Source: Watersipora subatra | Taxonomy: Eukaryota > Bryozoa > Gymnolaemata > Cheilostomatida > Watersiporidae | Length of the DNA stretch: 64,000 bases | Direction: 5' to 3' | Assembly (NCBI RefSeq): GCF_963576615.1 | Contig: NC_088710.1 | Location: 19,209,877-19,273,876 of the forward strand | Shown here: piece by piece, positions 1-64,000 of the stretch | How positions within the stretch are numbered: position 1 is the stretch's first letter | Layout of the letters: every line of letters begins with the position of its first letter | Program-made: the position numbers and the translations under genes | The notes under the pieces: generated by a model | What the model saw: the letters and a program-made list of their open reading frames with translations, nothing else | Database searches by the model: none | What the model was told of the DNA's origin: nothing

Positions 1-230
1 ATGTTTACTAAACAAACTTTTACGCGTTACATTCTCAATGCAGCACGTGAAAGCTATGCTAAAAAATGTTTGGGTGCTAATATTTTCACCACTAGTTCAG
101 CAGTGCAAAAGAAGAGTTGAGGTCAGAAGATATTGTGGAAGGTATTGGACAACTAAAAGATGTTCGTTCCATCAAAAGCAACAATCAGAACGCAGCTATC
201 CGAGCAAAGGACAGAAATATTTTTGTGGTA
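1..230 (+). pseudogene. Possible coding fragment at window edge
   Basis: Two adjacent reading frames look protein-like. Frame 1 runs from base 1 (FTRYILNAARESYAKK) to a stop near 120. Another frame from about 110 carries EELRSEDIVEGIGQLKDVRS and continues to about 230. A one-base shift separates them, so this is either a broken gene fragment or the edge of an exon cut by the window. I do not recognise the family. Low confidence that it is coding. Confidence 0.2.
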
Positions 231-837
231 AAAACGTTAATTTTTGTTTCTGCATGTAATATAAGTATGATTCGTTTATGTCACTTGTTCATAAATATAA
301 ATGTTTGTATCATTTCAAAGATTATTATTGTATAATATATAAATATGCCGATTTATAGCATGTTATTTAATTATTAGCGTCCTTGCAGCTATCTTAACAC
401 GGATTACGATGGAGCGATGCTCATAACTCCACTTATATCTACTATATAAAAAGCTCGTTTTAGCTGCAAATTGTAGCAAACATATCAAAGAGTGCAATGA
501 GCTTTTATTCAACAATGACAACCATAGATATAAAACAAAAATTTGTTTTTAAATTTAGAATGAAATAAATATTGAAAACTCAAGCAAATTGCAAAGAAGA
601 ACACAGGCTATAATATCATCGCAGGTCAATTGCAAGCAATAGATATCAACTAATAGATATTTCTAGGTTTCTCGATGCACATTTATTAAGAGATTTTTGA
701 CAAGTTAGAGACAAGTTAGCAGATTTATTGCATCCTAAAGTTTAATACCGCTCGACCGAATCAGAGAGCAAAATATAGGCGACACTCGTTTCGCTCGCAA
801 TAGTGCTAAATTCACTTTCCGAACATTCTGATGAGGC

Positions 838-945
838 ATTTGAAAAACACAACGCCAGTCTCTATTTGAACGCCGCCTCCAATTGACCGCCACCATCGAA
901 GGGTTGAAAAATAGAGCGCCATAGCGTTCAATTAGAGGTTTTACG
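838..945. repeat. 17-bp-unit repeat, copy 1
   Basis: Degenerate 17-bp units (such as CTCCAATTGACCGCCAC) are followed by GTTCAATTAGAGG and TTTTACGGTA. The same unit and the same terminal TTACGGTA sequence recur at 55315-55425. The shared end suggests the terminus of a small transposon. Confidence 0.6.
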
Positions 946-2280
946 GTAATCTTTGAAAGCAGCTAGCAACAGAGTAAAATCTTCACGTGAGTATACCATG
1001 TATTTAGGTGTCTATTTAGCTAGGAAATTTATGCCGATTATGCTAAGTTATAAATGTTGGACTGAATGTTTTCATGAATATTCATCGATTTGGGGGCTTT
1101 TGGTGAACCAACAACTTGTGGTAAATTATGAGTTGTTTCAACGTAAAGAACTGCAGGAGAGATTTTTGTTATGATGATGCCGTGCCGAATAGCTTGTGAC
1201 AACCTTGAATAATTTTGTAAAGAAATGTGATGCATTGGCAATAGGCTCAACTCAAAGCCCCGGCGAAGATTTTAAAAGAGTTTGGAATTCCGCTACGTTT
1301 ACTAGATTTGCCTAGCGGTTAGTTTTGAATTTGAGGTAGTAGTTAATCTTTCTTGTGTGGGAGATAAATTAAATAATAAAATAAATTAATAATAAATAAA
1401 ATAATAAACAAATTATTCGCGGGTTTTAATAATTCGCAGTACGCGAATTCACGAATTATTAAATTCATCGAATAATTTCATCCTGTAGGGTATATATACT
1501 AGTACCCTGGTGTGCCTTGAGAGATAGTCAGATATGCCGATAAGTCACAGATAATAAGCAGCCGCGTTTAGCGTGAGAGTATTGCCATGCAAAATGTTCT
1601 ACCAAGCTAAATGTCACGAGCTAGAGTCAAGTTGAAAGTGATGTTTTACCATAACCTGTAACCCATAACCTCTAACCCTGGCTTTGGAAAGGCAGACAGA
1701 CACAGTCTTATTAAAAAAGATTTAAAAAAAATTGATTTCAAACATATAAAGTTTTTTTCTTCGCAACATAAATCGTGTTGTGAACAAAAGTAAAAACATC
1801 AATTTAAAATTGGCATTGAAGATGTACTCCACCAGAACCTAACATAGTTACCAAATGATGGACCACGGACCACGGACACGAACCCATAATATCACAGTTA
1901 CTGTACATTCATCTATATACATATATTTCTCAAAGTTTGTGTGTGGATATGTGTGTCTTTCCAGCTATAGCGCTCGCTGATTGAATACCAATGCGGCCGC
2001 ACCCTACGATGCCCTTGTTAGAAAATATTTTTCGTAAGGTTCAATTACTATATCCAGGGTCAAGGCCAATTCTTCTCGTGCGGACAATTATGATGTCTCC
2101 GTGGGAAGAGCCTCAACTTTATCTCTCTGTTCGGTCAAACAAAGACAATACGATATCTAATTTTTACATTTGTACCAGTATCAAGAGGTACCAGTATCGT
2201 CGTTTTGATGGATAGCTTCAGGTGGAACGGTAACCTTTTTATACACACACCTCTATGCAAGAATTGTTATTATTAATTCT

Positions 2281-2695
2281 ACATATTCAGCATTTTTATT
2301 TTGTTTTCTCAGTTCGTATTAGTCGTATCATTACCAAATCATCTTTTATTGTAATCGTAGCAAAACTGACCTAATTCAGCTATTAGGTATACTTGCTAAT
2401 TATTTCACATTTACATCTAAACCTTTTTTAAATCGTTTCATTTATTTATTTGACCTGCACAACAAATTTTCTTCATGATATGAAGTTTAAAAATTGTTTG
2501 ACAAAGTTTGAAAACCTTAACAGTTATTATTATTTTCTATCTTAATTTATTTCAATCCCACAAAACACTTTTTCATGATATGTAGTCTGGAAGTTACAAC
2601 AGCAAATGTTGTTATATATTGTTAATACAAATAGATTTTCTGTCGTAAGACTTTTTTATTACCCAGGCAACGCCGGGTTGAACAGCTAGTTGGAG
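2281..2695. repeat. Dispersed repeat ending in a GGCAACGCCGGGTTG motif
   Basis: This sequence has close relatives in the tandem block at 21915-22710. They share TTCATGATATGAA and AAACAC blocks and the terminal stretch TTTTTTATTACCCAGGCAAC, followed by a GC-rich end and AGCTAGT. The GC-rich end also recurs in reverse orientation near 27504-27530. I infer a family of mobile elements with a conserved end. The class is unknown. Confidence 0.55.
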
Positions 2696-3509
2696 TAAAA
2701 ATTTTAGTTTAGTTTTTTCCTTTTTGAAAGGCCAAAAAGGGAGTTTTGGAAGATCTTGGAACAGATTAGGCAAGTTTCATGTATTTTGCTGCTGTATAAC
2801 AAAAAATCTTAATAACGTAAACATCCTTGAAACAGATTTTTTACGTTGTAGAAGCATATAAGATCTTATACGCTAAATAAGAGCAAATATATCTTATTGT
2901 ATAAGATAACATAATCGCTATAAGTTGTATCTATACTTGGCAATAACAGAATAATATATATTGGGTGAAGCAGTATTTACCCAGGCAAGCCAAGGACAGC
3001 AAGGGCAAACAAGCAGCAATGTTAATCAGAGATAACTTCAAATATTAATGTTTTTGTACATCATAACGGTCAAAATATGCAATGAAAACACTCATGTTAC
3101 ATTGGTTGATGCCATTAAAACCAAGTAAATTTCAAGCACTGTGTCTGCAGACATGGAACTGGCACTCTCAACAAGTTAATGTTTTTATCTACTCATTTCA
3201 AATTTAATCAATTAATTACATAGATTTAAGCCAACAAATGTTGCTATACAAGCAAAGTAACAATGGACCCTTATGTCATTCCGTGCATCACTTTGAGACA
3301 GCATTTGCCATCTATAGCTTCTGTTTATTAGCCATGAACTGAAAAAGATCCAAGATATAGCCTTAGCCACTGACAAAACTGCTATCTACATCTGCTACAA
3401 AATAATGAGAACAATCTAACAATTTTTTGACAATGTCATAATCTTGGTCTAAATGTCTGCCAACCTGGTATAGCACTATTGATATTTTTTATTTTTCCAC
3501 AAAACCTAC

Positions 3510-5023
3510 CGCCAATGCCTTGCGTTTTGCCACTTCACGTTCCTCTTCAAGGGCTTTGGCCTCATCTCGCCGAACACGAGCAACATTGTCTTTATTTCGA
3601 ACATGCCAGCTACAAGTGGCATAGTAATGGCTTACGAATAATACCTCCGCCAATTTTTCATCATAAATTGGCTGATTCGACAAATGTTCTTTATATATGT
3701 GCTTACTAAGTTATTTGCTTCGATTAGGCTTCGAAAATAATAATGCTAGCAAATCTCGGCTACAAAAGCCAGTAGAGTATGATTGCCAGGCGTGGATTCC
3801 CTAGTTGCAATGTGACATAAATAGGTTGGAAAATATTCAGAACTGAGCTTTGCAGTTTATTCTTAGATTAATCCACCTAGTTAGCTTTACCAAGTTAAAA
3901 GAGTGTACAGATATTCTTTCAATAGAGTAGCAAAGATGAAAGCAACGATTCAAGTTATTTAGTTACCAGACCCAAAGCCAGTGGGGTGATAGTAGCTACA
4001 GAAGTAAATACACCTAAACACCTGATTCATATGAGAAAGCCACAAAATCTGTCTGTGCCTGCAAGTAAAACTAATGCTCTTTCTAACTCATTTTGGCCTT
4101 GCACCACTTGGGAGTGGTGTGACACTCCCTTGTGACGATCCTTCACAAGAGATTGTGTGAAGGAGGATGAAAGGTCAAATGTCGGGGCTACTGTATAAAA
4201 ATTCAGTGGTTACGATAATTCAATTGCAAATGAAATATTACATATTACATATTACGTAAAATCAGAAATATGTATCATGGCAACAAGAAGGCATAGTCGC
4301 ATGGAGTTCTCACGCTACCAATCCCCTACAAACCTCTTAGTACAAAATTGAGATTATAGGCATTAGCTTTGTCGATTACAATGTAATGCGAGATTGTCAT
4401 TAGGCGGTCGTTATTCATGTAAAAAGGAGGCATATTTGACCAACTTGTGTGTATAATCACACAGTCCAATCACTAAACCCAATCTAATACGCTGTTAAAC
4501 AGGTTTTCAAAAAGTTAGTCTAGCGGAAAAAACCTTGTGAAATACGATATTTTAGTGCATGAAACATACTCGGAATAATAAAATGCCCTTGGTCGAACTT
4601 CTTGGTGGTCTTCATCGAAGTAACCATTATGTGAAATAGTCCTGCAAAAACCCAGTGTTCGTTTTGTAAGCGTTGGTTTTTTTATTACACAATAAAAAAA
4701 CCAGATTGTCTAGAGCGAAGTGCTGAATCGATTTTTTCAACTTAGCCACATACCTGCCAACTCTCACGCATTGGGCGTGAGACTCACGCAATCACCCCAA
4801 AGAAAAAATGAAAATGCGTGAGATTTTTGCCAAAATTTCCACAATTTTATTCATACTATCATTGATACATCAATTGCCCCAAAACCAAATCTCACGCATT
4901 GCCCCACTATTGGGTTGGCAGGCCTGCTTAGCGAATAGCTACGTTTCAAGGCTTTCGTGAAGATTAGCAGAGGAAAAAAATCAAAATATCTCGATATTAC
5001 CTTTTCTTCGGCAATATATTCAT
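3510..5023 (-). CDS. LENG1: LENG1-like protein, first two coding exons (partial)
   Basis: Coding exon 1 is only 23 nt (5023 down to 5001): ATG followed by NILPKK plus two bases of a Ser codon, then donor GTAATA. Exon 2 runs 3609 down to 3510, between a TTGTAG acceptor and a GTAGGT donor. It completes the Ser codon and reads [18 protein letters not shown] and then a Glu-rich charged helix. The phases join exactly (2 then 0), giving 41 codons. The N-terminal [19 protein letters not shown] block is the hallmark of LENG1 (CIR N-terminal domain), a nuclear protein linked to spliceosome complexes. Vertebrate LENG1 is about 260 aa, so most of the protein is missing here. The remainder may lie left of the window. 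The 1.4 kb intron contains a MITE. Confidence 0.75.
4753..4922. mobile_element. Short MITE with CCTGCCAAC inverted ends
   Basis: The ends are CCTGCCAACTCTCACGCA and a matching inverted GTTGGCAGG preceded by CTCACGCATTG. CTCACGCA or its complement recurs at least four times inside about 170 bp. It lies in intron 1 of the LENG1-like gene. No target-site duplication was certain. Confidence 0.6.
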
Positions 5024-5160
5024 CCTTTAAACACTTGTCAACCTATAGAAGTGATTGTAGTGTTGTGGAAGTTCTCTCTCCGTACCCAAAACGTGGTGGA
5101 TCATAAAATGGCGTTCGATCGGCAAGACCAGTAGCGACTACGGTCTCGCAAGGGTAACTG

Positions 5161-7435
5161 GACTTTTGGGCGACAAACACTTAGGCGACACTTTCGGTTC
5201 GAAAGGCGACAACTTCAGACGGAAAGACGACACGGCAGACAAACTAGCGACAATTCCAGACTGAAAGGCGACAAGTTGGTTTGCTGTTTGGTTGAAGGCA
5301 AGGTAATGTACATGTACTGACAAACTATGAGATTCTGTTGTCGTGTGCTTAGGTATATTTTTGAAACGTAGCTTTGACAGTGTTATTGTTTTCTTTTTAC
5401 AGACTTTTTATAAATCGAAATGGTAATATGTATTTTCAACGCCATTGGTGGGATTTCTCTGATTATGCTAGCCCAGACATTTAACAAAATATTAAGGCTA
5501 TTTTGATAAAAACGCATTTAGCTTTTTCAATTAAAACACCAAAACTTGTTTGTGTATCAGCATCTTTGTTCAAAACGGTTCCAAAAGTCACGTTCTCGGC
5601 TGAATTGTTGACAATTTTGTCTCCGATTGTTAAAACTTTAGAGTTATCTTACCTCGAGAAGAAATAGTTTTATGGTTTCGATCGTCGAAATTCACAGTAC
5701 ATGTACATCTAGCTGGGAGAAGAATTTGCTCTTTGTGTGAGATGAAAAGACAATTCCCTATTATTGTGATTTCTTATTCACTTGCGGAATGAATGATTTC
5801 CTTATCATTGTTTCCTTACAATTATGATAATAATCCAATGTCATTATAATGCAGACTCAATAGGCTAAATTGCGGTTTACACTGATTTATGTTTGTTGAG
5901 ATTTTATTTGAGTATGAAGAATGAAGGCTTTTTCTGACATAGGTGTTCTAAGATATATCCATATTTTACTAACTTCTGCAGCTTGTCGCAAGAAGACTAA
6001 ACATCATCACAAAAAGCTTATGGAGAAACGATCCATTCCAAAGCATAGAAATCAATCGGTCCTGATGTCATGTCACCCTTAGAGTTACTTGAGATATTTG
6101 ACCGAATCACCCTTGTCACAGATCCCGATGGCACACGCAACTTGTAGTTTGAGACAATGAGGAGTGAGCAACACCTCAAAAACCTTTGTGATATATACTC
6201 AGCTGCAGGTTAATGCTGCCATGTGCCACATCATATACTATATTTTGCATTTTAACACGCACTATGAATCTTTTTATACACAATTATTTTAACAAAGAAC
6301 AGGCTTCAGAAAAAATGGGAAGATATTACATAGACAGCTATCGGCTTGAAATTTAATTACAACTTTATTAAATAGTGGTGTAGGGATTTTCCTGCTATTA
6401 TTTTTGTGTATGATTGGAAGTGCAAGTGCATTTGAGTACCTGCGAGTCACTGTGTATAATTATACTCCTGTAATTCAAATTATATTTTCATGTAAGTTTT
6501 AGTATTATATTTTAGAATTAGTAGAAAGTAATATTCAGTTACTAATTTATAACCGTGAACCTGATCTCGTCATTCTAGACGGGAAAGAGAAGTTCTATCG
6601 CTAGATGGGTTTATCTACATAGTATCAATCAGAATAAAGTTATCGTAAAAAAATTAATGCCGCAAACTATTGATATACGTATTTTTAAAAGTTATATATG
6701 ATAAAAATCAGCTTTACTATTTGTATAAATATACCAAAAAGCAAATTTATTAAAATGTATCAAGCTAAACTCATATGTATTTATTTTCATACTGAAATTA
6801 GAACAAAAATATACATTAGCTAAAGAGCTACTACTGAGGGTTCTAATACGTGAGCCAGAAATAGTATAATGACTCATCAACAGCGATATGCTAGTGACTC
6901 AAATAGTGACTGTCCAAATGCAAATGACTTCTGAGAGTGTGGAGTTGACAAACTCTAGAGTTAAATTTGTGGAAAAGGATGAACAGAGTAATAGTTAAGC
7001 AATTAAAGACAGATTAACCTCAGCAGTTTATTTTTAATAATAACCTTCTCAATTAAATGAACATTTGGTACATTTATTAATTCAAAACGAAATTCTACTG
7101 GGTGTAAAATAATAATGTAATCAGATTAATGAGGATATAACAGGTAATAGATGCCAAGGAAATAAGGTGGAGCAATGAGTGAAAAATATACTAATGCAAG
7201 ATTTCCAATCTGGGCATCAATAAATTTATTGTCTTGTTAGTGTTCACTACTAATTCACAACAACATAACAGGATTTAATATTTTGAATTAATCCTGCCCT
7301 CAGAATTGTCGCCTCGATGTCCAGAATTGTCGCCTGCTTGTCCGCTCTATCGCCTTCCCGTCTGAAGTTGTCGCCTTTTGAACTGAAAGTGTCGCCTAAG
7401 TGTCTGTCGCCCTATTGATTGTGGCCTAACTGTCC
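5161..7435. mobile_element. Inverted-repeat element with GGCGACA arrays at both ends
   Basis: The left end has GGCGACA-type heptamers starting at 5169, 5184, 5204, 5226, 5246 and 5267. The right end has the complement at 7307, 7328, 7348, 7369, 7390 and 7405. The spacings (15, then about 20-22 bp) are mirror images, so the arrays form true inverted termini of a 2.3 kb unit. The interior (5300-7300) is AT-rich and shows no convincing coding sequence, so this looks non-autonomous. Exact outer boundaries and target duplication are uncertain. Confidence 0.65.
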
Positions 7436-7465
7436 ATAGTTCTTGGCAAGTTGCTATAAATTTTG

Positions 7466-7705
7466 GTAACAGGACTTTTGGGACAGTAATTAAGGCGACA
7501 AACTCTTAAACGGCACTTTTGGTTTTAAAGGCGACAGTGCAGACTAACCGGCGATAATTCTACTTTCAAAATTGCCGTTTCGACGTCCAAAATTGTTGCT
7601 CGTTTGTTTGCTGTGTCGCTTTTTTGTCTAAAGTTGTCGCCTTTTGAACTAAAAGTTTCGCTGAAGTGTCTGTCGCCCCATTGACTGTCGCCTAATCGAT
7701 TATAG
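7466..7705. mobile_element. Compact foldback copy of the GGCGACA element
   Basis: About 240 bp in which a left-type array (GGACTTTTGG, GGCGACAAAC, AAAGGCGACAG) runs directly into its inverted partner (TTGTCGCCTTTTGAACT, CTGTCGCC). It is related in sequence to the termini of the 5161-7435 element and looks like the two ends joined with the interior lost. Confidence 0.6.
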
Positions 7706-7833
7706 TTTACCAAGCTACCAAGTTTATTGTTATTACCATATTATCCAAGTCTACCAAGTTAAAAAATCTAAGTGACTATGGACCCGTTACGATTTGTTTG
7801 ACGGAGAATTTTACTCTAAGTCGTCAAGGACAT

Positions 7834-8366
7834 GGTCAGATCTAAAAAAGATAACGATTCGTGAGTTTCTAGCCCGCAGTTCCTAACTCGGTTTGAAAAC
7901 TGTGTAGCTGTGTTGGCGATTATATGTAATCAGTAGTATCATGGACGTAATGGATTTATTTAATAGAACTATAACTGTTTTGTAGCTAGACTAATAATTG
8001 CTGAAAAGTCAGGTTCAAATTTGTATTGTAATTAGAAGAAAAAGTAAAACTGTTTTGTGGGCAAGCCAAAACCTGCTGTAGTCATATAAAAAAACCGTTT
8101 TGCAATGTAGCACATACGTAATAGTTTGTAATAATATTATCACTGTACAAGCTCTATTAAAAAGTATACTAAAAACCATTTACAACAACAGACTACTACA
8201 ACTACTCAGTGCAACTAGCATTAGCAGTTTTGTAGTTGCGTAGAAACGGCCTTATTAACGCGCAGTTATATTGTAGGCGCCGAAATTAATTCACGTGTAC
8301 ATTCCGCAACTGATTTAGGAATTGCGGCTAGAAACTCACAAATCGTTATCTTTTTTAGATCTGACC
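7834..8366. mobile_element. Mutator-type MITE with 9-bp target duplication
   Basis: The ends are inverted repeats of about 55 bp starting GGTCAGATCTAAAAAAGATA. The element is flanked by a perfect 9-bp direct repeat CAAGGACAT at 7825-7833 and 8367-8375. A 9-bp duplication with long inverted ends is typical of the Mutator superfamily. The 533 bp body has no coding potential, so it is non-autonomous. Confidence 0.8.
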
Positions 8367-8375
8367 CAAGGACAT

Positions 8376-9230
8376 ATCTTAGGACTCGCTATCAAGCGCC
8401 GCGTAGCGTGATTTAGCATATCCACAACCAGACATTAGAATAAACCAGTAAGTTAGAATAATCAGCTTTATTCTTTATACTTTGTACAGCTTTATACTTG
8501 TATTGCTTCTCGGTAGTTCTGTGGAAAGTTGTACTTTTGAGGTTTAAGTGTCAAAATATTGCGACTTTTCTATAAAGCAATATTTTTTTAACACTATTGG
8601 GCAGAAACTTTGTCTGTTCAACGATTTGATTTAAATGATAGGTCATTTAGTACTTTAGTCTTATAGTGTTACATTTTACTAGCAAATGGTCCTTCTTTTG
8701 TAGGGATCGGTGTCGTAGGATTCTTTTCAGACATATTCCTGTTGTTTGTGCTCTGCTAATATTTCTTATAAGATAGGGTTTTCCCACTTGTTTTCTTCAG
8801 GTTTTCCGCATATTTTATTTTGAAAAAGCGTGAAAACATAATTCCATCTTCTATTTTTTATTTATTGTGTGGTTTTCTGTTTTTATACTTATCTAAAGTA
8901 GCATTGTTGTGTTAAGGTAAACACTTTTTACATCGGTTGTAGCAAAAAAAGGGCCTTCTCTTATCTTGCACTCGCCTCAATACTAACTCCCCACTAAGTC
9001 ATTTCTGCGTCACCGGTTTTTCCGTAGCTCATGAAAACCTGTGCAGTTAAATTAGCGTAACAGGTGACTCTTTGGCTTGCGATGAATATTCAGCTCCCAC
9101 ATTAAATAAAGTCATCTTCAGTTTTTGTAATTGTCAATTCACATATTTTAGATATTCACTACATACGAGCATTAAGGTCGGTGATGCCCCTGATTTTTTT
9201 CATTTTAAATCAGATTGCGCGAAGGTAGGT
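8376..9230. other. Gene-free AT-rich stretch
   Basis: No exon, RNA gene or clear repeat was recognised on either strand. Confidence 0.5.
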
Positions 9231-9370
9231 GTTTAAGAAACTGGTTCCCGGGAACCAGACAGGCTCGTGAAATCAAATATTTTTAGCAACCTTGCAGAAA
9301 GCATGGAGCATATTTGCGAAGTTTGGATGAAATCAGCCCAAAAAATGTGGAAACAGTGTTTACGCAAATT
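9231..9370. repeat. Dispersed repeat X, copy 1
   Basis: Contains AACTGGTTCCCGGGAACCAG, then ACCTTGCAGAAAGC and CCCAAAAAATGTGGAAAC. A diverged copy with the same block order lies at 53905-54030. The class is unknown. Confidence 0.5.
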
Positions 9371-9544
9371 AACAGACACGCACAATGGCGCAGTTAGATT
9401 TAGTAAGGTAGACTTGTGTTTGTAGCCGACTTAAAATTGGTTTCAATCAAGAATATATAATATTAATTACTTTTCTTAGGTTGGCCTATTGCTCAGCTGT
9501 TTTTGGTTTAAAAGTTTCTTTTTATAACCATATTTGGTTATTAA

Positions 9545-9678
9545 ATGGTGACTTTTAACAAAATTGACATTACAGTATAATTCACATTACATTTGATATC
9601 AAAAAATTCACCACAATCAATCTTTTAGAAAAGTATCAGGTTTTGCCTATAGACAGTCACTAATAGTGGTACAAGTAC
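9545..9678. repeat. Outer partial copy of the TTAA-element terminus
   Basis: Starts after TTAA (9541-9544) with ATGGTGACTTTTAACAAAA and contains ACATTACAG and TGATATCAAAA, a diverged relative of the adjacent terminus at 9683. It mirrors a similar outer copy at 17733-17930, also bordered by TTAA. Confidence 0.6.
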
Positions 9679-11018
9679 TTAAAGGTTGACTTGCAACAAA
9701 ATTCACATTACAGTTATTTGGTATCAAAAGATTCACCATGTCTTACTCTGCTGTCTTGTAGATGCAAACTATGTGGAAATGTGATTAAAAGCTCTTAAAA
9801 GCTCAAAAACGAACAGAAAATCGCAGCGACACAAGACCGTCCTAGTTTGGATTCGTTTTCCAAAACGGCTAAAATGTGACATATGGTGTGGGAGATGATT
9901 TATGTTTACACTTTCATGCATCTTTATTCGTCGAACTATTTTCACAAATATACTTCACGCTTGCGATAAAAACCATGTCTATTGTTCTTACGCGTCTGTT
10001 TCATCGGCATCGTAATGCTGCAACTTTGAGCACTGTTATCTCAAAACATAACATAAAAATATGTTTAATTTTTTAAACTTAGCTTGAACGATTGCATATC
10101 ATCCTATGATAAAAATGATGAGCCTATTGGTCCGCTATGATGGTCGAAAAATGCTGTAGAAGTTGTTCGCGTCATATGGGGGGAAGTGTAAGTCACATGA
10201 TCAGATAATGTTAGTTTCAGTTCAAGTTTGATCTATCGCAAATAACAGATACGCTTTCTCGTATTAAACTTGCTAATTTCAATTCGTCATAATCTCTAAC
10301 GCGCCACATCGTGTTTGTGCAGCTGGCAAGCTGAGAAGCACCTTGTTTCTTAGCCAAGAGCAGAGAAAAGACCAGATCTTCACCGGGCGTGGAGCAACTG
10401 GGTGAAGCTGGATGTGACAAACTTTATTTATTCGCCTGCTTACTCTTACCTTTGTTTTCGCCATTTCAAAGACGACGTGTTTTCTAACCTGTTTGCATAC
10501 TCCACATGCCACCAAAGCACGTGAGTAATTTATTTTATGAACCACTTGTATTAGTAATAGTAACTCGGGTTATTTTCTAGTATTCTCCTAATACTACCGT
10601 ATTAATCTATATTTAATATTACAATATTAATGTCATTTAATTGTAATATGATATTGTTAGTATTTTATCTTTTTAATTACGTGTATTATTCTTATTATAA
10701 TAACAAAACTAATTCATACTGCATATCTATCTGTAAAACGTAATATATTAATCTATAATTGATAAAATAATGTTATAAGTTTCACGATTAATTTCGCCAA
10801 ATTTCTTAACCCCACTCACTTATAGATATGTTATATAAAATAGTTATTGTCATTTTCTGGTATCATCGTTAATAGCATATTAACATTATTAGATGATTAT
10901 TATTAATATTAGATGATGAAGAGTTTGTGCCAATCACTGAAGACTGGGAAAAGTTTGAGCGCTATGTTGGCCAGCGTCAAACACTCTCCAATTACATGTA
11001 AGATAGAGCTGAGCTTAA

Positions 11019-11648
11019 CCTAGCCTGTCTTGACAAGCTGTTGTTTTTTAGTAGTTGTCCGCCCGTCGAGCGGCGAGCAACAACAGCTTGTCACAAGACG
11101 TACTGCACCTGATGCATCAGCTGCACTTATAGGGAGTTGTTCTCTTCCGTCTACGCGGCTTGGCCGCGATGTTATGTCGGTCGCTCCATTGGTAATCATA
11201 ACGGATTTCACGCAAAAATTTATGTAGAAAAAAAACCAAGATTACAACGTTTAACCAAAGACCAGTTTCTGTGATAAACTTTAGTAGAACTTAAGAATAA
11301 AAAAACTCAAAATAAAATCCATAAGAACAAATTAAACTGACTGATACAAAATAGAAATAAAACTGACAGAGCGCACAAATAATCACATGTTTAGTCGCTG
11401 TTGTTGCCTAAGTTCTCAAATTCTAATAAAGTTTACTGCAGAGAGGGGTCGCCAGTTAAACATTCTTATCTTAATTTTTCTACATAAATTTTTGCGTGAA
11501 GTCCGTTATGATTACCAATGGAGCGACCGGAATAACATCGTAGACGGAAGAGAACAACTCCTTATAAGTGCAGCTGATGCATCAGGTGCAGTGGGGACCA
11601 CGGGGGGACAACTACGCAAAAACAACAGCTTGTCAAGACAGGCTAAGG
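11019..11648. mobile_element. TTAA-flanked MITE with ~200 bp inverted arms
   Basis: Left arm about 11019-11230 and right arm about 11480-11648 are inverted copies, starting CCTAGCCTGTCTTGACAAGC on the left and ending with the complement on the right. TTAA lies immediately outside both ends (11015-11018; 11649-11652), as in piggyBac- or Kolobok-type insertions. The short spacer carries no gene. It lies in an intron of the broken transposase-like gene. Confidence 0.8.
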
Positions 11649-12972
11649 TTAACCAAACTTGACAAAATATAAAGAATATCCATAGAGTTATTACTCACAT
11701 TTTTATGTTTACAATATCATGGATTCTGATAAGGTTTTGTAAAATCTGTGTCATGATTGCATGGCTATATATTTATTCTTTTTCTGATCAAGCAAATATG
11801 ATATAATAACAGGAAATTATGTTGTACAAATCTCATTGCAAGTCAACTATTGTGTTGTGATGTCAGACCCGAATCCTCCTTCAAAGAGGAGAAATTAATA
11901 ATAAGTGTGACAGCACTCCAGCGACTATTTCAGTCACGCCTGCGCCCTTCTCTGCTCATTCACGATGGTGCGAGAAGGCGGATGGGTAGAGTTCAAGGTT
12001 ACATGTGCCTCCTGTCACCAATCGTACATTTGGGAAACAACTGCCAGGGTGAACAGAGCTCACGTCATCAACCCCCTGTTGGCAGCTGCATCACTCTTTT
12101 CTGGCGGATGCCTTACGCAGAACCTCCGTTTTCTGTTGCTCTTGAACACCGCGATACCAAGCCACAGCGTTTGCCTCTACCAACAAAGAGAATACTTACA
12201 TGGTGTGAGTGTTAATATTTACCCATAAACTTAGAAAATGTGAGTAAAAGCTAGGCACACTAATTGAATAACGACATTTAAAAACAATTTTTTTCTTGAA
12301 ATGAAAATATGTCATCCTTCAAGCAAAATATATTATAATTTGAAATTCTGATTCTTCATCATAATATAACACAAAAAGGGGGAAGAGGATTCTACATTCT
12401 TAGACTAATGATTATGATACAAATTAATCTTGTATAATGAAGTTTTACAATATTTTACAATGTATTGCTGAGCAGTACACCCTGCATAACGAGGGACTGA
12501 TGGCAGCAATCGATTGGGAGCTTGATTTGGCAGATGACAGTAGATGTGATAGTCCGGGGCATTGCGCACTATACGGGGCCTACACTATGACGGATCAGAG
12601 CTGCGGTTTAATAGTCAGCAGCCATCTTGTCAAGGTAAAACTTTGTCAGTTTCTACTTCACAGCCTGACAAAAACTGAAATTTTTTAGTAGTTATTAACC
12701 CTATGCGTACCAAGACCGACATTTGTCGGTTTACGAGCAATGTCTCAGCGTACCAAAACCGACAAACCCGACATTTTTGCCGTTTTCGATAGACCTTTTT
12801 TAAAACGTTTTATTTATTTTAAAATTAACGTTAAAAATTAAAATTAAAAATTTGAGCAGTTTCAGTAAATTTTTTACTACTGTTCTGACGCTATAAATAA
12901 TAAATTTTATGCGCATGTGCAAAAAGAACACGTTGTAAAGATTAGATCTTTCTTTATGGAAAACTGATCAAC

Positions 12973-14637
12973 ATGGACGGACGCGATAATTTGAGCTCGG
13001 CTAAAAAAATTTGTTTAGAGGATGATATCGACTGGTTCGAAAGTGAGGAAGAGGATTTCAGGTCAGAAGAATGTGGGGAAGATGATGAGAGTGAAAAAGA
13101 AGATCGACAGAGTGAATCTGATGACGAAAGTGAGAGTGAAACGACCGACGTTGAACCAGGGAGTAATTTCGGATTTCAAAGAGGAGCTGATCTAAAACCG
13201 AAAGAACTGCATTTTGATGAGAGCTTGGCAGGTGTACAAAGTCGAATTACTGGACAGATAAGTATTTTCAATTATTTACAGCTTTTTATTACATCGGCCA
13301 TCATGAATGTTATAGTTAACGAGACAAATAGGTATGGCCTTCAAAAACATGGCGATGCATGGGAGTCTGTCGATGGCAAAGATATTTGGCGAGTTTTTGG
13401 TTTAGTTTTGCTCATGGGTATTGTCAAGAAGCCTACTTTGTTGTCGTATTGGTCTACCAATCCGTTATTATCAACGCCAATGTTTAGTAAAATGATTTCG
13501 AGGAATAAGTTTTTAATGGTTTTGAACAGTTTGCATTTCACTGACAATTCGGAAAACCCTGATGGCAATAAGTTATTCAAGCTAGGAAATGTTTTTACCA
13601 TGATATCTGACCGGTTATCTTCTGTTTTGCTGCCTGGTAAATTTATATCTATAGATGAAAGCTTGCTGGCTTGGAAAGGACGGCTCAGCTTCAGGCAGTA
13701 TATTCCATCTAAAAGATCTAGATTTGGAATAAAGCTATTTGCTCTCTGCGATGCTGTCTCTGGCTATGTGCACAAGCTGTCTGTGTACATTGGTGATGAG
13801 CGAGAACAAGCCGAAGGAACTGGTAGAGGAATCACTCACAACATAGTGATGAAATTAATGAATGGTTTGCTTAATTCGGGTCGTTGTTTATATATGGATA
13901 ATTATTATAATTCGCCAGAGTTAGCAGCTGAACTTATTAAAAATAACACTCATGTTTGCGGAACTCTGCGTGCAAACAGAAAAGGTGTTCCTAAAGATTT
14001 GAAAGTTTGCAATGGAAAAGCTATTAAAAAAGGTGAAACAACAAGCTTTTCTAATGGAGAAAGTATGATTGGCTGTTGGAGAGATAAGAAATATATTTCT
14101 GTAATTTCAACTATGCATAAAAACTTGGATGTCGTAGATACAGGCAAAGTAAACTATAAAGGGGATAAAGTTTGCAAACCAGCTGCTATTTTGGATTACA
14201 ACCGATACATGGGAGGAGTTGACAAATCTGATCAAAATTTGCATTATTATAATGCTGCGCGTAAAACCATGAAATGGTACAAAAAACTATTTTTCCATTT
14301 ATTAGATATTTGTGTGTACAATGCAGCCATTGTTTATAGAATCCGTAGCGGTTGTAAAATAACTGACTTAGAGTTTCGACAGAAATTAATTGAACAAATA
14401 TTTGAATACACTGGATCTTGCCGCAAAAACACTGTTCCCCGCGCTTTAACTTCTTCCGCTCATCGATTAGTGCTAAATAGTCCAGGAAAAGGTAAACGAG
14501 CTAAATATAGAATTTGTAGGCGCTGCCCAAAGCGAGCTAATGACAACACCCGTAAGCGAGACGAAACTAGATTTAAATGCCAAGCATGTGGAGTACCTTT
14601 GTGCGAACCCTGTTTTGAGCCTTACCATGCTAAATAA
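12973..14637 (+). CDS. piggyBac transposase (DDE_Tnp_1_7 family), intact
   Basis: 554 codons in one exon. The N-terminus is strongly acidic (Glu/Asp/Ser-rich to about residue 65). The catalytic domain spans roughly 75-460. The expected aspartates are visible at D228 (SIDESLLAWKGR), D309 (YMDNYYNS) and D417 (YMGGVDKSDQ). The C-terminus (about 500-550) is a Cys-rich finger with CRRCPKR, CQAC and CEPCF, as in PGBD-type proteins. It would cut and paste the surrounding element at TTAA sites in the nucleus. The length is normal for the family and there are no stops or shifts. AATAAA overlaps the stop codon, a possible early poly(A) signal. The start was chosen as the first ATG before the acidic region. 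Confidence 0.95.
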   Translation: MDGRDNLSSAKKICLEDDIDWFESEEEDFRSEECGEDDESEKEDRQSESDDESESETTDVEPGSNFGFQRGADLKPKELHFDESLAGVQSRITGQISIFNYLQLFITSAIMNVIVNETNRYGLQKHGDAWESVDGKDIWRVFGLVLLMGIVKKPTLLSYWSTNPLLSTPMFSKMISRNKFLMVLNSLHFTDNSENPDGNKLFKLGNVFTMISDRLSSVLLPGKFISIDESLLAWKGRLSFRQYIPSKRSRFGIKLFALCDAVSGYVHKLSVYIGDEREQAEGTGRGITHNIVMKLMNGLLNSGRCLYMDNYYNSPELAAELIKNNTHVCGTLRANRKGVPKDLKVCNGKAIKKGETTSFSNGESMIGCWRDKKYISVISTMHKNLDVVDTGKVNYKGDKVCKPAAILDYNRYMGGVDKSDQNLHYYNAARKTMKWYKKLFFHLLDICVYNAAIVYRIRSGCKITDLEFRQKLIEQIFEYTGSCRKNTVPRALTSSAHRLVLNSPGKGKRAKYRICRRCPKRANDNTRKRDETRFKCQACGVPLCEPCFEPYHAK

Positions 14638-14639
14638 AT

Positions 14640-16058
14640 TTCCAAATTGTATTTAAAATAATTTAGTTTATGCAAATGCTTTGTTGTGTTGTTAGCTATT
14701 GTACATACACTTGTTGAAATGTCATGATATATTGTAGTTGTTGTGCATTGCTATGTTGTATTTGTTGCCCACGGCCCTCTTCAGGGCCACATATAATCAA
14801 AGAGTTCAGTTCTCATATTGTTCTGCCATCTGGCAGGATTTCTCCATCATTTGCCGTTTCTGTTCATAATAAATGTTGCTTCCTGTCTTTTGCTGCTTCA
14901 CCAACTGTGTGAATACAGGCTCACCACTCAATTCTTCTTGTGCACAACCAGTTAACCTTTGCTGCAGCACACATGCATCCATGCGATCAGTTTGCAAAAT
15001 TGTTACATGAATCTATAGTTTCAAGAAATGCATATCAATCTGACAGAAAAAAATAATAACTGAATATATAGATTTGAAGTTGCAGTGTTTGCAAGCTGCC
15101 CGGAGGAAAAAATCTCAGTCTGTAGGAAAATATTTCAGCTTTTAGATGCATATTCATTTGCAGTTTTATATAAATTTGCACCAGAGTTTGAGGGGCCATG
15201 TCCGGTAACTGCAGCACTGCTCGTCGCCATGGCGTCAGGAGCATTTCGTAGGTCTGCACCCGCGATGCACAGGGGCACCTAACTACACTTTTGATGTGCT
15301 TGGACAACCCATTTTTTTTGCAAACTCTTGTATAAATATGACACCATGCAGATGCTTATCATGAACCGTTTTTAGCAGAGATAATGCTTCTAAAAGTGTA
15401 TTTGTTATCGAAATTTCATGGTAGAGGGGTGACAACTTCGTCGAATCTGGCTTGTGACTAAAGTGTTCCCAGTCGATGTACAGGGAATCTATGGCTGTTT
15501 GTTGAAAAATTTCTAAGCTTTCAAATGCATATTCATTTACAGCTCCATGCGAATTTGCATGCGAGTTATAGCCAAGTTTAGACGACCATGTCGCGCCTCC
15601 ATTATTCGCAGGTTGTTAGAGTCTTGCGCCGAAAATTTCGAGAGGCGTTCCTGCATTGCAACGGAGCTTGTAACTCCGCGTTCAATGCTCTTCGACGATC
15701 AGTTTTTTTTGCAAAACATTGTGAACATATGACTCTATGCAAGTGTCTTTAGTACAACATGGTCAATTACTTATATCAATTAGAAAAATACAATTGAAAA
15801 TGGCATACAAAAATAAAAATTTCATCGCTTCAGCAAATCGACATTTTTGTTGGCAAATATTTGTGAGTTATCTACACAGAAGAAGCATCAGCTTGTAGAG
15901 AAATTTCTCAGCTTTCTTATGCATACTAATTTATGCAACTGCCACAATTTTGTTGTAAGTTACTGCAGTTTCTATGCGTTCATGTCGGCAGCTCAAATCG
16001 CGCAAGTTATTGCACGGTACTCTAGTGGTTTTTCCATCGTAACCGCGCGGTCGCTAAA
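14640..16058. repeat. Subterminal degenerate repeats in the piggyBac
   Basis: A block with TTTCAGCTTTTAGATGCATA and CATTTGCAG (near 15130-15165) recurs near 15510-15545 and 15903-15930. A second block, TTTTTTTTGCAAA with TATGAC and ATGCA, recurs near 15313 and 15703. The period is about 380-395 bp. No coding sequence was seen. It may hold transposase binding sites (inference). Confidence 0.55.
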
Positions 16059-16267
16059 GGGTTAATACATTAACATGAAGTTGCTGATCTAGCTAAATAA
16101 TTCATTCAAATAATGTGAAAGTGATTGTTGGTCGTAACTTTTTTACTTTGCAGTCAACAGAGACCACCAGCTCTAACGCCATGGAGCTGGAAGGCTTCAA
16201 GCAATGCCAGTCCGATCTAATTTCCCATGGCCTGAGAGTGAGGTCCATTACAACGGATGTTGTTACA

Positions 16268-16443
16268 AAGGTTGTGTGCATACCACAAGCTTGTGTTTTG
16301 GCTTATGCCGCAAATTCGTCGCGGTGAGCGACGGCCTCTATCTGCCACCTCTCACCAACAGATGATGAAGAAGAGTTTGCAGACTTGCAAACAAGATTTG
16401 CGGCATAAACCAAAACACAAGATTGCGGTATGCACACAACCTT
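16268..16443. repeat. Inverted repeat with 46-bp arms
   Basis: AGGTTGTGTGCATACC followed by ACAAGC and TGTTTTGGCTTATGCCGCAA is repeated in inverted form at 16398-16443 around an ~80 bp spacer. It lies exactly where the transposase-like gene loses similarity (after TTD), so its insertion or an associated deletion probably removed the 3' half of that gene. Confidence 0.65.
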
Positions 16444-16746
16444 TTCCGAGCATTTGGCGATGGCTCTTCAAATTGGAATAGATTATCTATCAAAACAATT
16501 ATTGAAAAACAATAATTGCCGATCATCAAAATAATCTCGATCTTTATATAATACAGTCATAAAACTAATACACTCTCTACTGTAGTAAGTGTACAAGCCA
16601 AATATAACAATTTTCCTTGTGTTCCACGAGTTCAGAATATGTGTGTTCAACCGATGCATTAAATGTGTAACACAAGAATTGTAGATAATGCATGACACAT
16701 TAGCATAGCTTTGGTGTTATTGACATTAAATGAAAATCCAACTCAC

Positions 16747-17330
16747 TATGATATCGCAGATAATTATTCCACCCCAGCTCAAGGGGTGCAGGCGCCATAA
16801 GTTCGTCCACACCAGGATGCATACACAGGCATTCATGCTCCCAGCGGTCATGGAGATGATGCGCAAACTCAGCATCATGGCAGCGCAAACATTCAGGAAG
16901 AGATGGCATGTCTTGACAGCGCTTGCAGACACACCACTCTGGAGCCGGTGGTATTAGCTCCTAAAGAAATGAACAGATATGTCTGTGCAACCATAGCTAA
17001 TACATCAGGTCGATTTTATCCAACAGTATATCAGTGCAGCACTAGATTTAAATATTAAAATTGTTAATGTTGTCATTCGAGAAAAATCTGTAATTATTTT
17101 TTCGCAATATGAAGCGATAATTATCATCATTAAAATCATATACATGTATATAATAATAATATTCGTTCTATCACTCTCAAGCTAAAACTATTACTACTAG
17201 CTACCTTGGCACATAAGAGCTGGCTAGTGGCGGTGCTTACTTGCTGGGAGGTTTGATTCTGTTGAGGATCTTCTTCAGATAGAGCGTCAGGCTCGAAACG
17301 CCAGGGTCTTAACCCTTCAGAATTTGACAT
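16747..17330 (-). CDS. P2X7-intracellular-domain-like gene, two exons (3' end missing)
   Basis: Exon 1 (17330 down to 17241, donor GTAAGC) encodes MSNSEGLRPWRFEPDALSEE and a Gln-rich tail. Exon 2 (16960 down to 16747, acceptor TTCTTTAG, donor GTGAGT) joins in phase 0 and gives PPAPEWCVCKRCQDMPSLPE, then CLRCHDAEF, HECLCMHPGVDEL and a Trp/Tyr-containing helix. A short PxxFEP start and a WCxCxxC...MPxxxEC..C cluster are, from memory, typical of stand-alone invertebrate homologues of the P2X7 C-terminal cysteine-rich domain (P2RX7_C). No ion-channel segment is present. The expected C-terminal exon was not found: the downstream region is the 46-bp-arm inverted repeat and transposase remnant. It lies inside the TTAA-bounded element, opposite the transposase. 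Function unknown. Confidence 0.55.
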
Positions 17331-17732
17331 TTTTTATGATCGCAACTCGGACATGTACACGTATGTTGAATATTCGGACGAAATGGCCAAGCTGAAACTG
17401 TAAAGTAGCGAGCATCTATATTTGATACGGGGTTTTAGGTAAAACCCGAAGTGTTTGTCATAAACTATTGCTACGATAAGTTTGATATTGCGCTTTGTAT
17501 TGGCCTTTCAATTCACGCGAGAACATCACGTGACAAGACAATACCAAAATCCGCGGATACGTCATCGAAATCAAGAGATTCCAATTTACGGCGTCTTTCT
17601 GTTTTTGAGTTTTTAAGAGCTTTTAATCACATTTCCACATATTTGGCACCTACCACGCAACAGAGTAAGACATGGCGAATCTTTTGATACCAAATAACTG
17701 TATTGTGAATTTTGTTGCAAGTCAACCTTTAA

Positions 17733-17930
17733 ACTATGTCCCATTTGAGTCGTTTTGGAAAAGGATTCCAATGTACGGCATTTCCGTGATGGCTGCAATT
17801 GTTCGTTTGTGAGCTTTCAGAAATTGTAATCACATTTCCACATATTTTGCACCTACAACACAGCAGAGTAAGACATTGTGTTTCTATTGATACCAAATAA
17901 CTGTAATGTGAATTTTTTAAAAGTCACCCT
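17733..17930. repeat. Outer copy of the TTAA-element terminus, right side
   Basis: Repeats the sequence of 17589-17728 (TTTCCACATATTTTGCACCT, GAGTAAGACAT, GATACCAAATAACTGTAATG) and ends GTCACCC followed by TTAA at 17931-17934. Together with 9545-9678 it gives each flank of the large element a tandem pair of termini. Confidence 0.6.
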
Positions 17931-17934
17931 TTAA

Positions 17935-18686
17935 CTTTTGTTATTGATAAAATTAGATAAAGGTTCAACAGGGCCTAACTGTTTTTGTAAATTAAGCTAG
18001 AGGATACTGCTCATTATTGGAACATGTGCAGTAAGTGTATGAAATAACTCTTTGTTGGAAAACTAAAGTTTCTCATTTACAGTATTGTTACTCATTGTGA
18101 TTTTTGTCAATAGTCATAAATTAGATATTAAATTGACCTTCATTTCAAATCTGTAAACCAAGCAGCTGTAAAATTGTGTTTTTGAATGATTATGTAGGTT
18201 GAATTCGGAATATTTAATTTTTAATGGTTGAAATTATCAATCTTTACAAATATTATCACACCACATATATTTTTATTTGCTTATTTCAGGTCCTACACAG
18301 CGATTAAACTAATTATTTTATGACAATGTTCTTGACATCCATCTGTGTTTCAATCATTTTAGTTTTTTAGCTATTTTAACAGTCTCATAAAAGTAGATGC
18401 AAATATTTTACGTCTTCAAAAAATCATGTCTCACCAAAAACTGCTGTGTATAGTTTATTAACTTGGTAAAATGAGAATTTTGCTAGTGTTCACTGTATTT
18501 TGTGAAATTTTGGTTATGTAGCATTTAATCAATTCGGTAATTGGCCTACATTCTTTCTCTGTAGTTTTTCTCCAATTATTTTCAAACAAAATGTACATCT
18601 TATTCTGAAAGTTAGTTTTTTTATTCAGAACTTCAATTGGTTGTATTGTAGGAAGTATTTTATTACGTATCGTATCTGTAGAGGAA
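17935..18686. other. Intergenic region upstream of TYW4
   Basis: AT-rich. No TATA element or other promoter motif can be assigned with confidence, and I recognise no repeat. It presumably holds the TYW4 promoter and 5' UTR. Confidence 0.4.
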
Positions 18687-21600
18687 ATGAACAATAAAGG
18701 TAATACAGCCACTGTACAGGGAACAAATGACAGCAGTATACTTAGTAAACATGCTATGGTGGAGGCTGGCTACTCATCTGATCCCTTCCTACAAGTATTT
18801 ACAAAAAAGAAAGCACCAAGAAGAGCTCCTCTCATAAACCGGGGCTACTATATTAGAACTAAGGCAATCGAGAGTATTATTCGAGACTTCCTGTTAATTC
18901 ATGGGCAAAAACAAATTATCTCTCTTGGGGCAGGATTTGACACAACAGCTTTTCGTCTATCTGCGGCATTGGATATCCGTTTGGCTATGGACGATGTTTA
19001 TTACGTAGAAGTAGACTTTCCAGAAGTGGCCCAGCGAAAAAAAGATTTAATGGCTGATGGTGACCTGGAAAAATATGTCAATGGTAGCTCTAAAGCAACA
19101 AGTGATGCCATAAAAATTTCAACAACAAATTATTGCCTGATTGGAGCAGATATCGGTGAAATTGGTTGTCTAGAAAATGTCTGGACAAATCATACAGAAC
19201 TTAAGAGGGATCTACCAACTCTGTTACTTTCCGAATGTGTCATGACCTACATGGAGCATGCGCTTTCCACCGGCCTTATTAAATTCTGCAATTCTTTCTT
19301 CACTAACTCATTGTTTGTCACGTATGAACAAGTTGAACCCCAGGATGCATTTGGTCAATTCATGAGAAAGCATTTTGACAAGCTTAACTCATCCCTGAAA
19401 GGAATTGGCATTTATGATAACAAGGAAAGGCAGGTTGCTCGCTACTTGGCATGTGGCTATCAAACAGTGAGTAGATAAGACTGCTTTTATTTTAATTGTA
19501 TAAGACATTTGTATTTACATTTGTGCTTTTAGTTATCTTTCGTTTGTCCAATTGTATTATTATTGGTTTTGGATTGAAGCTCATAACTTTCTCATTAACC
19601 GGCTGTCTGCCCACAGTTAATAAACTCGGTTGATCACATCATGTTACACCTTTATGTGTTACTTTGACTAAATACATGTAGCTGCGCAGGTGGATGCATT
19701 TAGTATGAAGGAGTTCTATGATTCCTTGCCTCGGACTGAGAAAGATCGGGTGAACCAACTAGAATATTTTGATGAGTATGAAGAATGGAATCTGAAATGC
19801 TTTCACTACGTCTTGATCCTTGCCAGATCTAACTCAAGTCTCTTTCCTCAAATTGAAAGGAGAGTCAACTCTGTTGAACAACACATTCATGGTACGCGCT
19901 GCCAGTGCTTTGATTGTGATCATACGGGGACCATTAACTATTTTGGATAAATGGAGCTATTTGATGCAGAATTATTTTCCGGTTATAATGATATGTTCGC
20001 TTGTTTAGTAGCTGAAAATTTGTCATTGTTACAACAACAAAAATCATCATATCCCTTAAACAGTTTCAAACATCGTTTAAACAGCTTGCATGAGATAGTA
20101 GTACTGTTTGTTATGTATTTTGGTTGTTTTTGTTTCTTGGTAAGCATCTTAGCAACATCTATCATCTATTACTTCCAATAGCCAAAAATGGACTTGTTGA
20201 CTAATTAAACCATTACGATTCGTTCAATTTAAATGATCACCCATTGTAGAAGGGACAATTGATTAGAAGGCTTGCGAGTAGAGATTTTTCATGAAATTAT
20301 TCTATACTAAATTTTAAAAGTAAAGATCAAACTTATTGATCTGAGTGAACTTCTAAAGCAGTAATTTTGGCACATGGTGTTACAGATGTTTTCGTAAATT
20401 TGAACAAGCATTGAATAATTGTGCCAGATTATCAGCTTTTAGATTTATCAACTTCTACCCATAGAGTTATCTCCCCTCCCCTAGAGTGATAACTGTGCCT
20501 TCAACAACACGAGCATTTCTGGTGCCAACAAGGTGCTTTTAGGCCACGCCCCTTTTTTGTGCTAGTCAATCGTAGTGATTGACAGAACAATAACATCAGC
20601 CATGAGAATAATCATGAATTTCCAGTTAAGATAGTAATTATTGCTCATATTAAAGAAATGATGATTATAGTTTATTACTCTAATTTATGCTTATTATTTA
20701 AAGCAATTCAATACCTACATGCCTTGCAAAGCCACTGAATAGATAGTATTAAGTAAGTGAGTTAATGCAATCAGTTGCTCCAATGATATACAGCCCCCAT
20801 GCATGGGGGGCTGTATATCATTGGTTACTCATAGATAAGCTAGATAGTCATACTGGGGTTGTATTACATTGGTGTGATGGGAGGCTAATCGACTGCCATC
20901 AACTGAAAGTATTGACATTGTATGGTGATAGAGTGATTCATTGACACCACAGTTCACAAACAGCCCTTGCTTGTAATATTAGATTTCAATACATGTCAAT
21001 CAAATACGTAGAGTAGCTTGAAGCAAAGATGTCCACTAGTTAGTGGACATCTTTGCTTGATGCAAGCAAAAAGTTTGAAAGTTAGTGTGACAAATGTTGT
21101 TATACTCTGGGACACTTATATTTCGCTAGTATTTAGTTTCGTGAGTAGCATACAGAGTAAAATTTCGCTGCAACTTAATTTCGCGGATCTGATGAGTGTG
21201 AAAATATAGTGATGTGAAAATAAATGCAGTAGAACAAACATAATTAGATTCATCAGGTCCAGTTCACTAGTAAAGAAATTTTCAATTTGGCACTGGTTTG
21301 TATTTGTGAACCGCGGGTAGAAATGTGTGGGCAAGATCGACAATGTAACTTGATCGTTTGTTGCTATTTGTTTCTTGGACTATCAATGACATCTAGGTCC
21401 TTGCCGCCGTGACTGATGTGGCGCCAATATTAGATCTCAAGTATTTATAGCACGTGGTGGCCATGGCTCAAGGTTGTTATTGTTTTTGGTTGGTAATAAA
21501 ATTCATCCCTACAATAATTATTATTCAATTTTATGACTTTCCCTACCAGACTTTCATCCTCATCAGTTACAAATTCAGTGACTAAACTAATATCATCATC

Positions 21601-24600
21601 TTCCTCATTTGTCTTGGCTTTTCAAGTTTTCCAAAAGAACTTGTTATCTCAATTTGCTTTGCCACGCTGCTCAGTCGGCGTATTAGCTATAATGAGTTAA
21701 GCAGAAATTGCCCAATAAGCTCAACCACACACAAAGGTTACCTGCATTTTTGATATGACAATTTTATTGTGGATATCAGTGAACAAAGCTATTTAATTTC
21801 GCGTTTTTGCTCGTTCGTTATGATAGTTTAGTTTCGCTCGTGAAATTTTCGCCAGAGGATGACGCCGTCAAAATGCGAAAATTAGATGACGCGAATACAT
21901 AAGTGACCGAGGGTATGTTAAATAAAAATAAATTATACTTAATTATACTAAATTATAATTATTTAAAAATAAAATAGACTTTTTTATTACTTTATTTATT
22001 AAATAATTTTTTATTGTAATCATAGCTAAACAGATTATAATTAGCCATTACTTGCTAATTATTTCACATTTACATTTAAACACATTTGCAGTTTCATTTT
22101 TCTTCCTAATTTATTTTAACAAAAAACTTCTTTCATGATATGAAATTTAAAAGTTGTAGTTGTTTGAAAAAGCTTGAAAACATTTACAGTTGTTTTTATT
22201 TTCTCTCTTCTCTTTATTTATTTCAATTACACAAAATACTTCTCATAATATTTAGTTTGAAAGTTAAAGTGGCAAATGTTCTTATATGTTAAATAAAAAT
22301 AAATTATACCTAAATATACTAAATTATAATTATATAAAAATAAAATAGACTCTTTTATTACCTTATTTATTAAATAATTTTTCATCGTAATCATAGCTAA
22401 ACAGATTATATTTAGCCATTACGTGCTAATTATTTTACATTTAAACACATTTACAGTTTTATTTTTCTTCCTAATTTATTTCAACAAAACACTTCTTTCA
22501 TGATATGAAATTTAAAAGTTGTAGTTGTTTGAAAAAGCTTGAAAACCTTAACAGTTGTTTTCTTTTTCCTCTTAATTCATTTGAACTGTTTAAAAATATT
22601 TTCTCATGATATGAAGTTTAAAAGTTAGAATGGTAAATGTTATATAAAAATAAATTTTCTTTCCAAATACTTTTTTATTACTCAGGCAACTCGGGTAGTA
22701 CAGCTCATAGTTGATGGCAGTCGATTAGCTTCCCATCACACTAATGTAATACAACTCCAGTATGACTATCTATCTTATCTATGAGTAACTGATTGCATTA
22801 ACTCACTTACTTAACACTATCTATTCAGTGCCTTTGCAAGTCATGTAGGTATCAGGGATTACGTGTATGTCACAATTTCCATAATTCATTTCCATATTAT
22901 TTCCATTTCCATAGCATTTCCCTACTTCATTTCCTTATTATTTCTATAACATTTCCATAATTCATTTCCATATTGTTTCCATAACATTTTCGTACTTCAT
23001 TTCCATATTATTTCCGTAATTCATTTCCATACCATTTCCATATTTCTAAAATAAACTTTCCATATACATTTCTCTAAAATTATGGAAATATGTTTATGGA
23101 AATGGATATGGAAAAGTAAACATTTCCTTAATATGTTTAGCGATCCTGGTAGGTATTGAATTGCTTTAAATAATAAGCATATATTAGAGTAATAAACTAT
23201 AATCATCATTTCTTTAATATGAGCAATAATTACTATCTTAACTGAAAACTCATGATCCTTGTTTAACCATTCTCATGGCTGATGTTATTGATCGTCAATC
23301 ACTACGACTGACTAGCACAAAAAAGGGGCATGGCCTAAACGCTCCTTGTCGGCACCGGAGACGCTCGTGTAGTTATCACTCTAGGGGGAGATAACTCTAT
23401 GCTTCTACCACATGATGTGACACACTTATGTCCTTAAAATACCTAACGGTAGATGATTTCAAATTATCAACCTACAGTTGATGATTTTCCAAACATCACA
23501 TGCTCCTAGATAATAGAACCATTCTGTACCCTTGATAAACTTTCAAGTGTTCTGTGTCGTATGCCACAAACTATGACCATCGATAAATTACAGATCATAA
23601 AACAATGTATCAACAGCTATTTGGTGAGACAACTTCTGATTCACTCTGTTGTGATTCTTATTTTAAGTATTATAGCATATATGCAAACTAATGTTATATA
23701 TTATTTTACGTATTTATTAGCTGTTTTTGCGGTTTTCCAGAAAACCAATATTTTCAAGATGACAATCTTTGCAGTTGCAACTCCTGAGAAACCCCTTACT
23801 GTTTATCAGCAGACAAAAGGTTCACAGCAGTTCAGTCATGCTTCATGTCTAGTCAGTCTGACTGATAGGAGGGTCTTGCTCACCCATGGAGGCTTTGGCT
23901 TGGAGAAAAGTCGGCACTGTCGCCAGACAGTGACTCGCTATTTCTTGCTAGATGATAATGGTTGGTACTCATCAAGAATTCACTGCGTTTCCAACGAGTT
24001 TGGAGTTTCCCACTGCTGATAAATTCGTACCCTACCATTTCAAGAGTAATTGATCAATTCGGAGTTGCGCTATATAGATCATTTCAAGATTCGTGTCGCT
24101 CAAAACCAAACTTATTAAAGTTGACTCGCTTTTGGGTTGCATTCACTTTTCAGTGCATGTGTCGCCAATACTAGTTGTGGTACTAGCTAGGCCAGGAGGC
24201 CTGATCGCAATGGTAAAATTTTCGTACTTCCACTAGGGAAAGCTTAGCCAGGTTTTATCGATTCAGATCCATCAGCAGTGGGCGTTTTTATGATGTCGAA
24301 TAGTGCACTCACAGTGAATGCTTTCTCACAAATTTTACCGAAGCGAATCGGCATTGAATGCATGCGAATTTTGCGGTTTTTTTTGTGATTCTATGTTTGA
24401 AGTGGAAGCAACTTCGAACTCATTCGAAGCATGGAAATACAGTGATTGTGTGCTTGCCTACACTTTGGTCATAAAACAATTGGGTGAAGTTAGCTATTAA
24501 GTTATCATAGTTATCAATGAAGTTATCAACTGATGTTATCATAGTTATAATCCATTATCACTTTGGTCGTGGGCTGTATGACAGGGAAATTTCTAGTGAG

Positions 24601-27600
24601 AACTATGATAACTTCATCAATAATTGATGAAGTTATCATAGTTCTCACTAGAAATTCCCCTGTCATACAGCCCACGACCAAAGTGATAATGGAAAAAGAA
24701 AGAGTACTGCTGGTTGAGAAATGCAATATTAGCAGTCAAATGGCACTGCAGTGACATAGAACTGCAATGGTAGCTGTAATGTACTGGGTGTTGTTATGTA
24801 CAACAAACAACATTAATGAAAGGAAAATATTACATGTTTATATCTCTTCCCTGCAATAGGAGAAACGCAATATTAGAAGTAAAATGGCAAACTGCTGTGT
24901 AATGTACACAGGCTGGGGGGCTGTATATCATTGGTCATAGCAACCAATATCAAGAATTTGTGATATTTATCTAGATTTCTGTATTTATATCTAAAAGATT
25001 ATGATGAATTTAAAAATCTAAACAGATTTTAGCCGGTTGTCATAGAAATAAATGTATATCTATAAGAAAATGTAGGCCTATTACTTAATTTTTTAGATAT
25101 TAAAGATGGCTTGGCAGTACCGCGATATTGGGCACAGCCGCAGTATCATCAAAAAAATCTTTAGAAAAATAATAACAGTAACATATTGCACACCATCGGT
25201 CACTATATACTTCGATTTTGTAAATTCGAATGAATATTCTTATAACTAAATCTCATAATAATTTTATAAAATCGAATAATTATTCTTACAATTAAATATT
25301 GTAATCGCATAAGAATCATTAGAAAAATATCGTCATTTCCTTCACTTTCACTGTTTTGGACATCAGTTGGAATACCAAAGTATTAATTATAAGTGTTCAA
25401 AATGTCAGAGTCTGGTAAAATCGGCAAAAAAGAAACGATTACTTTTCAGTACTTCTATGTTAATTACAGAAACCTTCGGCAATTGGACAATGCCATAGAC
25501 TGGTTAAATGTGCACGTTTTTCTCGTGAAATGCCCACGACTTAATGGTTCAACTCTTTGTCGCTCAGCCTTATCGGCGTTTTGTTGGCCGGTCTTAATTT
25601 TTATTAAAAAAGGCTTGTCAAGTTTTTATTGGCGATTTTAGGCCAAATTAATCTGTTTATTTATGTGTAATCTGATCAGATGGGTTAGTTTCGGGATATT
25701 GCGTCAACTTTTCAAAGACTTGGTAACATATTTAAATATGTTGATATGTGTTTTGTATCATTATTATACTTGAACGACTCTACACAAAAACGGTTAAATT
25801 CTTTGATGGAATTTCGGTACAAGGGTTTGGTAACGGACATTGACGAATAATTTTTCGGGAGTTGTGTGCGCATATGCATTTATCATAAAGCTCCCAAACG
25901 ATCGCTTCGCTCGTGTTTGGTCGTGGGAACAGAAGTTATCCTAGTTATCAACTGAATGGTAACATCGTCTATTAGTCTTCACCTGTGCTTCCAGAGTGGT
26001 TCTCATCACACTCTTTACTGGCTCTTACTTCTCTTACGTTATGTTATCATCTTATTAGTGTCAACTTCTCCACCTTGATTACATCTTTGCAGTTTCCTTT
26101 TGACCTACACCCGCAGTGCGATATAGACGTGCTATCAGTAGTTATAATGTCGGCTTTGATATTATTGAGGTTGTGGCAAGACATTGACAAACTGGAAGCT
26201 CTTTGCTTTATTTTAACCACAATCTCGGTTGGGCGTGAAAGAGCAGATTGTCCCTTGTTGCAATGTACATACTGTAGAGGTGTTGTGACATAAACAATGT
26301 TTTCCTTGGACCTTATAAAGAAATTAAAAATAGTGTCGATTTCTAGCATTTCTTTGCAAGATTATCTTCGTGTCACCTGTCTCCGTATGATAAATGTTAA
26401 TGACTGACCATTGACTCCTGTTAAATGTCAATCTCGTTTGTGACTAGGCCTACCATGTTTTTCAGGAGTGGCTTTGTCCAATTTTATTTTGTACTGTAAA
26501 TGTTTAAAACTAACTTTTAACACTTTGTAATTGCATCTATAATAGTTCTGCTGGAGTAATATTTGATTCTTTTCCTAGTGTGTCAGAACCGCTACTTATG
26601 AACGAATATCAGTACTCTCCAGCTATATATATATAATAGAATATAGTGAGATATACAGTCAAACATGGATAACTCGCCCACGGATAGCTCGAACACATGG
26701 TTAACTCGAACGGTTTCTTGGTCCGTTCCCACGTAATGATAAATTGCTATAGATAACTCAAATTCAACACTGTTAACTCGAACTGTTTTTTGCCCAACCA
26801 CTACCGAAACGGTTGTTATCGCTTTAGAAAATCACTTTATTCCAAGCCATAGAGGTAAACCTCAACTTTTCGTAATTCATAAGCGTCGTTATTCCCACCA
26901 TCGGCAAAATATTTTTGTCAACGACTTTTCTAAAGGTTTGGTGAAATTTGATTTATACCAAACATCCGCTTAGAGATCGCCCTTCGGAAGCGAGGTAAAG
27001 TGAGGTAATCTTTGCATAAACTTCAAGAAAAATCGGGAAAGTTGATCGTGGGTAAAACGCTCAAAAGAAAAAGATGTCTTTTCTTTTGAGCATTTCAACA
27101 ACGATCAAGTTTTGCCAATGTCAATCTAAAACCTCCTGGCAATAACATCACCTTAAACAACAAACCAATCTCAAGTGATAGAAAAATCTCTATACTTTTT
27201 GATAAAAACGTTTTAAACTTTACATTAGAGGCATTTAATTTGAAACAAGCCATTTGTGCTTTTGATTTATATTATAGTTTGTATATGTACATGTATCTAC
27301 TAATAAATAAGTAAATACATGGACTTGTGACAATCCTCTGATAACTTGAACGCTCTGATAATTCGAACACTTTCGCTCGGTCCCGTGACGTTCGAGTTAT
27401 CCATGTTTCGCTGTATATGGTAGAATATAGCAAGATATCTATGATATAATATAGCAAGATAAATATGATATAACATTGCAAGGTGTAAATGATATAATTA
27501 GCGTAATGTCCGGCGTTGCCCTGGTATTAAAAATCAGCTTACAGACAGTGACAAGTAATGTAGTTGCCTGCCATTAGCCTGGCACATTGCCAGTGGCTAA

Positions 27601-30600
27601 TTTGAGAAAGCTAGTTGGTAAACTTATTAGTAAGCTTACTAATAAGAGCCGTGAGAGCAAGCTTTAATGACTTGTGTAATGTAGTGTGGTATGCGTATTT
27701 TCAGCCACATATTGACATATGTCGCCCAATGAATGCAGCAGTCTTGTGTAGCTTAATTGGTGAGATATTTGTCTGGTGAATGGGAGGTTCCGAGATCAAA
27801 TCCAGCATGAAACGGTTATTTCTTTCTTAAATTTTGATAGCTATAGCTGGACACACGGAATCACACGTGCAAACTTTGAGATTTATATATATGAAATAAT
27901 AAAGCAAGATGTATGTTATATAATATAGCAAGATATATGTGATATAATGTAGTACGGTTTATATGATATAATGATCAACCCTCAACAGTGTCAGCAACCG
28001 TGTTTAAAGCTAAAATGAACCCTAGAATGTGAGTCATATCAAATGAAATGGACTAGGTCCACCATGTCACATAAAATGAAATGGACTAGGTCTACCATGT
28101 CACATAAAATGAAATGGACTGGGTCTACCATGTCACATAAAATGAAATGGACTAGGTTTACCATGTCACATAAAATGAAATGGACTAGGTCTACCATGTC
28201 ACATAAAATGAAATGGACTAGGTCTACCATGTCACATAAAATGAAATGGACTAGGTCTACCGTGTCGTATAAATTGAAATGGACTGGGTCTACCGTGTTG
28301 TATAAATTGAAATAGACTGGGTCTACCATGTCACATAAAATGAAATGGACTAGGTCTACCATGTCACATAAAATGAAATGGACTAGGTCTACCATGTCAC
28401 ATAAAATGAAATGGACTAGGTCTACCATGTCACATAAAATGAAATGGACTAGGTCTACCATGTCACATAAAATGAAATGGACTAGGTCTACCATGTCACA
28501 TAAAATGAAATGGACTAGGTCTACCATGTCACATAAAATGAAATGGACTAGGTCTACCATGTCACATAAAATGAAATGGACTAGGTCTACCATGTCACAT
28601 AAAATGAAATGGACTAGGTCTACCATGTCACATAAAATGAAATGGACTAGGTCTACCATGTCACATAAAATGAAATGGACTAGGTCTACCATGTCACATA
28701 AAATGAAATGGACTGGGTCTACCATGTTGTATAAATTGAAATAGACTAGGTCTATCGTGTCGTATAAATTAAAATAGACTAGGTCTATCGTGTCGTATAA
28801 ATTGAAATAGACTAGGTCTACTGTGTCGTATAAATTGAAATAGACTAGGTCTATCGTGTCGTATAAATTGAAATAGACTAGGTCTACTGTGTCGTATAAA
28901 TTGAAATAGACTAGGTCTATCATGTCGTATAAATTGAAATAGACTAGGTCTATCGTGTCGTATGAATTGAAATAGACTAGGTCTACCGTGTCGTATGAAT
29001 TGAAATAGACTAGGTCTACCGTGTCGTATAAAATGAAATGGACTAGGTCTACCATGTCACATAAAATGAAATGGACTAGGTCTACCATGTCACATAAATT
29101 GAAATGGACTGGGTCTACCGTGTTGTATAAATTGAAATAGACTGGGTCTACCATGTCGTATAAATTGAAATAGACTAGGTCTATCGTGTCGTATAAATTG
29201 AAATAGACTAGGTCTATCGTGTCGTATAAATTGAAATAGACTAGGTCTACCGTGTCGTATAAATTGAAATAGACTAGGTCTATCGTGTCGTATAAATTGA
29301 AATAGACTAGGTCTATCGTGTCGTATGAATTGAAATAGACTAGGTCTACTGTGTCGTATGAAATGAAACGGACTAGGTCTACTGTGTCGTATAAAATGAG
29401 TTGGACTAGGTCTATCGTGTCGTATGAAATGAAACGGACTAGGTCTACTGTGTCGTATAAAATGAGTTGGACTAGGTCTATCGTGTCGTATGAAATGAAA
29501 TGGACTAGGTCTACTGTGTCGTATAAGTTGAAATAGAGTGCTGTTTTATAATTCGCTGATGTCATAGTTTGTTGTGTTGCATATTACAGAAGGATTATTC
29601 CTCACCTCAATCATCTGCCTCACCAAACACTGATAACTTCTTTTATCGCGAGTTTTTTTTTTAGCTGAAAATACAGATTTTACTATTATGTTGTACTCTG
29701 CGATATCTGTATGCTTTTTTCTATCATCAGGTTTACTCTCCAATGAGTGTACTATTGGTACTATTGTGGACAAGCTACCTCCTAGACTTCACCACACCTT
29801 CACTGCCCTGAGTGATTCCAGAGTATTTGTCTTTGGTGGCAGGCTTTCTCCTTCCAAACCCATTTCTCAACCCGTCGTTCTCCAGGTTTCCTATGGAGAA
29901 GGTGATTATTTAGCTCTTGTCGCATGCTCTTAGTAATGTAATCATGTGAATTCATGTCAGTTTACATTGAAGCCTCCATAATGAAAATAATATGCTTAAA
30001 GTTCTTAAAACTGTCTTATGGAATTCTATAATACTTGTCTTATGTCCAGTATTTCCAAAAGAATACACTGTAGTTTATGTTTTGTTTCCACAGCTGTAAA
30101 ACCTACAATAATATTTTAATAAATACCACCAACAACTAGACAGCAATAATACAAGAATTATTTTAAACGGAGATGTAGAAACATAAATTAATAAAATTCA
30201 GTAATGAATAAATCTATAAAAGCGGTGCTTATTGGTACTTTTTTAAAGACCGACGAGTGTAAACTTAGTGATATACAGTTAGAGGTGATGGCGGATGTAC
30301 ATGTATTAACTTACCGTAAATTCAGATTAGGTAAAGTTTAAACTAACCTGACCGACGTATTTTATATATTACATTTTTTAGTTTGTTTATTTTTTATCAT
30401 TTTCATGAAATGGAGATGCTTTGAGAATGTTGAACCCATTCAAAGCACTTCTTATGTTGGAAATTACTGTGGGGTAGAATCGACTATCCGCTTGAATTCT
30501 ATATCATATGTTGGAAAATTTTTATGCTGCTGCTATTTCATGTGAAATTCTTACAGTGATATATTTCTTCATTGCCAACTGAATCACTAGATGTAAACAA

Positions 30601-32071
30601 CATCTCTGAAATCTAAAACCTCGTAATTGTAAATTTTGCAACAAATCCGCTAATTACCATCACCTAATTGAAAACCATTTCTTCTTTCATTTTAACCAGT
30701 ATTAGAAAAGGAGTAGATAACTCTTGTCTGGTTTTATGGTTGTCATTCTATAAACCCTTGTCCTAATCACTAATTATTCATATAATCATTTGAACACCGG
30801 GTCGGCCATATTTATAATATCATCTTTTTAGGAGTATATTGCTGAGAAGGCCGGTAAAATATCTTACACCGCCTCTCACCATTCCACTAATCCAGTTTGC
30901 ACATATTTTCTTAGACTTTTTTTTTGTGTAGGTGGAGTCAATGTAGACATGAAAGAGATAGAGAATGTCGCAGGGGAGCCCTGTCCTAGATGGAGGCACG
31001 CTGCTACCCATATCTGTGTCGAGGGAAAGGAATATGTTCTCATCACAGGTATGCCCATATCACTCACTCTTCACTCTGGCCACTCAGTCATTCTATCTGT
31101 ATGTCAATTGTCTCACCTGCATACATCACAATACATGAATAGTGATGTTTTAGTAATTCTCACTTTTAGAGCATTTAACTGACAATGTGATATAAAATAA
31201 AAACAAGAATTGTCTTAGTTGCCCTATTGTCATGAAATTATTGTCAAGGGTATTATGTATAGAAAAGAACTGAAATAATAAGGTCTAGTGTTAAAACGGA
31301 AAATTGAGATTTAGTCGTAAAGAGTACGGTTAAAACTATTGTTGCTGACAGGGTATTGGTCGATATCAAAGGTTATTAATAGATCTTTCAGTTTAGCCCT
31401 TTACAGACAGCAGAAGTATCTGGTTACTTGTCTTTCTATTGTTGTGTCTATTCCATGTTTAGCTGTTTTTTTATTTGCAGACATTTAGCTTTACGATCTT
31501 GTTACTTACAGGTGGTGTGACAACTCTTGACCATTCCTACTTTCCCACCGTTCTATCTTCTTGTCATCTTTTCAACCCAAGTTCACATTCTTGGAGTTGT
31601 CTTCCTGATCTGCCACATCCTGTTCATTCTCATACAACTTGCTTCGATGACTCGAGATATGTTTATCTTGTCGGCGGACTGGATGGCAATCAGATGGTGC
31701 ATTCTCACATTTTTATGTTGGACTTTAGTCGACAGGAAGAAGGCTGGAAGAAGATCGTGCTGCCTGTCGAACCAGTATGTTCACATAGCCTTCACATGAT
31801 TCCTAATACACTCATAGTTGTAGGCGGGATCGGCTGCTCTGGCCAACAGATGGATTTACAAATTGTGAAATTATCCTCTCCTTCAGCGGACACTGTTTCA
31901 CTTCCTGTGACAGTTAATGGAAAGTTGAGAATGTATTTTAATCATACGAGTCATTTAGTGGCTGATCAGTGTGGTGGTTATCTATTGTACATTGTTGGAG
32001 GTGGAGGCAACTGCTTTTCTTTTGGAACTCACATTAATGATTCCGTTGTTTGCCATAATATTGTTCCATGA
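18687..32071 (+). CDS. LCMT2: tRNA wybutosine-synthesizing protein 4 (LCMT2/TYW4), six exons
   Basis: Exons: 18687-19466, 19690-19891, 23775-23960, 29731-29901, 30932-31048, 31512-32071. All borders are GT/AG and every phase joins, giving 671 codons (human is about 686). Exons 1-2 are a leucine-carboxyl-methyltransferase-like SAM domain: NDSSILSKHAMVEAGY, RAPLINRGYY, SAM motif IISLGAGFDTTAF, LLLSECVMTYME. Exons 3-6 are Kelch repeats with Gly-Gly doublets (LLTHGGFG, VFVFGG, PRWRHAATH, YVYLVGG, TLIVVGG, LLYIVGG). TYW4 uses SAM for the last steps of wybutosine formation at G37 of tRNA-Phe, in the cytoplasm. Introns 2 (3.9 kb) and 3 (5.8 kb) are swollen by transposons and a minisatellite. Start chosen by alignment of the NDSS region. 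Confidence 0.9.
20781..20824. repeat. 44-bp near-perfect palindrome, inserted
   Basis: CAATGATATACAGCCCCC, ATGCAT, then the complement. It is flanked by TTGCTC (20775-20780) and TTACTC (20825-20830). The opposite arm of the host element reads straight through (CAGTTACTCATAG at the matching place), so the palindrome was inserted after the arms formed. A half copy (GGGGGGCTGTATATCATTGG) lies at about 24914. Confidence 0.75.
21021..21058. repeat. Perfect 17-bp-arm hairpin
   Basis: AAGCAAAGATGTCCACT, four-base loop AGTT, then the exact complement. It lies inside the foldback element. No function is evident. Confidence 0.7.
21915..22710. repeat. Tandem ~365-bp duplication of the dispersed repeat
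   Basis: Two head-to-tail copies start GTTAAATAAAAATAAATTAT and share CATGATATGAAATTTAAAAG and TTGTAGTTGTTTGAAAAAGC. The block ends TTTTTTATTACTCAGGCAAC plus a GC-rich tail, as in the 2281-2695 copy. Confidence 0.7.
22853..23148. mobile_element. hAT-type MITE made mostly of TTTCCATA repeats
   Basis: Begins CAGGGATTACG and ends CGATCCTG, so both inward ends start CAGG-AT. It is flanked by a perfect 8-bp repeat GTAGGTAT (22845-22852; 23149-23156). The body is an irregular array of TTTCCATA/TTCATTTCCATATT units. The left arm of the surrounding foldback element carries the uninterrupted site (AATACCTACATG), confirming insertion. Confidence 0.8.
24552..24692. repeat. Long near-perfect hairpin (70-bp arms)
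   Basis: The arms 24552-24621 and 24623-24692 pair at 69 of 70 positions around one central base. The only mismatch is GGGAAA against GGGGAA. It lies in intron 3 of TYW4. Related fragments (AAGTTATC, ATCAACTGA, TTTGGTCGTGGG) flank it and recur near 25915-25960. Confidence 0.85.
24700..26655. other. TYW4 intron 3, proximal part
   Basis: No exon is supported. Open frames at 25393-25641 and 25985-26349 lack family features and would disrupt the TYW4 joins. The region holds fragments related to the 24552 hairpin and the half palindrome at about 24914. Confidence 0.5.
26656..27413. mobile_element. pogo/Tigger-like MITE
   Basis: The left end is CAGTCAAACATGGATAACTC and the right end is the inverted CAGCGAAACATGGATAACTC, with TA immediately outside both. 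Further GATAACTCGAAC blocks lie subterminally. Such ends and TA duplications are typical of pogo/Tigger members of the Tc1/mariner group. The 758 bp body has no transposase. Confidence 0.8.
27504..27900 (+). repeat. Composite repeat with a tRNA-derived SINE head
   Basis: Starts with the reverse of the GC-rich end of the dispersed family (CCGGCGTTGCCCTGGTA). At 27747-27808 it contains a tRNA-like promoter: box A TAGCTTAATTGG and box B-like GGTTCCGAGATCAAATCC. The 3' tail is GGACACACGG and TTGAGATTTATATATATG. I read this as a tRNA-derived SINE fused to, or nested in, a mobile repeat. It is not a functional tRNA because the arms do not fold cleanly. Confidence 0.5.
28032..29536. repeat. 33-bp minisatellite, about 45 units
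   Basis: Unit consensus: ATGAAATGGACTAGGTCTAC plus CATGTCACATAAA. The 28330-28720 segment has a dozen nearly identical units; later units diverge (CATAAATTG, TCGTGTCGTA, GAAATAGACTAGG). Because 33 is divisible by 3, frames stay open: 508 codons run through the array on the minus strand. I see no start context, splice link or homology, so I treat it as non-coding. It lies in intron 3 of TYW4. Confidence 0.95.
29902..30931. other. TYW4 intron 4
   Basis: AT-rich; no exon or repeat recognised. The acceptor tract TTTTTTTTTGTGTAG precedes exon 5. Confidence 0.6.
31049..31511. other. TYW4 intron 5
   Basis: No feature recognised. The last exon is entered through the acceptor TTACTTACAG. Confidence 0.6.
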
Positions 32072-32372
32072 GCCTATTCCTGCCAATTCTTAATGCATAA
32101 AAATATTTGTTAGCTCATCGAGAAATATTACTATTGGTAATATTGGAACAGCTACTTGGAATTGACAAGTATGTACTCAAATTTTTAGCAATTTTAGAAA
32201 AAACTTAAGAAGCTTTGACCAGGTACATGATATGTCAAGTTCTATTATGCAACTTGCTTTAGAGACTAAATATTTTCATAGTACTTTGAATGTCATGTCA
32301 CGATGTATGATTATACATCAACGCCTTTTTGTTGGTAATGTTAAATAACATGCAAGTACCTACCTGGTTACC

Positions 32373-35339
32373 CAGGGGTCTCAACCTGTCCAGAAAAAAA
32401 ATCCAAGCAAATACTTCACATTTCTTTAGTAAGGAACTTCTTACCTGAGTTCAAAAGCTTTATTGGTATGAGGGCTTTCAACTGGATGAAGAACAGAAAG
32501 TGAGTGGGATGTAGCACTTAATGACGTATGAACAATAAGAACAATCGCTATACAGACAAAGAAATTTAGGAACTGTGCAATCTGTTATAGTCCATTGTAG
32601 CTTTTTTGCAACGTTTCAACTATTCATCTTTATTGTCAATTTCCGTGGCTGGAGATCGTTTGTTGACCTTCATTTGTAGGATCGCATTTATTGTCTCTAT
32701 AGCAAGACTATTGCGTACTGGTGTGTGTACAGCCTTTAATAGACTAAATAGCCTTTCAGTACCTGCGTTGCTATTGGGAAAAGCTAGAATATAGCTCATG
32801 GCTATCTGCACAGCTGGATACTTCTCTGCCATGTGAATCCAGAACGGTATACAATCCTTGGCTGTGTCAAACTCATCACAAAGCATCATCCTCAGCTGTG
32901 TTTTAAGGTCTTCTGGCACTGGTGCTCCTATCAGCTTACACAGATCAATAAATAGTTTAATGACATTGCGATTCTCAGAAATGGTTTGTTGGTTGAGGAC
33001 ACTGAAGGCTTTTAGTAGGTCAACTGGAAAGGTGGTTCTGAGCTTGGTAAAAAATGCAAGTATCCAATCCTTGCAGTAATTTAGTACCTTGTGTTCGGTC
33101 TCTGTGTCTCCATCATAGATACGTTCCAATTCTATCCTACAATCAGTACTGATGGCAAACTCTGATGGTTCTAGGAAACTACTCAAATCAATCTGGGAGA
33201 GATCATGTCGCAGATACGGTCGAATCTTTTCTGGAGGGAGAATGCGACCCAGTAAGTCCTTGATCAGAGACAGGGTTGCCTCATAACCTCTATCAAGTAT
33301 AAACTGCTCATTCTGGAAGAGTACATTGTACTTGTCAACAGTTTTCAGCGTATCACTCAAAAAGAACAGCAGTGGCTTTGTCACCGGGTCAGTGAGGATC
33401 TCTTTTATATTCTTTGCCTTTCCTCGCTTCTCGGCTTCCTTACAATCTATGAAGTACTTCATTATGGGTTCATAGAATACCAGCAGCCGTTCTAGACAGG
33501 GCCTTATTGACAACCAGCGAGTAGAACAATGCTTTAGCATCCTCTTATATTCAAGATCTGGGTATGCTGCAAAATAGCTTTTCAGCTCTTCTGTTCTGGG
33601 CATGCTGTTGTCAAAGTGGTAATGAATAACTACCAAAAGGTCGTCTACGGAAAATGGTAGAGCTTGACTGGCCTTTTTAACACAGAGATTGCAGAGATGA
33701 CAAACACAACCCATGTCTACCACATTTGGATTTTGGTCTCTAATGAATCTTATCACATCTTTGTGTTTGCCTTTCATCACATTGCAATTGTCGCTCTGAA
33801 AGGCAACAACATTAGTCCATATTATCACACCATGAGTTTTGAAGAATGAGTCCACGAGCTTGAATATGCCATTAGCAGAGGCATCTGAGCATTTGACCAG
33901 CTGAACAAACCTTGTGGAATTTGTCTTGGTAGGTTCATCCTATAAGGATGCCAGAATTGCTAATACCTTTTCACTAAAATCGTTGCTTTCGTCGATCATA
34001 AGAGTAAAAGGCTTAAGCTTCAGCTTTGCAATGACCTGAGTATTATAATCATTTCCAATGCACTTTGTGATTTGTGCCACTTTAGTAGCTCCACACATCA
34101 TTGACTTGGCTATCTTGCTGTCAGAGCATACAGATTTTAATCCCCTGTAAAATGTATAACAATGTACAGTATGTAGTCTATTATTGTTAGAATAATATTC
34201 CATCAATACTACAAGTGAAAAAGAAAATATATTATGAAAAATAATAAGCTACCTAGACTATATACAACTCGTGAGGAAAGAATCACTGTCATGTAAGAGT
34301 GCTTACTAACTACTCTCAGTTAAACTATGTTGTACCTACCTAGCAACCTCAGCACAAGCAACAAAGCTGACATTCTTCATGGTAAGCATCTGAATTAGCA
34401 TGACCTCGGATTCTATTACATTGTTATCTTCTTTGTTTTTCAAGCCATACATATCCAAAGAACTCTGCTTTTTATTTCATTCCACTGCCTTGATATGTTT
34501 GGTGGTATTGGTATGTTTCCTAGCATCTTTGGCTCCCCCTCTTCGAATGTTAGTAACTGATCGGCATTCCAAACAACACAGTTCATATTCAGAGTGCTTT
34601 TTAAACGTGTTTGGACAACTTTCATTGAGCTCAGCAAGTAAATTGGCAGATGCTTTGCTGCCAACAAGCTTCTTAGGTTTTTTAGATGGTGGGGCAGCCT
34701 CAACAACAACCCCTTCTTCACTATCGCTGCTGACCGCTAAGGGAGAAGCAGCAGCCATTTTTCTGCACACCAAGTTGCTTTGTAGATAACATGCATGTTA
34801 CGCATGATAGATTTCATCTTACGTTGAGCATTAATTCTGCTGCATGTATTTCTCAGACTAGCTTTAGCTTGCCATCATAAAAAATGAGCATTTAGCGTAT
34901 GCCAAAGACGTAAGATTTCATTTGAAATGTGTGATTATTACTATATATAACTATCGATTCAACAACGAGTTACCCACATTCGTATCATACGGGTATATTA
35001 TGATTAAACCTTCATGATTCACCCTTTATCAGTTACAGAAGTTAGGTTATAAAATTTAGCGATTCAAATAATCATTTCTCTTTCTTTGTCAAAGACAAAG
35101 ACATCTTGCTAATTAATTAAACTTTAAATAAAATTTTTAATGAATTTCTATCTCTTTTAACGCATGGATTAAGCTGATAAGAAATGTAAACAAGAAAATC
35201 TGAGTAAGTGGTTGAAAAATCCTAGCAGATTACAAGGAATCCGAGCATAAACCTTTATTGGACAAAATTCGTCCGAGTGACTGCTTTTGAACTTCAAATC
35301 CGACCAATTCGGATTAAATCCGAGTAGTTGAGACCCCTG
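32373..35339 (-). mobile_element. hAT transposon with perfect TIRs and TSD
   Basis: Both inward ends are CAGGGGTCTCAAC. The flanks are a perfect 8-bp repeat TGGTTACC at 32365-32372 and 35340-35347. Several TCCGAG/AATCCGA motifs cluster near the right end. It encodes a nearly full transposase on the minus strand, spoiled by two nonsense codons. It starts 300 bp past the TYW4 stop and landed inside a copy of the dispersed repeat seen again at 47155. Confidence 0.9.
32620..34773 (-). pseudogene. hAT transposase with two in-frame stops
   Basis: Exon 1 (34773 down to 34340) has an acidic start, PPSKKPKKL and a BED-like finger (CCLECRS...H....H). Exon 2 (34144 down to 32620) joins in phase 2 and holds PFTLMIDESND, AFQSDNCNVMKGKHKD, CVCHLCNLCVKKA, HCSTRWLSI and the C-terminal dimerisation block ILAFPNSNAGTERLFSLLK. 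TGA at 34479-34477 and TAG at 33942-33940 interrupt an otherwise continuous frame; each is followed by conserved-looking sequence. The family resembles ZBED/hAT proteins common in invertebrates. With only two point lesions, the element probably stopped encoding a protein recently. Confidence 0.85.
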
Positions 35340-35347
35340 TGGTTACC

Positions 35348-35560
35348 ACACTGTAGAATAAGAGCGTCCATGAGGTCCTGTATAGCTTATATGCCAATAG
35401 TTAATAAGCTAATAAAGCCGTGAATCCTATACTGTTAATCTGATAGCTTTAACACCATGAACGCGATAGCATCATTGGCCTTGACTCCTAGTAGCATCTC
35501 ACCATTGCCATAGACATCGTTACGCTACATAAGACCTCGAAACAAGACTAAACACCATGC
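35348..35560. repeat. Dispersed repeat R (intact copy)
   Basis: Shares ATGAGGTCCTGTATAGC, AATCTGATAGCTTTAACA, CCTTGACTCCTAGTAGC and CATCGTTACGCTACA with a second copy that is split between 47155-47291 and 51193-51265. The hAT element lies at its left edge. I could not assign a class. Confidence 0.65.
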
Positions 35561-35699
35561 CCCATCTCCTAAAATAAGGCCACCTCAGAAGATCTTAATT
35601 TCATGTATTATCATTTCCAATATTATCCAAACCAATCAAGTTACAAACTCTCAAAATTAAACTACAATTTTGAATCTTCAAATTCCATCAAATTTTCCT

Positions 35700-36840
35700 C
35701 CATTCCATCACCTCCTTTCGCTTCCCAAGGATTTTTCCTCTGCCGCTAAGTCAAGGGCCTCGGACTCCTCTTGGTCAGTGCAGGCATCTGTCGCACTGAC
35801 AGGTTTTCTGCTTTTTGACAACGTGGAAGTCTCAAGAGACTACTCTAGGGAGTTTTTAGCAACGCCTACAGTTTCCACCCTGGCCTCCACACTCAAGTTT
35901 TCTCCCTGGAATCGCCCTTCAGACTTAGATTACAAGAGCCGGGTCCAGCAGTCGTTTTTGCTTCAGCACAGGCGCCAGCGAAAGCGCTGTCCGCTGCGAG
36001 CCTAGCCTTCGCAGTCTAGCAAGCAACTTGGCTTTCACGCTGGCCATTTCAGCTACGATGCCTTGGAGGGCGACAGAGCGCTCGTACTTTTCACTCAACT
36101 CTACTTCCTCCTCAAACTTTCCCATCTGCAACTCTTTCCAACCTCTCTCTCTCTCTCCCTTTAATCGAATTTTTTCTTTACCCTCAAATTTATTCTCATC
36201 CAAGAAGTTGTCGCTTTCTACTTCGTCCAAAAACCCACCAACTTTGCTCAATGTAGAAACTTTCTGAACATTTCCACTGTTCTTCACTACACCAGCATAA
36301 CTAGCGCTAGATCGAGAAACTGATCCACTAGGTTTATGCTCGACTATTTTGTCAGCTTTTTTTTATTAGATCTATAAAATCTATCACCTTCATTAGGGCA
36401 CCCTAAGTAATTGTGTCCAAAGTTCTCACATCATCCACATTTTATCTCCTGGTCGCAATTTCTAGCCCAGTGACCACTTTTTTGCACTTATTCCAAAACT
36501 TTTCCTAGCAGAGGCAGCATGGTGTGATTTATCACCAGGCTGATATTTTAACTCTTTGCTGCAGCAGTCATATGTATGGCTACAATATATGCATCGAAAA
36601 TAGCCAGATCAGCAGCATAATTTGTTGTATTCTGGAACTCGAATAGTGTCTCTCCACTGGTCATGCGTGGGAGGAGCCGCTTTACTTTCTGGGTGGTCTC
36701 ATGCTTGTCTAGGATGTAAACATTATTATAGTGCTCTATTACAGCTGTGACGTTCTTGTATTGCAGATCATATTTACTTATTTTCCTACTATTATGGTTC
36801 CAAAGCTTTACTCCACCTTTGCAACCTAACAGAATGTCGC
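35700..36840 (-). pseudogene. Degenerate zinc-knuckle (ORF1/gag-like) protein of a retroelement
   Basis: The minus-strand frames read in order: ISKYDLQYKNVTAVIEHYN, LLPRMTSGETLFEFQN, a frame shift, then a CCHC knuckle of C-x2-C-x4-H-x4-C form (CENFGHNYLGC; a stop replaces one residue between the first two cysteines). A charged coiled-coil-like tail follows (to 35925) and a shifted Ser/Thr-rich continuation. Several stops and shifts make it dead. A nucleic-acid-binding ORF1 or gag-type protein is the likely origin. No reverse transcriptase was found nearby. Confidence 0.5.
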
Positions 36841-37275
36841 CATTTTGCTGGCTTAGTTCTCAAACCAGTCATGTGGCACACAAAGGTCAATTTACAAAAT
36901 AGATTACAAGTTTTGGTCTTCAGTAGTTCCATTTTAATATTAGTTAAAATTTTCAAAATCCAGTAAACAATATCCTAACAAAGATCACAATGAATGAGTA
37001 AGATATTTTTTATCTTGTCAGTATACTTAGTGCCTAAAACTATTTTCCACAATTCCAGTTGACTGGTTTGTTCACAAACCAGGTTAGAAGTTAGAGCGCA
37101 AAGCAGTCAATTGGTATTTCATTGATGCATAACAATGCGTCTGAGGATACACAAGCGCATAGAATAACATTGTTTTATTGTGTACAAATATTGTATTTGC
37201 TTTCTCTAGATGAACAACCAGATAATTGTACGACATTACAGTACATAAGCACAAAGTTATGACGGTAAACTGAGT

Positions 37276-39272
37276 TTATTTCAGGAGTGATTCCACATAT
37301 GATTTGTCTGTTTCTGCCATAAAAGGAAGCATTGACTCGAGATCTTTTGCTTTAGCTAACGTTATAACCCTTTTATCATTTGGAGCATTGGCTAATCTGA
37401 TCTCAGATGAGGATCTCCTTGACCTGGTTCTACTTATAACAGAACTCACTTTTAGAGTAGGCTCATTCCTTTTGACCTCAAACATTTTGAGGTCTAGCTG
37501 CATGGTACACAAGCTGCTTCGTCTTGATCTAGCGTGCGAGATTGTAATGCCCTGTTTTTGTCATTTAACTAGACCTTCTAATGTGTTTTTTTTGTCAAAA
37601 GAGTAACTTGCATAGCTTTTTTGTTTGGTTTTATATTGAGTAGGTGGCAAATGAGGGAGAGTAGACTATATATGTCATGTGGTTGTAGAGCTCTTTCGAT
37701 CACACTATGAACGGAATCGATTCCTTGTATTGAGCTGTGTCCTTGCTCGCAATATTTCTGCGTTACAGACACAAGTTTGTCATGATTTTGCACAAAATGT
37801 TGCAAAGCATAAAACATAATGCCGTTCCTGTTCTGTGGGATGCAGCTATCAGACCATAAAATAATATGTTCGAGTGCGGGGATGGTCAGCCATCACCTTC
37901 TCTAGAATAGCAATCAGCGCACTTGCTATATCATTCCCACTTCGACCTGAGAGCGTCTCTGAATAATCCTAGTCAAGTTATATGTTTTGAGCTTTCTCTT
38001 GTAAAGACCAAATTTCCAGCATTTCGGTAATGCAAATATGTTTTGTAAGTTAAAGGATATCATCAATGTATTTGTCTCAGCTAGTTTTTGATCTTTTTCT
38101 CTCTCCTCTCTGATTGCTATAACTAGCTCCCTCCGAGATTAGTAGTCTTTTTCCTCCTTTTCGGTTACAGAGCTGTGGGCTTTTCTTTTGCTTAAATTGT
38201 TCACACCTGTCGCATCGATCCTTCTTGGGTTTATCAAATCCATATTGAATCTCTCATTAAATACTTCTCTGTATTTCCACTCCAGAACTGGATCTTTTCG
38301 ATTGTCTATTTGTTGTTGATGGTACAACTTGTACATTTTAGTTATTGATAGATCTGGGTCTAAATACTCATTCTTGTAATCTGCTTGACAGTAATGCAAT
38401 TTTACCTTTGGACAACTTTTGATGTGATTTTCTACATGTATGTCTTCAAGAATACTGACAGAATATTGTTTACCATTAAATGGACTTTTGTCTGCACTAG
38501 CATCAGGTAAATTGGTGACTGGATCTTTGTTTCTGCCATAAAAATTGGATACTCTTGGTTTATTAATATCTAATGTCTTTACATATAATTTTTTGCAGGC
38601 CTGAACGTCATGTACATGAACAGGCGAGTAATATTTGATGGATCATGTTTTGGTACCTTGGTAGTCTTTTCGCTTTTTAGAGTTGGCTTCTTCTTTCTTA
38701 GTGGTAGTAGCAAAAAGGTTCTGTTGGCCATTCCAGCCTTGTTTTCAGATTGACTCATGAATTGCTTCTCGATCTTGTTGAATTAACCTTTGTTGGCACT
38801 TGAATTTGCATCTGGAACAATCTATTGCCTTTACTGTTCGCCTAAGAATAGCTCTTCTCTCCCGAGTTTTATATTCATTCCCATGTTGTCATTCTCGCTG
38901 CCGCATCTAAAATGAAATTTTCTTATGTAACTTTCATTCAAATATTTCTTATTATTATTACAGGGTTTAGCACTATTTAAAGTGAATAATATTCAAACCA
39001 AATTTCCCAAATATATAAATTACACTATTTACCTTAATTAGAGTATATACAAATTTATTTGCTATGCCTTCATGTGCAACATCTATCTTCCACCCATTCT
39101 AGAATGCGAAGCATGTAGAGGTAACATTTTTGTATTTTATACTTACATTCTTAGCCCAACTGGTTTCATCTTTCTTTTTGCGAGATCGCGAGCCTTCTGT
39201 CGCACCACGACCAGAACCAGAAATACTTGGTGTTGGCTGGTCCATGTTAATTGTATTGGAAGTGTCAGACAT
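37276..39272 (-). pseudogene. Decayed transposase-like gene (SDSC/QNRN family)
   Basis: A first exon at 39272-39147 reads MSDTSNTINMDQPTPSISGS and a basic tail, with donor GTAAGT. The next piece starts after TTTTAG at about 38908. From 38660 to 38139 a continuous frame reads VHVHDVQACKKLYVKTLDIN, LHYCQADYKNEYLDPDLSIT, MYKLYHQQQ and FNERFNMDLINPRR. After a stop and a frameshift come NIFALPKCW, SGNDIASALIAILEK, SDSCIPQNRNGIMF and EQGHSSIQGIDSVHSVIER, ending near 37276. This motif order matches, from memory, a family repeated in arthropod and mollusc genomes and thought to be DDE-type transposases. It has multiple lesions. Confidence 0.6.
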
Positions 39273-40001
39273 CACATTCGTGCCAGTTTAAACAAATGAA
39301 GAATTGTTGACTGACAATGTATCTGATACAATACTGTCATCGTTGGTCATTGACATGCAGTTTTATTTGTTGGCGCCAACATCATTGCTAGACCCGTTAC
39401 AACATATCATATTTAATGCTATATAGAGGAGAACTAAAAATATTACAAGTACCATTTTGCAGTATTCAAAAACAAAATTCAATATAAAAAATTCTGTAAA
39501 AGTTTAGGTTTAGATTTTTTTAAATAATATGGGTTAGTGTACAAAAGTACTCATGTAGATATCTGGTTTAAAACTTCACTTTCTTCAATACAACTTTTCT
39601 TTTTCCTCCTATTTTCAACCTCTATGCTTGCTCTCGGGTCTCATGCAACGAAGCAGCGCTGAGTTGTGAGTCGCGTATATGCAATGAAGCAGTTACTATA
39701 ATACACTATAGTTAGATTAACTGTATTATTGATAGTGTATATCGTCTATATTGAACAAACCAGTTGAGGGGTTTGAGCTCTAATGAGCCTGTAGAATAAA
39801 CTATTTAGCTGATTTGTATGACTGAGCTGAGATTTCCGAGAAAAACAAAAACTTAGCAAAGCAAATTTGTCCATATGTTTGTAACTCTAGAAACACCCAA
39901 AAAAATGCAATTATCTCAGTTTTTTCGTTTTTGCAATTATCTCAGTTTTTTCGTTTTTGCAGTTAGCTGATTTGAGAACTAAGCCAGCGGTTTGTTCTAT
40001 G
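39273..40001. other. Gene-free stretch
   Basis: AT-rich. A short direct repeat of GCAATTATCTCAGTTTTTTC occurs near 39907-39957. No gene was recognised. Confidence 0.5.
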
Positions 40002-41141
40002 TCATGCGGAGTAGCACCAGCTCTCTGTAGGGTGCGCAGAGCTGAAAATCAGTGCTGACGGCAGCTTGCCCATATCTATATTCAGATTTACTGGTTGCTC
40101 TTTTGGAACCAGAGTGTATCTATCATCTAGGTCAGGTGATACAAGGTCCATGTCAACTCTTTGTCTTAACTTCTCTTTCAGGCATTTTTCCTGCTTGATT
40201 ATCTCCTCTGAGCTGCCATCATTTACCAGTTGGTAGACATTCTTGCGGGACGCCTCCAAGTCCGCTCTTTGTTGGATTAGCTTGGCATTGAACTCATCAA
40301 CTTTTCTGTTCCCGTGATCTCTCTCAAAACCTTATCATAAGCTTGACTTAGCAGCTTTACGTGTTCTTGACGAACCTTTTCAACTTTTTGTATCTAAACC
40401 TCACAGGCTTTTTCCATTTCTTTCAAATGGTTCCAAGAATTCTTATCAGCCTCTTGAAATTTTCTCGTCTTTCAGGCAGCTTTTGCAAGAAGACTTTGTA
40501 GCTCAGATGTAATCTTGTCAGCAATTGCTGTCAGTATAGCTATGGCTGGTAGTCTGAACATTCTCCTTCTGTTCGGTCACAAAAGTTACAGACAAACTTG
40601 CAGTTCTCTCAGGCTTTTATCAGTCGTTCACTTTTGTGATGTTTGCAGTAGGTTTTTTGGTATTTGCCTGTTGTCTGCTCAAACTGTTTAATAGATATGA
40701 CCCTGTGACCTTTTCGAAAAAATCTACCATGCAGCTCAAGGTCATTGCAAAGTTAGTCTCCACAGTCTACACAGAAATGGAAGTTGTTTTGTTACACATC
40801 GGTTTATCACAGGACACTGCTGTTTGAAGTTCTGACACTTGAAAGGATGCTATTGGCAGACTATGAATGTCAAGCTTCCTGTCCATAGTGTCACAGGTTT
40901 CACATCTAACACCTTTATGTTTCTTGTACTTTGCTTCCAAACACGGGATGCAGCTGACATGACCGCAAAGTAAGGCTCGAGGTTCTATTAGTTTTGGTAT
41001 TTTCACACAACAGTGTGACAGGGTTGGCATAGTATTTCCCATGGTGATTATTACTGCCAGTTCATATCGGTTTTTACCGTCCCGGGAAAAATTCATTTTT
41101 GTCCAAAAGTGTGAAAAACGAAAAAACCTCTTTTTTGACAT
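40002..41141 (-). pseudogene. TRIM-like (RING, B-box, coiled-coil) gene remnant
   Basis: The first open piece (41141 down to 40767) contains a RING pattern: CCVKIPKLIEPRALLCGHVS, CIPCLEAKY, CETCD. Downstream frames carry a B-box-like stretch (CKHHKSERL, CKFVCNFCD), a coiled-coil-like charged region, and a last piece (40259-40002) with VDMDLVSPDLDDRY. Stops and shifts between pieces argue for a pseudogene or a retrocopy. Large TRIM2/3/71-like families are common in lophotrochozoans. No NHL or SPRY domain was seen. Confidence 0.5.
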
Positions 41142-41326
41142 GTTGATTAATGCTTAAGCAAAGAATAACAATACACATATACCATTAGCTGTCACAGAGC
41201 TTCTTTATGACTCTTTAACAGTACACAGGCTAAGAAAGCACATAACCTTTATAAAGGGTTTAGTTACTAGATATTGAATGAAAAGACCAGATTACAAGAT
41301 AATATTCGTTTATTTACATATATTAA

Positions 41327-42373
41327 CCCTTTCAGCCCTAATTATTTTCCAGTTGAGTGCCCCCAGGCCTAATTAGTTTTTCACACTCGTTATTTAATAA
41401 GGGGAGGTGGGTTAGATTGAGCATAAATAAAGCTGCGTTCAAGATAAATGAAAATAGTTTTTTGTAACGTGTTGGTAACATTCTTAGCTACATTTTGATA
41501 CTAATATATACACATTAGGTTAATCTATATAGAATGTTATTGATAAGATTCAAATCGATACATTTTTGGAAATCGAAAAGTCTAAGTTTGATTGCTACTA
41601 CCAGTCAGTTTTTTGGTTGATAACACTTCAGTAACATATTAGGATGACAAGAAAATGTGTTATCATCAAGTTGCAAAAAAAATTTGGAGTTCTAACCAAT
41701 AGAACTGAAGTTATGAGCCTATACGCAACATTATGGCATAATATAGTTTCCGTTCCATAGTTCAATCAATTGGTATATAAGGTCTATATATCATATTTAC
41801 ATTCTATAAGGACAAAATTTATTGCAGTTATGATAATAAACACGAGATGCAAACAACTGGAGTATAAAACTAATATAATTTATCATTTGTATCTACTAAA
41901 ATTGTGAAAAGATTTGTCAACTAAATTTTTTTTTTCAAAAAATTTAAAAGTTATAACAATTTAGTAATTCTGACGTAGTGCAATTGAAACTTACATTGTG
42001 CCTCTAAAAAATGGTCATGTTGTTGTTGTACATCGCTGTCACTGCTAAATTCTTCACCTGAACTAAGTATTACGTTAGATTGACTCAAAGATTTAGCCTG
42101 CGTCTTTCGGCAAACGCATATAATATGGCGACCTCCAGAGTTGAAAAGGTTGAAATCTATCACGGGATTTGCCTAGTAAAATGTATTTATCCAACCACAT
42201 TTCTGGTATCAAAACTATCATCAGACTGTTATCTTTCGAAATAAAGCTATAAAAAAACGATAAAAATAAAAGGAGTATCAATAAAGTTACTCAGAAAGTG
42301 TCCCGAAAGTGTTGGCTTCAGGCCCAAGTGAGAACATTTTCTCCCGAAATAGTTGGCATCAGGGGTGAAAGAG
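41327..42373. mobile_element. TTAA-flanked piggyBac-like non-autonomous element
   Basis: The ends read inward CCCTTTCAGCCCT (left) and CTCTTTCACCCCTGATG (right), with TTAA outside both (41323-41326; 42374-42377). A TCCCGAAA-TTGGC-TCAGG block is duplicated about 50 bp apart at the right end. The minus-strand stretch SSGEEFSSDSDVQQQ at about 42050 resembles the acidic N-terminus of a piggyBac transposase. It therefore looks like an internal-deletion derivative. Confidence 0.65.
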
Positions 42374-42556
42374 TTAAATATTAATATTGAATAAAAAGCA
42401 AAATTAATACGTATAGGACATGGCAGTAAGCATAATACAACAATTAGGAAATAATTGAAAACAGAAAACACATGAACATAATGCTAAGTAGTCGAGACCG
42501 GTGAACCAATCAAACGGATTAGAGTATTGAGAATTTATTGTCTAAGGTAAGTTAAT

Positions 42557-44797
42557 CTTCGTCTTTGGCCGAATCATATTCTAATGAAATTCTTTTTAGG
42601 TTTTGGTAGAGAGCTACCAGTTTAAACGCTTTCTCTACTCCAAGCCTGTTGCGCAGCTTGGTCTGCACTAAGAAAAAAGTGCTAAATACTCTATAGCAGC
42701 TGAAGATGCGGGCAATATAGAAAACTGTTTTCTCAACTCACCTAACGCATGCACAGATTCATTTTTAAACTTTCGAATCATGCTATTACACCACACTATT
42801 GGAGACAAGCTTTTACTCATATTTTTGTCAAATATTTTTTTATCTTTTACGAATGGCGCTGCATGGCTGGTAAACATGTATAGCATAGGAACAGAGTTTG
42901 GTATTCTCGTTCTCAGATAATTCTTTGTTTCTTAGCTTTGTTCCAGATCAGAACCAAGGTATCGTGGGTCAAACAGGTTTGCTTAGAAGTAGGCTGGTGT
43001 GATAGCATCAGCAAAACGAGTTTGCACCGATTTTTTCATTCCTTGTGTCATATTGTCTGAGCTGTTACAGTTTTCAGAATGTTGAGCCACAATTGATATG
43101 ATTCCGCTATATTGCAGTTGTCAAATTGGCACTTGTCCAAAGCAAAACTAATTGGCTCTAAAAGGGGTAACCATATCTTTTGCTTGCTGATACAGATTTT
43201 AATTGTTCACCAAGTCGGTTATTTCCTTTTTCACATTATTTCCATTGCACGCTGTCGACATGAACGGCCGGTAACAGATGTACGTTTTGAGGCATGTGAT
43301 TTGACTATTCCATCGTGTTTTACACGGCAGCTGCGGTTTTATAGCGCCTACTTGCTGATTCAACAAAGCATGTAGTGTATGGTTATTTCTAAAGTACTTT
43401 TGGATTTCGATGACATGAGCCATGATTGCTGGAACTGTGAGGTCTTGACCAAGCAGATTTAAATAGTGGCTATAACAGCCATACGTAATGATACCATTGT
43501 CCTTTAGGTTTTTTCTCATCACTTTCATTTTGCTTTCATTGTTGATAGCCATTGCTACCACTTTGGCAGAGTGATTCTTTCCAGGTTGGCGATGGTGTCA
43601 TTTGCAAGTTGAGTGCAGTATTCTGCAGTTTCAATGTTATTAGTGGTGTCTACGTTTGAAATAAAATGAGATTTCTCACCATCATGAACGGCAGTAGCAA
43701 CGATTGGAAAGTTTTGAATATCACTCCACCTGTCTTGAAGAAGGGTTACCTTTTTTCCTGAACAGCTTTTAATATCATTGTTAATTTTCTTGTGTAGTGT
43801 CGAGCAGCGAGTCTGCCAAAGCTCTTTTAGATGGCCCCACATATCCAGGTCGGAGGGTCTCGGTTATGTTTTTCCACAAAGAATTTTTTGCAAAAAAATG
43901 GTAGATTGCACCCATAGAACACCTTTGAAATGAGCTTGTCCAATTCAGTCATTTTTCCTTCATTGGTTTTTACCACATAAGCATCAGCTGATGTCGGAGC
44001 ATCCGTTTGTTGTTCCCAATGCAAATAATATCCTCCAGCTCATCAGTAGAAGTAGATGCCTAAATAAAATAATTGAATTAACGCGATCAAAAAAGTTATT
44101 AGCTGTATTACTGGACTATAATTATTGAATAAAAATGAAAACAAGTTTACAATGCAAAGTGCATTGTTGGTAATTAATCGAACTTCAATGTACAATCGCT
44201 TTTACTGAAAATAATTAACTTAAGTGAAATAATTGATACAATAAAAACTGGTTGTTAACGATTGCTCTGAAATATTCAAAAAATAGTTTTTTTGTAAAAA
44301 ATAATAATTTAAAAAAATTAATATTTTAATATTAATGTGCATATTTTTATATGCGCATATAATTTTAATATTATATTGTGCGCCGCACACACGGCGCAGT
44401 TCGCATTAAAAAACTTTGTAAAAACCGCTTGGACTCACAACTTATAACCGTAAAAATTAAAATTATGAGATCAGATAAGCATTTCATTACTAACCACTAT
44501 AACAGGTTTTTATATGTATAAATGACACTGTAATACTTTTTTTTTAACCAAAATTAATCCAGCAAAACATATAATATTAGAAAAACCAAGCTTTGCGTTT
44601 TTGTTGGAAGGTTTGATTGCAGCAGTGGAGCTTGCTTCATCTCCAGTCTTATGCTTTTTGATATGGCTCCGTAGTCTATCTGCCTTGGCACTAACCTTAT
44701 CACCACATATCTTACACTTAGCTTCACAGACTTTATTATTCTCATGAAGTTTTTCAAAATCGCACGATATAGGACCTACAGGATACCCTCCTGACAT
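42557..44797 (-). pseudogene. Decayed hAT transposase with BED finger and DUF659-like core
   Basis: N-terminal piece (44797-44560): a BED-type finger (CKICGDKVSAKADRLRSHIK, then H). Middle pieces, in shifted frames: KMTELDKLISKVFYGCNLPF, KVTLLQDRWSDIQNFPIVAT, SNVDTTNNIETAEY, NLKDNGIITYGCYSHYLNLL, PCKTRWNSQ. C-terminal piece: FSILPASSAAIEYLALFS, a degraded dimerisation motif, then a stop and a tail to about 42557. Several frameshifts and stops are present. No TIR pair was identified. Confidence 0.7.
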
Positions 44798-45831
44798 GCT
44801 GACTGGTAAAATTTTTAGTAGCTATCGTCACAAAAAGTTTAGCCTATTTGATGATGAATAACATGCATACGCTCTGCACTCCGAGACCCAGACTCTACAT
44901 GCACTTTCATAGAGAAACAAGTTAAATAAACACTGTGTTGTCCAAAGATTTTTGAGTGGAGGTATTTGATAAATACCCATTCTCTTCAATTTCAAAGAGC
45001 CAATACATGTCAAAACAGTTCTATTATTGGACTGTAAAAGGCTCATCGTCATTTAATGTTGGCCCGTATCTTGGGAGTTGATTTTTTTATATATTTTCTA
45101 CTTTTAAACTTAATTTTATTTCCATTGCGATTGAGTGATATAAATATGGAGCCACACAACTAATTGTATAGTTCAATCTTCAATTCTTATCAAATTTATC
45201 ATTGTTTAGCAAAATATTGGGATAAAAAATTCTGGCGTTATAATATTTGCCAGTTTTTTTCCGGTTGCTCCCTGTTTTTACCACTTTTTCTCACTGCCCT
45301 GAAAAAAACAGTTTTTTTCCGGGGAAAAATGCTAACTCTGCAGTGTGAACATTTCTCGCCTTCATCAAACTTTTCAGGTGATGCTATCTTAGGAGCCTGT
45401 GATAGTCGCTGGTCCAACTTGCTGCTTGTTTTGCACAGCATATTTTATACATGACTGTCTGATGCTCTTTACATTTGTCTGAAGAATGGCATTTGATCTT
45501 CACGCCTCATCGACTCAGTGTTTTGTTTCCTAATTTTATTCAATTTACTAAAGAGAGAGCATTGCTGTCTTCCCAAAATCTTGGGTGGATCTGGTCTGGC
45601 TGTAACGCTTTGTATTTCACATTTGAGTAATTCTCTTGGAGAGTACATTGTTAGCAGTACAAGGTCTCCTAAACAGCCAGCTATGAAGTCCATCATAATG
45701 ATTATAGGAAGTTGGAGACAAACTGATATCAAACAGTACCTCCACCTCTTCTGATCGCAAGTGATGCTGATGATAAACAACTAACCAAAGTAGATATGCT
45801 TTTTCATTGATAGCCTGTTGTTCCTCCAAAG
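44798..45831. other. Stretch without a recognised gene
   Basis: Minus-strand open pieces at 45238-45441 and 45469-45829 look mildly protein-like (EKCSHCRV; HDGLHSWLFRRP in shifted frames), but I cannot assign them to a family. Confidence 0.35.
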
Positions 45832-47059
45832 CAGGGGTCAGGAACCTTTTTGACTAAAATAAAACAAAAAATGCATATGTTTCAAAATTCTAGGATAGTC
45901 ACATGTATACTTTGAGTCTCGCAAACAAGATGAAAAAAGAGGACTAACAACTTTAGTATGTTTGAGCAATTGTTGAGGATAATGAAACTGTATTTATTTG
46001 GAATGACATTGTTATAACAAAGATATAATAAGAAGCACTTCTTACTATTAATGCGACTTCTGATGCTGCATGCTTTTGCTGATAACTTGTTAGTCCGGTT
46101 GATATGTGGTGAGGTTCAGCTTTATACAAGCATTTATGCTTCCATCTGTTAAACGTGACTGTAGGTTTGTCTTAATGTTCTTCATGTGCGAGAGGAACTG
46201 CTCACATGCATATGTAAATCCAAACATGGAAAAATATTTTGCTGCATTATCTCGTTCGTTTGTTATTTCTCCATCTGATTTCCCATTATTATGGCACGGT
46301 TGTGTATGGTTCTTGCTGACACAGGCATGTCTTTAATTTTGTTTATTATCATGTCTCTATCTTTGAAGTTGTCAAAAAGTTCATTGCCCACATCTAGCAT
46401 GAATGATTTGGCGTATTCGCCGTCCGTAACTGGCTTCCCGCTTCTCACAATTGCTAAAAAACCAGCAAAGCTAGCGGAATTAACGTCACCTTGTCGAGCC
46501 CATACACGGAGTTGCTGCTGCCTAGCTTGTGATCTAGACAATTTCTCGGCAGGCTTTCATTTTACTGTCACCCATTGAATATTTCGCTGCAGATGTGGCA
46601 CGGTGTGAGTCAAAGTGTCGCTTTATATTTGACTGTTTTGTCGACACAATTTTATCATTGCATATTAGACACGCTGCAGAACCTGTTCTCTCACAACAGC
46701 AAATTCTTTTGTTGCTGAAATGTCCGACACTACTCTTTTTTCATTTAGCCATCTTTTGGTTTGAAGGGTTTAGCTTTTGATCTAAAAATGACTCGTGCGG
46801 TCTTTGTGCGGCCTACACAGATTGGAGTACAAAAGGCACTAGAAACTCTGCTGAAAAGTTACATGGATGCAAGTTATTGAATGGACATTCTGCTTCGTTT
46901 TTTTTATTGTTACTGTAATTTCAGCACTAATTGTATTATTATGTTAATTAAAATAACAGCTAAATTATGGATTATCTTTTCTACGGATTTATCAAATAGC
47001 CAGATACAATCATCAAAAGAACCATATATGGCTCGAGAGCCTTAGGTTCCCTACTCCTG
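45832..47059 (-). mobile_element. Internally deleted hAT element
   Basis: The left end is CAGGGGTCAGGAACCT and the right end, inverted, CAGGAGTAGGGAACCT. Minus-strand coding remains: an N-terminal BED-like finger (AACLICNDKIVSTKQSNIKR, then H), a stretch SGKPVTDGEYAKSFMLDVGN and PVSARTIHNRAI. It then jumps directly to the C-terminal FSMFGFTYACEQFLSHMKNI and SRLTDGSINACIKL. The catalytic middle is missing. The block order matches GTF2IRD2/hAT-like transposases. No clear 8-bp TSD: the flanks differ. Confidence 0.65.
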
Positions 47060-47154
47060 CTTTTTTTGTCACCGGCTTTTTTGGTTCTTCTCTGAGCCTG
47101 AGATCCATTGGTACAGCCTCACATCATACTGATTGTAGACTGGTTACAACACTG

Positions 47155-47291
47155 TTTAATAAAACCGCCCGTGAGGTCCTGTATAGTTTACATGCTAATA
47201 GTCCCGAGAAGCCAATAAAGCCATGAATCCTACAGTGTTAATCTGATAGCTTTAACAACATTGTGATATCATCATTGACCTTGACTCCTAG
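47155..47291. repeat. Dispersed repeat R, left half of a split copy
   Basis: Matches the first half of the 35348-35560 copy up to GACTCCTAG, where the Mutator-like element begins. The other half resumes at 51193. Confidence 0.65.
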
Positions 47292-47596
47292 TGGCGGGTT
47301 ACAAAGATTTCACCTACAAGAGGATTCGATTAAAAAAGAGGCTTTGCTTATGAGAAAGTTCTGCAACAAGAGGTTTCGTCTATGAGTGGTGGGAGGTTAC
47401 GTCTATAATTCTTGGAGATTATGTCTATGGTTATGGAGATGTGCCTACTGATTGATCAATGAAGGAATAACGGAATAAAAATGGTAAGAAATAATGCAAT
47501 AGTAGTGTTTTCGCTGCACTTTGGTTGAAAAATATACTACTCACATATAATGTATTAATCGAAAAGAAAATCATGTGAATATAAAAAAAACTTGAT

Positions 47597-47654
47597 GAAT
47601 TTACATAGACCTATTAACTATTCTTTAGTATAGTTGATAGGTCTATGTGAATTT
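47597..47654. repeat. Hairpin with 25-bp arms
   Basis: GAATTTACATAGACCTATTA and its inverted partner TAGGTCTATGTGAATTT pair with two or three mismatches around an 8-base loop. It lies inside the Mutator-like element. Confidence 0.7.
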
Positions 47655-47849
47655 ATGATCTCATTTTTACTGCCACTGCTGCTATTACTACTGCTGGCTC
47701 CTTGGAAAGAATAGAAAAGGCTTGGATGTATGCTCAGATGTATGCTCAGAATACCAAGGCTCTTGTAGATGCTCCATAGCTTCATCAGCTTTCCCTAAAC
47801 TGTCTTAGATGATTTCTCAGTCCTTTTAGTGGTTTTCTATTGCTGATAT

Positions 47850-48250
47850 GAGTTTCACATTGATTACTGTAAATTTAACCCCTCCGTATGGCTCTGTAAT
47901 TAACTTGTAGAGATTTGAGCACCATTGTTAAATACTCTGTGGTTAAACAACCGAACTGCCGATGCCACCCTTGCACCACGTTGTTGGTTTTTGTAGGACT
48001 CATGAACTGAGGCTATGTGATGTGTGGTCAGATAGTCGATGTGATTCCTGGGGACTTGATATACTCCACCAAATCTTCAAGTCTATCATCTCTGTTTGCC
48101 AACCTGGTCCAACATTCTTCAATGTGTTGAACAAGCATCTTAGGCAAGGCTAGAAATTCAATGATCTTTGTAATGTTACTGTTAGCTTTGAATAGAGTAG
48201 CAAATCCTAATGTCTGTACTCTCTGTACCCAGCTTGGGTGCAGAGAAAAC
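47850..48250 (-). pseudogene. MULE transposase remnant
   Basis: The minus-strand frame reads RVQTLGFATLFKANSNI, ALPKMLVQHIEECWTRL and EDLVEYI, then hits a stop. A shifted frame continues TNNVVQGWHRQFGC. The order VQ-LGLA...LaLP...TNN-VEGWH is characteristic of Mutator-like transposases downstream of the catalytic core. Stops and shifts make it non-functional. It supports calling the surrounding 3.9 kb unit a MULE. Confidence 0.55.
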
Positions 48251-48477
48251 GAGATCCATTCAATGGTTCATTAAATATGGCTTTGGGGGCTTTCCATAAA
48301 CTTGTTGAACAAGTAATGAATTAGTTTTTGTTGTGGTGTTGCAAAAAGATTAACCTTGTTTATTAAAACTGAAAGGTTTGTATATTTTCATGTAACCCGC
48401 AGTTTATTGAAATTTTGCAATAATACGCTGTTTTTTCAACAGCCCTTGCTTGTTGAAGTAACTTTTCTGCAATATAT

Positions 48478-48533
48478 ATATTGCTATTCCTGCAATATAT
48501 ACATATTGCAGGAATAGCAATATAACAGCAATA
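48478..48533. repeat. Perfect hairpin with 21-bp arms
   Basis: ATATTGCTATTCCTGCAATAT pairs with its complement across a 14-bp AT-rich loop. It is inside the Mutator-like element. Confidence 0.7.
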
Positions 48534-50164
48534 TGCATGTGATCTTATATATCAAGCTAAACAAAGTAAATTACATAATGATACTTTCCAATTTTCTCTA
48601 GAACATATTGCTTTTTCATATTTTTATACTCTACTTTGTAGATCATCTGCCGATTGGGTGAGGATGATAACAGTCAGCAGAAAGATATATGACGATGTGT
48701 CATTGAACGTACAAATGCTACCATTCCAAGATGTACCACTGACATGATGGTGCTAATATGTGACGAATGAAAAAAAATCAATCTGTACTGGATGTTAGTA
48801 TTTTTTTGCAGAATAAATCTTTGACTCGTAATAGTTCTGCTGATTCAATTGGTGAAATGAGATCACACCAGCAAGTGAAAGTCCTACAAGAATGTGTATT
48901 TAGCATATAAACTATAGCGAGAGTTCCTCTAAATTATACATTAAATGTCGATGGTTAAAACAGTCGAATTACGAGATATCTATATTAAGATTTCTCTGCT
49001 ATGACTCTTTCTGTCCTTGTGGACTCCAATCTATCAATATCATTTGTCAGCATCCTGTTAAACAACTATAATATATTTATTAGCATACTTAAGTGGGCAT
49101 ACTGGAATAAAATTAATATATTTGAAGTATGAACGGTAGTTGAAAGCTTTTTATTAATTTAATTTATCAGGTTTTGGCTATTAATGAAACAATTCTACAA
49201 CATTCAACTGCCAAAACGCCTTTTTGTTTTACATAATTAAATTTATTTGGCTCCATGTTTAAAAACGTAGATATACAAACACTAGCATATAAATTTGCAA
49301 ACCGTCCTTTTTAGAAAACTATTTAGTTGTCGAACATAACAATTCCTAGCCTGGGAACCAGGGCTTTCTGTAGCAGAAATCTGGTAAAGAGTAAAGGTCT
49401 CTCCACCTTTGGTCTCTCTAGTCTCTACCTTTGAATTCCACTTGCTCACAACAGATGTCCATTCTAGCCATAGGCCTAATTGAACTTGATCACATGAGAG
49501 TTGTTTTAATAATTATTTGACAACTCCTCAACACTGACAACACGTACTGAACTATTCCGTCATGATAAGTGATATTGTAATAACTTGTGGTAAATTTATT
49601 ATGTAGAGACATTCAAGCTAGATTGTATAAATGATAATCTCAACCAGCTGTGAAGGAGATGCCATGCAAGAGTGGGACATAATGATAGCCAATAGAAGAT
49701 AGACAAACGCTTCCAATGTTATGCCATGATATATTGACTGACAATCATGTACTAATTTTTGCGAAAGGCCACTCAAAGTACAGTATAAAGAAATAATATT
49801 TTTGAATAGCTAAAATAAGCTGAATATTATTCAGCTACTGACATGTGTCTTTATGTATAAGACTAACAACTTCAAAAATCCATTCGCTTATTTTTTTACT
49901 TTATGAGTTATGATTTATTAAAAATATGGTTTCAATTTAAAAAAAACAGTTTTTGCTCTGTTTTAAATGAACAGCTGTTAAAAATACCCAATAATAACCC
50001 ATCTTCCCAATAGTCTACTCAAGGTAAATTTATATATTTTGTTTGGTGACCATGAAATTAAAACATTGCTCTGCATCCTCATCATTACAACAGCAAGTAA
50101 TACAATTTAATACTATTTTGGCATTTTTGATTTGTGTGCTTAATTTTTTAGTTAAAAGTGTGCG

Positions 50165-50275
50165 CGCGTGTCCGTATATACATTTATATGTATACCTATA
50201 ACATATATATATGCTATAGGTATACATATGCTGTGTACTATATATGTATATACATATAGTATACTGGTATGGACT
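50165..50275. repeat. AT-rich palindromic microsatellite-like tract
   Basis: GTATACCTATAACATATATA and its inverted counterpart, followed by further TATA/CATA alternation. Low-complexity cruciform-prone DNA. Confidence 0.6.
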
Positions 50276-50554
50276 GATACAAATAACCAATTATACATAC
50301 CCATAATTATTCCTCGTTTCTGTATGCGCAGTCATTATATGTCTAGCCATTACTTAATCATACGTTGAGGGCGAGCCTGTTTTCCATTACAAACTTTCAT
50401 GTACCTAGCTATTCTCTGGTTGAACTTGCTAAGGCCAGCCCTCTAAGATATAAATACCCTGCCTGTATAATGGATATGTTCATTCCTGTGCGCAATACAA
50501 GACATACTGCAACCTTCACTGGATCGTTCTACAAACATCAGCCAGCTCGACTTC

Positions 50555-50750
50555 ACCTGTATTGTACCAGCATACGCATTGCACCAACAAATACAAGTGC
50601 ACCAGCAAGCATCGTCTTTAATTAACAGTTAGGCTGTTAATCTATCAGATTGCACCAACAACAGTGCACCAGCAAGCATAATCTTCAATAAGCAACTAGG
50701 CAGACAATTTCTCAGATTGCACCAGCATCTCAGTTTGCACCAGCAGGACA
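50555..50750. repeat. Irregular GCACCAGCA repeats
   Basis: TGCACCAGCA or TGCACCAACA recurs at least seven times with variable spacers, and TCAGATTGCACCA(A/G)CA occurs several times. No coding frame runs through it cleanly. Confidence 0.6.
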
Positions 50751-51192
50751 GTTGCATCTTTCTGATCATTTCCACTTGTCGGGACCCAAAGGTAGTGGTG
50801 TTTTTTCCTTACCAAAGCAGCAACAAGTTAAGAGTTGCAATTCCTTTGAAACAGAAGGTCAAAGATTAGACAACCCCTCTCAGCCTACTAACCTAAATCA
50901 ACTTCAATACATACTTATATACTTATACATTGTAGCTGTGTTGTACTCTACTTATTGATGTATTTTTCGTGTTGAAAGGACAATAGGATCTTATCAAAAG
51001 ATATTTCCTTTAAACACCCACGCGCGCACACACCCGTAAAACACATTCATCACGTCATTTCTTATTTTATAGCTCACAGAGTGAAAGTAGGCGTAATATC
51101 CTAGATCGGAGACGTTATCTCTCAGTTTGTAGGCGTAATCTCCTGGAGGCAAAGTCACTCGTAGGCGTAAGGTTTTATAGGCGTAATCACTA

Positions 51193-51265
51193 GACCCTAT
51201 AATAGCGTCTCAGTACTGCCATAGAAATCGTTACGCTACACAAGTCCTCGAAACACCATTATACA
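51193..51265. repeat. Dispersed repeat R, right half of a split copy
   Basis: TACTGCCATAGAAATCGTTA and CGCTACACAAGTCCTCGAAA correspond to the end of the 35348-35560 copy. Beyond it, near 51350, a lone box-B-like GTGTTCGAATAA occurs, without a matching tRNA fold. Confidence 0.6.
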
Positions 51266-51621
51266 CTAGGTAATACATAAAGAAGAGTTGCAACATTTTA
51301 ATTAAGTTTCTTATTTCGCTACACCAATCGCCTGTAAATAAATTGGGAAAGGTCGCGTGTTCGAATAACTCTCAGCTCATAATAGTGGGCGGATCTTGTC
51401 ATGCTGCATCTCGCCAGTATTTGCGGAGTCACTTGCCAATGCCTTGAACTGTAAAATGTTATTATTTTAAAAATATTAAATATATCTTTATTTTTTTTAT
51501 TGAAATTTTTTCATAAAAATTTTAACAGTGAAAAAAATTAATTTTTGCCGCGCACCACATTACTATTCGGAGAGTATTTTCGCTTGAGTTCAAGGAAAGG
51601 AGAAGTTCAAGGGCGGCAGGA

Positions 51622-54600
51622 ATGGCTACAGCTGAGAAACTACCAAGATTAGTTCAACAACCACTAAAACCTGCTGATTCTTCTGGCTGCATTATTACCT
51701 TACCTACTCATATACAGGAATCTAAAAAATTAATTAAACGGAATGGAGAGACTGTCGAGATTGTCACCCTCACCCTCACAACTGGTCCAAAACTAGAGCA
51801 AGAAACCGAAATACCTCTTGCAGCCGACGAAAGTTTAGAACCACTGCAAAGCAACCTCAGCGATGCATCTGACTCACATTTCATTCAGAATGACACTACA
51901 GATAATGTGGATAATGACTTGATTATTTCAACCACGGTGAGCGACACCCCAGCATCTGAAAATGGCGCTGATAAGTTGTTGCTGGATGCATCAAACGATA
52001 ATAAAAATCTTGTTTCAGAGACCCCTTTGGTCGCACCATCTACCTCTTCCACTGACGATTTTATAATTGTAACGTCTACGTCTTCTGACTTCTCTAGTAA
52101 CTCTAACAACACACACGGAAATCTTACCTTCATCTCGTCATCTACAGACACAAATGACATTGGGAATGTACCCTCACACTCAAATGACGAAAACTGTGGT
52201 ACATCGGGCATGACTTCTCAAAACATGGCACTGGTACAAATGGTTGACCCAACAGAACTCGCTGGAGAACCCAGTTCAGCTGTAGTTACAGCTCGTGGGG
52301 CCTCCTCTGTCAATCTTTTAGATGGTAGGTAAAGACTGAGCTTATGCATTTGTCATTTTCAATTATCGTCTGTGTTATATCATTAGCTTCATTTTCTAAC
52401 ATAAATCGCAGTGCTTTCGTCCCACTTGTTGGCAAGTTATTGCTACCATAAAAATAGAGATGTCAGCATTTCTTTGGTTGGTTTTTGTAGATTACTCATT
52501 CTGTTTGATATGTGGTGATAAAGGATCTGGCTTTCACTACTCAGTTTTTTCTTGTGAAGGCTGCAAAGGATTCTTCAAGCGATCTGTTCAGAAGAATCTC
52601 ACCTACACATGTAAAAATGACGGCAATTGTGACATTACTCGGTTTTCTCGAAACAATTGTCAGTATTGTCGTTTCAAGAAGTGTCTACAGTTCGGTATGA
52701 AAAAGGAAGGTAAGGTTTCCCTACATCGTACAGGGTTTCATTATTTTAGCTGCGGATGACAGTTTATTTCCAGCCAAAGATGTACAGCAATAATTGAGGT
52801 TGCTCGGTCAAGTTCAATTGAGTTCACATGAACTGCTGTGTCTGCATCAGGTGTGAGAGATGACAGAACGCCTGGGGGTCTTACTAGAGCCAGATTCAAA
52901 AGAATGCGATTACCAGATCAAGACCTGCCAACTTCGGAAAGCAAGCAATCTCAGTATCAGCTCGAAAGTGACATTCAGCTATTGGTCAACTGTGATCCAT
53001 ATATCTCTCCCTCTTTCGTAACCACCGAAGGTAACTGACTCATTCTCAGTATATTTTTTATTTATGCTGAAGCTTGAAAGAGTTGTTGAAGCAGCAAATA
53101 CTATGCATGTTGGTAAAATCATTGTGGGACAGAACTTTCTTTAAAAAAGAGTAATTTTCACTTGAAAATCCCAATTGTTCTGCTTGCTTCACTCAGCAAT
53201 AGGGCAGGTCAATACAAACAGGAATTATTGTTGTTACAAATTAGTTGAATGCTATTGGTTATTGGCGATGTTTCCGTACTGCTTTATTTTTATGTCTGAG
53301 GATTTAGTGGATCATTGGTTGACATTGTCTAATGTTCATCACAAAAATACATTTTAGTATGGCAATAGTTTAAAGGTTGACTTGCAACAAAATTCACATT
53401 ACAGTTATTTGATATGAAAAGATTCGCCGTGTCTTACTCTGTTGTGTTGTAGGTGCAAAATATGTGGGAATGTGATTACAAGCTCTTAAAAGCTCAAAAA
53501 CGAACAGTTAATCGCAGCCACACGAGACCGCCGTAATTTAGTACACCACCACTTAGTAATGAACAGTTTTGGATGATCAAATAAAGTAATTGCATTTAGT
53601 ATTTATATTTGACCATAAATGCATGTATTTGTATAAAAAAAAATTTAATTAATTCAATTCCACATAATAGAAAGAATTACATTTGAATTGTGGTTTTGTT
53701 GGAGTTGTCTCCTTTTAGTGTTATCAATCATTTGTGACTTTTTCTCAGTTTGAAAACGGTGATTATATTAACAAGTTTTAATAGTAGTTGTGGTAATTGA
53801 TGACTCGTTTTTATTATCAAGTAGTTGCTGACTCATCAGGTGGTCTTGCAGACGAGCAGTAAACCTGCTGATGCTCAATATTTTAATCATTCTCAATCAG
53901 ATGGTTGTTAAAGAGACTGGTTCTCAGAAACCAGATGTAGTTTTGAAACCGAATATTTAGGGACCTTGCAGAAAGCTTATGTATGTTTTTAGGAACTCAC
54001 CCAAAAAATGTGAAAACGCTAAGTGCTTACACAGACATAGACCATGACAAAGTGATATTTATTAATATCGATGCTGGTGCGGTGTTACTTATGTGGCGTC
54101 GTGTGAGAGTTACTGTGAGAGATGAGGTGTTAGAGTTACTGACATGTTGGAGATTTATTATTTTGTAGAAAAAACAGCTACACTTTATGGAGCTTTCCAG
54201 CTAACAGCAATACTCTATGATGATATGATATACATCGTTAAATGGGCAAAGCAGGTGTTAGGTATGGAAGATATGTGTATACGAGTCTGTCCATGACATA
54301 AATCTCTAAATAAATATGCATTGGGAAGCCGGGAAATATCTCTACCAGTCATATCTATTGCTTGCAATTAATCTGCGAGGATATCATAGCCTGTGTGCTG
54401 CTTTGCAATTTGTTGGAGCTTTCCATTTTTTATTTCATTCTAAATTTGAAGGCATATTTTTATTTTATAACTATATTGGACAATGTTGCATTAAAGCTCA
54501 CTGCATTGATTCATATGTTTGCTACAGTTTGCAGCCAAAACTGACTTTTTGTGTGCAATAGAAAAGGTGTTATGGGCGTCAATCCATTGAAAGCCGAGTT

Positions 54601-57600
54601 AAGATAACCCCAAGGATGCTATCAAATAATATGCTATAAATCTGCAAATTTATAAGTTACATGGTAATAATCTATCAAATGCTACAAATATATATATTCA
54701 AGGACAAATGACATAAACAAACCATACTTATAATACACTCAGAAACAAAAAATTAACATTTTTAAAACAAAATATTTACATCGTTTGCTCAACCAGTTGC
54801 ATGCTGATTGTTGCTTTTGTTTCAAATGATTTCATCTTCTGACTGTCCAATACCTTCCACATTATCTTCGAACCTTAAATCTTTTTCTGCACTGCTGAAC
54901 TTGTCGATATCAGCGTCCGAACAATTTTTTTAGCAGAGCAAAATAATGAGAAATTTTTAGCTGCATGTGCGTTAAGCACAAATTTTAGCCTGAAATTAAG
55001 CATTCATATACCAGCGTAAATGTAAATCGTTTTCCACATACGTCAAAGTATCAAGACCGCGTTAAGCAAGGATCTACTATCAGCCTGATACAGTTATTAA
55101 TTATTTCTCTGGTGTTGCTTTCAAAGTTTTAACAAAATAACCGAAAAGCTTGGGAGTTGGAAATGAGTTGCGATATTAATAGAAACAATGAAAGAATATA
55201 TGGTTTTTGATGTAACTAAGTCATTATTCGCATGATTTTGTGGACACTTTTCTACTGATCACTTTTGATTATTGGTTCATAAAGATCAAAGAATGTCAAA
55301 ATGGCGATAAAATGGAGGTGGCTTTCAATTAAAGGGTGGTGCTCTAATTTTCAACTTTTCGCCGAGGTGGTGTTCATATAGAGGTGGTTTTCCATTAGAG
55401 GTGGTGTTCAATTAGAGTTTTACGGTATATTAAATTTTTCTTTTTCTGAAGTTTGCTATATATTGTAATAAATAGAGCAACATCTCATCTATAGATTCTC
55501 ATTAAACTATATTGAACCACATGTAAATATATCGATTGTCGTTATCCTTGCTATATATATACATGTACATGCTGTTGTAATTAGATTTACTAGCTAGCAC
55601 TGCTTTGTTGCAGGCTTTAAAACACTCGAGCCAGAGGATCAGAAGACACTTCTAGAAGGTTCTATAGTTGAGTTAAGTCTCTTCAGACTCGCTTACAGGT
55701 AGCCATTTCATTAAATACTATAGCAGGGGCTGTGGTGAATTTTTATCGGCATCAGCCACAGTTTTAACCTCTATCTGTACTGAGGAAATCAAGCCTCAGG
55801 ACTATATCTATTGGTTAGCTGAGCACGGGCTGACATTACTGTTTGCCCATAGTAGCCATAGTGGTTGGTACTGTGACTATTCATGCTGGCTGCACCTTAA
55901 AGAGGCGTTTTAAGCCCATGCCATGCTGTGTTTGGACTCAATATGTCTATGGGAGGCAGACCAGCAAAATGTTATCATTAGATTATAATTTTCTTGATTA
56001 TTATAATTATGTTAACATTACTAAAATTATCATTGTATTCCATTGCAAGAAATTGTTCTCGAGGTAAATTGGATTTATTGTTATAATATCGCTTTAGCAT
56101 ATCTTATCACTTACATATCATTTTTTCATTTCAAATAACATGAGATTATTCTGTTAGACTTGTCATTCTTATTTCGTTGCATTATTGCGTAATAGTTTAG
56201 GTAATAAGCAATATTTTTAGTATCCTATAGTAATTTTTGTAATAATCACTAACGTATATTGTAACTGCAAATATTTTTGTAGCATTCACGATGTTTTAAA
56301 GCGTTATTCTATTTGCTTCTTGTTTCTAAATATAGTCCGGCCTCAACTTATGATCACTTCTACATGCACAATTTTAGATTTTCTGAGCAAATGTTTGTTC
56401 CGCTTATGAAGTCTATTCGTACGATCTTTTTCTTCTGAGCTTTTTCACCGTGATCAAGTGTTATTAATGTTAATCTTGAAACATCCCGGCAGTCACATCA
56501 TCTCAAACATCAATAAGCAAATGACAGAAAAAATACCGATACGTTCTGATAAAACCTACTAAAATTCTGTTAAGTTCGTCTTTAAATGACGATTTTACTA
56601 ATATAGTAAATATACGATATAATGTACCAGAAATAAAATATGTATATTAAGTTGATTTAAGCTATATTTGGTGTGAGTTACAGTAAGTTATCACACAGCT
56701 ATTGAACCTACACATTACCTAACCTACTCTTGAATTCGCATGGCTTTTAGGTGAAACCATAACCAAGCTATAACCTCATGGTGATAATCGCTTTGGTGTT
56801 TACATATAGTTTAGGTTTTTGCATTCAGTTTTGGGCATAGTTTTATATAATGTGTAATTGCATGGTTATATTTGCAATTATTCTTTGTGCCCTGAAGCGA
56901 ATTAAACAAAAAAATGATGTTTTATGGAAATATCTCTACTAAAATATGCTAGCTTTTGCTCATGAAGCAAATTTCGTAACTGTTGAACTTCATGTGTTGA
57001 GGTTTATCAGGTATTAATAATTAACGATTTAATTTAGTTTGTCAAGCTGGTCGTCTTTCCCAGGTCTTTTGCATCTGATGAAGGAAAGCTGAGGTTTGCT
57101 CATGACATTGAGCTGACCTTGCAAGAGTCGCAACAGCTCGGTTTCGACTCGGATTATATCCAAGCTGTAATAGAGGTGATAGAGAGACTAAAGGACCTTG
57201 AAATAGATGACAAAGAGTACGCTATACTCTGCGCCATTATTCTGTTCTTCGAAGGTAACAGTTTTGTTTTCTTTGGAGTTATACTCTCTCTTTACTGGTG
57301 ATAAACTCCTTCCTGCAGCCAAAGCAGTTACACTAATTTCATCTGTCATTCAACTGTGTTTAACATTTGTTACAGCTGTCAGATGGTTTAAGGCTAATCA
57401 TGTGTTTGCAGCTATTGTTTGTTGTAAGCTGACAATCTTCTGGTAACTATGGCCGGTTTTTGATTATCTACGCATACTCTGGGGGTATGCAATACAAAAT
57501 ATCAGAGCTGGACACTCGAGTTGACATGCTTGCTCGAATAAGTCTCAAGGCTCATCTTACAAGTGAATTGAATCGATTCTCTGGTACCGTTTCCATGCTA

Positions 57601-60194
57601 TAGAATTGTATTGACACCGTGCATCTTACCAGAAAAAACTGAATTTAGTCTTTACTGTCACCATAGAGGAATTGACTTTATTTTCTATTTTCAATAAGCA
57701 AAGCGACTCGAGTCAGAATACACCAATGTTTCCCTTTATTATTACTGCAATGACGAAATATCCATCGTGATCAGTGACATCTAAAGTAACCCAATCTGTT
57801 ACTCGGTGTTCACCAAAGCAAAAATGTCAGTGCAGTCACATTTTTACAAGATCTCAATATCACTGCATACATTTTATAGGTGGTTAATATGTACTACGCG
57901 ATAATATATAATAGCTCTATGGTTTGCCTGCGTTCTGACAATAAGCTTATTTATAAGCTTCATAACTGCTCACGAACATCGTTCATTCTACCAAAAAACC
58001 TTTTAAACGATCTGCCTTTGTTGCTATACAAAAACACTGATCGCAGATTGCAGTGTTAACAGGTCTACTCAAAGCTACCACAATAAATTTAGGAAGTTAG
58101 GTTAACATCGTGCCAAAAACGAACCAGTTACATAGTTTTTCTTTCACTCGTGAAACAAGATAAAATTGTGGTTTTCCACATTTTTTAATTTCCAGTTTAG
58201 TATGAATGAAAGAGATATTGTAAACAGCAACTTAAACGTATTTCAGCTGGTGAAATCCTTCCACACTGGACCAAAGATATTTTTGGCTACCACATTTCCA
58301 TATTAAATAATGGGTGACTGCGTTTTGGTCAAACTATAAAACGGCAGCGTTTATCTTTTGCAGCCAGTTTCACTAAGCTACAAAAATATTGAATATTTTA
58401 TTTGGTTTTCATATGCATCGATTCTTGTGCAGAATTTTTTGCTGATTCTAAAAAACTTTAAATTGACGTTATATGACAGAAACTCTGCTTTTACAGCAAA
58501 AATACCAAGTGTATGCCAGCAAAAAAATGGTAGGCATGGCTTAATTCCACCTGAGAAAGCAATGAAATGTTTAGTGAAATAGTTGATATTTGCTATACAA
58601 ACAGTCAATGGATTGAGCTAATGTGTGTAGCTAAATGAGCGATTGAGGGATATTGATATTTTGATATTGGTCATAGGTCAATTTTTTGTAAGAATTGATT
58701 TTGGTTATATGGGAGAATTGATTCAAGTCATCGAAGTTAAGATAGTTAAAGAATTGAGAATTGAATTGTGATGTTTTTGCAATGAATTGTAAATTGAGTC
58801 AATTCTTACACGGCATATGATGCAAAGGAATTGGGATTTGAATTGTTAATTTTTTGATAAAAGTTGATGACTTGAGTCATTTTTTAAAACCATATGAAAA
58901 TTTCTGCACAATCAACAAAATGTTGTGGAATAGGGAACACAAGAAGCATTTGTTTAGTACTACTCGCAGACGTAATTTAGAATTATCTTCTGTCGCTGTT
59001 TTGTGTAAAATTCAATCGGCACGGTAATTAGACACACTATTAATGTGACTACAATAAAACATTCTCATCATGTACCAAATGTATCAATTATAATTTAACG
59101 TCATTAAAATGATTATATACCTATAAGATATATATAGATGATAACTAGAAGATATACATATATCTCACTCCACGGTTTTCAGAGATGATTACCACTCATG
59201 CACTTATCCTTTCTCAATGAGCCCATGCGACATGTACCCTAATTGTGTAGCCCTTACGCATAGGAAATACAAAAACCATCCTTTGTATTGTATACGTATA
59301 GACGGACGCATTGCTTGTCTTCTGCATTACGAATGCTGCTGTCTATGGATAGCAACCATGCTTTAAACTTTTTATTCCTTAGTTTAAGTTATTGAAACTT
59401 TTTATTCAAGGGGCTTTGCTCCTTGAAAAGCCTATTTCAAAAGTGATAAGCAATAAATTTCTCATTTGACTTGCTGAGATATGCCTACCGCATTGTTATA
59501 TGACGTGTCTGCATCATTTTATCTGCATCTCCTAGGTTTTTTTTTCAACAATTCTGCTGTAGTAGCCGACCAATGTTTGTAACTCTTACGCAGAATTCAT
59601 CACTTCCCATAACCTAATGCTGCTGAAATTGCTACAAAAAGTAGCAGGCATGGGACTAGTATAATTAAGATAGCGTTGTTGGTTATCAATCACTGATCAT
59701 TTTTAACGATTTTTTGTAACATTGATCCCAAGCCACATCTACACCCTGTAGATGTGGCATCCCTACTACATCTGACAGCTTACATTTCACATATTTTAGA
59801 CACAACTGGTCTGCGAGACACCATAACAGTGCTAAAGATGCAGCAGAAATACCTAACTGTATTACAGCGTTATATCAGATTAGTTTATGGCGGAGACATG
59901 AAAAGATATGGAAGAATGTTGCTCAGGGTACCTGGCTTACGAACAATTGCAGTAAGCATTGATGAAGTCTTTGAACAGTTTATAGTAGCCGACAGGTTAA
60001 CAATCAGCCAAATGATAGACTCGGCTCTCTTAGATAATGTCGACACGCAAGAGGCTCTTGACCAAATGGTTATAACTTCAGTACCAGACATACAGATCGA
60101 TGAGGCAGGCATCATTACAGGTGCTGAAGTGGAAACTGTTACCAACGCTGACATAGTTACAGAGCATGTTGTTGATCATGTGTCTATAGGCTAA
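51622..60194 (+). CDS. Divergent nuclear receptor, six exons, 590 codons
   Basis: Exons: 51622-52324, 52491-52709, 52851-53030, 55614-55698, 57064-57254, 59800-60194; all GT/AG with matching phases. Residues 1-234 are a low-complexity Ser/Thr/Asp-rich A/B region. The DNA-binding domain (about 239-305) has both C4 fingers: [21 protein letters not shown]-box [30 protein letters not shown], then [10 protein letters not shown]. The ligand-binding domain (about 345-535) shows [43 protein letters not shown] and [12 protein letters not shown]. The LAYRS helix end and the DBD resemble NR4A; the GVRxDRxxGG linker recalls NR3/NR6. An acidic ~45-residue tail follows. I cannot place it in a subfamily with confidence. 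Presumed ligand-regulated or constitutive transcription factor. Confidence 0.88.
53374..53545 (+). repeat. Solo copy of the TTAA-element terminus
   Basis: After TTAA (53370-53373) it reads AGGTTGACTTGCAACAAAAT, ACATTACAGTTATTTG, GTCTTACTCTGTTG and GTGATTACAAGCTCTTAAAA, matching 9683-9823 at most positions. No inverted partner lies nearby. It shows that the terminus is mobile or dispersed on its own. Confidence 0.75.
53905..54030. repeat. Dispersed repeat X, copy 2
   Basis: ACTGGTTCTCAGAAACCAG, GGACCTTGCAGAAAGC and CCCAAAAAATGTGAAAAC correspond in order to 9231-9370, at lower identity. Confidence 0.5.
55315..55425. repeat. 17-bp-unit array, copy 2
   Basis: GAGGTGGTGTTCAATTA-type units begin at 55315, about 55332, 55364, 55381, 55398 and 55415 (17-bp steps, one unit degenerate). 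The array ends GAGTTTTACGGTAT, the same end as copy 1 at 838-945. Confidence 0.7.
55699..57063. other. Nuclear receptor intron 4
   Basis: No exon was recognised. The segment around 56337-56480 (GGCCTCAACTTATGATC and a GAGC-rich part) resembles parts of pogo-like elements, but no TIR pair was found. Confidence 0.5.
57255..59799. other. Nuclear receptor intron 5
   Basis: AT-rich. A GAATTGA-rich irregular repeat lies at 58680-58870. No exon or named element was recognised. Confidence 0.5.
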
Positions 60195-60357
60195 AGTGAC
60201 TCCATTTTGTTTATTTTCAATTATCTCTCCTACTCTCATGTTCAAAATATGAACAATTGTAGATATTCTTTTGAAGGCTTGCCCTATATTCTAATTATTT
60301 GTAGTCAATTATTATTCATTCATGATTTCTAAATATACACCAGCGGAGTTAGCAGTA

Positions 60358-60363
60358 TTTATT
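60358..60363 (-). terminator. RPS19 poly(A) signal AATAAA
   Basis: AATAAA on the minus strand, 27 nt beyond the RPS19 stop. A short 3' UTR is usual for ribosomal protein mRNAs. The convergent nuclear receptor stop is 164 nt further on. Confidence 0.7.
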
Positions 60364-60389
60364 GTGGAACATTGTACATAGCACTACAT

Positions 60390-63300
60390 TCAATGAGACA
60401 TCTGGGCAGCAATTCTGTCAAGATCTCTGCGTCCAGTACTGCTGAGTCGTCTGCCACCATCTTCATGCTGCTCAACCATCTTCAAACCTTCAAGTTGCTG
60501 TAAAATCTTGCGGGCAACATTACCGCTGCCACGGCAGTACAATGATGGTCTCGTGCCTCTGTTTTTTGAGCCTACAATGAAATATTCAGTTGATGAATCC
60601 AAACGTAAAAACATCTGGAAGTACGAGTAAAGGTGATGTGTCAGTAAAGATCTAGATCATTAGATGACTGCCATAAGACTGAACGGCAGCGGAATTAGCA
60701 GCAAAATATAAAGCTGAGTACTGCAGATTATTTCTTATAGGATGCAGTTTTAAACAATAAAAAGGCTTACAAAGAGTTGGAGGCTTGCCACTGGTTGGAG
60801 GTTACGAATGTGCCCCATGAAAATATTCAATGTAGTTACGTTTTAAAACCGTCCGACTATACCAAGCAATACAAACAATTGTGAACTAGTACCCAGTGCA
60901 CAGGGGATAAATATGCTTTGCTTGTGGTGGAGAAAGACAGCATCAGTGCTTCACTCAGTTTCATGGTGTACCAATGTTTTCATATGTCAATGCAATATTT
61001 CCTATATAGAGTAGCTAAATACAAATTGATCTGTTCCCAGATCAGATTATAAAAACAGGCTATTATGATTGGAAAAACTTGTTTCTAATTGTCGTAATTC
61101 AGTAACTAAACTCGAAGTATCCAAAGCATCATAAACCCGCAAAACAAACACCTATTTATCGATTAAGATTTTCACTGAAATGTACCATGTACAGTACTGT
61201 ATAGAGTTCTCACTTTAGAAACAGACGGTGGCCCTTGTAGTGACTACAGCCGCTATGTGTGAGAGAGACTTGACAGCAATGTGTTCGGTACACTACACTT
61301 TGTGTGACACTGCATAACAACACAAACTTTGAATTTAACTTGAAATGAATTTAGCTCACTAAACACACACTTGAAGCTAAGTTTTCATCTTTTGCTAAGT
61401 TAAATTAAATGCATTTAAATTAAATGTTTATGTTACGTAACATCACAAGTCTAGAATGCCGAACAAGTCACTATCAAATCTCTGACACCGCCGTTAGCCA
61501 CCACATCTGCCTCGAAGGTGAGAGCTCCATACAGTACTATATACAGTAATGTTACATTTTATTACAGATCATAACCATTAAATGGGTCATTGTTTCGCTT
61601 TGTGAGTTTGGATACTGAATTATAACAATTACAAACACGTTGTTCCATTGTAATATCCTGTTGTTAGATGGTTTTCTCATGATATCAAATCGAATTAAAT
61701 GGTATTAAGTTATTTCAGATGAGAAATATCACAGTAAGATATGAGCACATTGGCATACGAGCTCAGGCCCAGAACGCAATAAGCTCGTATGCCGAGGTAT
61801 GACAGTATATGCAAAGTAGTTTCCGGCATACTACATCATAAATTTTTGAAACATTGCAATCACATAAGTGAGAATAAAAAATTGGGTGAACTGTAAAAGT
61901 CAAACAAACATATACTGCAAAATGCATAATCTATTAGTTTGAACTAGTGTCAGTTATGCAGCCTATCTTTCTCACATTTCTGAACCCACATATTACAAAG
62001 TATACAGTTTTCTGCGTGTGACACTAAGGTTAAGTTAGGATCCAATATTATAATTAAGTAGTATTGTAATTTATCGGTACTTTATTTCAGAAATTACCTC
62101 CTCACATGTGGAGACAAATATTTGCTCGTGATTTTACTTCAATAACGAAAATTTTATGCATACAAGTGGTGGCAAGTCGGAGTTTGATTAACCTTCATTC
62201 AAATGAAACATGAAGGTCCAAATCGCTATAAGTTGTGTTTGGATATTATTTCTAAGCAGATAAAAAGCTATATAGTATCTTTTCAAGTTTAACCATTAGA
62301 TTCTTCAAGAAGAAAACTTTGCAACAGCAAAATTACAGATATTACACTTTGTGCAAATACTTGCTAAAAATATCCGCAATGATATTCACTGTATATCAAT
62401 GGTCTGGTTCTTCGGAGCATGGAAATTCACAGAGCATAAAGAACTTTTCAAATGGTCCTTTCCAAACAACATTTATACTTGAACAGAAAAAAAAAGAATC
62501 TAGAAATGGGTATGTTCAATCTTCTGTTTATGTAAACTTCTATCAGGGCCACTCATGAGCTTGCCATCATATACAATTTAACATTTAATTCTACAACTAA
62601 TAATTAATGATAAACTCAAATAAAATTATCTGCAAAAGAGAACATTTGCCGAAATCTTTAATTGATATGAATTAACAGCGAAGCAGATTGGATTACTATA
62701 AAGATGTTTCTCTCTTTTGGTTTCAGCATTGTAATTTATAATCACAACAGAAATTTAAAAGATTCATCTACCTCAGGGCCTTCTCTGACTGAATGAGAAA
62801 CTGAGTTCAACCATTTTTAAATATTCAAAAGGAATGTACGGTGTCTTTGTATTTATATAATCTGTCATAACTAAAGTTTTAGCAAAAATCATTTCGCAGA
62901 GTATATAGAATTTTTACAGCAGTTGCTTTATCAATGTGGTCACCGTGATGATGCAACTACGGCTAATTATATAGAGATATGTAAAAATTTTGTGTACCTC
63001 CATAAATTTTTGTGAATCCGCCAACACCGCATGGTGCTCTCATATATAGGTGACGAGCGATAGAGGCTGCTCGAACGTAGAACCAATCAGGATCATTTGG
63101 TGCCATCTGTTTGAAGTGAGCCAACTTGATAATATCGCTGTTGTTCATTGGCTTCATTTTACCAGACCTAACATGAGAAGATTATTGCATTGTAAATACA
63201 GCCATATTGCAGAGCAATACCGGGATTCAATTGTTACAATCTATCTTCTACCCAGAGAGCATTACAGCAACATGATAGATCATAATTGTTAAAACTATAT

Positions 63301-63480
63301 ATAGCATACCATGCACTCATGAGAGTATAGTATCAAAATTCTAATAGATGTTCACAATAGTCTGCATGCTTACATACAACTAGACTAAAACTGCACATCA
63401 CCAGAAATAACTTACTTCTTAAAGAATGCCGCTAGGGCCACAACAAATTTCTGTTGGTCGACGTCCTTCACACCAGGCAT
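60390..63480 (-). CDS. RPS19: 40S ribosomal protein S19, three coding exons
   Basis: Coding exons: 63480-63416, 63167-62998, 60571-60390, with GT/AG borders and phases 2 and 1, giving 138 codons (human 145). It reads MPGVKDVDQQKFVVALAAFF, then LAHFKQMAPNDPDWFYVRAA, SIARHLYMRAPCGVGGFTKI and, in the last exon, SGNVARKILQQLEGLKMVEQ and GRRDLDRIAAQ. These are the conserved eS19 blocks. The protein sits on the 40S head and is needed for 18S rRNA maturation. The ATG exon is preceded by a TTTTAG acceptor, so a non-coding first exon lies upstream. Intron 2 (2.4 kb) contains no recognised gene. Confidence 0.97.
60572..62997. other. RPS19 intron 2
   Basis: No exon was recognised. A possible ~80 bp palindromic MITE at 61731-61812 is listed separately. 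Ribosomal protein introns often host snoRNAs, but I could not identify C/D or H/ACA boxes with confidence. Confidence 0.5.
61731..61812. repeat. Short inverted repeat with GGCATACGAGCT arms
   Basis: GGCATACGAGCTCAG pairs with an inverted AAGCTCGTATGCC; the outer parts (CAGTAAGATATG; CATACCTC/CTGT) pair weakly. It could be a tiny Tc1/mariner-type MITE. Low confidence. Confidence 0.4.
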
Positions 63481-63779
63481 CCTAAAACGGGTGAAGCAAA
63501 AGCTAAATTTTACAACATTCAAATAACTCTAAATGACTCTACGACATTAACATTTCCATTCAGCTATTGTAGGCATTCTGGATCTAATATATAGTGTTGG
63601 GCATGCTTTGTCTACATACATACACATTATACAGTCTAGCTTAATACATGCGTTGAAAAAAATTCGTGAATATAACCAAAATCTAGCGCATGCTAAATAT
63701 GCTATTCTTCTTTGCTTAGAGCCATTATGATATCCATAAAATTAACATATAAGCTATGTCTTAAAAATAATGCATGTAC

Positions 63780-63807
63780 CTGATATTCAATGGCGAACCG
63801 GAAAGAG
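63780..63807 (-). promoter_or_regulatory. RPS19 non-coding first exon with 5'TOP-like start
   Basis: On the minus strand, CTCTTTCCGG begins at 63807. The exon ends CAG before donor GTACAT (63779 downwards), and the next acceptor is directly before the RPS19 ATG. A C followed by a short pyrimidine run at the cap site is the terminal oligopyrimidine signature that couples ribosomal protein translation to growth signalling. The exact start is inferred from the motif, not observed. A CCAAT-type box is present upstream (ATTGG near 63865 on the plus strand). Confidence 0.65.
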
Positions 63808-64000
63808 CGGATATCGACAATTCTCTCAATTAACGAGACCAAGCAAAATGTTACGACGCTCATGATTGGGTAATAGGGTTGGTTGCTCGGCTCGACACCA
63901 ACTACTCGTGTCTAATGAGTTCAGTGCACTTCTCTTGAGTTGAGGTATAGGAAGGTTGGAAAATGGGAACTTGAAAATTTAATCGTGGGTATTGGTTCCA
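63808..64000 (-). promoter_or_regulatory. Likely RPS19 promoter region
   Basis: Upstream of the inferred TOP start. It contains CCAAT-complement ATTGG and no TATA box. Nothing else was identified up to the window edge. Confidence 0.4.

Follow-up and report, generated by a model that had tools for sequence, protein, structure and literature searches.

Kolobok DNA transposons have termini that follow a 5'-RR/YY-3' rule, and KolX, a protein of the Kol0 lineage, is reported to have the P2X7 ballast fold and to have given rise to the P2X7 and Nanor domains (PMC9587614). According to the same source, KolX-like proteins are also attributed to a few piggyBac families. Rump et al. (2020) describe stand-alone ballast (ZCD) genes as few per species and as showing an old invertebrate synteny (PMC7016195). 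The main text of the paper on Xenopus Kolobok transposases does not contain the terms KolX, accessory, ORF2, or second ORF (PMC6004289).

Here, we analyzed a stretch of 64,000 nucleotides (the window). It very probably holds a Kolobok DNA transposon with a KolX gene, in the form of a copy that is inactive and internally rearranged. The element resembles Kol0 (Kolobok-1_XT type) in its TTAA target, its AG...CT ends, which fit the RR/YY rule, its transposase, probably of DDD/E type, and a KolX gene with P2X7 ballast similarity (PMC9587614), which lies inside the ends and converges on the transposase. The window copy departs from Kol0 in being a deletion derivative, in its inverted KolX exon 3, and in containing two nested inserts. 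The pairing of a P2X7 domain with Kolobok is real but not new, having been published in 2022 by Kojima and Bao (PMC9587614). KolX shares the zinc-binding cysteine pattern of ballast proteins and of the P2X7 C-terminal domain, but it is repeat-borne and present in at least 150 copies, compared with the few ballast genes per species (PMC7016195). KolobokP elements have long terminal direct repeats and a His-Me nuclease; the longer copies found here end in inverted repeats.

Structure of the Kolobok element

The inverted arms at 9679–9817 and 17594–17732 are 139 nucleotides long, match at 126 of 139 bases (91% complementary), and carry TTAA at their outer ends, which confirms the inverted termini of about 140 bp described in an earlier note on this DNA. 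TTAA at both ends and unit ends of the form AG...CT were present in all seven copies compared, the window copy counted. Plus-strand Kolobok transposase exons, recorded previously as a transposase-like gene, and minus-strand KolX exons 1 and 2 lie between these ends (Table 1). The same note had proposed an 8 kb TTAA-bounded element; the TTAA borders hold, but the underlying unit measures only about 4.06 kb, and the element in the window is 8 kb long because a piggyBac (12699–16061) and a palindrome were inserted later. Positions 9541 and 17934, given as its limits, are, as read by eye, the ends of another short TTAA-bounded element, which is related and apparently served as the insertion site of the Kolobok.

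Table 1. Features of the element and its surroundings (window positions; transposase and KolX exon borders were read by eye)
Feature	Position	Strand	Basis
Outer related TTAA-bounded short element, left part; apparent host of Kolobok	9541..9678	.	read by eye
TTAA, left end (target site)	9679..9682	.	TTAA followed by AGGTTGACTTGCAA in 7/7 copies compared, window copy counted
Left terminal inverted repeat, Kolobok	9683..9817	+	
THAP-like exon region	10275..10511	+	colinearity with other copies; window frames
Palindromic insertion, ~0.6 kb	11021..11645	.	inverted repeats in window; empty site in other copies
Kolobok transposase exon upstream of first catalytic Asp, ends approximate	11911..12205	+	colinear in other copies
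Kolobok transposase exon with RCDSPGH	about 12470..12631	+	homologous to L079 transposase
piggyBac TTAA target duplication, left	12695..12698	.	
Nested piggyBac, 3,363 bp, ends CCCTATGCG...CGCTAAAGGG	12699..16061	+	empty site elsewhere
piggyBac transposase ORF, from first ATG	12973..14637	+	PF13843 305.1 bits; zf-Tnp_2 32.7 bits
piggyBac TTAA target duplication, right	16062..16065	.	
Kolobok transposase exon with TETTSSNAMELEG	about 16154..16267	+	L079 comparison; window frames
KolX exon 3 copy, wrong strand, frame-breaking deletion	16267..16395	+	
Truncated KolX exon 3, first ~16 codons, KolX strand; inverted-repeat partner of 16267-16315	16396..16444	-	
KolX exon 2, WCVCKRC..., zinc-binding half of ballast domain	16745..16960	-	Pfam match; genome search
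KolX exon 1, MSNSEGLRPWRFEP...	17241..17330	-	copy comparison; splice donor read by eye
Right terminal inverted repeat, Kolobok	17594..17728	-	
TTAA, right end	17729..17732	.	copy comparison
Outer related short element, right part	17733..17934	.	repeat comparison

A THAP domain is common in the Kolobok superfamily but not found in every member. The transposase appears to share the THAP plus DDE domain plan of the Xenopus Kolobok transposases (PMC6004289). In the THAP-like region, the window frame retains PRAEKRPDL...CFRHFKDD with a stop immediately upstream; the THAP score of an exon of the same family (family A, copy L039) is 19.1 bits against a cut-off of 23.9, and that of a second family (family B) is 35.4 bits, above the cut-off. 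Compared with the transposase of a further family (family C, L079), in which TTDRH...FDSWH...ELE lies within one frame, the Kolobok transposase agrees at 48% over 58 residues. The frame of the exon at 16154–16267 ends shortly after the second catalytic Asp (SITTD), and the part between the second D and the E (C/DxxH) is missing from the window and from six longer copies. The window copy, a deletion derivative, is dead.

KolX consists of three exons, the last of which is left in the window solely as rearranged pieces at 16267–16444. The opposite orientation of the P2X7-type gene to the transposase had been read correctly, but not its number of exons, which had been given as two. A reading of 16267–16444 as a small mobile element was dropped once the segment proved to consist of inverted copies of KolX exon 3. 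The three exons match consecutive stretches of Pfam P2RX7_C: exons 1 and 2 score 16.5 bits and exon 3 scores 22.4 bits, each below the cut-off of 23.5, whereas the joined exons (1 and 2 from the window, 3 from copy L041) reach 28.7 bits, above the cut-off. No channel domain was seen in the KolX frames.

The longer of the two inserts occupies a Kolobok transposase intron and has the TTAA duplication, CCC...GGG ends, and DDE_Tnp_1_7 domain of a piggyBac. The longest ORF, 12946–14634, was ruled out as the Kolobok transposase, as it is the piggyBac transposase (PF13843, 305 bits). None of the three non-transposase ORFs scanned in this piggyBac contained KolX. Among 29 other copies, 26 lack the palindrome at this site, and the remaining three could not be judged. 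Pieces of the same palindrome are found in copy L002.

Copies in the genome

The Kolobok terminus gave 496 first-look candidates in the genome, and the 40 scored, the window's own included, were all 94–100% identical. Eight loci were cut out from this search, one of them the window. The seven others are short forms with no match to either gene region, and in five of them a second inverted terminus lies about 0.9 kb away; genes may therefore be absent from most of the mobile copies with these ends. In contrast, when six longer copies were fetched from the same genome by their transposase exon, the same ends enclosed a unit of 4.03–4.17 kb with both transposase and KolX in every case. The outcome that the earlier note had named as refuting, termini that never flank either gene elsewhere, did not appear: the termini enclose both genes in the copies chosen by the transposase exon (6/6), although not in those chosen by the terminus alone (0/7).

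Single exons are likewise abundant. The RCDSPGH exon is 91–100% identical among the 150 of 567 candidates scored, and for KolX exon 2, at least 150 sites were counted in the 783.7 Mb genome (150 of 671 candidates scored, 85–100%). Among the matches listed for the two exons, 48 of the best 150 for KolX exon 2 lie within 10 kb of a scored transposase exon, where 0.57 pairs were expected; all 48 pairs are convergent, and in 35 the spacing is 0.89–1.04 kb.

Long forms and related Kolobok families

Long-form copies of family A, mapped by coordinates alone, still have both the missing transposase core exon and KolX exon 3, arranged in order; examples lie at C7:12.060 Mb, C4:43.754 Mb, and C8:7.896 Mb. 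The core exon is 40–46% identical to L079, and 4 of 33 carry a stop within the matched stretch. A convergent KolX exon 3 lies 1.54–1.69 kb from 24 of the 33 core exons, and all 24 are stop-free in the matched stretch, although the list was ranked by score and is biased to intact frames. An intact autonomous copy may exist among these coordinate-located long forms.

Family B is a second Kolobok family whose ends and exon structure differ from those of family A, and KolX is present in both (E = 8e-14 between the two). The family B KolX has a single exon and matches the P2X7 ballast directly: it scores 58.9 bits with P2RX7_C and aligns with rat P2X7 residues 474–595 at E = 2.4e-5, all seven cysteines included. 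In family C, no KolX was recognized in about 3 kb downstream of the transposase by blastn and ORF reading. A scan of viral contigs with the family B KolX gave six pattern matches, none of them related.

Origin and role of the KolX gene

A KolX gene that belongs to the host, as a stand-alone ballast gene captured by a transposon copy or enclosed by chance, would agree with the low gene numbers per species and the old invertebrate synteny described by Rump et al. (2020) (PMC7016195). This origin is very improbable. KolX exon 2 is too widely repeated, convergent with the transposase wherever both are listed, and all six longer copies carry KolX between the same ends. A P2X7-like gene in a syntenic locus without termini, which the earlier note had named as evidence against its proposal, did not appear: all 30 loci fetched from the 70 P2RX7_C matches in the genome belong to one repeat family. 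For the window locus a host gene is refuted, as the repeated unit holds both genes between the same ends. A single-copy host P2RX7_C gene may still exist (30 of the 70 matches were covered), and the low counts and old synteny of Rump et al. (PMC7016195) have yet to be accommodated by an origin from transposons alone. Mobilization of the whole 8 kb unit by its internal piggyBac transposase, which has an open frame of 563 codons and belongs to a group that also targets TTAA (PMC9587614), is more improbable still. The nested piggyBac is bounded by CCC...GGG ends and a TTAA duplication of its own, unlike the outer AG...CT ends, and 29 of 29 other copies lack it at this site; it shares the target with the Kolobok unit and is otherwise independent of it.

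It is unlikely, but deserves more weight, that KolX is a passenger without a function in transposition that some derivatives merely happen to include. The terminus-chosen short forms have spread without KolX, family C has none recognized downstream, and substitution ratios are mixed and reveal no clear constraint. The ratio of amino acid-changing to silent differences (shared/private variants) was 0.69/0.80 for the family B KolX (24 of 30 loci; four near-duplicates and two under 80% coverage were excluded), 0.42/1.05 for the control transposase exon of the family B elements (19 loci), and 0.70/0.79 for family A KolX exon 2 (28 of 30 loci). Selection of the family B loci by KolX score favors intact KolX; even so, stops interrupt 12 of 24, and indels relative to L075 are present in 23 of 24. 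The idea that selection keeps KolX in deletion derivatives is unsupported by this test. Against a mere passenger stand the retention of KolX in two Kolobok families with different ends and exon structure, the stop-free exon 3 in 24 of 33 long forms (from the score-ranked, intact-biased list), and the report of KolX for the Kol0 lineage (PMC9587614).

We favor KolX as a Kolobok-borne accessory gene, as first proposed in the earlier note and supported by the fixed convergent layout and by the presence of both genes in six of six longer copies. The transposase supplied by longer copies would bind the ends, excise the element, and paste it into TTAA, and short and gene-less forms would be moved in trans by the same enzyme. 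KolX would be carried along as the accessory protein of the transposase, in which case the P2X7-like domains in this genome would stem from transposition. The raw sequence of one genome, through copy counts and fixed gene order, confirms that P2X7-like ballast genes can belong to transposons; for P2X7-rich invertebrate gene sets, a check for Kolobok ends is therefore advisable before a gene family expansion is claimed. The long forms that retain KolX exons 2 and 3 offer a concrete system for studying the role of KolX.

As a speculation that we consider improbable, KolX might act in trans as a guanine nucleotide-binding partner of the THAP/DDE Kolobok transposase, by analogy with the built-in GTP-binding domain of the P element transposase; on this view, the tail of P2X7 would be a transposition cofactor sensor put to new use. 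The idea arises because the P2X7 ballast binds GDP (PMC7016195), because its contacts are partly kept in KolX, and because the P element transposase, also a THAP plus DDE protein, requires GTP, a requirement described as unique (PMC7776569). Among the five GDP contacts listed for the rat protein (PMC7016195), Arg-546, His-547, and Arg-578 are kept in the family B KolX, and Arg-546 and Arg-578 are kept in family A.

Structure of the window element and its copies

The earlier note had described inverted ends bordered by TTAA, and the arms found here bear this out (see table). A search of the species' own genome (GCF_963576615.1, 783.7 Mb) with the left arm gave 40 scored matches among 496 first-look candidates, the window's own included, at 94–100% identity. 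Other copies were chosen in two ways, by transposase exon or by terminus alone, and the resulting pictures differ. All six exon-picked copies fetched at length are bounded by TTAA-AGGTTGACTTGCAA...TTGCAAGTCAACCT-TTAA, measure 4,027–4,166 bp, and hold both the transposase gene and the convergent KolX gene, which encodes a zinc domain of the P2X7-ballast type (Pfam P2RX7_C). In contrast, the gene regions were unmatched in all seven terminus-picked copies (L002–L008); because a second inverted terminus also lies ~0.9 kb off in five of these, we read them as short gene-less forms. Copies of the ends thus do enclose both genes in the first set but not in the second, which suggests that the termini move more than the genes.

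Compared with 29 other copies, each taken as 3.2 kb centered on a transposase exon, the 8-kb window copy carries two private insertions, a piggyBac element and a palindrome. The piggyBac site reads GTTATTAATACAT in copies L042–L044 and is uninterrupted in 29/29; the palindrome is missing from its site in 26/29, the remaining three not being judgeable. The piggyBac frame lies within an intron of the Kolobok transposase gene, as judged by eye from the splice sites. The whole Kolobok appears to be hosted by a related short element. Fragments of the palindrome also occur in the gene-less copy L002.

Features of the window
Feature	Position	Size or score	Details
Apparent host short element	9541 and 17934 (ends)
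Inverted arms	9679-9817 and 17594-17732	139 nt, 91%	TTAA ending each arm
Palindrome	about 11021-11645
Nested piggyBac	12699-16061		CCC...GGG ends, TTAA duplications
piggyBac transposase frame	12946-14634	563 codons; 305 bits	PF13843
Hairpin	16267-16444
KolX exon 2	16745-16960		minus strand
PF04072 exon and kelch repeats	18609-32071		same strand, kelch downstream
33-bp tandem repeat	28033-29534	45.5 copies	514-aa open frame on minus strand
hAT transposase fragment	32620-33939	33.5 bits	C-terminal dimerisation region; minus strand

KolX and transposase in short and long copies

In family A, the window's Kolobok, KolX exon 2 occurs in at least 150 places at 85–100% identity (150 scored of 671 candidates), and the transposase exon containing RCDSPGH in at least 150 at 91–100% (150 scored of 567). 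A scored transposase exon lies <10 kb from at least 48 of the 150 exon 2 matches, a lower bound counting listed matches of both kinds, with 0.57 expected by chance. All 48 pairs are convergent, and 35 are spaced 0.89–1.04 kb apart. Exon 3 (RLCAYRNLVFWLMPQIRRGERRPLPACLVSKIRALFPP...) was recognized through the reading of the hairpin. Against the P2RX7_C profile, exons 1-2 match positions 65–101 (16.5 bits) and exon 3 matches positions 143–186 (22.4 bits), both below the cut-off of 23.5, whereas the joined query, with exon 3 taken from the reading of copy L041, reaches 28.7 bits.

Exon 3, whole or partial, stands on the transposase strand in all 30 distinct short copies, window included (six re-fetched copies were also tabulated), and at least in part on the KolX strand in 28; four (L013, L024, L032, and L038) keep at least 47 of its codons there. 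From this presence on both strands we infer that the short form seems to have arisen when KolX exon 3 was duplicated in inverted orientation into the transposase gene and the 3' part of that gene was lost.

The window's exon pair is 48% identical over 58 residues (E = 3e-14) to the longer transposase frame of L079, a locus of the same genome where TTDRH, FDSWH, and ELE follow in a single frame. In the window and all six longer-fetched copies, the frame ends or alters shortly past the second Asp (SITTD), and therefore the DxxH motif and the last acidic residue are lost. Upstream, a THAP-like stretch scores 19.1 bits in copy L039, below the Pfam cut-off of 23.9; the window's has a stop immediately ahead.

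Querying with the L079 transposase gave 33 stretches with a 77-aa frame (40–46% identical), interrupted by an internal stop in four, that hold the core exon missing from short copies. These long copies are known from coordinates alone. An opposite-strand KolX exon 3 lies 1.54–1.69 kb from at least 24 of the 33 core exons, a pairing that drew on 66 of 150 exon 3 matches. In all six transposase/KolX pairs spaced 2.48–2.54 kb, the transposase exon is followed by the core exon and then by KolX exons 3 and 2, which both lie opposite in strand to the transposase. Twenty of the 33 core exons fall within 7.3 Mb of one contig (C2:46.37-53.70 Mb), possibly a repeat-rich or duplicated region sheltering fuller copies; more are on small contigs (C38, C69, and C135).

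Further Kolobok families

A P2RX7_C search found at least 70 places in the same genome (150 scored of 536 candidates) and none in 14 control genomes. The 30 loci fetched of these 70 all belong to one repeat family (B) with a single-exon KolX of ~244 codons. TTAA bounds all four longer stretches, whose right ends are close to TTTCACT; left ends are close to AGGGAAAGTAA, with L077 deviating and L078 having one extra A. A THAP exon scores 35.4 bits (L075), and a transposase C-terminal exon, weakly similar to L079 (E = 3e-5), is present in 28/30 loci; reading the six-frame translation of one element (L078) by eye revealed no catalytic core. Family B KolX aligns with rat P2X7 residues 474–595 (E = 2.4e-5), the seven cysteines being in register, and its match to family A KolX (E = 8e-14) indicates that the two are homologous. 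Two inverted KolX stretches ~3 kb apart in L075 (4295-5624 and 8671-10000), 99.9% identical over 1,330 bp, suggest a very recent inverted duplication.

L079 itself (C9:1282600-1286800) represents a third family, with a 331-codon transposase frame and 20 copies at ≥96%. KolX was not recognized by blastn and ORF reading in the ~3 kb downstream of its transposase.

Retention and possible role of KolX

For family B KolX (24 copies), ratios of amino-acid-changing to silent change were 0.69 among shared and 0.80 among private variants; the family B transposase exon used as control (19 copies) gave 0.42 and 1.05, and exon 2 of family A KolX (28 copies) gave 0.70 and 0.79. These values do not point one way: KolX has somewhat fewer private changes than the control exon, but not fewer shared ones. 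Family B loci were picked by KolX score, and fewer private changes are what such a choice would give. These ratios give no clear sign of special retention of KolX in the derivatives of families A and B.

In the mechanism we propose, transposase from long copies would bind the element ends, probably via its THAP domain, and carry out cut-and-paste at TTAA sites, so that short copies would be mobilized in trans. P2X7 GDP contacts are partly kept in KolX, and P element transposase is described as requiring GTP (PMC7776569); on this analogy, KolX might serve the transposase as a guanine-nucleotide partner, a role we consider improbable.

Kojima and Bao (2022; PMC9587614) assign the P2X7 ballast fold to KolX of the Kol0 lineage and trace the P2X7 and Nanor domains back to it. 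The pairing is therefore already known in kind, and the window element is a further KolX-bearing Kolobok of that kind. The earlier proposal that the P2X7-like domain may be an accessory protein spread by a Kolobok-like element was correct. Among the papers listed, judged on titles and opening abstract lines, no other publication making this link was found, and Rump et al. (2020; PMC7016195) use no words beginning transpos-, Kolobok, or mobile in their main text.

Neighboring features

The PF04072 exon, which encodes part of a leucine carboxyl methyltransferase, and the kelch repeats downstream look like one gene of the LCMT2/TYW4 type, starting ~0.7 kb from the outer short element. The 33-bp tandem repeat is probably a satellite and not a gene.
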